DNA of 64,000 nt from Acholoe squamosa (Eukaryota; Annelida; Polychaeta; Phyllodocida; Polynoidae), in the NCBI GenBank assembly GCA_949317995.1, contig OX439035.1, positions 1-64,000 on the forward strand, written 5' to 3'. The notes below the pieces were generated by a model, which saw only the letters and a list, made by a program, of their open reading frames with translations, was not told the origin of the DNA and ran no database searches. Both the position numbers and the translations under genes were made by a program. The number at the start of each line of letters is the position of its first letter. The first letter of the stretch is position 1. Below are positions 1 to 64,000 of this stretch, piece by piece.

Positions 1-485
1 ATCATTTTCACGTGAAACCCCATCTTATTACCCTATATATAAAAAGGGGTTGCTTCGTCGCTGGTGCCCACCCCATTGAAATAAGCTTGAGTGCTTGCCA
101 GGAACAGATAAACCAAAAGAGGCTACCTAAATCCATGTACTAAATTCAAAATTAACTTGATTTTTTAATTCAAATTATATTTATTTTTTATTTTCAGTAT
201 CTGGTATTAAGATTTATTCATTCTAACATCCGAAATGCCTAGAATTAAACTGTATTAGCAAGGAATGATCATTTTTCAAGATATAGCCTCAAAAATTTTC
301 AGTTAGAAATTAAGCTATGGCCGCCATCTTGGATCTCGATCCAAAGTGATTGGCACCTCTCCTACTTTTATTCACAGAGGGAACTGTTACCCGATTAAAT
401 ATCTGGATTTTACTATCCGAGACCTACAATTTGATAGGTGATATGTTAAGATCTGATGAGTATTTCCAGAGAAATCCCCATCAGA
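1..485. other. No gene recognised
   Basis: AT-rich sequence without an ORF of note and without a repeat I can name. It runs directly into the C/G-rich repeat block that follows. Confidence 0.5.
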
Positions 486-953
486 GGTATTGAAAAAATT
501 CTGACCCCCCCAGTCAAGGGGTTGAAAAAATTCTGACCCCCCCTCAAACCCACCGGCCCCCCCCTGTTGTTAAAAAATGATCACTCCCTTAGATAAAAGA
601 ATACTCATGGAAGATCGTCATGGGGGGGGTGCTTTATTTTCAACCTATTCTTGAGGGGGGGGGCATTTACTTTCAACCTAGTCTTGAGGGGGTCCAAAAA
701 TTTTGGATGTATTCTTTAGGGCGGGCCTTTTATTTTTGACCTATTCTCTTTTGCCAAATGCTCACCCCCACCCCCGCCATGAATAATGAATGCTCCCTTA
801 GCCCCCCCCTCGAGAGGGGTCTGAAAATTTTACGCTGCCCCCCCCCCTTTGAGGGGGGGAGGGGTTGAAAAAATTCTGACCCCCCCCTCAAACCCACCGC
901 CCCCCCCCTGTTGTTAAAAAATGATCACTCCCTTAGATAAAAGAATATTCATG
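486..953. repeat. C/G-run direct repeat block
   Basis: A unit starting GGTTGAAAAAATTCTGACCC, followed by C-runs and a segment ending near ACTCATGGA, occurs at about 519-610 and again at about 861-953 with few changes. Shorter copies of the first part lie at about 490. Between the copies, G-rich units of the type CTATTCTTGAGGGGGG recur about three times. The C-rich and G-rich halves put long C-tracts and G-tracts on the same strand. No coding content is visible. Confidence 0.8.
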
Positions 954-1427
954 GAGAGAGCTTACTAATGTTATTGGGAGGGTCTGAAGCTGGTTTCTGG
1001 CAGGCTGCACTGGAAACAAATGTGCCATACCAGCAAAATACTAGACTCTCCAACCTTCCCGCACATTTCAGGTCGTACATCACACAGTAATCAACCCTCA
1101 TACTTCTCACTAACAGGGTAGATAGAGGACATTCTAACGAATCCATAGATGTAATTTGAGCCCTGAAATCCAAAGATAAGACCCTGTTTTGAGCAAAAAA
1201 CCGGCGAAAATCGGCACTCGGCGATCGTGAGCCGTTTTGTCACTGACGCACGACTGTGAGTTGAAAACGCTAATGTAGTACTAGCCCTCGTAGGAACCAG
1301 GAACCCTCTCGTAGCCCTGCCAAACTTCAAGTCACGAACCCGCTCATACAGGTCCCTCCCACAGCCCAACCCCCATGAGAACTGCCCTACACCGTAAACT
1401 TATGACAAAAAAAAAGCTGTGACTTAC
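954..1427. other. No gene recognised
   Basis: Open frames exist on the minus strand here (for example 1091-1369), but they show no recognisable motif and no codon pattern that sets them apart. This stretch would be intron if the minus-strand exon at 1428-1533 is real, because its splice donor lies at 1422-1427. Confidence 0.4.
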
Positions 1428-1533
1428 TCGGACTACGAATGAGGTATTCGAAGATGTCTTCATAGACAACGTTTGGCCACTCCCGTGGGTTGTTCACCCA
1501 CCCCAGTTCTGGCTTCTTGTAGGGACAATTCAT
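1428..1533 (-). CDS. Host-like first exon, partial (putative)
   Basis: On the minus strand an ATG at 1533 opens 35 codons rich in W, Y, P and acidic residues; the segment VVYEDIFEYLIRSP is typical of a folded protein rather than random translation. The frame stays open to CCG A, followed by a perfect GTAAGT donor (1422-1427 on plus). The W-P-N-V-V-Y-E-D-I-x-x-Y-L-I pattern reminds me of the N-terminal part of SWIM-type/YqaJ-domain proteins that are expanded in marine invertebrates, but this is recollection, not a search. No second exon is found in the window, since the sequence downstream on minus runs off the window start. It may be an isolated or captured exon. Confidence 0.35.
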
Positions 1534-1934
1534 AGCGAAACAATGGCACAAGGCTGAACACGCGTGACTCGAGCGGAGCGCAGCATATAGCGGTTTAATA
1601 GCGAAACTTCATTGCTCGGCCTATATTTCTACAAACCAACTACGAGGGAAGGATATCTGATAGTGCCTATGGAATCTATGAACACATTTATTTCCATACC
1701 TTGGATATTTTTGAGTTTGTATGTCCAGTCTTCAAATCATTGAAGGAAAATCCAACATGGCGGCGCCCATAAGCTGTCGTTTGCTACGGTTTGTAAACAT
1801 CATGGATTGATGTCTAAAACCCATTACACTACACAGGAAAGGGGGATTCTTTATTCCTGAGGAGCTGCGAACACTTTTATAATATATTTTCCATATTTGT
1901 AGACTCTTTTTTGCCTACCCTAAGTCCGAAACTT

Positions 1935-3425
1935 ATGTCGCAAAAAACCACTAGAAGTACGAAACTTTCTCCGCATCTAGCTTTACCTAACCCAACCAGA
2001 ATCAAGATGGCGACTTCCGGTAAGACCAAAACTACCGTATTACAACCTGATTATTCTGATTCTGAGGGTGAAGAACTGAAATATTTACCCAAATTGAACT
2101 ACAAAGCTAGTACCAAGGACCTGGTGGATAAGATAAATGAACTGGAGGCTCGCCTAAAATCCCAGGAAACCATAAATCAAGGTACGGTTCGGCTGCTACG
2201 CGGAATGGAACTTCGCTTGTTCGGCCCAAATGGCTTCCCAGCGAATGAGACTATGTCTATACCTAAGATCGAACAAAAAATCACTGAAATTGAGGAATCG
2301 GTCTCAACACATAGTGACAAAATCGAAATCAATGCATCTGAAACGGTGAAAATTCGTAGTTTAACTGATAAGCATGATGATCAGTTCTCACGCATTGATT
2401 TAGATAGGAAGAAAAGGGTATTGATAATTGAAGGCTTAAATGAGGATAAGCCTGCAAGCCTAAGAGAAACCTTGGATCAGCTCCTGAATGACCTCTCACT
2501 TGACTTTAATAATACTGCTGCAGAAGCAATATACCGTAGAGGTAAAAGGAAGACCCTAACTCCACAACAGAAAAAGAATCCACATTTCAAACCACCAAAT
2601 CGACCAATAGTTGTAGTGTTCTCCTCTGCCCAATATAAGCTGAGAATGTTTGGAAATATCAAGAATCTTCAAGGAAACCCTACATGGAAGGGACTACACC
2701 TTGCTGACGACATCACACCTGAGGAGAAGCGAATACAGAAGGACGTAAGGGCCATACAGGCTCTAGCCAGGAATAGAGGAATCGACTGCAATGCTAAGGG
2801 TACAAACCTGGTGATTGAGGGCAAATTATTCCCATACAAAGAAATTAACAATCTTCCGTATGATCTGTCCCTAAAGAACGCCAAGACGGTAGAAACCCCA
2901 GATGGGATAGCTTTCCAAGGAGAACATTCTATATTTTCTAACCTATACAAATGTCCCATCACATTTGAAAACCAACAATACGATTCAGTAGAAAGGGCCT
3001 ATCATGCTAAGAAATGCATAGTTAGTAACCAGGTGAACATTTTGAGAAGGGTACTTGCAGCTAAGACCCCTATGGACAGCATGTTTGCAGCTAAACAATG
3101 CAACATCTCAAATGACTGGTATGACATTGATGAAGAGGTCATGGGCAGATTACTTGAAATAAAATTTGCACAGCCTAACCTACTCCAAGCATTGATTGAC
3201 TCCAAAGGAAAATACCTCTACGAGGCCACCTACCACAACACCTATGGCATCGGTTTCCACCTAGGGCAGAAGGACCAAATAACCATTAATAATGTGGCCC
3301 ACAACCAACACGAATGCTCTAATAAGCTGGGGGAAATGCTTATGAAAATAAGGTATAAGCATACAAACGAAGATCCACTACCAACATCAGAAGAAATTAG
3401 GCTACAAGACGCTAGAAGGAATTAA
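1935..3425 (+). CDS. LINE-1 ORF1: coiled-coil/RRM-like RNA-binding protein fused to a NADAR domain
   Basis: A protein of 496 aa from the first ATG (the frame is open further back to a TTG at 1911). The N-terminal 50 residues are polar and basic. Heptad-rich segments at about 60-150 suggest a coiled coil. Residues about 155-300 resemble the RRM and C-terminal domain of L1-type ORF1p, with RVLIIEGLNE, RPIVVVF and the WKGLHLADDITPEEKRIQKD stretch. Residues about 323-476 are a NADAR/YbiA-like domain: IFSNLY, SVERAYHAKK (E353), NDWYD (W395), LYEATYHNTYGIG (E430) and NKLGEMLMKIR all match the family signature in order. ORF1p proteins coat the element RNA. The bacterial NADAR relatives are N-glycosidases acting on ADP-ribosyl or related ribosyl substrates. 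Activity of this copy is inference. Confidence 0.85.
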   Translation: MSQKTTRSTKLSPHLALPNPTRIKMATSGKTKTTVLQPDYSDSEGEELKYLPKLNYKASTKDLVDKINELEARLKSQETINQGTVRLLRGMELRLFGPNGFPANETMSIPKIEQKITEIEESVSTHSDKIEINASETVKIRSLTDKHDDQFSRIDLDRKKRVLIIEGLNEDKPASLRETLDQLLNDLSLDFNNTAAEAIYRRGKRKTLTPQQKKNPHFKPPNRPIVVVFSSAQYKLRMFGNIKNLQGNPTWKGLHLADDITPEEKRIQKDVRAIQALARNRGIDCNAKGTNLVIEGKLFPYKEINNLPYDLSLKNAKTVETPDGIAFQGEHSIFSNLYKCPITFENQQYDSVERAYHAKKCIVSNQVNILRRVLAAKTPMDSMFAAKQCNISNDWYDIDEEVMGRLLEIKFAQPNLLQALIDSKGKYLYEATYHNTYGIGFHLGQKDQITINNVAHNQHECSNKLGEMLMKIRYKHTNEDPLPTSEEIRLQDARRN

Positions 3426-3747
3426 ATATACCTGAGTCTGCTCTATTACGAATCACATCTACATATATATTATTTAACTATATTTAATATAAACTTGTTT
3501 CCTTCCTTCCCCACATACACAGATTTTACCCGCTGTCATGTTGCTGCTACGTCTCAACACACCTGTATCAACCGATGAAAATGTACTGTACCGGTAGAGG
3601 GTGCGGCATTAAGGCCTATGCCCCTTTTGTGGTTAATACCTTGATAGATATTTATGGAGCCTGGGGGGGCTCTGATTGTAACTGTAAAAATAAAATTTAT
3701 CCAGTAACATTGTACATTGTACTGTTCAACCTAATATTACCTATAAT

Positions 3748-6618
3748 ATGCAACACACATTATTGAATGACTTATCAGGTACCAAGGGCCTACGACTGAT
3801 GCATATGAATGCTCGTAGTTTCAAATGTAACTATGCTAGCATCTGTGCTGAAATCTACCCTGCAAATTTTGAAATTTTTACCTTCTCTGAAACTTGGTTT
3901 AAAAGTGAAGATGACGAATCGAATTATCAATTTTCTGGCTACACACGTTATAGACTAGATAGACAAGTCCTAGATGAAAAAGGTAACATCAAAATTGGTG
4001 GTGGTGTATGTATCTATATCAAACAGAGTTTGAGTCATGACTATGATAAATTCTCCACACTATCCCGCTCAGACTCTAACATTGAACTTCAATGTATAAC
4101 CATAACCAAAGACCATATGAAACCTATCCTACTTTTTAATGTGTACAGACCCCCTGATGGATCTAAAACTGCTTTTATAGATACATTAATTGAGATGGTC
4201 TCTACTATAGATGACAAAGACCAATATGAAATTATTGCCATGGGTGACTTTAACTTCAATGTTACTGAAGATTGTGAGCTAGTCCACGATTTGTTGAACA
4301 AAATGAAGGGTATAGGTTTAAAACAAGAAATTAAGGCTGGTACCAGGAAAAAATCCATATTAGATTTGATATTCACCAACGTAAGAATGAATTATATTTA
4401 CACGGGTGTCTGTAATAACACTATAACTGATCATTTACCAGTGTTCTTGGTAAGAAAGAAATGGAAAGTTAAAACTGAAAAGGTCTATATAACCGGTAGG
4501 TCATACTCCAAATTAGATAATACTACACTATTGAGAGAATTCGATGCCTATGACTGGACTGAATTTAATAATACCAATGATGTTAACTGTGCTTGGTCTC
4601 ATATGGAATTAGCAATAAGGAAAATCCTAGATAAACACTGCCCAGTTCACAAATTTTTGGTTAATAAATATAGAGACCCTTGGATGTCCCAAGAAGTTTA
4701 CGAGACTATACGAGAAAAAAATGTCAAACTCTGGAAAGCAAGACGCTCTGGTAAAGAGGAAGATTGGAAATCTTCAAGGGAAGCACGTAACATAGCTAAT
4801 AAAATCATTAATAAAGCAAGGAAAAATTTCTTCAAGGAACAGCTGGAAGTACATAAGAATGACCATAAGAAATTCTGGAGAACCATTAATAATATTCTAC
4901 CGGGTCACCCTAACCGATCAAATAAAATATCACTAATTGACCATGAAAACAATAACAGACCAATTGAAGATGAAAAAGTTTCTGACTTCATCAACCAATA
5001 TTTTATTAATATAGGTCCCTTGCTTGCCAAAAACTTATTTATCCCATGGAAACCTTACGATGAACATGTGATGAATCAAATTGATAATATTGAAACCAAT
5101 GTACAAGAAGTAGCAAAATTGGTACATGACATAAACACTATCAAATCCTCAGCTATTGAAAATATCTCTACATCTATTCTAAAAACAGTTTTCATACATG
5201 CACCCTCTAAACTAGTCAAAATCTTCAACCTGTCTTTTGCTCAAAATTGTATCCCAGATTCTTGGAAGATATCAAAAGTCACACCTATACCTAAAGCGGG
5301 AGATCAGAAATTAGTAAACAATTATAGACCGATTTCACTACTTCCTTTACCAGGTAAATTAATAGAGAAAATTGTACATAACCGAGTTTATGGATTCTTA
5401 ATAAAAGAAAATATACTTACACCGAAACAAGGTGGATTCAGATCTGGTTTTAGTACTATAGATACATTAGCAAAATTTACTGATGACATTAAAAGAAATT
5501 TAAATGTGGGCAACTCAACAGTGGCTGCTTTTATAGATCTCAAGAAAGCATTTGATACTGTAGACCATTCAGTTCTATTAACCAAAATACATCACTATGG
5601 TATTAGATCGAATACATATCACTGGTTCAAAAATTATTTAGAAAATAGATATCAAACTACCATAGCCAATGGATCACTATCTAAGCAAGCTAAAGTGTTA
5701 TGTGGCGTACCCCAGGGCTCGATTTTGGGTCCGCTATTATTCTTAATCTATGTCAATGATGTTACTAAATGTGTGAAAAATTGCGAGGTTAGACTTTACG
5801 CTGACGATACTGTAATTTATTCTTCTCAAAATGTTTTTGAACATGCAAAAAATTATCTACAAAGTGATCTGGAGGCTTATGAAACCTGGTGTATTCAAAA
5901 TAAATTATCTATAAATGCCTCTAAAACGAAAATTATGTTTTTCTCCTCTAGTACAAGGAGATTAAATACCTTAACTGCCAACATTAAACTCAACGAGCAG
6001 CTATTACAAGTGGTACCTAGCTATAAGTACCTAGGTGTTATACTGGACTCACTACTCCATTACAACTTACATTTAAGCAACCAAGTTAAAACTATAGCCT
6101 ATAAGACATACAAATTATGTCTATTAAGAAAATATCTAGATGTCAAATTAGCTATACAAATATATAAAGCAACTATACTACCCTATATGGAATATGCTGA
6201 TATTGTTTTCATGTCTACTTACGACAAATACCTGGACCCACTTCAATATGCTCAAAACAGGTGTTTAAAAATTTGTTTAAAAGTCCCACATTTAACCAAT
6301 ACAAAATATGTACACAATGCCTCTGGAGTGAATATGCTGGTTGATAGAAGAGATGCTCATTTATTAAACTATATGTACAACAGATCGAAATGTGATGTGT
6401 ATAGAGATAAAAGAAATCTAACTACTCGTCTACATGACGCCCCCACTGTTAAATGTATTACCCCAAATTGCCTTTCATATGCTAGAAGTGTAGAATTCCA
6501 TGGTGCTATTGCTTGGAACTCCTTGCCAAAGGATCGAAGAAACACTCTAGAATTTACTAAATTTAAAAATGATACAATTATCCTAATGAAAACCCTATTG
6601 CCCTATGACGAAGATTAA
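3748..6618 (+). CDS. LINE-1 ORF2: APE-type endonuclease and reverse transcriptase
   Basis: A 956-aa ORF from a good ATG. Residues 1-235 are an exonuclease-endonuclease-phosphatase domain: FSETWF (catalytic Glu), IGGGVCIYIK, NVYRPPDG, MGDFNFN (Asp/Asn pair), a LDLIFTN strand, and TDHLPV with the catalytic Asp-His. The RT occupies about 480-780: NNYRPISLLPLPGKLIEKI, QGGFRSGFSTIDTLAKF, FIDLKKAFDTVDH (motif A, near 593-605), GVPQGSILGPLLF (motif B) and YADD (684-687). A thumb and C-terminal region follow with YKYLGVILD. No zinc knuckle is visible at the end. Such proteins nick target DNA and copy the element RNA in place. All key residues are present, so this copy may be active. Confidence 0.95.
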   Translation: MQHTLLNDLSGTKGLRLMHMNARSFKCNYASICAEIYPANFEIFTFSETWFKSEDDESNYQFSGYTRYRLDRQVLDEKGNIKIGGGVCIYIKQSLSHDYDKFSTLSRSDSNIELQCITITKDHMKPILLFNVYRPPDGSKTAFIDTLIEMVSTIDDKDQYEIIAMGDFNFNVTEDCELVHDLLNKMKGIGLKQEIKAGTRKKSILDLIFTNVRMNYIYTGVCNNTITDHLPVFLVRKKWKVKTEKVYITGRSYSKLDNTTLLREFDAYDWTEFNNTNDVNCAWSHMELAIRKILDKHCPVHKFLVNKYRDPWMSQEVYETIREKNVKLWKARRSGKEEDWKSSREARNIANKIINKARKNFFKEQLEVHKNDHKKFWRTINNILPGHPNRSNKISLIDHENNNRPIEDEKVSDFINQYFINIGPLLAKNLFIPWKPYDEHVMNQIDNIETNVQEVAKLVHDINTIKSSAIENISTSILKTVFIHAPSKLVKIFNLSFAQNCIPDSWKISKVTPIPKAGDQKLVNNYRPISLLPLPGKLIEKIVHNRVYGFLIKENILTPKQGGFRSGFSTIDTLAKFTDDIKRNLNVGNSTVAAFIDLKKAFDTVDHSVLLTKIHHYGIRSNTYHWFKNYLENRYQTTIANGSLSKQAKVLCGVPQGSILGPLLFLIYVNDVTKCVKNCEVRLYADDTVIYSSQNVFEHAKNYLQSDLEAYETWCIQNKLSINASKTKIMFFSSSTRRLNTLTANIKLNEQLLQVVPSYKYLGVILDSLLHYNLHLSNQVKTIAYKTYKLCLLRKYLDVKLAIQIYKATILPYMEYADIVFMSTYDKYLDPLQYAQNRCLKICLKVPHLTNTKYVHNASGVNMLVDRRDAHLLNYMYNRSKCDVYRDKRNLTTRLHDAPTVKCITPNCLSYARSVEFHGAIAWNSLPKDRRNTLEFTKFKNDTIILMKTLLPYDED

Positions 6619-7029
6619 CTAATCAATATTGTGAGTTGTGTGTACGTTAATTGCTCAATTGCTCAATGAAAATATTACATTGTTACAGCTAATTTACGAT
6701 TTACCCCCCCCATGTATGTGTTCTCCATTTCATTAGTATTTATATAACAAGTGTCATAAGTTTCTAATATTATTTATAAGTCAGGTAGGACCAGAAGTAT
6801 CAACCTAAACACTTCTGTGGGGATGAGGTCCTCTGCCTTCTTTTTTGTCACTATTTGGAACCTAGTATATAATATTATTGACTTCACCTGTTTCTTGTCA
6901 ATCAACTCGAACAGTTTGTCTTCTGTACTTGGAAATACTTGTGATTATCAATACTATTGCTTCTATTGCCAATAATGTATGACGAAATGAAATTCTGACA
7001 AATAAAGTGAATTCAAAACAAAAAAAAAA
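6619..7029 (+). other. LINE-1 3' UTR, polyadenylation signal and A-tail
   Basis: Non-coding tail of LINE-1. AATAAA lies at 7001-7006 and a run of A at 7020-7029 ends the element. The last 40 bases resemble the 3' end of LINE-3 at about 48405-48449, where CAAATAAAGT and an A-run recur. Confidence 0.7.
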
Positions 7030-7143
7030 TGCCCAAGATATCAAGTTTCTGTCTGTATCTCGCCTTGTCAGCAGCGTCCTCTATCCTCTCCATGTAATCC
7101 CACGACATGTCAGCGTAAATTTCCAGAAAAAATACTTCTATGG
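7030..7143 (-). other. Exon-like open segment abutting the LINE-1 tail
   Basis: Read on the minus strand, a CGTTAG acceptor-like site is followed by about 45 open codons that look protein-like (for example FLEIYADMSWDYMERIEDAA and ARYRQKLDILGI) and that stop where the LINE-1 A-tail begins. This could be a host exon interrupted by LINE-1, or part of another element. I do not recognise the family. The remaining 140 bp up to LINE-2 include, on plus, AAAATGGCGG, a good start context followed by about 28 open codons. Confidence 0.3.
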
Positions 7144-7284
7144 CCAACCGCAGTTCCGGTAAAACCTAACGACGTGTGACACTTGCTCACGTTGACGTTG
7201 TTTACTCTCTGTCCCCAAACAAAATGGCGGATCGTCAAGGCGACCGGCGTCAATATGACGTGACCGGAAGACGTTGCCCGTCTC

Positions 7285-8533
7285 GAAGAATGACCCCAAG
7301 ATATTTATAACTAGGTACAACTTGTAACATCAAATTGTTCATGGTGATATTAGCTGACAAAGTGTTAAGTTTCATGGTACATGATGAGAAAATCATTATT
7401 TTTGTTTTAGCAATATTAACCGACAGCTTTTTTTTTTTGCTCACACCAGGTATTATACATTTCTAAATCCTCCTGCAAACACATTTTAGCAGTTTCAAAA
7501 TTATTATGAGAAGTATAAATCACAGTATCATCAGCATATAATTGAATTTTACAGTTTTTTATACATTTAATTACATCATTAACATACACCAGAAAGAGTA
7601 GAGGTCCCAATATTGAACCTTGAGGAACACCACATACCACTCTGCACATTCTAGAAGAAATACCATTTGCCTTAACAATTTGTTTCCTATCGACCAGATA
7701 ATCTTTAAACCAATGATATGTGTCAGATCTTATACCATAATTATGAAGTTTAATAAGGAGTACTGAATGGTCTACAGTATCAAAAGCCTTCCTCAAATCT
7801 ATGAAAGCGGCAACAGTGGAATTACCAACATTAAGGTCTCTTTTAATATCATCAGTGAATTTAGCTAGTGTATCCACAGTGCTGAAGCCAGGGCGAAAAC
7901 CACCTTGAAAATTTGTTAAAATATTTTCATCTTTTAAGAATCCATATAATCTATTGTGAGCAATTTTTTCGATTAGTTTACAGGGTAAAGGAATTAATGA
8001 GATAGGCCTATAATTATTTACCATCTTTAAATTACCAGATTTCGGTATAGGAGTAACTTTTGAGATCTTCCATTTAGCAGGTACCGAGGCTGTTGTAAAA
8101 GATAAATTAAAAATTTTGACTAGTTTATCAGGGTCGTGAGAGAAAAGTTTTTTTAGAATTTTCGATGATATCTGATCAATGGCTGAGGATTTAAGTGGGT
8201 AATGTCATGGACTAGTTCAATAACTTCTTGCGCATTGGTTTGAAAATTTTTTATGGTGTTAACAGTAGGTGGATCATAACTTTTCCATGGCGTGTGCATG
8301 TTAGTAGCTAATTTGGGTCCAATGTTGGAAAAGTATTCATTAATAAAGTCAGAGGTTTCATTTCTAGGAATAGTCTTATTATCATTTTCATGATCCACTA
8401 AATTTATATCACAAGCTCTGTTCTTATGACCAGGGATTAATTTGTTTATAATACGCCAAAATTTACGATGATCATTTTTATGGGATTCAGCTTGTTCTTG
8501 AGACATGTTAGAACTTGGAGTACAACCTGACAT
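7285..8533 (-). pseudogene. LINE-2 ORF2 remnant (reverse transcriptase)
   Basis: Three overlapping frames carry the RT core: a pre-RT segment (8533-8153, KNDHRKFWRIINKLIPGH), the fingers/palm (8024-7416, with NNYRPISLIPLPCKLIEKI, FIDLRKAFDTVDH, GVPQGSILGPLLF and YADD) and the post-YADD part (7444-7285, SVNIAKTKIMIF and SYKYLGVIL). Frameshifts separate them, one of them in a run of A/T near 7430. The order and motifs match LINE-1 ORF2 closely. EN and the C-terminal third are absent, so it cannot give an active protein. Confidence 0.9.
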
Positions 8534-8896
8534 TTCAACTCTCCTTCATATCCCCTCATTACAAAGTTGAAAAAATAATTAAAGTTGGGGTCAATAAATG
8601 TTAGTTGGTACAATATAGTAATTGCTAATTTAGGTACTATAACACGGGTATAGGCCTTATTGCCACCCATGGTATCGATATAGGATTGAGTCTTCAACTA
8701 GTTTCAGGGGGCATTGGGAATCCCAGGGAAAATTTTCCAATTAAATCAAGTCAAATATGGTATATATAGTAGTATTCTGATGGAACATAGATTAATTCGA
8801 TGTTTAATGTATAGAATAGTAAGTACCGGTACACTATAAATTGTTTTTATATATGTTTGTGTTCATTGAGTCCAGTAATATGTAGCGATATCCGTT

Positions 8897-9719
8897 TTAG
8901 GCTTGGGGCTGATTAAGGTCCTGGTTTCTTGCCATGTCGAGTCGAACTTCTTCTGCAGTTTTGAGAGGGTCTTCGCCTGTGTGTAACCTATGTACTTCTA
9001 CCAGAATTTCTCCCAGCTTGTTAGCACAGTTAGACTTTGCCACATTGGTTATTACAATATCCTCCTTCTGGCCTAGATGGTACTCACAGCCATATGTTTT
9101 ATTTTGTGTGGCCTCATACATGTATTTTCCTTTGAAGGATGTCAATTTGTTCCTGAGGAGAGGATTATTGAATTTAATTTCAACAAGTTTGTACATGGTA
9201 GCTTCTTCCTTGTCAAACCAATCATTTGTTTTTTTACAGGTCTTGGCAGCAAACATTGCTTCAGTAGGAGTACTAGCTGCCATAACTTTTCGCAGTATGT
9301 GGGGTTGGTTGGATTTAACACACATCTCCGCACAGTAAGCCCTTTCCACTGAGTCAAACATCTAGCCATGGTATTGTATTTGGCAGGGATAGAGATTCGA
9401 GAAAACTGAATAAGGCCCTTGAAAAGCTACACCATCAGGGGTAACAATTGTCATTGTCCAGGGATAGTCCATTTGGTAGGGTGCCAAGCTCCCCATGGCC
9501 ATAGGATACACCATCAACAATAATAGTATTCCCTCTTACGGTTGCATTAATCTGTTTGCTCCTGGCCAGGGCCTGAATAGATCTTAGATCTTTCTGCATT
9601 TGTTTTTCTTTAGGAGACATGTCGTCTGAAAGATGTACCCCTTTCCAAGTAGGATTGTTTCTCAGCTTGCTGATGTTGGCAAAGATCAGAGATTTGTAGT
9701 GTGTAGCAGTAAACACTAT
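8897..9719 (-). pseudogene. LINE-2 ORF1 remnant with NADAR domain
   Basis: The minus-strand frame at 9716-9435 matches the RRM/CTD part of LINE-1 ORF1 (NNPTWKGVHLSDDMSPKEKQ, RSIQALARSKQI). After a frameshift near 9440 the NADAR domain continues to 8897, with one in-frame TAG at about 9364 just before the MFDSVERAYCAE segment. NADAR signatures retained are SVERAY, NDWFD, KFNNPLL, YMYEATQNKTYG and NKLGEILVEV. The region between about 9430 and 9365 also encodes the FSNLY part when read in the NADAR frame. The C-terminal tail (EDPLKTAEEVRLDMARN) parallels that of LINE-1, so the two copies are one family. Confidence 0.85.
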
Positions 9720-10497
9720 GATTACAGACGATGGGACTTTCTACTCACATGAAAATCTTGAATCGATCCCTCGGCAATTTTTCCCGGGAACCAAGAAAAA
9801 AGGCAGGAAAATAAATCTAGATGTGGAAGACGGTGAACAGACACGCCCACAAATCGAGAACACCGAAGGGCTTCCCTGCAAAAATGATGACGTGGGTAGG
9901 GGAATCCCAACAGCGGAACCCGAGCGTGTTCGGGCCACCGCCTGTGGTTTAGTGTTTAATGGTGAGACAGCCTCAATGTCAAATTTCTACTACTCGCCAT
10001 TTACTCTGGAAGGGAAAGATTATGTGTCTTTCAAACAGTATTTTCAATCAGAGAAATGTAAGAGCTTAGGAGCAGAGAAAGAGATGGAAGCCATCATGAG
10101 AACAAGCAAAAGGGTTAGAATGAAAGCCATAGGTGACTCAATTGACGTGCCCTCGGGGTGTGACTGGTTGAAAAAAAGTGACAATGTGCTGTTAGTGGGA
10201 ATCAGACAGAAATACCAGCACAACACGAAACCAAGGCTCGAGGTACTCAACTCATATCCCACCCACCTCATTGAAAGTACCCTAGATCCGTACTATGGGG
10301 GGGGCTTCAATAATAAACACCATATCTACGACGATAAAAACAGGTACGACGCTCATCCCAGAAAAGGCCTCAATAAAATGGGGTTCTTATTGATGCAAGT
10401 AAGAGATGAACTGGTAAATAAATATAGTGTGAGATCGAACGCACCGGTAGACCAGAACGGAAGTCAGGCGAATGGTGAAGAAGGCGGCGGAGAGTAA
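9718..10497 (+). CDS. Free-standing NADAR-domain protein
   Basis: A 259-aa ORF. Residues 1-75 are polar and low in structure; residues about 80-245 form a NADAR domain with SNFYYSPFTLEGKDY, SFKQYFQ, a CDWLKKSDNVLL stretch containing the conserved Trp, LIESTLDPYYGGGF, and GLNKMGFLLMQVRDEL. It resembles the YbiA family better at the C-terminal end (GLNKMG..LM..R) than the LINE-1 version does, but the usual S-x-E-x-x-F/Y-Q segment reads SFKQYFQ, so the conserved Glu is Lys here. The start lies at the truncated edge of LINE-2, so the true N-terminus may be lost. It precedes the SGNH ORF and the LINE-5 EN-RT ORF on the same strand and may be the first ORF of that element, or an independent gene. 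Confidence 0.75.
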   Translation: MITDDGTFYSHENLESIPRQFFPGTKKKGRKINLDVEDGEQTRPQIENTEGLPCKNDDVGRGIPTAEPERVRATACGLVFNGETASMSNFYYSPFTLEGKDYVSFKQYFQSEKCKSLGAEKEMEAIMRTSKRVRMKAIGDSIDVPSGCDWLKKSDNVLLVGIRQKYQHNTKPRLEVLNSYPTHLIESTLDPYYGGGFNNKHHIYDDKNRYDAHPRKGLNKMGFLLMQVRDELVNKYSVRSNAPVDQNGSQANGEEGGGE

Positions 10498-10564
10498 AGC
10501 TAGTAAACAAAGCTGGAAATAGCGTATGTTAGGGACAGGTAGCGTTGCCCTTGACTAAATCGTG

Positions 10565-11436
10565 ATGGAGGAAGTTAACAATAACACAAATGGAGAAATA
10601 ATGTAAGTATTGTAGGCATTTGGTTATTCAATGAGCAATAACACAAGAATACATGCACTCTGAGTGACAATAGAGGACACGGACATAGGGCAGATAAGTA
10701 TCAGGCCCGTATTTTTCTCACTCTCCCCAAATTATAATGCATCAATGTACTTTTATCTATCTTATGTAATAGGACAAGACCTGACGTGAGGATAATAGGG
10801 GACGTTTGTCTAGAAGCCCTAGGAAGCAAGCTGAACGAAGTTCTACCGGTTGAAGTAGCAATCGCCTTCTTTGATAACAATCAGCTAAGTGACTGTCAAA
10901 CATGGCTTAGCAACACTGATGATATGAATAGAATACCTAGCGACCTACTAGTGATAACATGTACTATTTGGGACTTAGTTGAAAGAAAAGTCAATGGCAG
11001 TATCATCAGTAAATGCATAGATATGGATACATCTATCGTCCAGGCTAATAAGTACATGCAGAGTCTTCAATCAATTTATGATAGTGTTGCCGAAGCCTCA
11101 CCAAACACGAAGATAATGTTTTGTTCGGTTATGCCTATCCACCTGAACACATACAATCAATCGTTCAGTCAATTTGCTAACACTGATATTTATGTCCAAG
11201 ATTCATTAGACATGACAGTCATTAAAATCAATAGCAGAATACAGTGGATGAATAAGCAAAACCACATGGCGACCCCAAGGTACGACCGTAACATTTGCCA
11301 CTACCAGACCCGCACTAAGAAGTGGAAAGTCTACCACAACATGCTCAGCGCTGACGGGGTCACTGCAGGTGAGATACTAGGTCAACAAATAGCATCCAAG
11401 ATGACAGCCGCCATCAGTCTGAACTCCAGCACATGA
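10565..11436 (+). CDS. SGNH/GDSL-hydrolase-like ORF1 with an apparent 170-bp intron
   Basis: The main open frame is 10773-11436. An in-phase 5' piece starts with ATG at 10565 and reaches a GTAAGT donor at 10603; the acceptor TAATAG ends at 10772 after a T-rich tract. Splicing joins AT to G and restores Met, then continues into the main frame. The protein (about 233 aa) has the order of an SGNH esterase: VRIIGDV (block I), LLVITCTIWDL (block III position), TKIMFCSVMP, and NMLSADGVTAG (block V). Block I Ser is Val and block V His is Thr, so the catalytic residues seem lost. Esterase-like ORF1 domains are known in CR1-type LINEs; placing it upstream of the LINE-5 ORF2 fits that. Confidence 0.6.
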
Positions 11437-11611
11437 GGAAGTCAAGGGCCTAACTTAGTTTCAGATGTAGAGGTAGAATTAGATTCACATGCAGAAATTC
11501 TGTATTAGCTATTATTGGATACTAGCTAAATTGTGGATATTCATGACATCATGTCATCGCTGATATATAATGGGCACTATGATACCTATGTGTAATGCAA
11601 TGTTTTTTTTT

Positions 11612-12020
11612 GGACTGGTTAAACAGCCGCACACACTGTTACCTAAATTATGTATCATGCATCCATGTACTGAATCTTTAGCTACCAGGACTGGTTAAAA
11701 CAGCCTTGGGATTATGACTTCTAGTGAAACTATTACCAGAATGTTGGTAAACATGTACTAAGATTAAATACCTAACTGGTCTGGTGAAACAGCCCACTAT
11801 CAATGTATAGCAACTGTAACCTTTTCTGTTATAAATGGAACCTGGTCTGGTTAATCAGCCCACATGATTATTAGCTACTTTTGTATATATTTAATACTTA
11901 TTTGTCTGTATACTTGGTGTGTGTTATGATTTAATCTGGACTGGTCAATCAGCCTAATAACCTCCTCTTCCTGACGGGATTTATTCAGTGCCTAACACAT
12001 TTTGGACTGGTTAATCAGCC
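11612..12020 (+). repeat. Six-copy 17-bp dyad motif GGACTGGTTAATCAGCC
   Basis: Variants of GG(A/T)CTGGTTAATCAGCC occur at 11612-11628, 11688-11705, 11778-11794, 11844-11860, 11938-11954 and 12004-12020, all in the same orientation, 64-95 bp apart. The core CTGGTT-A-A-CAG is an imperfect palindrome. The spacers between copies do not resemble one another, so this is not a plain tandem array. The cluster lies between the SGNH ORF and the LINE-5 EN-RT ORF, in a spacer of about 900 bp with no other coding content. Confidence 0.9.
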
Positions 12021-12332
12021 TAATTTTCATATCTAAGGTGCTAAAATACCTTATATGGCACCATGTAATTGGCTATTATTAATATGGTACTAGTGATTCA
12101 CATTGTATGACTTAGTTTAACTTTGTTGTCGTAATTTAGGATTAGGTAAGACTTTATAACACTGGGAGTTAGTATTAGCATTATAGTAATCTATACAAGA
12201 ATAGAATTTAGATACCCAGTGAATGATAGGATTAGCAATTGTTCTAGCTAGATAAGCTCTGTGTGATTATCCTATCGCTCTACCCACGCTAAATGAAACA
12301 GGAAAAATGAATATCGAGATGTATGTCAGTGG

Positions 12333-15125
12333 ATGAACCTCCAAATGGCTAGTGTCCCGCGAGGCCTAAAAATAGTATATATGAATACTAGGAGCATGAA
12401 GGACAAATTGACTGATATGAGACAGTGCTTTCAAAATGATGTAGACTTTTTCTGTATTAGTGAGTCCTGGCTGAACAACACTATAGATGATGATAATGTT
12501 AAATGGATAGGCAATAGACTATTTAGGATTGATAGACTGAGAGTACACAAAAATTGAAGAAGATATTGAGATACTTACATTATGTATTGAGAAGCCCATG
12601 CGGCGTCCTAAGTTACTGTGTAACATATACAGGCCACCTAATACTAATCATGTCAATTTCTTTAAAGTACTAGAACGGCTACTTGATGAAGTAGATCTCT
12701 CTAGGGTGGATGTGTGGATTGGTGGGGATTTTAATATCAACTATGCCACGCCAAATGAAACCAAGTGTCAAGCACTCATTGATTTCACTAGGGACTATGG
12801 ATTAAAAATGCTAATAGATAGTATCACCCGGCCGAGCGAAAAAGATAACCGAGGTATGGTAATTGATAACATACTGACTAATGCTGAACATGTTGTATTT
12901 CACCAGCCACTACCGGTATTCATTAGTGACCACTACCCTGTACTAGCTGTGCAAAAGAAGTCACAAGAGACATATGTAGATAGCACATTTACAGGTAGAA
13001 GTTATAGATTTTATTGTAGAGAGGATCTAGAGGAAGCTCTCTTGTACCATGATTGGTCTGATTTCTACAAGGAAATGGATCCATCCAAATTATGGGATGA
13101 ACTCATTGGTATCACACAATCATACTTGGATGAAACCTGTCCAATAAAAACTTTAGAAGTAAAGTCACATGAGGTGGAGTGGATAACTCCTGAAATTATA
13201 GAAGCAATAAATGACAGGAGAGTGGCCACTATTGAATTCCTAAGAAAAGGAGGTCCCATACTATTTAATAGGGCCAAGAATTTTAGATCAAGGGTAAGAA
13301 TTATGATTGATGAGTCTAAACAGTATCAAATTGACCAAGCCTTTCAAAATCACAAAGATGGACATAGAGAGTTTTTGAGAAAAATTTCCGAGTTAATTTC
13401 ACCCAAAGATATGGGATCTAGGGCTGAATTTATACATCACACGACCGGTGCTCAAGTAGATGCTGACGAGGTTTCAAATTACTTCAATGAATTCTTTGCC
13501 AATATAGGTTTAGTAATGGCACAAAACATGAATTTTGATGAGAATAGCACCCTCTTCAAAGAGTATGAGGTTACACATCATTGTGAAACTTTAGTTTTTG
13601 ATTTTAAGATTATTGAAAAGCTGATAGACAATATCAATATATATATAAGTCTAGCGGCATAAATGGTATAAATGCCAAAGTTTTGAGGGACACCTTGAGT
13701 GCCACAATACCACAACTACTACACATCTTTAAGAGTTCATGTACTTATGGCCTATTTCCGGACCAATGGGCAACCGGTACTGTTATTCCAATTCCCAAAA
13801 ATGGCGATCTCACTTCTATAAGTAATTGAAGACCAATAAATTTGTTACCCATACCAGGTCGAATAATGGAAAAATGTATACACTCCCACATAATGGATCA
13901 CCTTGAGAGGAATAGATTGTTAAGTGACTGTCAATACGGCTTTCGTCCGGGTCTTGGGACCAATGATGCCTTGTTTGATTTTACTAGCTACATCTATAAA
14001 GAATTAGATCACAATAATATGTAAGTGCCTGTTTTGTAGATGGCTCTAAGGCCTTTGATTCCGTGCATCATTCTGTACTTATTAAAAAATGTGAAAAGAT
14101 GAATTTAGACAGAAATTGTATAAGCTGGTTAAAGTCATACCTAGGTAACAGAAAACAAGCAACTTTACTTAATGGTAAGCGCTCAGAAGAGAATGTAGTG
14201 AAGTATGGCGTACCACAGGGGAGTTCGTTGGGCCCCCTCCTTTTTCTAATATTTATTAACGACTTCCCTGATGTAATTGCCCATTCTAAAGTTTATATGG
14301 ACGCGGACGACATTGTGTTACTAGCAAGTCATGAAAATATGAACCAATCTGCTGTACTTCTTCAGAATGATGTTAACAGTACCTACAATTGGTGTAATAA
14401 CAACTGCATCACTATAAATAAGAAAAAAAAAAAACAGGTTTTAAGAATATCTAGATGTAAATTACCAGTAGATACCCCCCCCCTTGTCAATAACCATAGA
14501 TGGATTTGCTTTAGAAATGGTAGACAGCTATAAATATCTAGGTGCTCTTATTGACAGTAATGTAAACTTTAAAGCTAATACAAATAAGTTAATTCAAACT
14601 TTGAATCACAAACTTTATTTGTTATCACGTATACACAAATACTTGAACCAAGAAAAGTCTTTACTTTTTTACAAAACCATGATTGTACCTTACATTGACT
14701 ATGCAAGTTTTTTACATGAATGTACCACCCAAAATTTATGTGAAAAAGTGCAACGTATGAAAAATAGAGGGTTACGAGTATGTCGTTATGGCAATCAGTA
14801 TGAGAGATGCTCAGCTACTGAGTTACATGAGATGTTCCATATTGATACCTTAGACCAGCGCAGATTAAAACAACTCCTGACTCATATGTATAAAACATCA
14901 AAGTACACAGGTATGATTAAACCACCTGAGAATACGAGGACGCGTTCTGACAACAAAGTGAAATTTAAAAGTGAAGTTCTTAAATTTGAATCAACCAGGA
15001 AAAGTCCATTGGTCCAGGGAATTTGGGAATGGGATGGTTTGAAGGCTGAACAACAGAAATCTGAAAAGAAAAGTCAGTTCAAGAGTTCACTAAAGAATAT
15101 ACAACATAGAAAACATTTACGGTAG
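12333..15125 (+). pseudogene. LINE-5 ORF2: endonuclease-reverse transcriptase, broken
   Basis: The EN starts at 12333 (YMNTRSMKDKL, FFCISESWLNN) and resumes in another frame at about 12598 (CNIYRPPNTN, WIGGDFNINYA, ISDHYPVLAV); the intervening G-rich strand of EN is deleted. The RT follows across frames: an upstream piece to 13662, IPIPKNGDL near 13790, a TGA in place of the Trp codon of the N-W-R-P motif near 13828, LPIPGRIMEKCI and GFRPGLGTNDALF (13842-14024), GVPQGSSLGPLLF (14063-14533) and YKYLGALID (14484-15125). The YADD box reads MDADD. A C-run near 14476-14485 coincides with one frameshift. At least four lesions make it a pseudogene. Confidence 0.9.
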
Positions 15126-15810
15126 ATGATGCTGCTCACCGAGTAGGACTGGTTACACAGCCTTAGACTGGACTATACTGGATTATACAGCCAGCCTCGC
15201 ACAGTACTGGTTAACCAGACTGGGTGTAATTTGATTACACAGCACCTATTCCTACCCTTCCGTATAGAGTACTATACTACACCACATGACTTAGCCTATC
15301 TCAGCTGGGTTAATTTAGTCGCATGCTTTCTTTGGAGTTAATGTAAAATACAACCCATTGACATATCACTGGCTACATAATATTAATATGTCAGACCTCT
15401 CACTTAGAATGCCAGGGTATTGAACTTTTGTTTATAAGGGCTTTGTAATCTGAGTTAGTGTATAGTGGCATCCACGGACACTGTGAATACCCAGTGTTTA
15501 GATAAGTTTCTGTGGGTTAAAATATTACGAATTGTACTTTACATTGTATTTACCCCATGTTACCATGACGGTGGTTAGTATATGCTAGACCTTTTCTATA
15601 TATTATATATGTATAGTGGGTGCTACGCAATATTAGTAAATGTACAAATATGCTACATGTATGATAGAGGTGAGCACTCTAATAGTCTAATAGAGTTTTG
15701 AGAAGTGTACTTATTATATAATGTAAGGGTTGGTCGGCCCAATATTAACCAACTGAAGACCATGAACTTGAAGTTGTTAATAAAATCTTTGAAAATTGAA
15801 TTGAATTGAG
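15126..15810 (+). other. LINE-5 3' UTR
   Basis: Non-coding. The dyad motif seen upstream of ORF2 recurs at 15146-15162, in a weaker form at about 15177-15192, and as a perfect 12-bp palindrome CTGGTTAACCAG at 15207-15218. AATAAA lies at 15779-15784, followed by a short TTGAA-type tail, a common LINE 3' end. Confidence 0.65.
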
Positions 15811-16487
15811 CAATAGATTCATGGCTTTGTCTCAGGGCAGACACAGAAGGTGTGCACAATACCAAGGAGAGGGGTGTCACATCCTGGACTGCACAATATT
15901 TTATAAATAGAATGTATGGATAGTACCCCCCCCCCCGCTTGGGCTGCGCTTGTATGGTAAATTTTACTATGATAAAGAAATGGTATGAAGGATTCTTTTT
16001 ATTTACTGGTATTTTAATATCAGGTCCTGTGGTTTCGCTCTCAATATTAGATGACCTACACAGACAATAGTGGGGCGGTCAAAGTTACCCCAGCATCGTG
16101 GTTACTTTGGTCACTTGACCTACTTTTCTCTTGTTAGCCCAGTGAAAAATCACTAATAATTGAAAGTAACCACCAAAATTTAACTTTGGCATGTTAATTA
16201 TGACCTATGCTGTGCACAGTTGAAGTTGAAACATAACATTTTAAATGGGGAGGTACTCACACTGACATCAGAAGTGGCATGGGTTAATTCACCAACAAAC
16301 GGTGAATTAGCATTAGCATATACACCAGTGAATATCACTATATTGCTGTATTTGTATTAGCCACACTTTTTAAAACAAGTAGAATTATGTCAGGGATGAT
16401 TTTGCTGAACTATATTTGCAGTGCTGTATATGTGTTTCACTCTGTATACATTACAAACACTCTCCTATGAGGTGGTCAAAGTAGTAC
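15811..16487. other. No gene recognised
   Basis: Contains a C-run (about 15928-15939) and variants of GGTCAAAGTAACC in both orientations (about 16077-16120, and again at 16473 and 16491 beside the LTR-like unit). No coding content seen. Confidence 0.4.
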
Positions 16488-16972
16488 AGGGTGACCAAAG
16501 TAACCCCATATTACGGTGGCGTGGTGGTCCCGAGTCATCCTCGAGGTACCTTCGTGGTCCACGTGGGCGACGTTGAGAGCACCTCTCTTACCCGACGCCT
16601 GGGGGCGCTGGAGTCCAGCGCCACGTCACCGCCTGGTCACGTGGCCCTCGACTCTGGTGTATATAAGGCCGTTGTACGGCCTTCCTCAGGGTCAGTCCAG
16701 TCGCGACGGACCATCGTGAGCGATGGTTGGCGGCTGCCAGACTACCATATTGTAATACTTCTCTGTGCTGTTGCACAGAGAAGGTAAATGTGGGTTAATA
16801 ACTGCAGACACTAGAAGGCTGTGCTAGTCGTCTAGTGTCGAGCGTGCTTTAGAGTTATCGAGAACGGCTGATGCCTATGCGTTATAGACAATAAAGTTCT
16901 AACTGGAACCTGAATAGTTGTTCTTCGTTGTTTATCGAAGGATTCGATTAACCTCGAGGGGTAGAACACTAC
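16488..16972 (+). mobile_element. Possible solo LTR
   Basis: A GC-rich island of about 485 bp with promoter-like order: TGTATATAAGG TATA box near 16658-16668, a CCTTCCTCAGG stretch with a GGCCGT/ACGGCC palindrome after it, and a polyadenylation signal AATAAAG near 16890. AGTAC flanks it on both sides (16483-16487 and 16973-16977), a possible 5-bp target duplication. The end CTACA is LTR-like but the start lacks the usual TG. It does not match the gypsy-2 LTR. A promoter of a host non-coding transcript is the alternative. Confidence 0.4.
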
Positions 16973-17830
16973 AGTACTAAAAGTTCATTTTTGTAGCTGT
17001 TCAACAAGACAAATGTATGTAAAACTAATAGTAGGAAATGTAACTTTAAGTACCGCTAATTTTTTTTTGTACAGTTTTAAGTTCATCTATATTTGCTTTT
17101 ATTTCAGGAATGTCGATGGGCGAAAATGGTAGCACACTATCGGGCACGCGTTGATTTTCATAGCCTGAGTATATTTTAATGTACCCGTAAAATTTGTTTA
17201 ACACACCAACAAATTATTCACTTAATAAATAGCGTTCATTTTTCAAGATTTTAGATCTATGAATTTTAAGTTATGATTAAGCTCGATTTTGTTAATCCTT
17301 ACCTAAGTTAGTGTGATTTCCTACCTTGATGGGTAACTTTACAGTGTTCAATCTTCAGTGTTCACTGTACACAGTAAGGTAAATCAACTTTTATCCACCT
17401 TCTTAATTACTGGTGTTGCAAGGATCGCTGGCCCGTTGATTCCTACATCAATCGGATGTTTGTTAGTATTGTCACAGTGATTCGTTGTAGATGTTTGTAC
17501 CACCCTACTCTCACCTGGGGCTTCTTGTAAAGACTACACTGGTACAGTGCTATTCAAGTATGGTGGTCCATTCTTCAGTTTTACAAGGATCCCTGTTAGA
17601 TTCAACAGTTATCTTTTACAGTGTAGTTTTATAGCACTTTATCCCACGATTCTGGCCCCTACAGTGCATTTTTGGTCATAACCCCGTTCCGTTATCGGGG
17701 TATAACCGCACTCTCAGAGTCCATTTTTTTTTCTAAGACGATCTTGGTTAGAACCTGAGCAAGTTAATGAATTGGAGAAGGATATGAAGCCACCCTCGCC
17801 ATAGTTTTCCAGTTAAAACCGTTAAGGTTC
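16973..17830. other. No gene recognised
   Basis: AT-rich intergenic sequence. A small hairpin with AACCCCG and CGGGGTT-like arms lies at about 17680-17705. Nothing coding is seen. Confidence 0.4.
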
Positions 17831-17897
17831 AACGGGGAATCGATCCCCGGCCGCTGGGGCAGGAGGCGAGCTCGCTGTCCACTATACCAAGCCGACC
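17831..17897 (-). repeat. tRNA-derived SINE head
   Basis: On the minus strand the segment has an A box (TGGTATAGTGG, 17889-17879) and a B box (GGATCGATTCC, 17846-17836) at tRNA spacing, followed by CCCCG. The acceptor stem does not close, so it is a tRNA-derived SINE head or tRNA pseudogene rather than a working tRNA. Confidence 0.65.
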
Positions 17898-18054
17898 GGT
17901 GGTAGAACCAAATACACATGGAAGATATGAAAAATTTTTCCCACATACCTGATGTTTGCAGACCTCGTTAGCATAGATTTCAATGGGGCCTGGTGGAGTT
18001 ATTAACAGAGAACCATCCTTAGATATCCTAGATGAACATGCCATGCCAAATTCC

Positions 18055-18277
18055 TCCATTTTCTTCGAAATAAATAAGAATCCATTGATTTTCCACATCG
18101 ATACGAGTCGGGACCCGCCCCGTCCGGCCATTCCTTGCTCGACGCGTGGCTGACCTAGTTTTTACATCCGGGCACCTACCCGCTCTGTCAACAAGAAGCA
18201 ATGGCCGTGTACCGGGCCGTGTGCGTTGGATCGGTATGGAAAATCAATGGATTCTTATTTATTTCGAAGAAAATGGA
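18055..18277. repeat. Inverted repeat with 48-bp arms
   Basis: Positions 18055-18102 and 18230-18277 are reverse complements with about two mismatches. The left arm begins TCCATTTTCTTCGAAATAAA. The 127-bp loop is GC-rich. This may be a fold-back element or a tail-to-tail pair of the same short repeat. Confidence 0.85.
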
Positions 18278-18533
18278 GACAAAATGAAGGCGAACACCAA
18301 CTAGAGATCGTATATTTGGCGGTGTTAGAAGTACAGGACTTGACATTATTGGATTATACCCGAAAAATGAGTGTAAAGGTGGAGGTATGTCGGGCAAAAC
18401 GACAACATGGCCACGACGGCTTGGCAAACCGAGCGGATCACATGCACTTACAAAATGTCTTCTCATGGATTAATTCTGGGGTTATAAGGTAAGAAATTAA
18501 TACAAAATGGAGGAATAAGTGTGATAAACGCAT

Positions 18534-18650
18534 TAATGCATTGATATTCTAGGACTCGGTGAGGTTAGCTGGAAATAATCGCCCTCCCGCTGCGCGGTCG
18601 GGCGATTATTTCCAGCAAACCTCACCTTGTCCTACAATATCAATACATTA
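18534..18650. repeat. Near-perfect 117-bp palindrome (MITE-like)
   Basis: Arms of about 57 bp (starting TAATGCATTGATATT on the left and ending AATATCAATACATTA on the right) fold back on a GC-rich centre near 18592. It has no coding capacity. A stem of this length suggests a short fold-back transposon copy. Confidence 0.85.
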
Positions 18651-20710
18651 ATAGCTTATTAGTAACAGATCCATGACCTTTTAATGGCAAGTTGCACTCC
18701 AAGAACCCCATAGGTTAATGTGGCAAGAACAGGTGACTTCTCAGAGAAATTATTGATAAAGTTTTAGGACTTTGCATAGGTTAAACATGCATATACATGT
18801 AACCATTGGGCATGTAATAATACTAATCAATACACATCATTTGGCAGATAATCATCATGTGAATCTCCCGATATACATTGTTTTCATATGTGGACATTAC
18901 AAGCAGAGTTACGTCACCCCATCATGCCCCATGGGCTTTAATAGAATCAAGAGACCATGTGTGTAACCCATAACTCAGGCGCGGTATAAACAAAATGGGA
19001 TGTTTGGAGGTACAGACGGAACTCACGGCATCATGGTGCTGGGACTTTATCGACATCACAGCGGCTGAAAGCAATTAACCGCAATCTTTGGTTCTGGTAC
19101 CTGGTGTCACAAGCTAATAGGAAACCTTAGATGACCTCTGTAATGGGAAAACAAGACAGGGAGGGGGGAGACTGATAAATAAAAGAAAGCTGATGTCAGG
19201 GGCGGGAACATTTTTATTACTATAAACATCCTGAAGGATGTTAGTCGGCGCATCTTCCAAAGGACATGGGTCTCTGGGGTAGTGACGCTAGGAGTAATTG
19301 GGGAAACCCGGCGAAACTATATATATAGACTGTCCCCGCGTTAATTGGCACCAGCTGTTGTCCACCTCCTCCAGTGGCCGCTGGGTGAGCTGCCTGGGAC
19401 AGCACCAGGTACAAACATCACCAGTAGTCATGTACCCAGCCAATAGATTTAACCATGAGGTGCTCATTGAGGTGGTCACTTCCATGCATTTGTTCACTCT
19501 AACATTGACATTCCATAACAAGTTTTGATATCCATCTATCTATGGACACTATGACATGTTTGTCAAGTTATCCCATTAAACTAGTGTGGAAAAAGTCAAG
19601 GAAACACAACATTTAGAACCAATTACCGGTACTTCAGGGTATATCATCAGTGGGAGGTATGTACCTGACTTTAAGGGCATAGGTCCATTCTTTTCCCATG
19701 GGCCTGGATCATCTGCTTTTATAAAGGGTGGGGGGGAGCAGGAAGAAGTGTTCTTTTAGGCCTACTTTTAATTAAACCACCAGATTTTCAGGTTTTAAAA
19801 TCAGACGTCTAATGCAGATATTATAGGGAAAGATCACCTCCCTCCGCTGCATACTTGACGTTTATTTTGCCATTGAAATAAAAACAAAAAAATAAACTGC
19901 CAGCCTGTCTAATATTTCTATTTTTTTAATAATTCGTACAGGAAAGTGAGGGGGGTGAAAAAAACAACAACTTTAGAGTTCGGATCTTGTTTAGGTATAG
20001 CTACTGGGCAGGTGGCATTGAACTCGTGCATTATGCACATACTACGTACTACGTCAGTTAGAGTGGGATGCATGCTTCAACCCATAGCGATAATCTTAAC
20101 TACCGACTCAACCACCTCCCGGATCTCAGACTTGTGGACACCTCCTGGTTGATACACCCGTGTGGGCTCCATACCCTAAGGAGTGTATGGTGTTGCTGGC
20201 AAGTCACAAACCCACAAGGATATACACATCGCCGGGGCATCCCTAATACCTCATAGGATTGTACCCATGTAGTGACCACTTCGTAATTCTATAGGGGTGT
20301 AACATCTACAGTTCCTATACTGTCACACATGCACCCACTCGACCTACAGCAGTGTATTCTTCTACTGACCAGTTATTACAGACACTCATTGGATCTTGTT
20401 CCTTCAGACTGTTCAGCCACACCACACCAGTCTTCTTATTATTTCCAACTTTTATTCATACCGCCGACTCCACGGCTCCAGCCTTCTAGTCACTCTCCCA
20501 AGTATAGCCTACAATACTAGTTTATTATTTTCACGCTAGCTATTGAAACTCATTTGTGAGCCATTTTTATATCAAGTATATTTCGTTTTCTCAGAATTCC
20601 CTCTAACTCAATATCAAGAGCCCATAACTCATGTACTTTATATGTACTTTACACCCAAACAGGAGTGAGAACAACTAGTGGTAGACACTATGCGTTATTG
20701 AACAAGTAAT
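18651..20710. other. No gene supported
   Basis: Only short ORFs occur here. One on plus at 19298-19528 (76 codons, with VNWHQLLSTSSSGRWVSC) and its minus-strand mirror have no recognisable motif. I cannot support a gene. Confidence 0.4.
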
Positions 20711-20781
20711 CAATGGATAACTCATGACGCGTGTGTGTTATTAGCCTTTGCTAACACACACAAGTCATGAGTTATCTATTG
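20711..20781. repeat. 71-bp fold-back hairpin
   Basis: The 18-bp outer arms CAATGGATAACTCATGAC (20711-20728) and its near reverse complement (20764-20781) are followed inward by GTGTGTGTTA and TAACACACAC arms. Almost the whole segment pairs with itself around an apex near 20746. Confidence 0.85.
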
Positions 20782-20970
20782 ACTACAATGTCAGAAAAAG
20801 TGCACATATCTGGTGCACACAGTATAGAAAGATAAAAGTCAAGATAACATTACAAAAGTGTATTATATTGATAATACAACATCTTGGCCATATGAAAACC
20901 CCTGGTGGACTGGCTTCCTCCAAGAACTGCAGTTTTTATTCATGGCCAACTGGATATCAGCGAATTTTGT

Positions 20971-22769
20971 GAGGCGTCTGTGACGAAAACTCTAGGATTG
21001 CTCTAAAACAAGTTAGGACAATCACAGCAATTTGAAATTTGGGCTGCAAGTAGCTATTACTAACTGGATTAAGCATACAAGAATGCAAAACTGTATCTTT
21101 AAAAAGAATTTGTGAGAGCCCGGACATAATTATTAAAATATTGAAAAATTTGACAATTTTATCTTCAAATCACTAACTTTACTGTAGTTCTGTCAATAAT
21201 GCCCTGATCAGCTCCAGAATTGCTCTAACTAATCCTCATTATGTCTAGTTTGGGGAAAATAAAACAGTAGAGGCCCCTTACTAAAACCAATTTTGTACCC
21301 TTGAGTGTTGAATGTCTGCCGAAGTGGAAAAAAAAGAGGAAAATCCAAATTTCGCACAGGTAAAGGGGCCCCCAAAAGGTTTTTTTCAGTAATTGCAAAG
21401 CTGCTCTGTACCAAAATGGACTTAGGCTAGGGGCATCTTGTGGTAAAGTATTAGTTGGTTATATGGACTGAAAATATTTTTTTTGGGGGGAAAATGTTGA
21501 AATGAGGCGTCTGTGACGTAAACTAAAAATGCAATAAATTTAGATAAATATGCTGGAAATGTAATAATTTTAGGTCAGGACATTGAATAATAATGTATCA
21601 TAGTCTACCAAGAATAAATATTGTATAGATGATGCTTTGCAAGATTACAAGAACAGAATTTCATTTCTGTCGGAGGCGTCTGTGACGAAAACTCATTTCT
21701 GCGCTTTGGTGCTTGTTGTGGCCAAATAAGTAATTGGATTTTAATTATAACACACACAATTGATGAAGAGGAGTACAAAACATCATATCAACCCAGAAAA
21801 CTCAATTAAATACCCTCATTTCATGTACAGGTAGGAATTTCTGGAGCAATTTGAGGCAATTTTAGGTCAAACACAATTTTAGACCCACCAACTCTTTAAT
21901 AAAATCAACAAAACATGTAGCAAATGCCCTAAAATAATTGGGGCACATCATATCTGCACATTTCAATCCATTTTTGACCTTAGGGCAGCATGTGGTGCTC
22001 ACCAGAGAGAATTTTGTTCAACAGGAGTTTTCGTCACAGATGCCTCACGAATATGAGTCTGTATCAAATATCGCCCAAAATCAACATGGCAGCCACCTGC
22101 CAAGTCCAAGAGGCTTGCTGATTCAATCAAGCTATACTGTTTTCATCAAAATAAGACCAAATTAACCAAATCTAATCACATCAGCAAGTACTAGGGGATA
22201 TAATCTCTGGACTGCGAAAGAAATTTGATCGGATTCCTAAACTTTGATGGCAAAATTTGTCAAAGTCTGCAGAGAATCTTCAGAAAATCTTTGATAAACA
22301 ACCAGTTGTAACACTTATTTTACAAAAACAAGGCTCTCCCAAGTAATTGACTTCCACTGGGTAACAGCAGATGATTCTGACTTTGCAACAAACAAAATCG
22401 TGAGGCGTCTGTGACGAAAACCCCCTATATGAGAAATGGTACTCAAAATGCTACATTGGAAGCCCACAGCCTACCAATGCTTCTCAGAATTGATAAGCTG
22501 GCTCTGATGGTTGATATGACATGGAAGAAACACAAATAGATACTTAAATAAATTAGCAACATTATAACATCTAGTTGAGGCGTCTGTGACAAAAACCCAG
22601 TCCACATGGACATTCTGACCCACAAATCAGGGACCATTTGACCGATGGCTAAAATCTTTATACCAACTTCACCCCTTTATAAGTTCTTTATGTGACATGT
22701 AATAGAGACATTATATCACTATTATTGATAGAGTTATTCTGACCTAAGAGTTATTGTCACAGACGCCTT
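20971..22769. repeat. Dispersed 20-bp motif GAGGCGTCTGTGACGAAAAC
   Basis: Plus copies lie at 20971-20990, 21504-21523, 21673-21692, 22402-22421 and 22577-22596; minus copies lie at 22027-22046 and 22750-22769, each with 0-3 changes. Spacing is irregular (about 150 to 530 bp) and the sequence between copies is unrelated AT-rich DNA. The stretch holds no recognisable gene. Confidence 0.9.
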
Positions 22770-23280
22770 GAAGAGTAAAATTCCACACATGAGTGACTAT
22801 AGTAAAAAATTCTCAATCAACATCCACCTAAACTGACATAAATAGTGTAGGCCTAATATATGCCTAATACCACAGGCAATTTTGGATGGGTTTCTAGTCT
22901 TTGAATGGACAATAGGACATGTGCAAAATGACATAAACTGCAAAAAAACTGAATTTTTAGTGATTTTGGGACTTTGGGTCACCTTAACTCAAAGAATTTT
23001 TACCTGACAGACACAAATGGATATTTTTCTGAAAGGCTAGAATGTCTTCTGTAAGATGAGACCATGGAAGACAATATTGGATAAGCATAATTTATTCTAT
23101 GGCTGCATAAAGGCCAAAAACCATGGTTTTCCAGGTTTTGTACACTTATTCTGACACTGACCCACTTTATACCACGAAACCAATAAATAATCAATATTAT
23201 AACAATAAATTCAAGTTGAAAACAAAAATTATTCCCCCTCCCCGGGACTCGATGCCAGCCATTGTGTGTACACGATCCGT
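22770..23280. other. No gene recognised
   Basis: AT-rich sequence leading into the GC-rich tandem array. No coding signal seen. Confidence 0.4.
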
Positions 23281-23720
23281 ACATACACCTCCTCCCCCGG
23301 CAGTGGACAGCGACAGCGCCCGTCTCGGCTCTGATTGGCAGCGGCACACGGCAAAAGATTTCAATGCGTCTCGCTGTTATGTTTGTGTGTAATACACCTC
23401 CTCGCCCGGCAGCGGACAGCGACAGCGCACACGGCGAAAAAAGACGCGTCTTGCTGTTATGTTTGTGTATAATACACCTCGTCGCCCGGCAGCGGACAGC
23501 GCCAGCGCACACGGCAAAAAAAGACGCATCCTGGCCGTGATTCGATCCGCGGACCTCTCACGGCTGAGCGCGACGTGCTAACCGCTAGACCACCGCGTCT
23601 CCTCCTTCTGCGCCCGGCAGCAGACAGCGACAGCTCACACGGCGAAAAAAAGATGCTTCTCGCGGTTATATTTGTGTATAATACACCTCGTCGCCCGGCA
23701 GCGACAACGCACACGGCTTT
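23281..23720. repeat. Tandem array of about 80-bp GC-rich units
   Basis: Five copies of a unit containing AATACACCTC, CGCCCGGCAGCGGACAGCG, CGCACACGGC and GCTGTTATGTTTGTGT begin near 23285, 23391, 23471, 23606 (partial) and 23680. The step between the second and third copy is 80 bp. A tRNA-like SINE head sits between the third and fourth copies. Open frames across the array are a by-product of the repeat. Confidence 0.85.
23532..23600 (-). repeat. tRNA-derived SINE head inside the tandem array
   Basis: On minus, GGTGGTCTAGCGGTTAG (A box, near 23595-23578) and GGATCGAATC (B box, near 23549-23539) are at tRNA spacing. The acceptor stem does not pair, so it is tRNA-derived rather than a functional tRNA. 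It interrupts the tandem array at 23521-23605. Confidence 0.65.
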
Positions 23721-23762
23721 GTATCATATCCAGATTTGGTTCGAACCGAGCGTTTCTCGTCA

Positions 23763-23831
23763 GTCCCTGTGGCGCACTGCATAGGAGGTTGGACTAGGGA
23801 TCTTAGGCTGCAGGTTCGAGCCCTGCCCTGG
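23763..23831 (+). repeat. tRNA-derived SINE head
   Basis: A box TGGCGCACTGCATAGG (about 23770-23785) and B box GGTTCGAGCCC (23813-23823) on plus. It lies just beyond the tandem array and opposite in orientation to the head at 23532-23600. The acceptor arms do not pair. Confidence 0.65.
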
Positions 23832-23879
23832 TCAAGTCTATCATGGGTTTTAACATGTAACATATGACATGTTATCTAT

Positions 23880-23940
23880 GTAAGGCATGCTGTTATCCAG
23901 GATAACAGCACGCCTTACATGGATAACAGCACGCCTTACA
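23880..23940. repeat. Hairpin with a repeated arm
   Basis: GTAAGGCATGCTGTTATCC (about 23880-23898) pairs with GGATAACAGCACGCCTTAC (23900-23918), and that right arm is then repeated directly at 23921-23939. The result is a 19-bp hairpin plus an extra arm. Confidence 0.85.
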
Positions 23941-25192
23941 AAATTGATGTTAAAGTATATAGGGTGTGCAATATTGACAGATATGTGGATGGGAATATCC
24001 ACCAAAAAGCACTGTGTAACCCACAAATCGTGGTATAACACAGAATATGGTGTAATATGTTTCAAGTCTCTGCAAGACTTAACATGCTGTCATGGCTGAC
24101 TGCTCCTGAAACAACTCTTCTTATATGCGATTCTCTGAGATCTTTCAATGCATCAGGTCTCCTTCTGATATCCATTGTTTGATTGAACTCTCTGGTTGAC
24201 TGCCTTAGAATTGTATACTTGTGCCGATCACCAAGGACAACAAACATTTCTTTTACTACCTAACAGATCAGACTAAAGTGTCTCAATATTGTGTACAACC
24301 GAAGGATCTAACCGTCTTTACAACATCTCTCATGCTTCCCTATTCCTGACGGAAAAAGAAAGGAGGACTTACTGATTAGTAGCTAGTTATTATTGATTCA
24401 TTCAAAAGTTCCTTCTATACATAAGTTAAAGTTAGTAACAAAATGATCACAGCCTTTGTGAGCTTCCTCAATCAGGCTTATGTATCCAGTCAATTGAGTA
24501 TCAAAATATAAACATATCCCCATTAAACCAGTAAAGATTGGTGAATACATGTAGTCCGGATAATTTACTTTTAAACTGATAAACCATCTATCTTTTCAGA
24601 CATAAGATGACATTAAAAAATCTATATAAACTGTCGAGGCACACAATTAGGTACCTAGTATTGGTGTTGGGTTTCTTTATTTCCTTGTACATTATGATAA
24701 CCTATAGGATAAAACCTTATCCCATCTTATCAAATTTACATGATCTACATGACAATGCTATTGATTAAAACAATAGGAGCCAAGGAATCATCTCTACAGA
24801 GCAAGTGTCTTGGGGGAAGTCAGTTAGAATGCAAAATAACATATCAACAATACCTGTGGCAAGGAGGCTAAAAATGAATCAGAATTTCTCAATAAAGCAC
24901 CCCCTTATGTATACAGCTCAAAAAGAAGCAAACCTCTAGGCAAGAATTGCACCTATACAGTTGTGAGAATTGTTTTAAGAGACCCTACTCATTCACTATT
25001 AATTCACCAGAGGTGTGTGCTGAGTCAAACAGCTAATTAAAACTACTGATAACTATTGCAACAATACACTCTTAGCGAGAGCGGCGGGATGCTATACGTC
25101 AAACCTGAGCATCACTTACAAAGAGAAACACACACCCAGAGGTAAGGTATGTATTTCTGCTGGGAAATACGTCAGCTGGAATTGACACCAGA
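23941..25192. other. Gypsy-1 5' flank; no LTR recognised
   Basis: I find no gene. A 5' LTR of gypsy-1 would be expected here, but no copy of the putative 3' LTR (56970-57375) is evident. GAGGTAAGG near 25139-25147 is donor-like and lies shortly before the gag ATG. Confidence 0.4.
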
Positions 25193-27635
25193 ATGATCTC
25201 TGAAAGGAATGCACATAAAGACATCATCATGCAAAACTTTCATGACTCTTACAGGAACTTAACATTGAAGACGATTAAAATAGATCACGATGTCTACCTT
25301 CAGGTGGCTAACCTTCTCCACTTGGTGAAGGATATATCCTTTCAGAAAGTCATAAGAAATAAGATAAAGGAGCTAGAAAGAGAGATCGAAGAGCTTCTGG
25401 ATGAAATCGGGGATTTGAATAAGAATAAGGGATTGCTGGAACGTACCACTGAAACCTTAGAACAAGAGGTGGATGCCCACCGTACTCGACTCCGGGAGAT
25501 CGAGGCTAGGATCCAGGGTAAGAAAGCCGAATATGGAAGGTACGAGAAAAATGTTGAGGAAGTCGGGATGCAGCTGAGTCTGGTAACCTCCACCCTGGAA
25601 ACTAAGACTTCAGAACAAGACGAGACCTTGGGACACTACCGAATGGGGCTAGATATAGCCAGTACGCGCCTTGCCAACTTGAAAAAGCAAGTCGAAGCCC
25701 AACATTATGAAAAGATTTATGAAAAGAATAAAAAGACTATAGAGAAACAACAAGAAGAACATGTGGCCCTTCGGGAGCAGCATATTCAGGAGAACGATCG
25801 ATTAATCACTGACATTCAGGATAACAATCGGGAGTTGTATCAGGAGAGAGATGACCTTATATACGAAATTACGAAACTAAGAATCCTGAAGGAGGGGTCC
25901 GAGGATTCCGGTGAGGAAGAACCGGATCTCGAGGAGGCAGACGAGAATGAGGAAGCATTGAAGGATCCCGATATCAGTTGTATCCCACGGGATGACGGGG
26001 AAAAAGATCTACCGGTCACCTCTACTCCGAAACCCATTCTGAAGAAGGGGTATGATCCTTTTGTGAATAGTCAGGCCACCCGGAATGTCGTAGGAGCCAG
26101 ATACGTTCCCGGCAATGATAAGAATGTTCGGTTAAGTGTGGGCCAAAAGGATGCCACCTTCACCACTGATGGTGAGTATCAGTATATTGACACCAGAGGG
26201 CAGGCCCCTTCCTCTAGTCACTTAAATCACACCTCTCCAGGGGGCGCTGGGGGATTAGATGACATATCCGATCAACTGGAGGACAGCAGTCAGTCTATTC
26301 CGAACAGTCAGACCTATAGGGTGGATAATCAGACGTGTAACCCACCTAAGACCGATCAGAATAACAACGATACCCCTTGTGATAGTGGGACCCATCACAC
26401 CAGCGCTCAGGCTCCTGGGGGTATAGGATCCCAACCCGGTATGAATACAGGGTATGGATTCACTTTCTGGAACACTCCAAATAACAACCATTCGGGATCC
26501 AGTGGTCCGGGATCGAATGGATCTGGTGGGGGTGGTAAGAAAAACAAGGATCAGAAGATGTTAGATTGGAGTCTGGAGCAATGTACCAGATTGAAGAGTA
26601 GGGAGAGTTCAGCTAAGAAGAATCAGATCGAGACTAAGCCTTTCGATGGGTCAGAACCATGGAGAGATTGGTTTTCTGATTTCACGGACAACCGTGAAGT
26701 AGATGGTTATGATGAAGATGAATCCTTATCTATACTGGTAAGATGTCTGAAAAGGGTCCGGGTAGGATCGCTGTGGATCACTGGAGAGAACAATATAGGA
26801 ATAGGGAAACGTACACCCAACTAGTTGAGATTTGCAGTTCCTATCTCAGAAGTATAGTGTCTGAAGATCCAATGACACAATATAGGAAGAGAATTCAGAA
26901 GCCGGGTGAGTCAGTTCAGGTTTATGGATTGGAACTTCAGATATTATTACGAAAGGCGAGGCCTAATCTAGTAATGGATGATGATTATGTAAGCGATGAG
27001 TTAATCTCACACTTTGTGCGAGGGAGAAAGATCACCAGGACTGTGCCTATCGGGCATGGGGTCCAGGTGCGACTATGAAGACGCTATGCGATGCCATAGC
27101 TAACTTGAATAAGAAGAAAACTTTTCTTTCTGGATTTGTCCCTCAGGAAACCGCCAGCATGGTACTACCTGATCTGAAACCAGTAATTCCTACTGCAGCA
27201 GCCGCTGTCTCAGAAGGTGAACCCGAATATGAGGTGGTGGAATATGAAGAAGAAGATGGATCAATCTCCGCACTGAGATTCCCTAAGAACGCTAAGAAAT
27301 TCATTCCCAGGAGGAGCTTGACTACTCAGCCAAGGCGGGTAGGTTCCGAAAGTAGAGATAAGGGTGTTTCCGAACCTAAGGAAACTATAGCTAAGAAAGA
27401 CGAGGGTAGACCATCTGGAAACTTAGATATGAAGAGTATGATGGAAAGTATGCTGAAGTCCTTCCGGGAAGACCTCGAAAGTCACCGGTATAATAGGCCT
27501 AGGTATGATAAGTCTCGAATCAGATGTTACCGTTGTCAGAAGATGGGTCATGTAGCCTATGAATGCCGGGCCGCTGAGCCGGTCCCCCGGAATATGTCGG
27601 CAGTTGAAGAGATGGAGCCTAATTCGGAAAATTAA
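25193..27635 (+). pseudogene. Gypsy-1 gag with two frameshifts
   Basis: The ATG at 25193 opens 543 codons: a long coiled coil (residues about 40-230, E/K/R-rich), an acidic stretch (EEEPDLEEADENEE), then a Gly/Ser/Asn-rich linker and the start of a capsid-like region (KPFDGSEPWRDWFSDFTDNR). The frame then shifts near 26755 (second frame 26743-27078, LVEICSSYLR, QKPGESVQVYGLELQILLRKA) and again near 27020 (third frame to 27635). It ends with a CCHC zinc knuckle, CYRCQKMGHVAYEC, as in other gypsy nucleocapsids. Gag builds the particle and binds the RNA. As found, it could not be made as one protein. Confidence 0.85.
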
Positions 27636-27649
27636 GGAGAGTTGAGGAC

Positions 27650-28669
27650 ATGGCAAATTGCTCAACCCGGAGACCTGATGTATGCCAGAGTACTGTCCCT
27701 GATAAACCGTCTGATGAATCCGAAATGATTACACCCAGGAAGGAGGGATCCGAGATTGATCTCCTCGCCCCTCCTATGGCCGGAGACTCCAACAGAAGGG
27801 AGAACACTGAGTCAATGAGAAATGAGAGTACTCGCGTTGGAGAAGAGGAAGGGTGGATAGAGGTATTCACACGTGTATGTGCGGCACACCTTCCCCCGAA
27901 CCATCCATGTCTGGAGCATCTGAAGGACCATGGATTGGATCTCGGCATTTCGGAAGATTTTGATAGATTTACCGGAAACCCCTCTCCTCTGAGAGGCAGA
28001 AGATGGTATGTATCTGTTACGACCCAAGGCAGGACTGGGGAATTTTTGGTTGACACTGGGGCTTGTCACTCTATGATCTCCAATAAATTTTACAGCCTCT
28101 TGCCGGACAAGAGTGAGAACCTCATAAAGAGGGTAAACGCTTGTACGGCCGATGGGACCCGTATGCAGGTTCTTGGTAGAACATTTATGAAGGCATCAAT
28201 TGGTGGGAAAGAGTTTGTACTCTCACCCACTATAGCCAATATGAACGATGACGGGATACTTGGACTAGATTTTGCAAGTCTATTTGAGGCCGAGCTGAAT
28301 CCGTGTAGTGGAATGCTAAGGATCCAGAAGCCCTATGATATCCAAGTGAAATGTGTATTAAGACAGATAAGTACAATAGCCAGCATAGTGGATACAGTAA
28401 AGATACCCCCGGGTGTCTCCTGTGATGTACTGTGTACTTCAGATTGGAAACTGAAAGACCAGGAGGGTGTATTTGAACCAGATGTGGTTCAATTATCCAG
28501 CATTGGGCTAGAATCAGTAGACACTCTGGTAGGAAATCCTTTCTGGAATGTACTGCCAGTGATGAATAGAGGCGATAAGACCATCTATCTACAGAAGGGA
28601 TCCAGACTTGGGTCCATGACGTTGGTAAATGAGGTACTAGAGGACATCCGGAAACCCGAACATTGTTAG
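27650..28669 (+). CDS. Gypsy-1 aspartic protease
   Basis: 339 codons from ATG 27650, 15 bp after the gag stop. About 120 leader residues precede the retropepsin core: EFLVDTGACHSMIS with the catalytic DTG, and DDGILGLDF as the second conserved strand. The TAG at 28667-28669 overlaps the start of the RT frame (-1 relative), so in the live element protease and RT were probably joined by -1 frameshifting or were one frame before mutation. The protease would cut Gag and Pol. Confidence 0.85.
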   Translation: MANCSTRRPDVCQSTVPDKPSDESEMITPRKEGSEIDLLAPPMAGDSNRRENTESMRNESTRVGEEEGWIEVFTRVCAAHLPPNHPCLEHLKDHGLDLGISEDFDRFTGNPSPLRGRRWYVSVTTQGRTGEFLVDTGACHSMISNKFYSLLPDKSENLIKRVNACTADGTRMQVLGRTFMKASIGGKEFVLSPTIANMNDDGILGLDFASLFEAELNPCSGMLRIQKPYDIQVKCVLRQISTIASIVDTVKIPPGVSCDVLCTSDWKLKDQEGVFEPDVVQLSSIGLESVDTLVGNPFWNVLPVMNRGDKTIYLQKGSRLGSMTLVNEVLEDIRKPEHC

Positions 28670-29203
28670 GGAAAGAAAAGATGAATATGGAGTTGGATAA
28701 ACTAAAAGAGGAATCCTCTCTGGAAAACAGCTATCAGAAGATGGAAGTTCGGAATATGATACGGAAATATGAAGACGCCTTTGGCTACTCTGGTGGCCCT
28801 TTGGGTCGGAATGATAAGGTACTACACCACATCAATACCGGAGAGGCGGAGCCCTTTAAGATTCTGTATCGCCGATTGCCACTTAAGAAAAAGATTATTT
28901 GCGAAAACGAAATATTGGATCGGCTGGAAAAGGGAGTGATCGTGCCTAGTACCAGTCCATGGTCTAGTCCTGTTGTCATGACTACTAAGAAGGATGGAAG
29001 CATCCGCTTTTGTGTGGATTATAGGAAACTAAATGGGCTAACTAAGAAAAACTCATACCCGCCACCAAGGGTTGATGAAACTTTAGATGCCCTGGGAGGG
29101 AATAATTGGTTCTGTACCCTGGATCTACAATCCGGGTACTGGCAGATAGGAATGGAGCCCAAGGACATAGAGAAAACAGTGTTTTCCAGTCATTTAGGCC
29201 TAT
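28663..29203 (+). pseudogene. Gypsy-1 pol, segment A (start of reverse transcriptase)
   Basis: Contains the tether and first RT blocks: STSPWSSPVVMTTKKDGSIR, FCVDYRKLNGLTKKNSYPPP, RVDETLDALGG and WFCTLDLQSGYWQIGM (motif A with the first catalytic Asp). The frame runs without a break into the inserted Penelope-like element at 29204. It resumes at 31727 in the same frame because the insertion adds a multiple of three bases. Confidence 0.95.
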
Positions 29204-31257
29204 GGCCTAAGGGATCACAAAACCTAGAAAATTTCATTAATCTTAATGAAATAGAACTCACTTCCCGCATGCTGAAACATAAACCAGCAAGACAAAATCT
29301 CACAAAGTTAGAACACATGTCTCTGAGAGACCTATCAAAAAACAGGGAAATTACAATAAAACCTGCAGATAAGGGAGGAACTGTGGTGATACAAAACACT
29401 AGGGATTATGTGAAAGAAGGCATACGCCAACTAGGGGATCATACTACCTACCGCAGTCTGGACCATGATCCGGTGGAAAAGTATGCCAAAATGATAGACA
29501 ACAAAATCACCGAAATGGTGACCCAGGGCGAAATTATCAATAAAATGGCAGGCACTCTGAGAAACCCCGCACCCAGAACCCCCCATATATACTTCCTACC
29601 GAAGATACATAAGGGGGTTTCGCCACCACCCGGCAGACCCGTAGTCTCAGCCTGTGGGTGCCCGACCGAAAAGGTATCAGCTTTTGTGGATACCTTCCTC
29701 AAACCGATGGTCCCAGAAATCAAATCCTATATAAAAGACACTACGGACTTCATTGTCAAAATAGACGATCTGAAACCCCTCCCAGAGGGAGCGATTCTGG
29801 GTACTTTAGATGTTACAGCACTCTACACCAATATCCCTAATGGTGAGGGAACAAAGGTCATCGAGGAAAAGCTCAGGGTACATAGAGATGAACGCCTACT
29901 ACCCACCAATGAGAGCCTCGTAGACCTTCTAGATATGGTTTTAAACACAAACCACATACAGTTCAATGGCAAGCATTATATGCAAATCAGAGGGACGGCA
30001 ATGGGAACTAGACTCGCCCCCTCATATGCCAACCTCTTCATGGAGAAAATAGAGGAATCAATCCTGAATTCCTATGACAAAAAACCAGCCACCTGGCTGA
30101 GATTCATCGATGACATATTCTTCATCTGGCTAGAAGGACCAGATGAACTACAGAAGTGGGTAGAACATCTGAATTCAATGCACCACAGCATCAAATTCAC
30201 TTTAGAAAGCTCCACAGAGGAGGTTAATTTTTTGGATACAAAGGTCAAGGTTGACAAAAATTCCAGAAAACTATATACCGATCTATATAGGAAGCCCACG
30301 GATGTGAACAATTACCTCCACCATACATCAGCACATGCCCCCTCAACCAAGAAGAGCCTACCATACTCTCAGATGTTGAGACTGAGACGCATTTGCCAAA
30401 AGGTGGAAGATTACCTATACCACAGCACCAGAAAAATGAGAGAATTTGAGGAAAAAGGATACCCCAAAGTGCTTCTGGAGGAAGTTTCCAAACGGGTACT
30501 CAATATGGATAGGAAAGCACTCCTACAACCAAAACAGAAAAGTGATGAGAAAACTGAATCAAGCTTCCTGATCAGCACATACAGACCAGGCAACAACATG
30601 ATTGATGAGATAGTGGGAAAGAATTGGGATATTTTGGGTGAATCAAAAACCACAAAATTTCTCAGACGAGGGGGTCTGATTAAAGGCAAAAGACGCCCGA
30701 AAAATCTCAAGGACAACCTAGTCAGGGCAGCGACGAGATACTCACTCGCCGAGAGCGAGGGGCCCCCCGACGGAACAATACAACAAAAGTGTAAGCAAAA
30801 GAAAATATGTAAAATGATCAACTGCGAAAAATGTCAAAAAATTGACAAAAATGGCCAGATCATTTCAAAAACAACTGGGAGAAAACACCACACAAAAACC
30901 AATGTCACCTGTATGAGCTCTAATGTCATATACTGTCTGGAATGCACTAGATGTGGCCAACAGTATGTAGGCAAAATGCAACGCCCTATAAAAAAATGTA
31001 TAGGGGAACATATAGGGGCCATTGACAACCAAACAGGAAAAACGGACGTAGCATGGCACTTCAATCAGAAAGACCATGCATGATCGGCAGATACAAAGTT
31101 CTACATCGTAGACTTTGTCAGCCGGCATCCTAAAAGTGAAGAGGGGATGATACTCCTCGCACTTATAGAATACATACGGGGCCTCGCTCACGTGTATATG
31201 AAAGAAATACACACGTATAAAATTAGGGGAGCTATCCTAGATTTTAATAAACCTTAA
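29204..31257 (+). pseudogene. PLE reverse transcriptase with GIY-YIG endonuclease
   Basis: Fused in frame to upstream gypsy RT. PLE blocks in order: ITIKPADKGGTVVI, PHIYFLPKIHKG, GRPVVSACGCPTEKVSAFVD, LGTLDVTALYTNIPNGEG (motif A), IRGTAMGTRLAPSYANLFME (motif B), LRFIDDIFFIWLEG (motif C) and VNFLDTKVKVD. After a basic linker comes a Cys-rich segment (CKMINCEKCQKI) as in the Neptune-type group, then the GIY-YIG domain (SNVIYCLECTRCGQQYVGK). An in-frame TGA at 31081-31083 cuts the last 58 codons, which remain open to the TAA at about 31255-31257. PLEs prime reverse transcription at a nick made by this nuclease. Confidence 0.9.
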
Positions 31258-31725
31258 GTTTCACCAAAACACACCGTATGTACCAGTGTTGTACATACAA
31301 AGGCTGACAATGTAACTCAGAAGGGTCGAAACCGCGTGAATATGCTTCAGGTCCAGTGAGACCTCCAGAAGGGGTGAATGAATTGAAGATTCATAAGCCC
31401 ATACGAACCTCAATGCCCCACCAGTGAAATATGTGGAAAAACAGACCCCTGTTCTACAACAGGGGGTGAGCAGGGAGGCATACACACACCCAGTAGAGGG
31501 GTGGACTCACCTGACTAGGGCAACAGTGAGATGGGGGGGGGGGGTGGTCACAGGCACCACACTCCACACAGAGCACTAGCCCACCCACATATACACAGTA
31601 CAGTGACACACCAAACAACACTGGTGGGGGAAGAGTGAGACTGACCAGTGAAGGCAGAGGCCACCGGTCGATCGGTCATTCACGCGGTAGTGGTAGGAGG
31701 AGGCACAAGCCACGTTTACACACCT
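31258..31725 (+). other. PLE 3' UTR
   Basis: Non-coding, with an 11-base G-run near 31535-31546 and GGGGG/CCCC-rich flanks. It ends at the right copy of the target duplication. Confidence 0.6.
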
Positions 31726-31726
31726 A

Positions 31727-32442
31727 GTCATTTAGGCCTATTCAAATATACGGTTATGCCCTTTGGGTTATGTAATGCACCCGCTACATTTGAAGCCATG
31801 ATGGAAACTCTGCTGAGTGACCTATTGTGGAAGAAATGCCTGGTGTATCTGGACGACGTAATTGTCTTCGGAAAGATATTCCGGGAATGTTTGAATAATC
31901 TGCAAGAAGTTATCAAGAGGATAGTATCCAATGGATTACGTCTGAAACCGAAGAAATGTGAATTATTTAAGAAATCAATTACTTACCTAGGTAGGATTAT
32001 ATCCACAGATTGGGTTAAAGCTGACCCGGAAAAAGTGGAGAGTGTTTGGGATTGGGAAAGACCTGCAACTGCTAAACAGGTGCGATCTTTCCTGGGGTTC
32101 TGTAGCTATTACAGACACTTCATTCCGGGATACTCTCGAGTGAGTTTTCCTATGCAGAGTATTGCTCACTGGACACCTGGGAGAGATAGGGAACCATTTC
32201 CATGGGGGAATGATCAGGAGGAGTCTTTTAGGAAACTAAAAGCTTTATTTACGGATACTCCTTCAGATCACTTTATATTGGATACGGATGCTAGCAATGA
32301 TAGCATTGGAGCCCCACTATCCCAGGTCCAGGACGGTGTGGAAGTCCCGATTGCATTTGCTAGGAATACTCTGAATAAGGCCCAAAGGAATTATTGCACC
32401 ACTGAGAGGGAACTCTTGGCTGTGGTGGTGTATACTAAGAAG
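31727..32442 (+). pseudogene. Gypsy-1 pol, segment B (RT palm to RNase H)
   Basis: Resumes with FKYTVMPFGLCNAPATFEAM (motif B), KKCLVYLDDVIVFGK (catalytic YLDD), LRLKPKKCELFKK, FLGFCSYYRHFIPGYS (connection), and the RNase H start HFILDTDASNDSIGAPLSQV and NYCTTERELLAVV. It breaks off after TAT ACT AAG AAG at 32442, where LINE-3 begins. Segment C restarts at the residues that should follow (FKHFLWG). Confidence 0.95.
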
Positions 32443-32739
32443 TACACAAGATGGCCGCCGTCGAATAGAACGGGCGAGGTGGAGCTCTGACGAAATTTAT
32501 TGAATTACTATACTCAGACAGGAGCTACATGTCTCAAAATGGACAGTAATCTGTATGAACAGACAGGGAATACACAGGAATAGACAGGAATGCTGAAATA
32601 TCTCTTACAAGTGAGTGTGCATCGAGGAAAACAAAAGCACAGCGCACGGGAGTCCCACGGTAGCGAAGTCAGCCAAACCACGGAACCTGTGAGTCATATC
32701 TGCCGCTACGCAACCTTACAAGAGTAAACATCAGCGATA

Positions 32740-34484
32740 ATGGGGAAACCACGCAGAAGGGCCCGTATTAAAAATTTGTCTAACAAAGCTACAGTAAAAG
32801 ACCTTATTGAAGCTGTAAATAACCTACAGGAAAGGCTAATAGAACTTGAAAGTGATCATGATTCAACCACTGTAAACACTGTTTTGCTCCAAGAAGACTA
32901 TGAAACTCTTGAAAAGCGAGTAGCTGAAAATGAAAAAAATGCTAGAACTACGAGTGACATTCTTAAGGCCCTCACAGATAGACTAGATATTGCTCAGCCT
33001 ATGGCCAATGAGGCTATCCAAAAGGTTGACAACATGAAAGAAAGAGTTGATTGTATGTCTACTTCGCTAAATACTGCAAATAGACTTACCAAATCACTTC
33101 TGAAAACTACTCAAAAATTCGAGGAAGATGACAGGAAAAAAACTCTACTTATGGAAGGGTTCCCAGAAAATCACAAAGAAGACCTTCGCAAAGTCTGTGA
33201 CACATTATTTGAAGATTTAGGGTTCAAATATGGCAATGAAAGAGTAGACTCCATATATAGATTGGGGAAGTATGATCCTACACAAACCAGGCCGAGAACT
33301 ATAGTCTTCAAATTGGCACATCGAGGCATTAAAGCAGATGTATATAGGAAAATCTCAAATTTGAAAGATTTACCTGCTTGGAAAGGTGTGTCATTGATGG
33401 ACGAGCTCACAAAAACTGAAACAAAACAGTACAATGATCTCAGGGCTCTCTTCTTTCTAGCTAAAAGGAAAGGGATAACTGATGTCAAACTTCGTCAAAG
33501 AGTGCTGATTATTGAAAAAAAAATCATACTCACACCATGATATCACTGCCCTACCATATGGCTCAAATTTGCTAGAAGCCTACACGATCAAAACTCAAGA
33601 TGGCATAGCCTTCAAAGGACCCCACCACATCCTGAGTAACTTGTATACATGTGACATCACATACAAAGGTCAAACATATAGTTCAGTTGAACAGGCAATA
33701 CAGCATACCAAGGCCCTAAGTGTTGATGACAAAAAAGCAGCTAGTGATATTCTACACACTGATGATCCCTTCGAGATGATGGAAATAGGAAAACAGATCA
33801 AGCCAACTACAGAATGGTCTAAAAATGCTACTGGACTCATTTATGAATGCCTTCAGTCAAAGTTTAAAGTGTAGCAAATATCTTCAGGAGATCATAGGAA
33901 ACCTGTATGAATGCACCTATCACCCTATCTATGGGGTAGGTAGGCACATGGGAAATGTTGCTAGCCTATGCGAAAATGACGTTCAAGGTGGTAATATTCT
34001 AGGGAAACTTCTGGCTAAAGTTAGGGCAGAAAAACTTGCACAACCTACAAAGCCCGTGACAACATCAACGCCAACACCAACTACTGGGTCTCTGCCATTG
34101 CCTACTCCAACACCAGCTCCAGCACCAGCTCCAACACCAGCTCCAACACTTGATTCTGAAAAACTTCCAATACCACCAACACCCTGTGGAAAAACTCAAG
34201 ACCTGCCACCATTACCAGCTATGGCAACTGGCACCCGAGAGCTACTACCAACACAGGATGTACATCCTAAAATCTATCCACCACCAATTTCTCCAGAAGA
34301 CAAGAAGAAAAAATCTGAAAAAAAATCAGAAACTGACCAATTGCATACAAAAAAGTGTGAAAAAAACTCAACTCACGACGAGTCTGATAATGATAATCTG
34401 AATGAAGACCACTCGGTAGTAGATATTGACAGTGAGGACTCAAAAGCTGATCCCAACGACTCCATCACTTCCACTAATTTGTAG
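32740..34484 (+). pseudogene. LINE-3 ORF1: coiled coil, RRM/CTD-like and NADAR, two frameshifts
   Basis: From ATG 32740 the first frame holds a basic N-terminus, a long coiled coil (residues about 20-140) and an ORF1p-like RRM/CTD (KKTLLMEGFPENHKEDL, RPRTIVFKLAH, WKGVSLMDELTKTE). A 9-A run at 33515-33523 marks a frameshift; the NADAR domain follows (GIAFKGPHHILSNLY, SSVEQAIQHTKAL). A second frameshift near 33865 leads to NLYECTYHPIYGVGRHMG and GNILGKLLAKVRAE. The C-terminus, unlike LINE-1, adds a Thr/Pro/Ala repeat (PTPAPAPAPTPAP) and an acidic end. The Glu of S-V-E is kept. Both lesions are simple indels, so the ancestral protein is easy to recognise. Confidence 0.85.
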
Positions 34485-34787
34485 AATCACAGAATCACAA
34501 ACTGTGTAAAAATGTATATAAAATTCTTGATTTGATTGTTGATCTAAAAATATATTGCTATTGATTTTCCATGTTCCAAATAATAATACTTTTTTATTTT
34601 AGTAACATGTCTGAATCTTGGAGACTCGAGCTAAATGTACATAGAGCATAGATACCACCTAATGCTATCTTGTACTGCTAATCAACAATTGGTATGGACT
34701 GTCATAAAGACAAAGGTCCACTACCTATGAGAAAAATAGACTGTCATAGAATGGTATTAACGAACGGTTGTATTAGGGAGACTAAGG

Positions 34788-36803
34788 GTGGTCTTACATG
34801 TTGTTGTTATAAGAATACCTGTACTGTATAATCACATACCATCTCTTATAAATACTAATGGTCAATGTATTTTACCTCTTAATGCCCAAAGCATTAGAAA
34901 TAAGATTGTTGACCTACGCATTGAATTACAAAATCAAGGTATAGATTTTCTACTTTTCTCTGAGACTTGGTTGACCGATACTGATAAAAGCGACAACTAT
35001 ATTTTTAATAATTACAACCTCTATAGATTTGATAGAGTACGCGATAAAGCGGGAGGAGGTTTATGTGCATATATTAAAGAAGGTATAACATGTTCCAGCC
35101 AAAAATTTTCAAATTTTAATGTAAGCAATATCGATGTGGAAATACAATGGCTAAATATATCGAGAGAGCACTCCAAATCAATGGTGATAGCTAATATTTA
35201 TAGACCACCGGAAGGGAACAAGTACAATTTTGTGAATATATTAAAAGACACATTGACAAAAATTGAAAATCTTGAAAACTGTGAAGTATTTTTGATTGGA
35301 GACTTTAACATCAACATGTTTGAAAATACTCTGTCAAAAGATTACTTGCTTTCCACTTTACAAGATTCTGGACTACTGCAATTAATTAATCAATCCACAA
35401 AAAATAAGGGACAAATGTCATGTATTGATCTTATTTTTACAAACTCTACTATAGTTGAAAAATCTGGAGTAGCCACTTTAAATCAAAGCGATCACTTACC
35501 TGTGTATGTCAGCCTCAAGAGACCAAGTATACAGAGAAAACAAAGAACTTTTAGTGGACGGTCATACAAATTATTCGATGAAAATACTTTTAAACAGAAC
35601 TTTATCGAAATGTCTTGGGAAAATTTTGATGCCTGCGATGACATTGAATCCTGCTGGCAGATTTTTGAAGATAATATTAACAGTATTCTCAATGTTCTAT
35701 GCCCAATTAGGAATTTCAATATTAAATTCAAGGAAGAACCATGGCTAACACCAGAACTTATTTCAGAAATCATTGAGAAAAATAATGCACTGAGAAAAGC
35801 TAAGCGAACAAATAATATTTTGGATTGGCATAATGCCAAAATCTTGAAAAACAATTGCAGTACAAATTTAAAAAGGGCAAAACAAGCTTTTATTGTTTCC
35901 GAACTCAATAAAAATGTTAAAGATGCAAGAAAATTCTGGGCAGCCATGAAAAACCTTATACCGGGTAAAAGTAAAAGTTCTTCCATTGACCTTATTGATG
36001 ATCAAGGTAACGGTATTAAAGAAGATAAGACAGCTAATTTTATAAATGAGTTTTTTACAAACATAGGTCCAAACTTAGCTAACAAAATAAATACCCCATG
36101 GAATTTTACAGGTCAGGTTTGTGACAAAGTGATGAATGATTTTATTATTACTGATGAAAATGTACTAAATGCTTTGAATACGATAAATAAGAACAAATCC
36201 TCTGTCTTAGAAAATATATCATCTAATGTTTTCATATTAGCGGTGAAAACCCAGATAACACGCTTCACCCGATTGTTGAATTTAATAACTAACAATTGTT
36301 ATATACCCAAATCATGGAAGGCAGCCAAGGTCACTCCGTTACCTAAATCAGGTGACTTATCAGATGTATCGAATTACAGACCTATAAGTCAACTTCCAAT
36401 ACCGGGTAAGGTCCTTGAAAGGATTCTACACACCCAATTAGAAAACCACCTGGAAACAAACAAAATACTTACAAAAATTTAAGGAGGATATAGGAAAAAA
36501 AGATCCACAGTTGATACTATTAGTACTTTGACAAATGATATATTATGGAATAGAAACGAAGGTCATGTGACCCTGGCTGCTTTCATAGATACAAAAAAGG
36601 CTTTCGATTGCGTTGATCACTTTATTTTGAAAAAAAAACTTGAAAAATATGGTATTAAAGGAAAAAATCTATTATTAATAAGTGAATACCTGAGCGATAG
36701 AACACAAAAAGTCTTAGCAAATGGGTACGTATCAACTGGTTTAACTATAACATGTGGTGTACCACAGGGTAGTATTTTAGGCCCTCTTCTTTTTTTAATA
36801 TAT
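34788..36803 (+). pseudogene. LINE-3 ORF2, 5' part (endonuclease and RT fingers/palm)
   Basis: The frame opens at a GTG near 34788; the true start is not clear. EN motifs: LPLNAQSIRNK, LLFSETWLTD, GGGLCAYIKEG, NIYRPPEGN, LIGDFNINM, SDHLPV. RT motifs: SNYRPISQLPIPGKVLERI, then an in-frame TAA at 36480-36482 in place of a Gln-type codon, GGYRKKRSTVDTISTLTN, FIDTKKAFDCVDH and GVPQGSILGPLLFLIY. It is cut at 36803 by gypsy-2 just before the YADD region, which continues in the same frame at 46815. Confidence 0.9.
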
Positions 36804-37184
36804 TGTGGCGGAGACGGAGGGGCCGTTGGCGGAGCCGAAACCATCCTGGTGTGGGGGCGGCGAGGCCAGCGGTCCTGAAGTAACGCGGTTACGTCGGCAA
36901 TAGTAGTCGGCGGAGGAGATCCTCCGACGCTGGCCTGCCGTAAAGCAGGCCGGGGTCGGAGTATCTGCCTATGTATAAATAAGGGAGTTGTTACTCCGAT
37001 TAGTCAGTTCCGAGTTGCAGACAGAGAGGAGCAGAACTCTAAAAGGCTTATCTCCGGATTAATATATACACGATATAAGACTTAGATGGTGTGGCGAGGA
37101 CTGCCAGGAAATAAAAGACACTGAAGTCAAGCTGTCGGAGTTGTGTAATTCTTTATTAACCATAGAGTCGGAAAACGCTATACA
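36804..37184 (+). repeat. Gypsy-2 5' LTR
   Basis: 381 bp, starting TGTGGCGGAG and ending TACA. A TATA-like TATGTATAAATAAGG lies near 36969-36983 and a polyadenylation-type AAATAAAAG near 37110. A primer-binding region TTGGTGACAGCGG follows at once (37185). Confidence 0.95.
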
Positions 37185-37200
37185 TTGGTGACAGCGGTGT
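37185..37200 (+). promoter_or_regulatory. Gypsy-2 primer-binding region
   Basis: TTGGTGACAGCGG directly after the LTR is the usual position and type of a gypsy primer-binding site. Which tRNA primes it cannot be told here. Confidence 0.6.
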
Positions 37201-37224
37201 TTGAAGACCCACGAGAGAAAGAAG

Positions 37225-38516
37225 ATGGCGGAGGCTTCAGAAACGATAAACTTACCTGTGGAGAAGAGGGATACGGAGGAGATTAAGCGGGAAAAAGGGG
37301 TTTTGCTGGAAGTGGTGGACGAGGAAGTGACGCTACGGCAGAGAGGGGTGGTGAGGCCGGAAGAGATGAATGAGGAACCACGCGTTAAAGAAAGGGAGCC
37401 CTACCTGTGGCCATGGGAGAGGGAGGAGAAACCGGCGGCCTGGAGGCTGAGGCACCCTAAAGGAAAAATGGGTGATGCAAATGCCTGGCTGGGGTTCAAC
37501 CCGGGAAGGGACGAGGGCGGAAAGGTGCTTTGGTGGCCGGAGGAGCAGGCGGAGATGAATAACCTAAGGAAGGGGAGCAAGCGGGCACCGGCCGAGGTTC
37601 GCCCCGAAACCGGGAGATGTGCGGAGGAGGCGGATAAGGACGAAGTAGGGGAAGGTGGAGATCTCCGGCAGGGTAGAGGAGTTATGGGTCGTCCGGAGGA
37701 CGGCTGGAGAGGAGGTGCCGATGGGGAGAAGGAGGCAAAGGGTAAGCCAGTGGTGAAACCCGCTAAATATGATGGCACCACAGACCTATCTGACTACCTC
37801 AACCACTTCGACCTGTGCGTCAAAGTAAATGGATGGAAGCCGGAGGAGGCGGGTATGTTCCTAGGCCTGAGTCTGTCGGGGGCAGCCCGGAGATTGTTGA
37901 CGGGAAGGAAACCAGCCACGCCGGAGGGTATGAGGAGTTAAGAAGGGCACTTGTGGAAAGGTTTGAGCCTACTAATCAGGAAGAGATCTACAAAGCGTTC
38001 CTCCGCACTAGGGTCCGGCGAAAGGGAGAGGGACTGCAAGAGTTACAGGAAGAACTGAAAAAGTACACTAAGTTAGCATATCCGGAGGCGGACGCCCGGA
38101 CGACAGACACCTTAGCTCTCGATAGATTCCTATTGTGCCTCGACAATCCACTCAGGCAGTGGGTGTATCAGTCAACACCGAAAGATTTACAATCCGCAGT
38201 AATGACGGCGGTGGGAGCGGAGGCGTACTTACAAGTGGAGCAGGAGAATATCCACAAAGTGCGGGCGGCGGATGCGTCAGTAAATGAACACCTCAAGTCC
38301 AACAAGGAGGAAATGAGCAAAATGGCGGAGTTGATGGCGCGGTTAGTTCAAAGGCTGGATGATCCGGCGGTGTTGGGGAGGAAGAAAAAGCCAAGCAATG
38401 GTGCTTGTTTCGGATGCGGACAGGAAGGCCATTTCAAGCGAGAATGCCCAAATATCAAGGCCAAGGAGGCATCCAGGCCGGTGAGCGAACAGGCTACTCC
38501 GGCGGCAGGAAACTAG
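37225..38516 (+). pseudogene. Gypsy-2 gag, one frameshift
   Basis: Starts at ATG 37225 (the frame is open back to a TTG at 37201). The first frame ends at 37941 and the rest is in another frame (open 37815-38516); the join is near 37910-37925, within the capsid-like domain (PAKYDGTTDLSDYLNHFDLC, then GYEELRRALVERFEPTNQEE). The N-terminal 180 residues are charged and disordered. It ends with a CCHC knuckle, CFGCGQEGHFKREC, and a short tail. The break is one indel, odd in an element with such similar LTRs: either a fresh mutation or a sequencing error. Confidence 0.85.
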
Positions 38517-41500
38517 AATCGACCTATACTAAAGGCCAAGTACAGGTCGAGGGAAGTGGGCCTATCAATGTGATACAGGGCCGCCGAGAGAGGGGCAGAG
38601 GAGGATTGATAGTAGAGGGTCGGCTGGCAGGGGCCCCAATCCAATTGCTGGTGGACACTGGTGCGTCGCTTAATCTGGTCTCCGAAGGATGGTGGAGCAG
38701 GTGGGGCGGACGGGAACGCCTGGGAGAAACGGTGGAGAAGATCTACTCCGTCGATGGGCGGCCTATGGACATAAAAGGGGAAGTGTACACAGAGCTGGAA
38801 ATCGGGAGGCGTACTATCAATGTGCGTTTCGTAGTCAGCGACACCGGGACGGAGGGAATCCTGGGGGCGGAGTTCCTCCGCACCAACAAACTAATGGTCG
38901 ACGTAGCAAAAGGGCGCCTAGTGTGGACAGAGGAGGATTCTGTGTGCCGAATCGTCAGCACCCGAGCGGCGGTGCTGGGATCCGGACAGGAGGCCATGCT
39001 AGAGGGAACTCTAGCCGGACCCTGGCAACAGGGGGACGACGGGATGATTGAAGGGATGGCCGGACACAAGGGTGAACCGAGCTTCCTGGTGGGGCGGGGG
39101 CTGGTATGCCCCGAGGGGAGGGCAACTTGGGTCAGGGTGCTCAATCCCGGTCCTGAGCCAGTGGTGATATATAGAGACATGACTCTAGGGGCCATTCAAC
39201 GAGTGGAGTGCAGAGGCGGAGGCGAGACAGTGGCCGGAGAGGGATGGTGCCGGATGGTGGAGAGAGGTGAGCCGGAGGAACTAAAGCGTTTGGTGGACGG
39301 GCTAGTGAGCGGGACGAAGGCTCACCGTAGAAAGGAGCTTGCACGGCTTATAAGGAAACACCTGGGGGCATTTCAGAGGCATAAGGGCGACAAAGGGCAC
39401 ACTCAATTGGCCAAGCATAGGATTGATACGGGGGTACATCCACCTATCAAACAACCGCCGAGGCGATTGGCACCCCATAGACGAGAGGCGGTAGAAGAGG
39501 AGGTGGAGAAGATGTTGGAAGCCGGAGTGATTGAGCCATCCACTAGCCCGTGGGCTTCTCCGGTGGTCCTAGTAAAAAAAAAGGATGGTACCACTCGCTT
39601 CTGTGTGGACTACCGGAGGCTCAACGCCGCCACCTTGAAGGATGCTTATCCCCTGCCTAGAGTGGAAGATTGTCTCGATACCATGGCGGGGGCCGCTTGG
39701 TTTTCGTCCGTGGATCTGGCCAGCGGCTACTGGCAGTTGGATATAGAGGAGGGGGATAAAGAGAAGACAGCATTCACGACACACCGGGGGCTGTTCCAAT
39801 TCCGGAGAATGCCCTTCGGTTTGTGCAATGCGCCAGGCACCTTCGAGAGGGTGATGGAAGTGGCCATGAGGGGACTACAGTGGAAAACTTGTTTGGTCTA
39901 TCTAGACGACATAGTCGCATTCTCCGCCACCTTCGAGGAACATATTGAGCGGCTTGGGGAGGTACTTCAAAGGCTGGAGGATGCTGGGCTTAAAATCAAG
40001 CCCTCCAAATGCCAGTTGGCTCGCCGCAGAGTGTTATTCCTGGGCCACCAAGTGAGTGAGGCGGGAGTAGAGACAGATCCGGAAAAGATAGAGGCGGTGC
40101 AGTCGTGGCCCACTCCGACCACGGTGACGGAGGTCCCGAGTTTTCTGGGGCTAGGCGGCTACTACAGGACCTTCGTTCCTGAGTTCTCTACGAGGGCTAA
40201 ACCACTGAGCGCGCTGGCCGAGAAAGGGAGGACGTTCCGGTGGTCGGAGGAATGCGAGGCCTCATTCCAAGACCTAAAAAGGAGATTAACCGAGGCCCCT
40301 ATCCTAGCTTTCCCCCAGGCGGAGGGACAACTTACCTTAGACACCGACGCCAGTGACACAGGCCTCGGAGTGGTACTGTCCCAGGAGCAGACGGGGGTAG
40401 AGAGGGTCCTAGCCTATGGTAGCCGCACTCTCAGCAGGCCGGAGCGTAACTATTGCGTTACAAGGAGGGAGCTGCTGGCTATAGTCTTTGGCCTCAGGAA
40501 ATTCAAGCATTACCTAATAGGGAGGAGGGTGGTAGTCCGAACAGATCATGCCTCCCTGCGGTGGCTGTTGGAGTTCAAGGAGCCAGAGGGCCAGCTGGCT
40601 CGATGGCTGCAGATTATAAGTACTTACGACATAGTGGTGCAGCATAGGCCGGGGAAACTACATGGGAATGCGGATGGGCTGTCCAGGAAGCCCCGCAAGC
40701 AATATGGACGAGAGGATGAGGAGGAGCTGCTGCATTGCCGGGATTTCACAAGGTCTCAACACCAGGAGATGGTTCGGGGGGCGCCTCCGGCGGCGGGGGA
40801 CTCCACTCCGCTGGCAGGGAGAGAGTGGGGCACACTCCAAGCGGAGGACGCTGTGCTGACTCGGGTCAGAGCATGGGTGAACGGGGAGGCGACCACCACA
40901 GAGGAGGAAAGAAGGACCTGGGGCTATGAGCTGAGAGCCTGGCATGCCCAATTGGGGCGCATGAGTATAGAAAAAGGGATACTGGGCCGGTGGTGGGAAG
41001 GTGCGGCGGGGGAACGATGCTTCCAAATTGCTGTACCCACCCTGAGCAGGAATGATGTGCTCAGGGAGGTCTACGGAGAGCCCTTGGCGGGGCATCTGGG
41101 CCGCAATAAAACCATCCGGCGCCTCCAGACAGGTTACTACTGGCCTGACTTCAGGAGGGAGGTGACCCTGTGGTGCGCCAGCTGTGAACCCTGTGTCCGG
41201 AGGAAGGCGGCTCCACCTCCGCACCGGGCACCAATGGGACATGTGGGTGCTGGACTACCCCTACAGAGGATAGCTCTAGACGTGATGGGTCCATTGCCCT
41301 TGTCCTCCGCCGGAAACCAATATATTTTGGTGGCGGCGGACTACTTCACTAAATGGACGGAAGCGTACGCTTTACCCAACCAGGAGGCACCCACGGTGGC
41401 CAGGGCTGTGGTGGAGGAGTTCATCTGTAGATTTGGAGCCCTGGCGGAGGTGCACACAGATCAGGGCAAGAACTTCCAGTCGGGACTATTCAGGGAAATG

Positions 41501-42196
41501 GTGGCCTTACTGGAAGTCAGGCAGACCAGAACCTGTTCCTTTAGGCCCCAAAGCGATGGGATGGTGGAGCGGGCCAACAGAACAATTGAAATGCTGCTGG
41601 TGACTGTGGTGGCGGAGGACCAACGGGACTGGGACCGGCGGCTGCCATTTGTAATGGCGGCGTATCGCTCCTCCGCACACGCCTCCACGGGATTGTCCCC
41701 CAATCTTCTGATGTTGGGGCGGGAAACGGTCATCCCCCTGGATTTGGTTTACCCGCTGGAGCCCAATGTAGGGGGAGGAGTCGGTTATGTGGCCGAATTA
41801 CAAACCACCATGGCAAAAGCATACTCCGTCGCTAGGGAGGCCCTTGGAAGGTCCCTCTGCAGGCAACAGAGGAACTATGATGCAAGAGCCTCGGCAGGCG
41901 AATTCCCTGTCGGGGGCAGGGTCTTCTACTACCACCCTCTCCGGAAGAGGGGACTGACACCTAAACTCCAGAGCTATTGGACAGGCCCATGGGAGATAGT
42001 GGGGCGCTTAGGGGAGGTGGTGTATAAAATTAAAAAGGGTAAAACTACCAGGGTAGTCCATTACGACGCCTTCAAACTGGCCCCGGCGCGGGACACGGCG
42101 GAGGATGTTCCCATGGAGGATGAAACAAGGGAGGCCGAGCCCCTATCTTCTGACAATTCAGACGAGGAGGAAGGAGGATCCGGCTGGTTCAGGTGA
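38405..42196 (+). CDS. Gypsy-2 pol: protease, RT, RNase H, integrase
   Basis: An open frame of 1263 codons in the -1 frame relative to gag, overlapping it by 112 bp; it has no ATG of its own near the start, so it is probably made by frameshifting. Domains: retropepsin (LLVDTGASLNLVS near 84, EGILGAEFL), RT (STSPWASPVVLVKKKDG, SVDLASGYWQLDI, MPFGLCNAPGTFERVM, CLVYLDDIVAF near 495), RNase H (LTLDTDASDTGLG, RTDHASLRWLLEF), integrase with an HHCC finger (GHLGRNKTIRRL, CASCEPCVRRK) and the triad in LDVMGPLP, VHTDQGKNF and GMVERANRTI, and a GPW/GPY module (SYWTGPWEIVGRLGEVVYKI). All catalytic residues are present; likely functional. Confidence 0.95.
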   Translation: MFRMRTGRPFQARMPKYQGQGGIQAGERTGYSGGRKLESTYTKGQVQVEGSGPINVIQGRRERGRGGLIVEGRLAGAPIQLLVDTGASLNLVSEGWWSRWGGRERLGETVEKIYSVDGRPMDIKGEVYTELEIGRRTINVRFVVSDTGTEGILGAEFLRTNKLMVDVAKGRLVWTEEDSVCRIVSTRAAVLGSGQEAMLEGTLAGPWQQGDDGMIEGMAGHKGEPSFLVGRGLVCPEGRATWVRVLNPGPEPVVIYRDMTLGAIQRVECRGGGETVAGEGWCRMVERGEPEELKRLVDGLVSGTKAHRRKELARLIRKHLGAFQRHKGDKGHTQLAKHRIDTGVHPPIKQPPRRLAPHRREAVEEEVEKMLEAGVIEPSTSPWASPVVLVKKKDGTTRFCVDYRRLNAATLKDAYPLPRVEDCLDTMAGAAWFSSVDLASGYWQLDIEEGDKEKTAFTTHRGLFQFRRMPFGLCNAPGTFERVMEVAMRGLQWKTCLVYLDDIVAFSATFEEHIERLGEVLQRLEDAGLKIKPSKCQLARRRVLFLGHQVSEAGVETDPEKIEAVQSWPTPTTVTEVPSFLGLGGYYRTFVPEFSTRAKPLSALAEKGRTFRWSEECEASFQDLKRRLTEAPILAFPQAEGQLTLDTDASDTGLGVVLSQEQTGVERVLAYGSRTLSRPERNYCVTRRELLAIVFGLRKFKHYLIGRRVVVRTDHASLRWLLEFKEPEGQLARWLQIISTYDIVVQHRPGKLHGNADGLSRKPRKQYGREDEEELLHCRDFTRSQHQEMVRGAPPAAGDSTPLAGREWGTLQAEDAVLTRVRAWVNGEATTTEEERRTWGYELRAWHAQLGRMSIEKGILGRWWEGAAGERCFQIAVPTLSRNDVLREVYGEPLAGHLGRNKTIRRLQTGYYWPDFRREVTLWCASCEPCVRRKAAPPPHRAPMGHVGAGLPLQRIALDVMGPLPLSSAGNQYILVAADYFTKWTEAYALPNQEAPTVARAVVEEFICRFGALAEVHTDQGKNFQSGLFREMVALLEVRQTRTCSFRPQSDGMVERANRTIEMLLVTVVAEDQRDWDRRLPFVMAAYRSSAHASTGLSPNLLMLGRETVIPLDLVYPLEPNVGGGVGYVAELQTTMAKAYSVAREALGRSLCRQQRNYDARASAGEFPVGGRVFYYHPLRKRGLTPKLQSYWTGPWEIVGRLGEVVYKIKKGKTTRVVHYDAFKLAPARDTAEDVPMEDETREAEPLSSDNSDEEEGGSGWFR

Positions 42197-42426
42197 CCCC
42201 GGGGACTGGAGCTGACCGGGAGGCGAAACTGCTGACCTGCAAAGAGAAAAAGAGACATCAAATAACTGAAACCAGTAAGGGAGGGGCAGCGGATAAAGGA
42301 AATCGGAAAGAAGGTCTGCGGAGGAGTGCACCGAAGCCTGCCGGAACCAGCGTAGCCCGGGCCGTCAGACTGGTGCCTCAACTGGATACTTACCTTGGGG
42401 CGGAGTGGAGGAGCTGCAAAAGCAAG

Positions 42427-44427
42427 ATGAGTCAAGAAGGCCGCAACTGGTGCGATGTATGGCTGGAAAATGAAAAAAGGTTGAAGAAAGAAGCCGAAAT
42501 GTCACATTGGAGGGGGGTAGAACCAGAGGAGGACCCTCCCTACGAGGAATGGTCCCTCCCCGAGATGGGGGAGTCGGATGAAGAGGGGGTGAGTGATGAG
42601 AGTGAGTTGGCCCGCAGAAGGCGGAACCATGCCCAAAACGAGGAAATCAGGGCAGAAAGATTAAGGAGGGCGGTGGATCCTGGCCGGAGGAGAATCAGGG
42701 AGAAGCATAGGGAAAGATGGTTTATTTACGTAATGATCGAGGAAGCCATCTACAACAACCATGAAAACGAAGAGAGGGAAGCCAGGAGGGTTGGACGCTG
42801 CAGAACAGTCATGACGAAGGGGAGGTCGGGAGGCCAGGCTCCAAATTCCTCGACGGCGGGCGGTGAGGCCGGCCGGCCGGCGGCCGGAGCGCCGCCTAGC
42901 GGAGTAGGGCCGGAGAGGCGGGAGTCACTAAGCAACCCTCATAACAAGTTCTCCCCAATAAAAGGCGGGGGAAGGACCGTTAACGGTCAGTCTACAATGC
43001 AGGCCGGAGAGGACACGCGGTTGGTGGTTCTAAGAGGGACAGGGCCCGAGGGTGAATCGAGTCGGGGTAAAAATGCTGGTGGAGGGTCAAAGAAAGTGTC
43101 TTCTACAGTGTCCAGCCACTCCCGGGAGGGCTCCACACGCTCAAGACACAGGGAGAGTCGGCGGAGGAGGAGGGAGAGAGAAAGATCCTCCGGCCACTCC
43201 TCCTCTAGCCGCTCCACTAGTGGCCACAGAAGGGACGGAGTGTCTGCCCGGACGGAGGCAGCCAGACATGGGAGGAGGGACTCGGAGAGCCGGAGTCGGA
43301 GTGGGAGCTATCGTAAGCGGAGGTCCTCGGCTGACCGCGGATCACGTTCCCACGGCTCACAGCAGGCACGTGAGAGCGGAGGCGCCACTGGCGACAACGG
43401 TGTGCGGAGTAAGGCTATGATGCAATCGGGGGTTTCCCACGGCGTGGTGACGGAGGGTGGCCTGACCCAGGGGACGGTGATTGGAGGAGTAGGAGGAGGG
43501 GGCGTGACCACCGGGGGGAATATAAGGGAGCGCTATCCGCCTCACCCTTCAATTCCTGTTAGCCTATGGACAACGCCACAACTAGTAATGCCTGTCTTCA
43601 AAAACAGAGACCAGAAGCCGGTCCCCATGGAGTGGGTGGACGGGGTGGAGCTGCCGAAGTATCGGTGCGAGATCTGCCGGAAAAGGGGGGACTCCAAGCA
43701 GTGGTACTTCATGAGACCCGATGGGATGAACCGCCATCTCCGCACTCACGACGAGATGCAAGAGGGCTACCAGTGCCCTAAGTGTGAGTACATGGTAGCC
43801 AAGATCCGGGTGGATGATCTCCGGCGACACATCACGCGTATCCACCCCGAGCTGGAGGACTGGCAGCCGCCGGAGGAGTGCAGGATGCTACCGGTGGGCC
43901 GGGCAACGGAGGCGGGAGGATCCTCGGCGGACAGTAGCCTCGTGGCCGCCCCAGCTAGCCCGGAGGAAGCTGTCAGGCTCACCACCACAAAGAGGAAGAG
44001 GGGGAGTGCGGTGGCCAAGAAAAAGAAACCGGTAAACGCCGCCTCCAAGCCCGTGGTCCCCCCGCCGCAGCAGGGCACCTCGGCGGGTGGAGGGGGTGCG
44101 GGGGACAGCCCCAGTGGATCTACATTCAGCGGCATGGCGTCGCCGGGAATAACGTTGGAGGAGGAGACGGAGGCTGCTGTCGCCTCCAAATACTTGGAGC
44201 AATTGCTGGGATTCCGCGTGGAGGGGACCAGCACACCCCAGAGTTGTCTCTCCGTCAGGTCCACCCGGAGTATGTCAGGGAAGGGGGTCAAGAGGGCCTT
44301 CGAGCCGGAGGGGGGGAGGAATCGGCGGAAAAGAGGAAGAGACAATCCCCACGGGGTAAGGAGCGGCAGGCGGAGGAGGAAGCGGGACCCTCCACCCCGC
44401 CACTGGCCACGGGGATACCCGACCTGA
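42427..44427 (+). CDS. Gypsy-2 accessory ORF3: SR-rich protein with two C2H2 zinc fingers
   Basis: 666 aa from the first ATG; the same frame is open back to 42193, overlapping the pol stop. Residues 1-130 are acidic/basic and mixed; about 235-325 is rich in Ser and Arg (SRHRESRRRRRERERSSG, SRSGSYRKRRSS), like an RS domain. At about 412-475 lie two C2H2 fingers (YRCEICRKRG..MNRHLRTH; YQCPKCEYM..LRRHITRIH). The C-terminus is basic. There is no signal peptide or membrane segment, so it is not an envelope protein. It could bind DNA or RNA and act in targeting, transcription or splicing control of the element. That role is inference. Confidence 0.8.
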   Translation: MSQEGRNWCDVWLENEKRLKKEAEMSHWRGVEPEEDPPYEEWSLPEMGESDEEGVSDESELARRRRNHAQNEEIRAERLRRAVDPGRRRIREKHRERWFIYVMIEEAIYNNHENEEREARRVGRCRTVMTKGRSGGQAPNSSTAGGEAGRPAAGAPPSGVGPERRESLSNPHNKFSPIKGGGRTVNGQSTMQAGEDTRLVVLRGTGPEGESSRGKNAGGGSKKVSSTVSSHSREGSTRSRHRESRRRRRERERSSGHSSSSRSTSGHRRDGVSARTEAARHGRRDSESRSRSGSYRKRRSSADRGSRSHGSQQARESGGATGDNGVRSKAMMQSGVSHGVVTEGGLTQGTVIGGVGGGGVTTGGNIRERYPPHPSIPVSLWTTPQLVMPVFKNRDQKPVPMEWVDGVELPKYRCEICRKRGDSKQWYFMRPDGMNRHLRTHDEMQEGYQCPKCEYMVAKIRVDDLRRHITRIHPELEDWQPPEECRMLPVGRATEAGGSSADSSLVAAPASPEEAVRLTTTKRKRGSAVAKKKKPVNAASKPVVPPPQQGTSAGGGGAGDSPSGSTFSGMASPGITLEEETEAAVASKYLEQLLGFRVEGTSTPQSCLSVRSTRSMSGKGVKRAFEPEGGRNRRKRGRDNPHGVRSGRRRRKRDPPPRHWPRGYPT

Positions 44428-44469
44428 CACCTCTACTGAGCGGGGGGGGAGGTGAAAATAGACGAGGAA

Positions 44470-45653
44470 ATGGCGGGGAAGCTGAAGTTCGTCATAGGAT
44501 TACTGGTAGAGAGATATGGACAGGCGGGGGAGACCCCCACCAAGACTCTGTTACGAATGCAACAGGAGGTGCCTCTAGGGGAAGTCAATGTGAGAGCCCT
44601 GGAGGCGGAGTACGAGGAAACCAAGAAGGACACTCCGACCTCCCGAACCTCCATCAAGTCGGCTGCCTACGAGGACATCTCCGCCACGAGTGGGGAGGAT
44701 GGAGAGAGCTTGGGACTAGGGGGAAATGGGCTGGACTCTAGCCCCGAGAAGCAGCCCCCTTACGAACTAGTCAACAACCCCAAACCCACCCTCTCCGGTG
44801 CCAGTCCCGAGACATTGCCCTCCTATGAGGATATGAGTAAACCTTCCCCTAGCAAACCGAAACCCATCCTGAAGACAGTTACAATCGTGACGCCTGAGTT
44901 GCCGGAGAAGGGTGAGGCGGGGGAGGTGGAAGGGGAGGATGAAACCAGCGAGGAGTCGGAGGAGGTGGCCATCCCGGCATACGTACAATCCTGCCCTAAA
45001 CTGAAAGCCCAGTTCCTGGCCGTACTCAGCGATGCCAGGGAGGAGGAGCGAAAGAAGAAAAGAGAAATTAAACGGAAAGAGAGAGAGGAGGCGGAGAGGA
45101 AGGCCAGAGAGGCTGAGGAGCGGAGGAACAGCGGAGAAAGGAGGAGGAGGAGAGGAAGGCCAAAGAGGCAGAGAAAGAAAGACTGAGGAAAGAGATGGAA
45201 ACTAAAAGTAAAAGCCCTAAAGGAAAAGGGGCGGGAAAGTCTACGAGGAAGTTGAGCCTGGAGGGAGTGTTAAAAGAGGCGGAGGAAGAGGCCATACAAA
45301 ACCGATCCATGGATGAGGGTACCGCCCAATTAATGAGTAAATTTCAATCGTGTTCCGTAGGGACACCGGTGAAGGAGAAAGGACAGGCGGAGAAGAAGGT
45401 ACCGAAGACCCCCCTCGTGGAGCCGGGGACCTTATTTGCTCTACCCAAGTTGGATAGGTACCCCCGAACCGTGACTGTGGGGTTGGACGGGTTAGTCCTT
45501 TGCTCACCCAAGGGGGAATTCTTGCTGCAAGTAGAAGTGGGGGAGGAGAGTGGACGGGCAGAGACCATGGTGATGGTGCCGGAGGGGTTGAGACGGTGGT
45601 CGGAGGGCCTGGGGATCCGGAGCCCCTACCCAACACTGAGACAGACCGAGTGA
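44470..45653 (+). pseudogene. Gypsy-2 accessory ORF4: K/E-rich coiled-coil protein with a frame change
   Basis: Frame one (ATG 44470 to TGA 45184-45186) has about 170 mixed residues with Tyr-Glu motifs (QPPYELV, LPSYEDM), an acidic stretch and then a K/E/R coiled coil. Near 45118 the coil pattern jumps to the next frame, which stays open to the stop at 45653 (EEERKAKEAEKERLRKEMET upstream of 45195, then LFALPKLDRYPRTVTVGLDG). The second part is a compact, structured-looking domain. I recognise no family. The switch could be a lesion or programmed frameshifting; in gypsy-1 the matching ORF also changes frame in its K/E-rich stretch. Confidence 0.6.
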
Positions 45654-46102
45654 TTGTAATAACCGGATTACCTATAGGAGATATGGGGGAAGGGGGAATC
45701 GCCAGCACTGAGGGGTTGGCGGGGGTAGAGGAGGCGCACCGCCTGCCGCTAGATCAACAAGGAGATAAAGCGGGTGACAATAGGGACGAGGAGGCGGAGG
45801 AGGATGGGGCTATGCCATGGCATTCGGATTTTACCGGGCCGGAGGCCCTCAAGGAACACTCTAGACAACTGGGGCAGCCTCGGACCCTAGGACCTGAGAT
45901 GAGGGTTATACCCGGGGGACTGCAATCTTCCTCCATTCACACTCTCCCCAATGGAGATATTGAACTGGTCCATGTTACCCGGACCCGTTATGGCCGTGAT
46001 CAGAAGGGATGCTGCAGCCGCTGCGGACAGCGGTGGCCAAAGACGTTGGCGGCGCGGACGACCAAGGCTGGAACCAATGAGGGCGGCGACAAGACATCCT
46101 GA
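45654..46102 (+). CDS. Gypsy-2 accessory ORF5, small acidic ORF with a Cys-pair motif
   Basis: The third frame is open 45500-46102. The part after the ORF4 stop reads GDMGEGGIASTEGLAGVEEA, an acidic region, PEMRVIPGGLQSSSIHTL and ends with CCSRCGQRWPKTLAART, a small C-x-x-C segment. It may be the natural C-terminus of ORF4 after a further frame change, because no good ATG context is evident. No family recognised. Confidence 0.45.
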
Positions 46103-46429
46103 GGCGATCCGGAGGGCGGCGGAGAAGGGGGAGGCGAACGGGCGGAGGATGTCTGCCGGATCCAGACGAAATGACGTCGTATTATTGTATAAAAGTTGTT
46201 GCTATGGTTATACTCCGCATAGGGGACGGCGGATTCGGTTTACTTAGTAGTTAATGCCGCCTACAGAGGAGGTTTAAGTAGGATTTACTGTGTGTGTGTT
46301 ATGTGTAGCTATTTACTTAAACGCCCAGGGGCCATGGCGTGGCAGGATTATTCAAAATTGGAAACCCATCTGCAGGAGGGTAATATCACACTCTTTCTCC
46401 CGGTAAGGCTATAGATTAGTTGGGGAGAG
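46103..46429 (+). promoter_or_regulatory. Gypsy-2 3' untranslated region and polypurine tract
   Basis: Non-coding. TTGGGGAGAGG at 46419-46429 directly before the 3' LTR is the polypurine tract that would prime plus-strand DNA. Confidence 0.75.
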
Positions 46430-46810
46430 GGTGGCGGAGACGGAGGGGCCGTTGGCGGAGCCGAAACCATCCTGGTGTGGGGGCGGCGAGGCCAGCGGTC
46501 CTGAAGTAACGCGGTTACGTCGGCAATAGTAGTCGGCGGAGGAGATCCTCCGACGCTGGCCTGCCGTAAAGCAGGCCGGGGTCGGAGTATCTGCCTATGT
46601 ATAAATAAGGGAGTTGTTACTCCGATTAGTTAGTTCCGAGTTGCAAACAGAGAGGAGCAGAACTCTAAAAGACTTATCTCCGGATTAATATATATACACG
46701 ATATAAGACTTAGATGGTGTGGCGAGGACTGCCAGGAAATAAAAGACACTGAAGTCAAGCTGTCGGAGTTGTGTAATTCTTTATTAACCATAGAGTCGGA
46801 AAACGCTACA
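46430..46810 (+). repeat. Gypsy-2 3' LTR
   Basis: Near-identical to the 5' LTR. Its first base is G instead of T, and it has a TA gain near 46690 and a TA loss at the end. It ends with ACA and is followed by ATAT of the LINE target. Confidence 0.95.
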
Positions 46811-46814
46811 ATAT

Positions 46815-47699
46815 ATTAACGACATATATGTAGATAATAACAATGTGAAGACTTTATTGTATGCTGATGATACAGTTTTGAATGTAAGTGGGAACAGTAT
46901 ACTAGAAGTGTCACCATACCTACAAGATGGTTTGTTATCTTATGCCCATTGGTCAGCAGCCAACAAATTAACAATGAATGAAAAAAAAACAAAATTAATG
47001 CTTTTTACAAGTGATCAGAAATATAAAAAACTTAAATTACAGGATGTCCAAATTAAAGTAAATGGTGAACGCTTACACTTTGTTCCTTCTTTCAAATATT
47101 TAGGTGTGACTTTAGACTATGATCTCACTTTTAAACAACATATTTCAGAGATGATTAAGTCCATATCTTTTAAGTCCTATCTATTATACAGAATTAAATC
47201 TTATGTGCCCACTAAATACATGCTACAAATCTATAAATCCTATATTATACCGGTAATTGATTACGCAGATGTATTATACCATAAATCAAATGATACTGTC
47301 TTGAACTTGATACAAACGATACAAAACAGATGTTTAAAGTACTGCTTAAAATTGCCTGTATTATCATCAACTGATTTTATCCATCAAGAAGCTTGCCTTC
47401 CCTATATTGTAAACAGAAGATTACATCATTTGAGAATTTTAGCTTTCAAAAGAACTAAGACAAAGGAATTTTGTAAACCACTTACGAGAAATACTAGATT
47501 ACAGCAATATCCTGTACTAAAATATAATATCATAAATACAGCTGCTTACGAGAGATCGATTGAAGTTATGACAGCACAATTATGGAATGAAATGGATATA
47601 ACTTTAAAAGAAATTGAAATTTTGAAAGATTTCAAATGTAAAAGCAAACTGTCCATGGTCAAAACTATACCAGTAAATGTAAGAAACATATATACTTAA
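46815..47699 (+). pseudogene. LINE-3 ORF2, 3' part (RT with YADD and C-terminus)
   Basis: Continues segment one in the same frame: TLLYADDTVLNVSG carries the RT active site, followed by NEKKTKLMLF, FKYLGVTLDYDL and a thumb/C-terminal region (LPYIVNRRLHHLRILAFKR, TAQLWNEMDI). It ends at the TAA at 47697-47699. With the segment at 34788-36803 this gives a full-length RT apart from one stop. Confidence 0.9.
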
Positions 47700-47880
47700 G
47701 GGTAGACTTGTGAAGCTGCCCTTGGGGCATATGTTTCTGTACTGTCAAATCTTGAAAGATTTCAAATGTAAAAGTAAGCTGTCTATGTTCAAAACTATAC
47801 CAGTAAATGTAAGAAACTTATTTATTTAAGGGTAGACTTGTGAAGCTGCCCTTAAAACATATGATTCTATGCTGTTAAAT
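47621..47880 (+). repeat. 130-bp tandem duplication at the LINE-3 ORF2 end
   Basis: Two direct copies, 47621-47750 and 47751-47880, each covering the last 25 or so codons of ORF2, the stop and the first part of the 3' UTR (CTTGAAAGATTTCAAATG to the TGTTAAAT region). They differ at roughly ten positions, so the duplication is older than gypsy-2. Confidence 0.9.
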
Positions 47881-48449
47881 GAATGCTTTGATAGTATCTA
47901 TGTGTTATTTCATTGACCAATTTGTAAAAGAAGATATAAGTAATTCTGAAAAAGTTTCAGGGATTTTCCATATTTGAGGTCCACCCTCTGACTGTACATG
48001 TACATTTATTATATAGAGTGCGTACAACTGATAGAAATAGTCTACGATTTCCAAAAATCTTCAAATAGAAATCTCCTTTGTCTCCAAATCACATGTTATC
48101 ATTTGATTAATTACTAATCAATTTTGATTATATTTTATCTAAAATACTAACAAGGGGGACTCATAACATCAGTTCCACTGAAGTGTCCTCCTAACTTATT
48201 TGGCACAGTACAAATGTATAAAACCCTGAGGTGTTTGACTTTTCTAATGTTGTGATAAAATACATATTTACAGCAATGTACTTACGTAAATACACTTTGT
48301 AAAACTGTGATACACTATTAATTAAATATTTATTGTAATTATCATTATAAATGTATGGACCAACCCGACAGAATGTCGAAGAGAATTTATGTAATTTCAT
48401 CATACCTGAACAAATGCCAAATAAAGTTAAATTGTTCCTTAAAAAAAAA
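47881..48449 (+). other. LINE-3 3' UTR and A-tail
   Basis: AT-rich and non-coding, with AATAAA at 48420-48425 and an A-run up to the junction with gypsy-1. The open frame at 48351-48449 is an artefact of reading from this UTR into gypsy pol. Confidence 0.75.
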
Positions 48450-50366
48450 TTTAAACATTTTTTATGGGGATCTGATTTTACACTAAGAACCGACCATTCA
48501 TCTCTCCGCTGGCTCCTAAATTTTAAGGATGCCGAAGAGATGATAGGCAGATGGTTGGCGCACCTTTCGGAATTCGGGTTGGAACACAGTCAAATCCAAC
48601 ATAGGCCAGGGGCTAAGCATAACAATGCGGACGCCCTGTCTAGGAAACCAATCAGGAAATGTGGTCGAGAGAGTTGTGGTGATTGCGGACAGCATAATGC
48701 AGTAATTGCTGCCACACATATGCCATTCCGGGACTACCCGGGAACCTTAATAGAACGGTCACCTGAGAGCATTCGTGAGTTCCAGGGTAAGGATCCTATC
48801 ACCAAGAAACTCCTGGAAACAGTTCCATTAGGAATCAAACCTGTTCGCCCTGCTATAATTATGGAGAATAGGGAAATGAGAAGACTTCTGGCACATTGGG
48901 CCGAGCTAGAGGTCAGAGAAGGAATCTTATGTAGGTGGAAAATTAGTCCAACTAATAAGATTCTTCAGATTGTCATTCCGAAAGCTATGCGTCGGGACAT
49001 CATGTATTATTGCCATGGTCACATAAATAGTGGCCATTTCGGAAAGAGTAGGTCTCTGGAAAGACTTTCCCGGAGATACTATTGGCCGGGAATGAGTGGA
49101 GATTTGCTAAGGTGGATCGCCACTTGTCCCAAATGTTGTAAGAACAAACCCGGAGAAGGACTAGGAAAGAATCCATCGGTTCAAGAATTATTCGGAGTGC
49201 GCTTCGCCAGAATTGCAATTGACATCATTAGCGGTTTTAATACAACCCCTAGGGATAACACTTGCATGATGGTTGTTTGCGACTACTATACGAAAGTATT
49301 CCTTTTGAAGGATCACAAAGCCGTCACTTGTGCGGAAGCATTCGTGAGAGGTTGGGTGTTGCAATATGGGGTTCCCCTAACGCTCCACAGTGATCAAGAA
49401 AGGGAATTTGAGTCAGAATTATTTCAGGAGATGTGTAAGTACTTAGCTATCGGTAAGACACGTACTAATCCGTACCGTCCTCAGTCGGACGGCTTAGTAG
49501 AGCGATTCAATCGTACTCTACTACAAGATCTGAAACCATTGGTGAATAAATATCAGGATGACGGGGATATTCAATGTGATTTCGTAGTGCATGCATATAA
49601 TAGCACGGTGCATGCTTCTACTAATTGCACTCCGAACATGTTGGTTTATGGTGAAGACATCATAATGCCAGCAGATTTAGTATTTGGGGTAATCGGAATC
49701 AATCCTGAAACCCGGTGTTCGATTATGTTTGTGGAACCTTTGAGGGATAACTTTAAGAAAGCTTATGAACTAGTCCGGAATCAATTAGAAAAGTCAGCGA
49801 GATGGCAGAAGGTGGGCTATGATACTGGACTGAAACCTAGATTCTTCAGGGTGGGTGATAGAGTCCTTAGATTCTATAAACCCCTTGATAGGTTAAAGGT
49901 AGTGTCTATCTGGGATGGCCCACATGTCATAACTCGGTGTCATGTCGAAGTGTTAAGACCATACAAGGGTAGGAAGTTGGCAGAAGAGATGTACGGGTTA
50001 GGCCCGAACGTTATGGAATTACCAGAGATTATAGATTTACCTGAACTAGGTCATTCACCTAGCGTAGGGGATCGGAATGACGATTCGGAAAGACCTCTAG
50101 AGGAGGTAAAAAGAATAAAGAAAAAAATAAAGAAGATGCCAATGATCGGCACTCGAAAGCGGAAGAAACGGAAAAAGAATATAACTGAATCAACTGAGAA
50201 TGATGCTAAGAGTAAAAAGGTCTCACCAGGAGTAGGGAAGGCAAAGCGTACCGGGAATCCAAGGGCTAAATTGAACAGAGCGGAGTCCCCCAGTACTAAA
50301 AATAGAACTATTAAGGAGGGCGTTCGCTGTAGTGCTAGGATTGCTCAGAGAAGTGGTGTTACCTAA
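48450..50366 (+). pseudogene. Gypsy-1 pol, segment C (RNase H end, integrase, basic tail)
   Basis: Starts at FKHFLWGSDFTLRTDHSSLR, exactly where segment B stopped. RNase H ends at HRPGAKHNNADALSRK. Integrase: HHCC finger (HGHINSGHFGKSRSLERL, CPKCCKNK), and Asp, Asp, Glu in IAIDIISGF, LHSDQEREF and GLVERFNRTL. A GPHVI box stands in for GPY/F. The last 120 residues are very Lys/Arg-rich. This segment is open without lesion for 639 codons. With segments A and B the pol reading frame is complete once the insertions are ignored. Confidence 0.95.
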
Positions 50367-50985
50367 ATGAGCCTGGCAATAGATTCTAATAAGTACTGAA
50401 TCCTGAACACAACGATGTATAGTCCTGTTTTCGTGTATGTTTTCACTTTTACATGTTTGTGTTGTTAGTCGTTATGACAAAGAGTGATGTCAACTACGTT
50501 GACAGCACCTTCGGAATGCTCGTCAGTTTGAAATGAAACCGCTCTAACCTGCTCTGTTGTCGGCTCCTCGAGGTTCCAGTGGGTAGTGGACGGATTTATC
50601 CGACGTATCAGCAGAATGCTATACGTATTCTCCATGTGTACTCCCGATGATATCGAGCCGAGAAGACAATATGTACTCTGACAGATCGTTTTGTTTGCGA
50701 ATGCATGGAAAGCATGTGGTACCGCGTGACCCAATTACCTGAAACGAGGTTACGACCTTTGACCTGGGTTTTGGGGTTTCTCGCGCGACTTGCCGCCATC
50801 TTGTTTAATCAAGCGTTTATGCCGGGGTGACTCGACGTGCTTGATTTTGCTTGGTGGTTTTTCCTGCTAAATAGCATAGAAATCTGATAAATACGAACAC
50901 CAATTGCAATAAGAAAGGTTCAGAGTACGTTGAAGTACTGTTGGACTTGGCCCGTAGGTTGGAAGTTTCGTTGTCCGAAGGATGT
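50367..50985 (+). other. Gypsy-1 spacer between pol and accessory ORF3
   Basis: About 600 bp with no convincing coding content. Unlike gypsy-2, where ORF3 overlaps pol, gypsy-1 has a gap here that could hold an internal promoter or splice acceptor for the accessory genes. I cannot identify either. Confidence 0.5.
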
Positions 50986-52219
50986 ATGGAGGTAGATATA
51001 GATGACCATTCCGGAATGAGTCCAGTGCATCCAGATGAGGATGCTGCTTTGGAAGATAGGGAAGCAGCAAACACGCTGGTATGTCTGGATCTGAACACTA
51101 GTGGAGTGGGCACATTGGAAATGCCTCCACCCCGCTCTCCTGCAAAATCTGGAAAATCTGAATCAACTGTGGCCATGATGGACCCTCCGGGAACTCATGG
51201 TAAGATTGATTACTCTGTAGGCAGTATTGTATGGCCGAACGGAGATACGATTTTCCTCGAGAAGGACAATATCTGGAATCCGAAAACGTCCAAACCAGAG
51301 AAGGTTCCAGAACTATGGAGAAACCTGATTAAGAAAGCTATCCCAGAAGACTTGTCAATTCCGGACATATGGTTACTAAACTATATGGACTTTGCTACTG
51401 GTATGAGTGTGAACCAGGAGTTCTACCGTAAGGTGGCATATGTTGAGGATAAGTGGGACTGGGAACACCCAGAAGCCACAATTGAGGAACATGCATCCCT
51501 GTATTGGTACGGGATGCAACCATCCCGAGACCCTCCGAGTCCTGCTAAGTTTGATTCTGGATCGGACCAGATGGACGTCGACGAGGGAGGTGATACTGAG
51601 GGAGGGTCTACCGCCAAGTCTGTCCCCCAGGCAACCTCCACCTTATCCGACACACTATCTGAAACCGAATTACAGGCCGAAGACAGTCGGATTGAGAAAG
51701 AGGCCGTAAGAATGCATTCAGAAGCCGAGGAGAAATTAGAACAGCAGGAGGAAGTGTTAAGGAAACAAAGGGAACAGTTGACCCAGATAAGTACTGGGCT
51801 GAGTGCGTCAGTAGAGGACACCAAAGCCCGGATGCAGGCTAGAGTAACTACGAAGGGTACTGTTAAGGAGAAGGAAGGGTGGAAGCAAAGCTTAAGTAAG
51901 AAGGCGAAAGCCTTGGTTAAGAAAAAGGAGAAAGAGGAGAAAAAAGAAACTGAAGAAGAAGGAAAAGATGGATAAGAAGAAGGAGGAGGAGGAAGCCGGA
52001 AACGAGGCAACTCGGGTTGCAGCTGCTACAAGTCCGAAGCCAACTGGCGCCATTCCGAAGACAGTTGTCGATCCGAAACCCGTGGCTTCTGGCTCACACG
52101 AGACGCCGGAATCCGAGACGTGGGATTGGTCTACAGACATAGACCATCCCGAATTATATGATGATGAGGGAGCACCCACTCCTGATGAGAAAAAGATCTG
52201 GAACAACGTTAGAAGCGGA
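50986..52219 (+). pseudogene. Gypsy-1 accessory ORF3, 5' part: K/E-rich coiled-coil protein
   Basis: From ATG 50986 (the frame is open back to a TTG at 50941). Residues 1-70 are acidic, then comes a structured stretch with many aromatics (GSIVWPNGDTIFLEKDNIW, IWLLNYMDFATGMSVNQEFY), a Ser/Thr linker and a long coiled coil. The first frame ends at 51975, but the next frame is open from the overlapping ATG at 51968 and continues the Lys/Glu pattern (DKKKEEEEAG) to the LINE-4 junction. After LINE-4 it would resume at 54330 and end at a TAA at 54358-54360. I recognise no family; the closest thing in the window is gypsy-2 ORF4. Confidence 0.6.
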
Positions 52220-54309
52220 TTTTTAGAGGTTTGAAAATGTTTTATTGTCAAGTCACTATTCATACAGAAAGTGGTAAAATTAGACAATAATGTGAATCCT
52301 CGTTCAGTTATTACATTAAGTGGTTGTTTGCACATAGATCAATGAATAAAGATGGAAATTTATACAATGAAGAATGAGAACAATAATATAAACAGAAAAA
52401 ATAAAATCTATATAACAAACAGTATATACTATGTACACAAATAGCAACCTCTATAATCTTACAATAAAATTTCAAAAAGAAGGGCAGCAGGCATGGTACA
52501 CCAGTTTGTTACTATCAACAAGTTTTATACTAGCATGTATTACACTATACCAATAGGATATATATGGACAGATCAGTAGGTACAAAACATATCTTAAACA
52601 GATGATCAGCAGATATACAGTATGAGAGTATAGTCACTGTGAGCTCATGGATGAAATTCATGCGGTGTAGTCTTTCAACAGCTCCACATGAATAAATTCT
52701 AATAGAGGGTGTAGTCAGCAAACAACAGCTCCCTCTACTCAATCAGGATAAGGTGTAGTCTTTCAACAGCTCCCTAACCTGTATCTTTTTTCATATTACT
52801 CATCCAGCTCATTCAGCTCATCACCCATTAACATCATCTTGGACAAGTCTTGTATCTGCCTAATTCTTGCTTTAAATTTAAGTTTACTTTCACTGTGTTG
52901 GACATCAGCTCGGAGATTGTTCCATAACTCAACTCCTCTATATAGCGGCGAGTTGTTGAATCCCATGTTACGTGCTCTGGGAATGACTATCTTGATCTTT
53001 GATTCTGACCTCATACCTGGCCTTCTGATTTCCTCATCGACCCAATCTGGATTTCTTGATAATTTGTACATGAAACTAAGCAATAATTCTTGTCGTCTCC
53101 TCATCAGGAGTGGGATATTAGCCCGTTCATGGAGCTCTTCTTCATTAAGATCCCAACCTCTGAAACAAATTTTCAGGCCTCTCTTCTGCATTCTGTCTAA
53201 CTTTTTTAACAGGCCTTCATTAGCCCCCTCGTAGGCAAAACAAGCGTAATCAAAAACAGATATTATGGTGGTTTTATAGACTGTTACAGCAACTTTTTCA
53301 GATAACATGTTTCTGAATTTACTGAATCTAAAAAGACGGTGGTTAATTTTACTATTTAAATCCTTTAGTTCAGGTTCAAAACTCAATAGACTGTCTAACT
53401 TTAATCCTAAGTAGCGGTAGTTATTTAGAGTTTCAAGTTCTTTGTTATACAAATATAGTTTTTGGCCCCTGGACTTTGGTAACTTTTTGCATGAACCATA
53501 CCACACAACTTTGGATTTATCCATGTTAGCAGTAAGCCTCTTGGTTACAAACCAGGATTGTAATCGATTTAATGCCGTTTGTAACCTATTGGTTATAGTT
53601 TCAATTTTGTTGTTTGAGCTGTATATTACCAAGTCGTCTGCATAAAGATAATGTTTACAATCAGCAAGAACATCACTGACATCATTTATATATAGTATGA
53701 ACAAGAGCAGTCCCAATACAGACCCTTGCGGGACACCAAATCGTACTGGGGCTTCATTAGAAACAAAGGAACCAATTTTAGTATACTGGCTTCTCCCAGT
53801 TAAGTAACTCATTAGCCAATTGAGTGTTGTGTCATGTAAACCAAGTTGTCCTAAAATTTCAACAAGATAGGCGTGATTAACACAATCGAATGCCTTACGT
53901 AGGTCAAGATAACAAACTCCAGTCAAATGGCCTCTATCTCTATTTTCATAGATATTGCTCAGGAGTCTGAAGACTGCATCTGCAGTCCCCAGTCCTGATC
54001 GATAACCAAATTGTTTTGCAGAAATTAGAATTTCATTTAGATGGCAATACATTATTTTTTCCGCAATTTTGGAAGGTACAGGTAATAGTGATATCGGCCG
54101 CCAATTGGTGATTAACTTTATATTACCGGGCTTGGGTATTGGATTCACCCTTGCCCTTTTCCATTTTTCAGGAAATATGCCACTGGTGAAGCTCAGTTCG
54201 TACAACCTAGTAACAGGATCTAACAAAAATAACAGTGCTGTTTTCAAAATATCACATCTAATACCATCAATTCCAGAAGTTTTGTTCACATGCATATGAT
54301 TCCCAAATG
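52220..54309 (-). mobile_element. LINE-4: 5'-truncated minus-strand LINE in gypsy-1 ORF3
   Basis: Imperfect target duplications flank it: TCTGGAACA...AAGCGGA at 52197-52219 and 54310-54329. The left edge starts TTTTT (the A-tail on minus), followed by a 3' UTR (52220-52795) with an AATAAA on minus near 52242. The element starts inside the RT at the NKTSGIDG segment, so EN and ORF1 are lost, the usual 5' truncation. It resembles LINE-5 more than LINE-1 or LINE-3. Confidence 0.9.
52796..54309 (-). pseudogene. LINE-4 reverse transcriptase (5'-truncated)
   Basis: About 500 uninterrupted codons: KTSGIDGIRCDILK, INPIPKPGN-type block, NWRPISLLPVPSKIAEKI, FGYRSGLGTADAVF, LDLRKAFDCVNH (motif A), GVPQGSVLGLLLF (motif B), YADD in HYLYADDLVIYS, NNYRYLGLKLDS and a C-terminal region with ICFRGWDLNEEELHERANIP. 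The frame is open further 5' into antisense gypsy-1 sequence (to 54757), which is chance. The lack of lesions in the RT suggests a fairly recent insertion. Confidence 0.95.
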
Positions 54310-54329
54310 TCTGGAACAGTGTAAGCGGA

Positions 54330-54360
54330 ACACTCGATATTACAGCTGCCCTCCGTTCAT
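54330..54360 (+). pseudogene. Gypsy-1 accessory ORF3, 3' end
   Basis: If LINE-4 and one target copy are ignored, the ORF3 frame at 52219 continues for about ten codons (TLDITAALRS) to TAA at 54358-54360, only four bases before the ATG of ORF4. Confidence 0.6.
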
Positions 54361-54364
54361 AAAC

Positions 54365-55960
54365 ATGGATGGGGAGCAGGATGATGAAGAGTGGATGAGG
54401 TACACGCGTCAGGACCGGAATCCGAACTACTTCTATGTAAATTGGGTCGAACAAACCATCGACAACCGAAATAAGGAGTATTATGATTTTGATGCCTATT
54501 GCAAAATCAAATGGGCTATCGACAGTTGGGACAAGGACAAGAACACCACCTGTCCGTTCATAATCTGTGCTCGGGGGAGTGACGAACCTGAAAAGTTCAG
54601 CTCCCATATGAGATTTATCCGACACATAGTTGAGGAACATATGCACCACCACCCGGTGTATATGTGTTATATGAATAAGGGTAGGAACAGTTCTATCTGT
54701 TCGGGACTCACTACGTTCCGGAAAAGTGAGCTGGTACGACATCTGAAGGATGAACACCAGGTCGGTGTGAAATCAGCTCTGAAGGCAGCCTTAGATCTGC
54801 ATAAGCTTCTGATTGTTAAGTGGGATTCCTGGAAGAAAACCAACTTCCGGAATCTGAATTCCAAAGTAAGTAGGTTGTGCGAAGTTGAGACTCACGTCAA
54901 CTCCAAACTGGAGGCGGCGTTTCAGCTGAACTATACTCCGGGAAGGTTAAGAATCACTAATGAACAATTCGGAGAGATGAGGGAATACCGGGGTGATAGC
55001 TCATACCGGGATTCCAGTAAGGCTACCTCCGCAAAACATATGAAAACACAGCGGGGTAAGATCTCATTCCGTGGGATATAACGCCTGGCACCTGACCGTA
55101 GCACTCGGGATCGTAGTCTGGATACAGCGTCTCCTCTGTCCGCACTGAGAGGCGCTCCTCCCCCTGTGTTCGATGTGAATAAGGACAAAGATAAGGACTT
55201 TCCGGAAATGGGGCCATCCGGACCAGAGAGCCAGACCCTTAACCAACGGGGTAGAGATAGAGCTACCGGAATCGGACGGGTAACACCCAAATCTGGATCA
55301 TTCGAAAGTAGGACTGTCGGTAATTGGGCTAGAACAGCCCCTCCAACTATCGGAAATGGTAGAGGAGTCACCATATCCACCTCCCGGGGAGATGTGATGA
55401 CCTCTTCTGTAGCATATGAAAGCTTGTCTGAGAATCCGAGACGTAGGAAACACTCTGGATCCTCAGAGCATTCCGAACGTGAGCCATTGCCCACTCGGGC
55501 TTCGTATATTCAGGACCCGACAAATTACGATATTGTTAATATCTCTCCGGAAAGTTTTCAGATACAAAAGAGTTGCATGATCGACTGGCAGAGACACCAT
55601 TATGCGCTTTCAGTAGAATACCTGCAGGATGTTGTGGGTTCCATAGTAAATCTGACAGAAAGGATCCAGTCGTTGGAAATAACTCGGATTGAATCGGAAA
55701 GGGATGTAGAACATAGGGAGAAAATGAAGCAGTTAGAAGCCCAGGAGGCACGTCAGAAGAAGGCAGCAGAATTCTGGACTGTTGAGGTTGCTAAGGCTAG
55801 GAGTGAGGTAGACTTCCTCAATCAGAAGTTCTTCGAAGCTTTCGGAAGGAGATTGTTCGATTGGGATGGCACTCGCCTTGAGGCCAAAGAAATTCTGATT
55901 GATCAGATTGCTGCGTTTGGGTTAGAACCCGAGAAACCGAAAGATTCTGGAAGTAAATAA
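54365..55960 (+). pseudogene. Gypsy-1 accessory ORF4: C2H2-like protein with an in-frame stop
   Basis: From ATG 54365 to the TAA at 55079-55081 (238 codons), then the same frame stays open to 55960. The first part has aromatic-rich sequence (NPNYFYVNWVEQTIDNRNK) and C2H2-like pairs: CPFIIC followed by HMRFIRHIVEEH, and ICSGLTTFRKSELVRHLKDE with a final His. The second part is Ser/Pro/Arg-rich and then a coiled coil (LEAQEARQKKAAEFWTVEVA). Gypsy-2 ORF3 has the same ingredients (charged, SR-type region and C2H2 pair), so these may be homologous. No envelope-like signal peptide or membrane segment is seen. The role is unknown; DNA or RNA binding is inference. Confidence 0.7.
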
Positions 55961-56969
55961 GATGGATAAAACTGATTTTTATTTTTTTTTACAAATCTGA
56001 ATTGGTATGATGAGTGCTGACACCTGGAATGGGGACGAGGACTAGCAGAAGATGAATACGTTACGTGGATTTTATGATAGAGCAGTTCGATATGACCGAA
56101 ATGGACATTCCAGACCCTAGGAGATGAACAGTCCTGTACTCAGACTCTGAAAGGTCCCGAGAGGCCCTGAGCTAGTAACACAACAAAACTACATCGAAAT
56201 GGTGGGACGGCCAGACATACAACGGGACACTCTCCGGATGATATGAAAACTACATTATTAATTAGTTATTTGTAAGGTTTCCTGCTACCCTGGTAGGTTA
56301 CTATTAATTAAAACACATATATCTGGCACATTGTTAAGACCAGATCGATATCACCTTTCTGTGTTCATTATCATATTTGTTTTTTCCGGTGCTATAACTG
56401 TATATAAAAAAATACTATATCAGACTCACTAGGGTATTCTAATGCAAATGTGATATGCATGTATTGTAATTAGAGTCGGTATTATAAATAGAACTGTCAA
56501 GTTCACAGTAATTTTTCATTCCGAACCTAAGGGTTGGTCATAGGTTGTTAATAGTATCTTGTACGGGTTGAACCCAAAATATGGTACTTACATAACAGTC
56601 TCATTCGGATAGTCAAATAATATTCCAGGTTAACATGGTATATACGAAAGCATTTGTAATTGTCTTCCATTTCTACTGAATACGTTATGATGATTATCAC
56701 TATAACTTTGTATGTATTATATAAATACTATTACTCAGATGACATCTATTCGGATGCGTTTAATTCACATATAACTTACATACTATGGTGTACATGTGTT
56801 TAAAAAAAACGTATCAATATTCATCATATATCCATGTTGGTTCTTTAATATAGAGTCATACAACCTGTAAGCCAGCCGTGCGCCCTGTATAATATATTTT
56901 TTGTTATAAATACTATAACTTAGTTACTACCCATTATGTAACATCTTGTTATAGTCTTGGTGGGGGTAG
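55961..56969 (+). other. Gypsy-1 3' non-coding region
   Basis: About 1 kb of AT-rich sequence with no ORF. It leads to a purine-rich GGTGGGGGTAG tract (about 56959-56969) that could be the polypurine tract. Confidence 0.5.
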
Positions 56970-57375
56970 TGTAGGGGCACGGTTTAGTAGTAGTGTTTAT
57001 GGCTTACAGGTTGACTAGGTTCCGAGCGGAGGTTGAGAGCCTGGTACGCCTGGCGGGTGGTGGCAGCACCGCCCACCGGGCTGCTTGGGTTAAACATGAG
57101 AGGTCGCCACCCAACCCCTGTGGCTATATAATAGTCGGGTCGGAACCTAGGGGTAGAATCCTCACGGATTCTATAGGAATAACATCAGAACTTATTGACT
57201 CCGAAGCCTTACCTGGTAGTCGTAAATCAGAGCTATCCAAACAACCTCTTACCCATACGGAATACTTTTAGCTCCCTGTAACTTAGGGTACTGAATAAAA
57301 ACTTGTTGCCTTTTTGAACCGGATATCCATGTATTCATGATGCTTTCCGAACCATCGACGGACATACATTACACA
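56970..57375 (+). repeat. Putative gypsy-1 3' LTR
   Basis: Starts TGTAGGGGCACGG after a polypurine-like tract, has a TATA box GGCTATATAATAG near 57122-57134 in GC-rich surroundings, and a polyadenylation signal GAATAAAAAC near 57293. The end is set at ACACA near 57375 but is uncertain. No matching 5' copy is seen upstream of gag, so it is unconfirmed. Confidence 0.45.
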
Positions 57376-59086
57376 TGTAATTACTTCTTATGCACTGCAC
57401 ACCCAATAGACTACTTTCCTGATACATAGAGGTGGTCAGGGGAATGCTGGAGCTGTCATTAATGCCCAGAGGATTGAAACAAGCATTAAATGGCCACTCA
57501 GCAGATCTGAAGAGTTGATGTACAGTACCTGTTAGCGGATTGCTTTCTTATTCTTTTCCTGTTATCATAAAATTTTCATTAACTGTAATATGTTCATCGT
57601 GGTGTGAGCGGCACTCTGCTGACCACTCAAAAAATGGTGACTAACTATGAAAGTGGTTTGAAATAAAGGATCAGGTTTAGCATTTATTTTTTATTTTTGC
57701 TAACTATGATAGTGGTTTGAAATAAAGGATCAGGTTATGCATTTATTTTTTTATTTTTTGCAAATCTCTTTGTTTATGTGAAATTGATCGTCATTACCTT
57801 CTTTTTTACCTTTATCTTTATTCTCAAATAGATGTCAGGAATGTTTCAATAAATACAGTCATTTTACAACTTGCTTAATTGCTCATAGTGTTGAAAGAAA
57901 CCAGTAAGAGATGTATGTGAGATTTAAGAAGGGCTGTCGGTTAGATTGGCAATGAGCTAATTCATTTACAATTTGTCAATGAAACGGACACACTTACACA
58001 TTAAAACCAACTAGGTGTATAAGGGATAAGGAAAAATACAAGGATTATCACATTAAAATATTGCAAAATCAAAATTGCAATATACTTTGATTAATTTTGC
58101 ATTAAGAAAAAAGATACTTAGAAAATTATGACCGTTGTTTAACAATATGTCTTGGGCACGGGCATGGACTGGTTACCAGGTTAAATCTGTGTAGGTTTTA
58201 TCCATATGCTATAGAAGGGCGAGAAACTAAAGGGAACAGTGCTGCCCTCTGGTGCATTTATTTGCTATGCACAGACCTTGATTATGGAGGTGAGGGGTTA
58301 CTTTGGACAGCTACTCTAGGGTCATGTGGGAGGATTTAGGTAGGACCCATCAGCTTCAGTAAACTAAGCCGTATCTGCCGAAACCTGCAGAAAGGTTGGT
58401 CGCTACTCTTTACCTTAAGTCATTAGAAAATCTTAATTTTTGGTTTACAGGCAGCTAACATGACCACCTTGTGGTTTCGAAATGCTTTATTGTAAATATA
58501 AACCTAAAGTGTGGAAGCAACTTATTTATCCTTTCATCACCACTTTTCCACATTTTCTTAGCAGGTAGGCAACTTTAAAAAGCACTGGACATTAATAATT
58601 GACATATCAACAAACAAAATAAAAGTGACTGCAGATAAAGACTGGAAAATTAGTCTCACTCATTATGATATTATGTTAATTATCAATGCGATGAGCTCTT
58701 CAAAGTAGTAAAAGTTAAAAAGAATTTTCTTATTCCATTTTTGTTCAACTGAAGTCAAATGCCAATAAAATAGAACACATTCAGAAGAAACATCAGCAAA
58801 TAAGGAAATTCAATGTATACTTTGTATGTATTGAATCAATTTGATTATATACCGTGACAATGTCTTCCTCTGACTCAACTTATAATGAGCCCTTGGTGGT
58901 TTATTGAGGGGTACACAATGCAGTGGTATAATGAGCCCTTTCTCAAAGGACCATTCTGGGTATTATTCATTATTTTACATTTTTATCAAATACTTCGCCA
59001 CACACGCTCAGGACCTGCTCACAAGCTCACAGCTCACCCCCCCCCCGTGTGTACAGTGAGCTGCTCTTGCATCATCCATACCAGGA
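57376..59086. other. No gene recognised
   Basis: AT-rich non-coding DNA. It contains the 59-bp direct duplication listed separately and a local repeat of ATAATGAGCCC near 58882 and 58927. Confidence 0.45.
57641..57760 (+). repeat. 59-bp tandem duplication
   Basis: CTAACTATGAAAGTGGTTTG at 57641 recurs at 57700, with the following AAATAAAGGATCAGGTT and the T-rich end repeated as well. Two copies with few changes. Confidence 0.9.
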
Positions 59087-59586
59087 TGTTGTGAGAGCCG
59101 GACCCATTCTATTTCTGGGCACTGAACCACTGGGAGTATCACAACATACAGACATTCCTGTGGACACATTTCTAGGATGCAGGGAAATTCCATGATCTCC
59201 CTTCATCCTGATTGGTCCACATATAAATAGAATCATTACCAGGCATGGCGACGTGTCAGATCTGACCAGATCCAACCAGATCTGACCAGATCTGACCTGC
59301 TCCTACCGGTACATTTCATCACCCTGTGAGCTGCTCACCTAAGTATATAAGACCGGTAAGCAGCCCCCAGTTATCATCTATCTATTCTTAGCTACTCTTA
59401 TCTACTTACATTATCCCACATACAATCTCCCTAGTATCTAGGACCTACGACAGGTTGAGCTAGGAGCTTAGGGGCAGAGCCTGCATGCTGGCAAGTGTAT
59501 CATTGTTACCACCTATATGTACACTCTGTCATCATGCAATAAACAAGGATCAAAGAACTTCTCTGGATTCAGTGTTCATTACAACA
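59087..59586 (+). repeat. Probable 5' LTR of a third LTR element
   Basis: 500 bp bounded by TGTTGT (59087-59092) and ACAACA (59581-59586), which are inverted ends. It holds a TATA box AGTATATAAG near 59342-59351 and AATAAA at 59538-59543 in LTR order. TTGACAATGGTGGAG shortly after (about 59605) is of the primer-binding type. No second LTR is seen before the window ends. Confidence 0.5.
59257..59298 (+). repeat. Short CAGATCTGAC repeats in the putative LTR
   Basis: Four adjacent 10-11-bp units (CAGATCTGAC, with one CAGATCCAAC variant) lie about 45 bp upstream of the TATA box, the right place for enhancer-like repeats. CAGATCTG is itself a palindrome. Confidence 0.8.
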
Positions 59587-59646
59587 TCCACTTGTAACGG
59601 TTCGTTGACAATGGTGGAGAACTCCCACTACTAACCTCTCATAGCC

Positions 59647-60519
59647 ATGAGTAATAGTGAGACCACACCCAAGGAGCCAGTTTCTAAACGTACCTTTGCA
59701 TCACCTGGGCTAGACGCGCCCAACCCACCTGCAACTGCAACACACCATTTCCAGAGAGAAAATTCGTCACCTGACGCCTTCAAAATGATCTAGTTATACC
59801 CACCTGTCACACCAAGGGACACCCCACCTGGTAGAAGCTATACAGCGTCTCAGTCTGGCGCTGACAGCGACAGCCCCAACAGCAGTCGCGATGATTAGGA
59901 TTCAGGGGACGGAACTACAGCACCTATAGTCCCCGCTCCCACCCTAAAGGACCCGACCATACGACTGCCCCCCACTACTCCTGATCCCATTACTAAAGCA
60001 GAAGTTAACTCAATTGACTCTCACACCTCCAGTAACTATTACACAGAACGTATGGAATATAAGGAGGACCAGGACACTTGCACTGACGATGATGAGGACG
60101 ATTATGAGGACTACAGCCAGAAAACCTCAATTCTGAAGCCGAAAAACAAGTTTGATAAATATGGACAGCAAGGTAAGGCCATTTTCATTGATACGGAATT
60201 GACTAAGAGTGCAGTATCTGTTGACATAGATAACCACTTGTATAGAGCTCTCGTTGATTCTGGCGCCTCCCTGTTTTCCATTAGCCAAAAATGGCAGATA
60301 AATATCAAGAACAAATTTCAGACATGTAGACACTCTAGACTCTCAGTGTTACTGATATCAGACCCAATCCAGATAGGTCACTCGACGACCATGAGCCCCC
60401 TCATCGACGGCCATGAATTTAGAACCAGGTTCCATGTGGCTCCTGATTTAAATCACCAGCCCATCCTAGGTGTAAATTTCATGACTAAACACAGAGCAAA
60501 GATCTCCTTTGGCCCTTAA
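59647..60519 (+). pseudogene. Gag-protease-like ORF with two in-frame TAG codons
   Basis: From ATG 59647 one frame runs 290 codons to TAA at 60517-60519, broken only by TAG at 59791-59793 and TAG at 59896-59898. The first 130 residues are Pro/Thr/Ser-rich and acidic. The C-terminal part is a retropepsin: RALVDSGASLFSIS (DSG active site) and QPILGVNFMTKHRAKISF. A zinc knuckle is not seen. No RT or integrase follows, so this is a degenerate or non-autonomous LTR element. The whole frame apart from the stops looks coherent. Confidence 0.65.
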
Positions 60520-63500
60520 CCAAAAACACCCAACCACATCAGGGCTGTGAAAAATATTCCAATACCACCCAACACTAAAAGAAAATAAGGATCCTTTCCT
60601 CCAAAATTATCCTACAATATCTATATTCAGAGTATAGACACCCCCCCAACCCCCATCCCAGCCCTACACCCCACTCTATTATTTTCTAACAAACTCACCC
60701 ATGGTAAGCTTTTTACCACCCTTAGAACACACATACAAATACTACCCAGACACTATAGGCATACTTTCTTCGTGTATTAGATGTTTTCTCTCCATTTTCT
60801 CACGAATTATTAAAATGGAGAGCACTCATTTTAGATCCCCCAAATTCACAATTTTTTTTATTTTTCTTTTTCTTTCACAAATTCCAATTATCATACCAAC
60901 ACATCACAACCTTACTACCACAACTAAGTGAGTGACATTGCCAAAAATTTTATTTAATTTCCTGGAGGCTCAGGCAGCCATAAACTGGATGATCTGGTTG
61001 GCACGTCACATAAATTACCCACGGTCACAGCGTACGCTCGGTTTGTGATCCCATTCAATTGGGACATGCATGCGCCGGTTTGATACAAGCTCAGGGCTCC
61101 TCAATACCCTAAGGTATTACCAAATGACGGCCTACTGTAGGAGAGCAGCTCTCTTGCATCCTGATCCGTGTTTATACCTCTGTTTACCATTGGTACTGGA
61201 ATGTTTGGTGAGACACATAATCACATCAACATCCTTAATTCCTGCACCACAGGTGGCCAGGATAGGGACCCTATATGACCTGATTTCATCATCAGTATTC
61301 CACACGCCACCCACCCATAACCACAACAATATTGTGTCATATCTGACCACTCCATCCTGTCAGCTGCAGGATCATAATTTGCATGAGACCGACGGGCCCT
61401 CTAGCATCCACCCAATAGAAAGGCTCCATGCCATTTCAGGGAGAGACATACCTTTAAGGGATGTCTGTGATTGAGAAAAAGCCACCTCATGATCGGCATA
61501 TAGGCCTCTCCCACCCCAATCTTATCCACTTCCCAAACAATACACCAAACTTACCAAACCCAGTCACCACATAGAGCAAGTATCCGGAGACCACAGGGCC
61601 AAATGCCGAGGCTGCCATGCAACCAGCCCAGGTAGGACTTGTCTTATGTGTCCATTTAGTAGCGTCATCAATCGTTCTAGCATGACAATGATGGATTATG
61701 CCATCATGTTACCCAGATACCCATTACATGCCAATGGTAGTGTGCACCCAGAGTGCTTTGTAAAATGTGATAGTTGAATTCGCAGTCCACTTCATGCCTC
61801 TCTACGACGACCTGACCACTCTAGGTCTTACTAATCAACCTTTTGGCAACACCCCACTCACCCCACCCACCCCACACACAACCTATATTACCTTAGACTA
61901 CCCATTAACCTAAGATTATTTAATAGCCTTGAGGCTCCAGAGTTATATGGACTCAACTCAGGGTGGACCCTCCATAGCCTTCTAGGCCCACATGGCAATA
62001 GGAGCAAGGCCGTGGATCCGTTTGGTCACAGCTATCAATCTTTAATGTTTAAATTTTATGAGGCCAACCGCCCCCCACCACTGAATTGAACCATCTTAGT
62101 TTATTAGTCACTATTCCTTACGCAAGTCAAGGTAAAAATACATCAATTACTAGTCATAGATTAGCCTAACAAACTAGTCTGTTTAAGAATTTTGCCTATA
62201 AGTGCCCTATAGAAAAACACACCAACCCAAGACAAGCAAAACCCCCCAAAATATGTATGAATTCTTTTTTTTTTTTTTTTCCCCAACCCAAACTTATTAA
62301 AACGACCGCAACTCTCATACCCTTTCCTCACACCAAGCCAAGCAAAACCCCCCGCCCCCCCAAGCACATGACACGGGTTACCATTACAAAAGAAAAACAC
62401 GTGCACTAGCAGAATCAAAACAAACTCCATGTCACTATACCTGTAACCACAACACTTGGGGGAACACCTAGTCTAATTATAGAACGAGGTGCTCCCACGC
62501 TGTGATGGTGAATCCTCGGCGAGTCTCGCCCCGATATTGCCCCCCGACCCGGGAGGACATACCAGATAGGGAAGCTTGGGCCCAGCCGTCAGCAAGCAGA
62601 TCAACCCCACTAAGTTAGCCTCGCTGAACCCTAAGGAGGCCCAGCATCCCTAGAACTTATATGTTTAATCCCAACCCGGCTGAGAGGGCCACATATATTG
62701 TTATTGGTAAGTAAACTTTCAACTTACAAATCAGGATGGCCGGTTCTCGATACGTGATGGGATCATCCGAGGTCCCTACCACCCCAAACCTCATCAACTA
62801 CCTGCCACCCCCACCAGCATATAACTTAGGACCGTCCCAAGGTTATACCCAAATGTCAATGATGCTTGGGAGATACCATCACACTTATGTGGGGATGACA
62901 GGTACCACTTACACTCAACGTCAAATTAAATGGCGGGCACCGCCATAAAGACGCTGATGTGGGGATCGCCCCCCATCCACCTCAACCATCAGACCCCCAC
63001 CCCCCACAGCGAATCCCCCACCCCAGGATATTGCCCAAAAGCACACCCACACACATCTAAAACACTAAGCCTATTAGGCTACATAACATCATACGATAGA
63101 TAGGCCTAACTAGAAAACCAAATCGGTTTACACTAATGTTTATCAATGTTAACACCGACCGCGGCGCCTGGCCCGATAACTTTTGCGCCACACGTGGCGA
63201 CACGGCGCCATCTTGATTTCGCATCAATTACCGAAATTGAAAGACGTCACGGCCGTCACCATGACTACCATCGGTCATGTGACACCCGCACGTGGCATCT
63301 CTATCACAACAACAACATTGACACATGTTCACACTTCAACTTGCTCAGTAGGACTTACCTCAATAGCCATTAGCCATCCCGCCGGGCGGGACAATCACCC
63401 ACTGGATCTGCGTGATGCTAAAACACCAATTAAAAGAAAAGAAAATTTAATCAGATACTCCCTATCTGAATTGCCAACTTCCCATGAACTCAAAATTCAC

Positions 63501-64000
63501 CCCCAATAATCAAAATACACTTACAATCCGCCAGACATGGTGATGGTTAAATGAAGCACGGTGCCGTTAGGCATGATGATGTCAACTTCATACACCTCCA
63601 TTACGCAATGTTATGGCATCAAAAAGTGGACAAGTGCCCCTTTTAGCAGCCCGGATCAAAATTTTGGCGACACAGGAAAGAAATTCTTTTTTTTTCTCCC
63701 GCCCCCATTTCGGCCTAAAAATAAATTTTCCTTCAATCAGCATCAACATAATTCCTTTTCAAGATACATGAGACAGGTAGGAGTCGACCTGAGCAGGTCA
63801 TACCTGTATTAATCCCCATAACTTATCTGATTTTTCACCATTATGGTACAGCGCCAGCTCGCTACTACCACCTGGTGGAATTTAGAAAAACTAACCATAG
63901 CGTCCCTGGATACAGGACCCGCGCTAAGCCAAATGAATCAATTGAGCTCTGTACTTATGTTTTACACGTTGACAAAATGATATTGACCTCGCGTCCTCTT
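60520..64000. other. No gene supported; C-rich non-coding tail
   Basis: Short ORFs only. Positions 60640-60680, 61850-61880, 62340-62365 and 62990-63020 are C-rich, and a T-run lies at 62265-62280. The region may be the non-coding interior of the LTR element that starts at 59087, but no second LTR is found to prove it. One short ORF at 62736-62948 is listed separately. Confidence 0.4.
62736..62948 (+). CDS. Small proline-rich ORF with a PPxY motif (doubtful)
   Basis: 70 codons from an ATG in a good context (CAGGATGGCC), preceded closely by GGTAAGT. The sequence includes NYLPPPPAYNLGP, a PPxY-type motif as used by retroviral Gag late domains and WW-domain ligands. No other feature. It may be chance in a C-rich region. 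Confidence 0.25.
   Translation: MAGSRYVMGSSEVPTTPNLINYLPPPPAYNLGPSQGYTQMSMMLGRYHHTYVGMTGTTYTQRQIKWRAPP

Follow-up and report, generated by a model that had tools for sequence, protein, structure and literature searches.

The window analysed here comprises the first 64,000 nucleotides of contig C1, which is 127 Mb long, of the polynoid annelid Acholoe squamosa; no telomere array was seen in it (1-64000), TTAGGG and CCCTAA occurring only as scattered motifs. Near its beginning lies a LINE retrotransposon, LINE A (1534..7030, + strand), that ends in an AATAAA signal followed by a short A run and carries two open reading frames on the same strand. ORF1 (1935..3425, 496 aa counted from the first in-frame ATG) encodes a coiled coil, an RRM and a CTD, i.e. 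the layout of Type II (LINE-1-like) ORF1 proteins, in its front half; the RRM-CTD portion (approximately 2412..2885) was located by its matches to LINE-1 ORF1p. It is followed in the same frame by a NADAR domain (2922..3356) matching PF08719. ORF2 (3748..6618, 956 aa) encodes an endonuclease and a reverse transcriptase (RT). In a Pfam profile search the RT matched RVT_1 (1.3e-40), and the endonuclease gave matches to Exo_endo_phos_2 (6e-06, narrowly short of the cut-off) and to a second endonuclease model (0.0064) that were both below the cut-offs.

LINE A is repeated elsewhere in the genome. Comparison with a copy on another contig (C6) showed that similarity begins at 1534, the 5' end common to both, and stops at about 7025, inside the A run, with unlike flanks beyond the common stretch. 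Identity was 99.6% over 1534-4912 and 99.8% over 6614-7025, the two stretches compared. No clear target-site duplication was found at either copy. A search of the genome with the ORF1 DNA returned 297 first-look candidates. Scoring 40 of them gave ten full-length rows at 91-100%, among them that of the window itself, then two shorter ones at 95-96% and 28 at 84-86%. The LINE A family is young, and an older group is its sister. An endonuclease and RT in ORF2, dispersed copies, a 3' A run and common ends (compared in two copies) are the features of an APE-type LINE, and support the claim of the first-pass annotation that the fusion is part of a LINE. Only the RT region of ORF2 could be aligned to L1 ORF2p (E=1.1e-12). 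From this weak L1 similarity and the ORF2 length, LINE A may belong on the CR1/L2 side of the LINE tree (Jockey superfamily).

The fusion of NADAR to the ORF1 protein, first called from motifs read by eye, was confirmed by the profile search (60.5 bits, against a curated family cut-off of 35.1) and by matches to the YbiA fold, which together rule out a chance motif match; replicase polyproteins were also among the fold matches. The suggestion that no such LINE had been described has to be corrected, as a NADAR in a LINE ORF1 is already in print: in the Pacific oyster Crassostrea gigas several families of Tx1 LINEs, like LINE A, have NADAR-like domains inside ORF1, an observation drawn from Repbase for which the role was considered unclear and processing of RNA intermediates was suggested (PMC12477816). 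The same source describes Gypsy elements of Ectocarpus with NADAR in Pol, likewise retroelements that acquired the domain. NADAR is absent from all four ORF1 types that have been defined, type V being "unclassified", and neither "NADAR" nor "YbiA" occurs in the retrieved part of the paper that describes them (PMC4120745); the same holds for NADAR in the retrieved part of a survey of bivalve LINEs (PMC10294476). Among the matches listed in our literature search, PMC12477816 alone joins NADAR to retroelements, and none dealt with how many copies LINE NADARs have, with selection on them or their active-site state, or with ORF2 types beyond Tx1. Outside retroelements, nidoviruses and other RNA viruses carry NADAR in polyproteins together with the polymerase, again a parasite that has joined the domain to its replication proteins (PMC9503650).

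Three further NADAR-bearing LINEs are present in the window. LINE A' (7286..9740, - strand) is a decayed relative, with NADAR at 8897-9361 and 9365-9535 and an RT that is 72% identical to that of LINE A over 259 aa. LINE B (9700..15125, + strand) is also decayed and represents a separate family, with a NADAR ORF (9700-10497), a 232-aa ORF and a frameshifted endonuclease/RT whose pieces are 40-62% identical to those of another element of the genome (L040); its NADAR retrieved no matches as a protein-search query. LINE C (32728..36878, + strand) is frameshifted, with an N-terminal part and RRM at 32728-33537, a NADAR split over two frames (33509-33871 and 33789-34481) and an endonuclease/RT at 34761-36878.

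The rest of the genome gave a similar picture. Searching it with PF08719 gave 3224 first-look candidates, and all 150 that were scored exceeded the cut-off. We took 7-kb stretches around the scored places ranked 1, 4, 7 and so on to 58 (20 places), and at 18 of them an RT lay downstream of the NADAR on the same strand; RRM-CTD was detected at 14. Of the other two, L047 had an RT only on the opposite strand, and L031, the top-scoring match of the 150, was a lone NADAR ORF with no RT in its stretch and is probably a host gene. The associated ORF2 proteins were of several kinds, and the sampled places include at least types T, K, B and Q. Type T (L048, ORF2 of 1262 aa) is L1/Tx1-like and, unlike LINE A, matches human LINE-1 ORF2p far beyond the RT (E=3.2e-104 over 6-888); the weaker match of LINE A may also set it apart from the oyster Tx1 elements. 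Types K (L035, L032, L044) and B (L040) have ORF2 proteins 30-32% identical to that of LINE A, in open frames of 781-965 aa, some of them ended by the limit of the 7-kb stretch, and type Q (L039, 1167 aa) is 25% identical to it over 440 aa. LINEs that carry NADAR are numerous in this genome and fall into several ORF2 types, LINE A being one example. Proteins from other genomes (P0002, P0003, P0005, P0006 and others) aligned with LINE A across RRM-CTD and NADAR within a single ORF. A scan for viral contigs confirmed none, and AF2, given a T-family ORF1 as a single sequence, produced a poor model (pLDDT 41) that was left unused.

Some other features of these regions are worth recording. A GDSL/SGNH-like hydrolase region seems to accompany several of the NADAR-bearing families: it gave a weak match in L035 (2383-3552; PF13472, E=0.0025) and a still weaker one in the C-terminal part of an ORF of L039 (759-3029; PF03629, E=0.072), both below the cut-offs, and was recognised by eye only in the window ORF at 10738-11436. 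Two more LINE RT pieces (52796-54772, - strand, and 46794-47699, + strand) have no significant NADAR profile match nearby. An RVT_1 ORF (28633-31083), which on inspection by eye resembles GIY-YIG at its C-terminus (cf. Penelope-like elements), appears to sit within a Gypsy pol, of which an RT/RNase H piece lies at 31645-32490. A Gypsy-type pol ORF of 1277 stop-free amino acids with protease, RT, RNase H and integrase occupies 38363-42196.

How the NADAR has been maintained was assessed in 18 copies of ORF1, i.e. those of the window and C6 and 16 fetched from the 38 other scored rows. The choice was based on DNA similarity across ORF1 in full and not on NADAR score, although copies lacking NADAR would rank lower in a search whose query includes it. 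NADAR was fused in the same way in all 18, which lie on many contigs, and 17 of them were free of internal stops, a proportion biased upwards given that nearly all the fetched rows were of full length. Leaving out the broken copy (L076), dN/dS of the NADAR was 0.06 between the two subfamilies (72 pairs, mean dS 0.94) and 0.06 and 0.05 inside them (36 and 28 pairs, the pairs not being independent). For the same three sets of pairs the values were 0.05, 0.07 and 0.09 in RRM-CTD, 0.12, 0.12 and 0.10 in the N-terminus with the coiled coil and 0.10, 0.21 and 0.16 in the short tail. Codon bootstrapping of three single pairs gave 0.054 (0.026-0.090), 0.085 (0.049-0.144) and 0.068 (0.024-0.145) for the NADAR, so that the upper limit stayed below 0.15 in each. 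The domain is kept by strong purifying selection, and for that reason it probably helps LINE A to copy itself; we read the values to mean that NADAR and the RNA-binding half are of roughly equal importance for the spread of the element. The possibility that a host NADAR exon, a neutral passenger or a mis-assembly merely lies beside an ordinary LINE has practically nothing left in its favour: it is ruled out by the repetition of the fusion on many contigs and by a dN/dS near 0.06, and the equal layout of the proteins from other genomes speaks against it as well.

The structure of the stand-alone NADAR of Phytophthora nicotianae (8bau) provides a framework for reading the active site: coordination of the distal ribose falls to E43 and E125, that of the pyrophosphate to K50, R79, W89, R93, W133 and, via water, D130 (PMC11543638). 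The latter contacts are features of one complex and do not define the family. In the NADAR of E. coli C7 the equivalents of E43, K50 and E125 are all required in cells; in vitro the E125 equivalent matters, as does that of K50 (where K-to-R is still active), and for the E43 equivalent E88A had a minor effect and E88Q was inactive, both failing in cells (PMC11543638). Given the minor effect of E88A in vitro, conservation at the E43 equivalent does not settle the matter by itself. Of the 49 unique rows with NADAR that were collected, 39 came from LINEs (the matches of LINE C and L003, under 100 profile positions, were excluded). Residues were counted in 22 of these 39, leaving out LINE A' and all but one row each of types T (11 rows) and Q (7 rows), and in 7 of the 10 others (host, plasmid and phage), leaving out L054, L057 and P0013.

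The E125 equivalent is E in 22/22 LINE rows and that of E43 in 21/22, the exception being the decayed LINE B of the window, which has Lys. At K50 we found K in 13, R in 6 and another residue in 3; W89 is W in 20/22, and D130 is kept in 19/22, the other 3 having H. R79, in contrast, is R in 0/22 LINE rows against 6/7 of the host, plasmid and phage rows, W133 is W in 5/22 against 7/7 and R93 is R in 5/22 against 3/7. The LINE versions differ from stand-alone enzymes such as 8bau and E. coli YbiA (2b3w) by the absence of R79 and, mostly, of W133. LINE A itself has the catalytic residues as E361, K368 and E438 and retains W89 as W403, lacks R79 and W133 and has His at D130; E361, K368, W403 and E438 are identical in 17/17 copies (E361 and E438 in the 504-aa numbering). 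LINE NADARs have retained the catalytic glutamates in an ADP-ribose pocket that is partly altered in a shared manner, and with the changes at R79, W133 and D130 their ligand binding may differ.

Two other roles can be weighed against this pattern. The YbiA fold might serve as a structural or RNA-binding extension, used in ORF1p assembly or RNA contact with no ADP-ribose chemistry. The position of NADAR directly after the CTD across differing ORF2 types is what such an extension would predict, and K104, N170 and G173 (8bau numbering), which to our knowledge are not catalytic, are also kept in 22/22 LINE rows; an invariant E125 and a nearly invariant E43 in domains that differ at most other positions make this role quite improbable. 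Alternatively, the target might be no mark on nucleic acid but a soluble signal of the ADP-ribose type, or some other ribosyl molecule used in the immunity or metabolism of the host, which NADAR would destroy. YbiA works on riboflavin intermediates, viral NADARs have been proposed to target small ADP-ribose derivatives (PMC11543638, PMC9503650), and the altered R79 and W133 would fit a different ligand. An RNA-coating fusion partner is, however, an odd location for such an enzyme, and without taking that as decisive we consider this role rather unlikely.

The origin of the LINE NADARs was addressed with three trees. In the one with 35 rows, the L1/Tx1-like type T joined the NADARs of bacteria, phages and the host (89/97); type K also fell on that side, weakly (78/85). 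When P0013 and L057, both flagged as long, and the unflagged L054 were left out (32 rows), all 25 LINE rows lay on one side of a branch against the 7 others (97/81), five of which were included for their similarity to the host gene, the remaining two being host genes; the 23 LINE rows other than T were likewise separated (99/97). With 41 rows, including 18 non-LINE ones (nine fetched by likeness to LINE domains), T lay among the non-LINE rows (96/93), the remaining 22 LINE rows, K included, came together (82/88) and a single origin of LINE NADARs was not rejected (p-AU 0.113). These topologies suggest that NADAR was captured twice, or else once with LINEs exchanging their ORF1s, a process proposed before (PMC4120745). 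Two lone NADAR ORFs on other contigs, L001 (C17) and L002 (C14), score highest for the family among the 150 places scored in the genome (2.6e-51 and 7.6e-47) and adjoin a Bacillus velezensis plasmid NADAR in the 41-row tree (98/84), by old inheritance or transfer.

What may the domain do for the element? The first-pass annotation had proposed an ADP-ribose eraser that protects element RNA or nicked DNA, which is plausible. The strong selection on NADAR and the retained glutamates and K/R of the active site speak for it; the loss of R79 and, mostly, of W133, together with the His at D130 of LINE A, speaks against it. LINE-1 ORF1p coats its RNA. By analogy, trimers of the LINE A protein would coat their RNA through RRM-CTD and so hold many copies of NADAR on the ribonucleoprotein, where the domain would hydrolyse the bond between ADP-ribose and guanine in element RNA, cDNA or nicked target DNA, undoing marks of host ADP-ribosyltransferases that would otherwise block reverse transcription or integration. 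We give this in cis removal of ADP-ribose from guanine a probability of about one half. Known NADARs take ADP-ribose off guanine in DNA (PMC11543638, PMC11125620), and among the hydrolase families tested they alone reversed guanosine-base ADP-ribosylation of RNA (PMC11833690).

A related role would be to bind the mark rather than to remove it, tethering the ribonucleoprotein to ADP-ribosylated guanine or to ADP-ribosylated chromatin at nicks, where PARPs gather, and thereby aiding target-primed reverse transcription. Retrotransposition of LINE-1 drops when PARP1 and PARP2, which act at its integration nicks, are absent (reviewed in PMC8535693), and the altered pyrophosphate-side residues of LINE NADARs would fit. 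Retention of the catalytic glutamates points the other way, though ribose contacts could also serve binding, and the NADARs tested act on guanine bases and are inactive on phosphate-end ADP-ribose (PMC11833690); on balance we regard tethering as unlikely. For enzymatic removal of the mark, a possible writer of the matching linkage is suggested by the N2-guanine DNA ADP-ribosylating activity of six edible clams, from one of which, Meretrix lamarckii, CARP-1 was cloned (PMC11209040); as a counterpart to the LINE NADARs described here it is only a lead.

The roles of NADARs in eukaryotes have been termed unclear (PMC11125620). A LINE domain evolving at a dN/dS of about 0.06 offers a retrotransposition system in which ADP-ribose removal in mobile elements can be probed, and hints that hosts may resist retrotransposons by ADP-ribosylating guanine; NADAR also emerges as a domain common to LINEs with unlike ORF2s. 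More broadly, and tentatively, several LINE lineages of one genome may have acquired or traded an ADP-ribose eraser against a host guanine ADP-ribosylation that restrains retrotransposons, a possibility to which we would give clearly less than even odds. If true, it would pair a host defence that marks nucleic acids (as CARP-1 does with DNA) with a counter-enzyme borne by retroelements.
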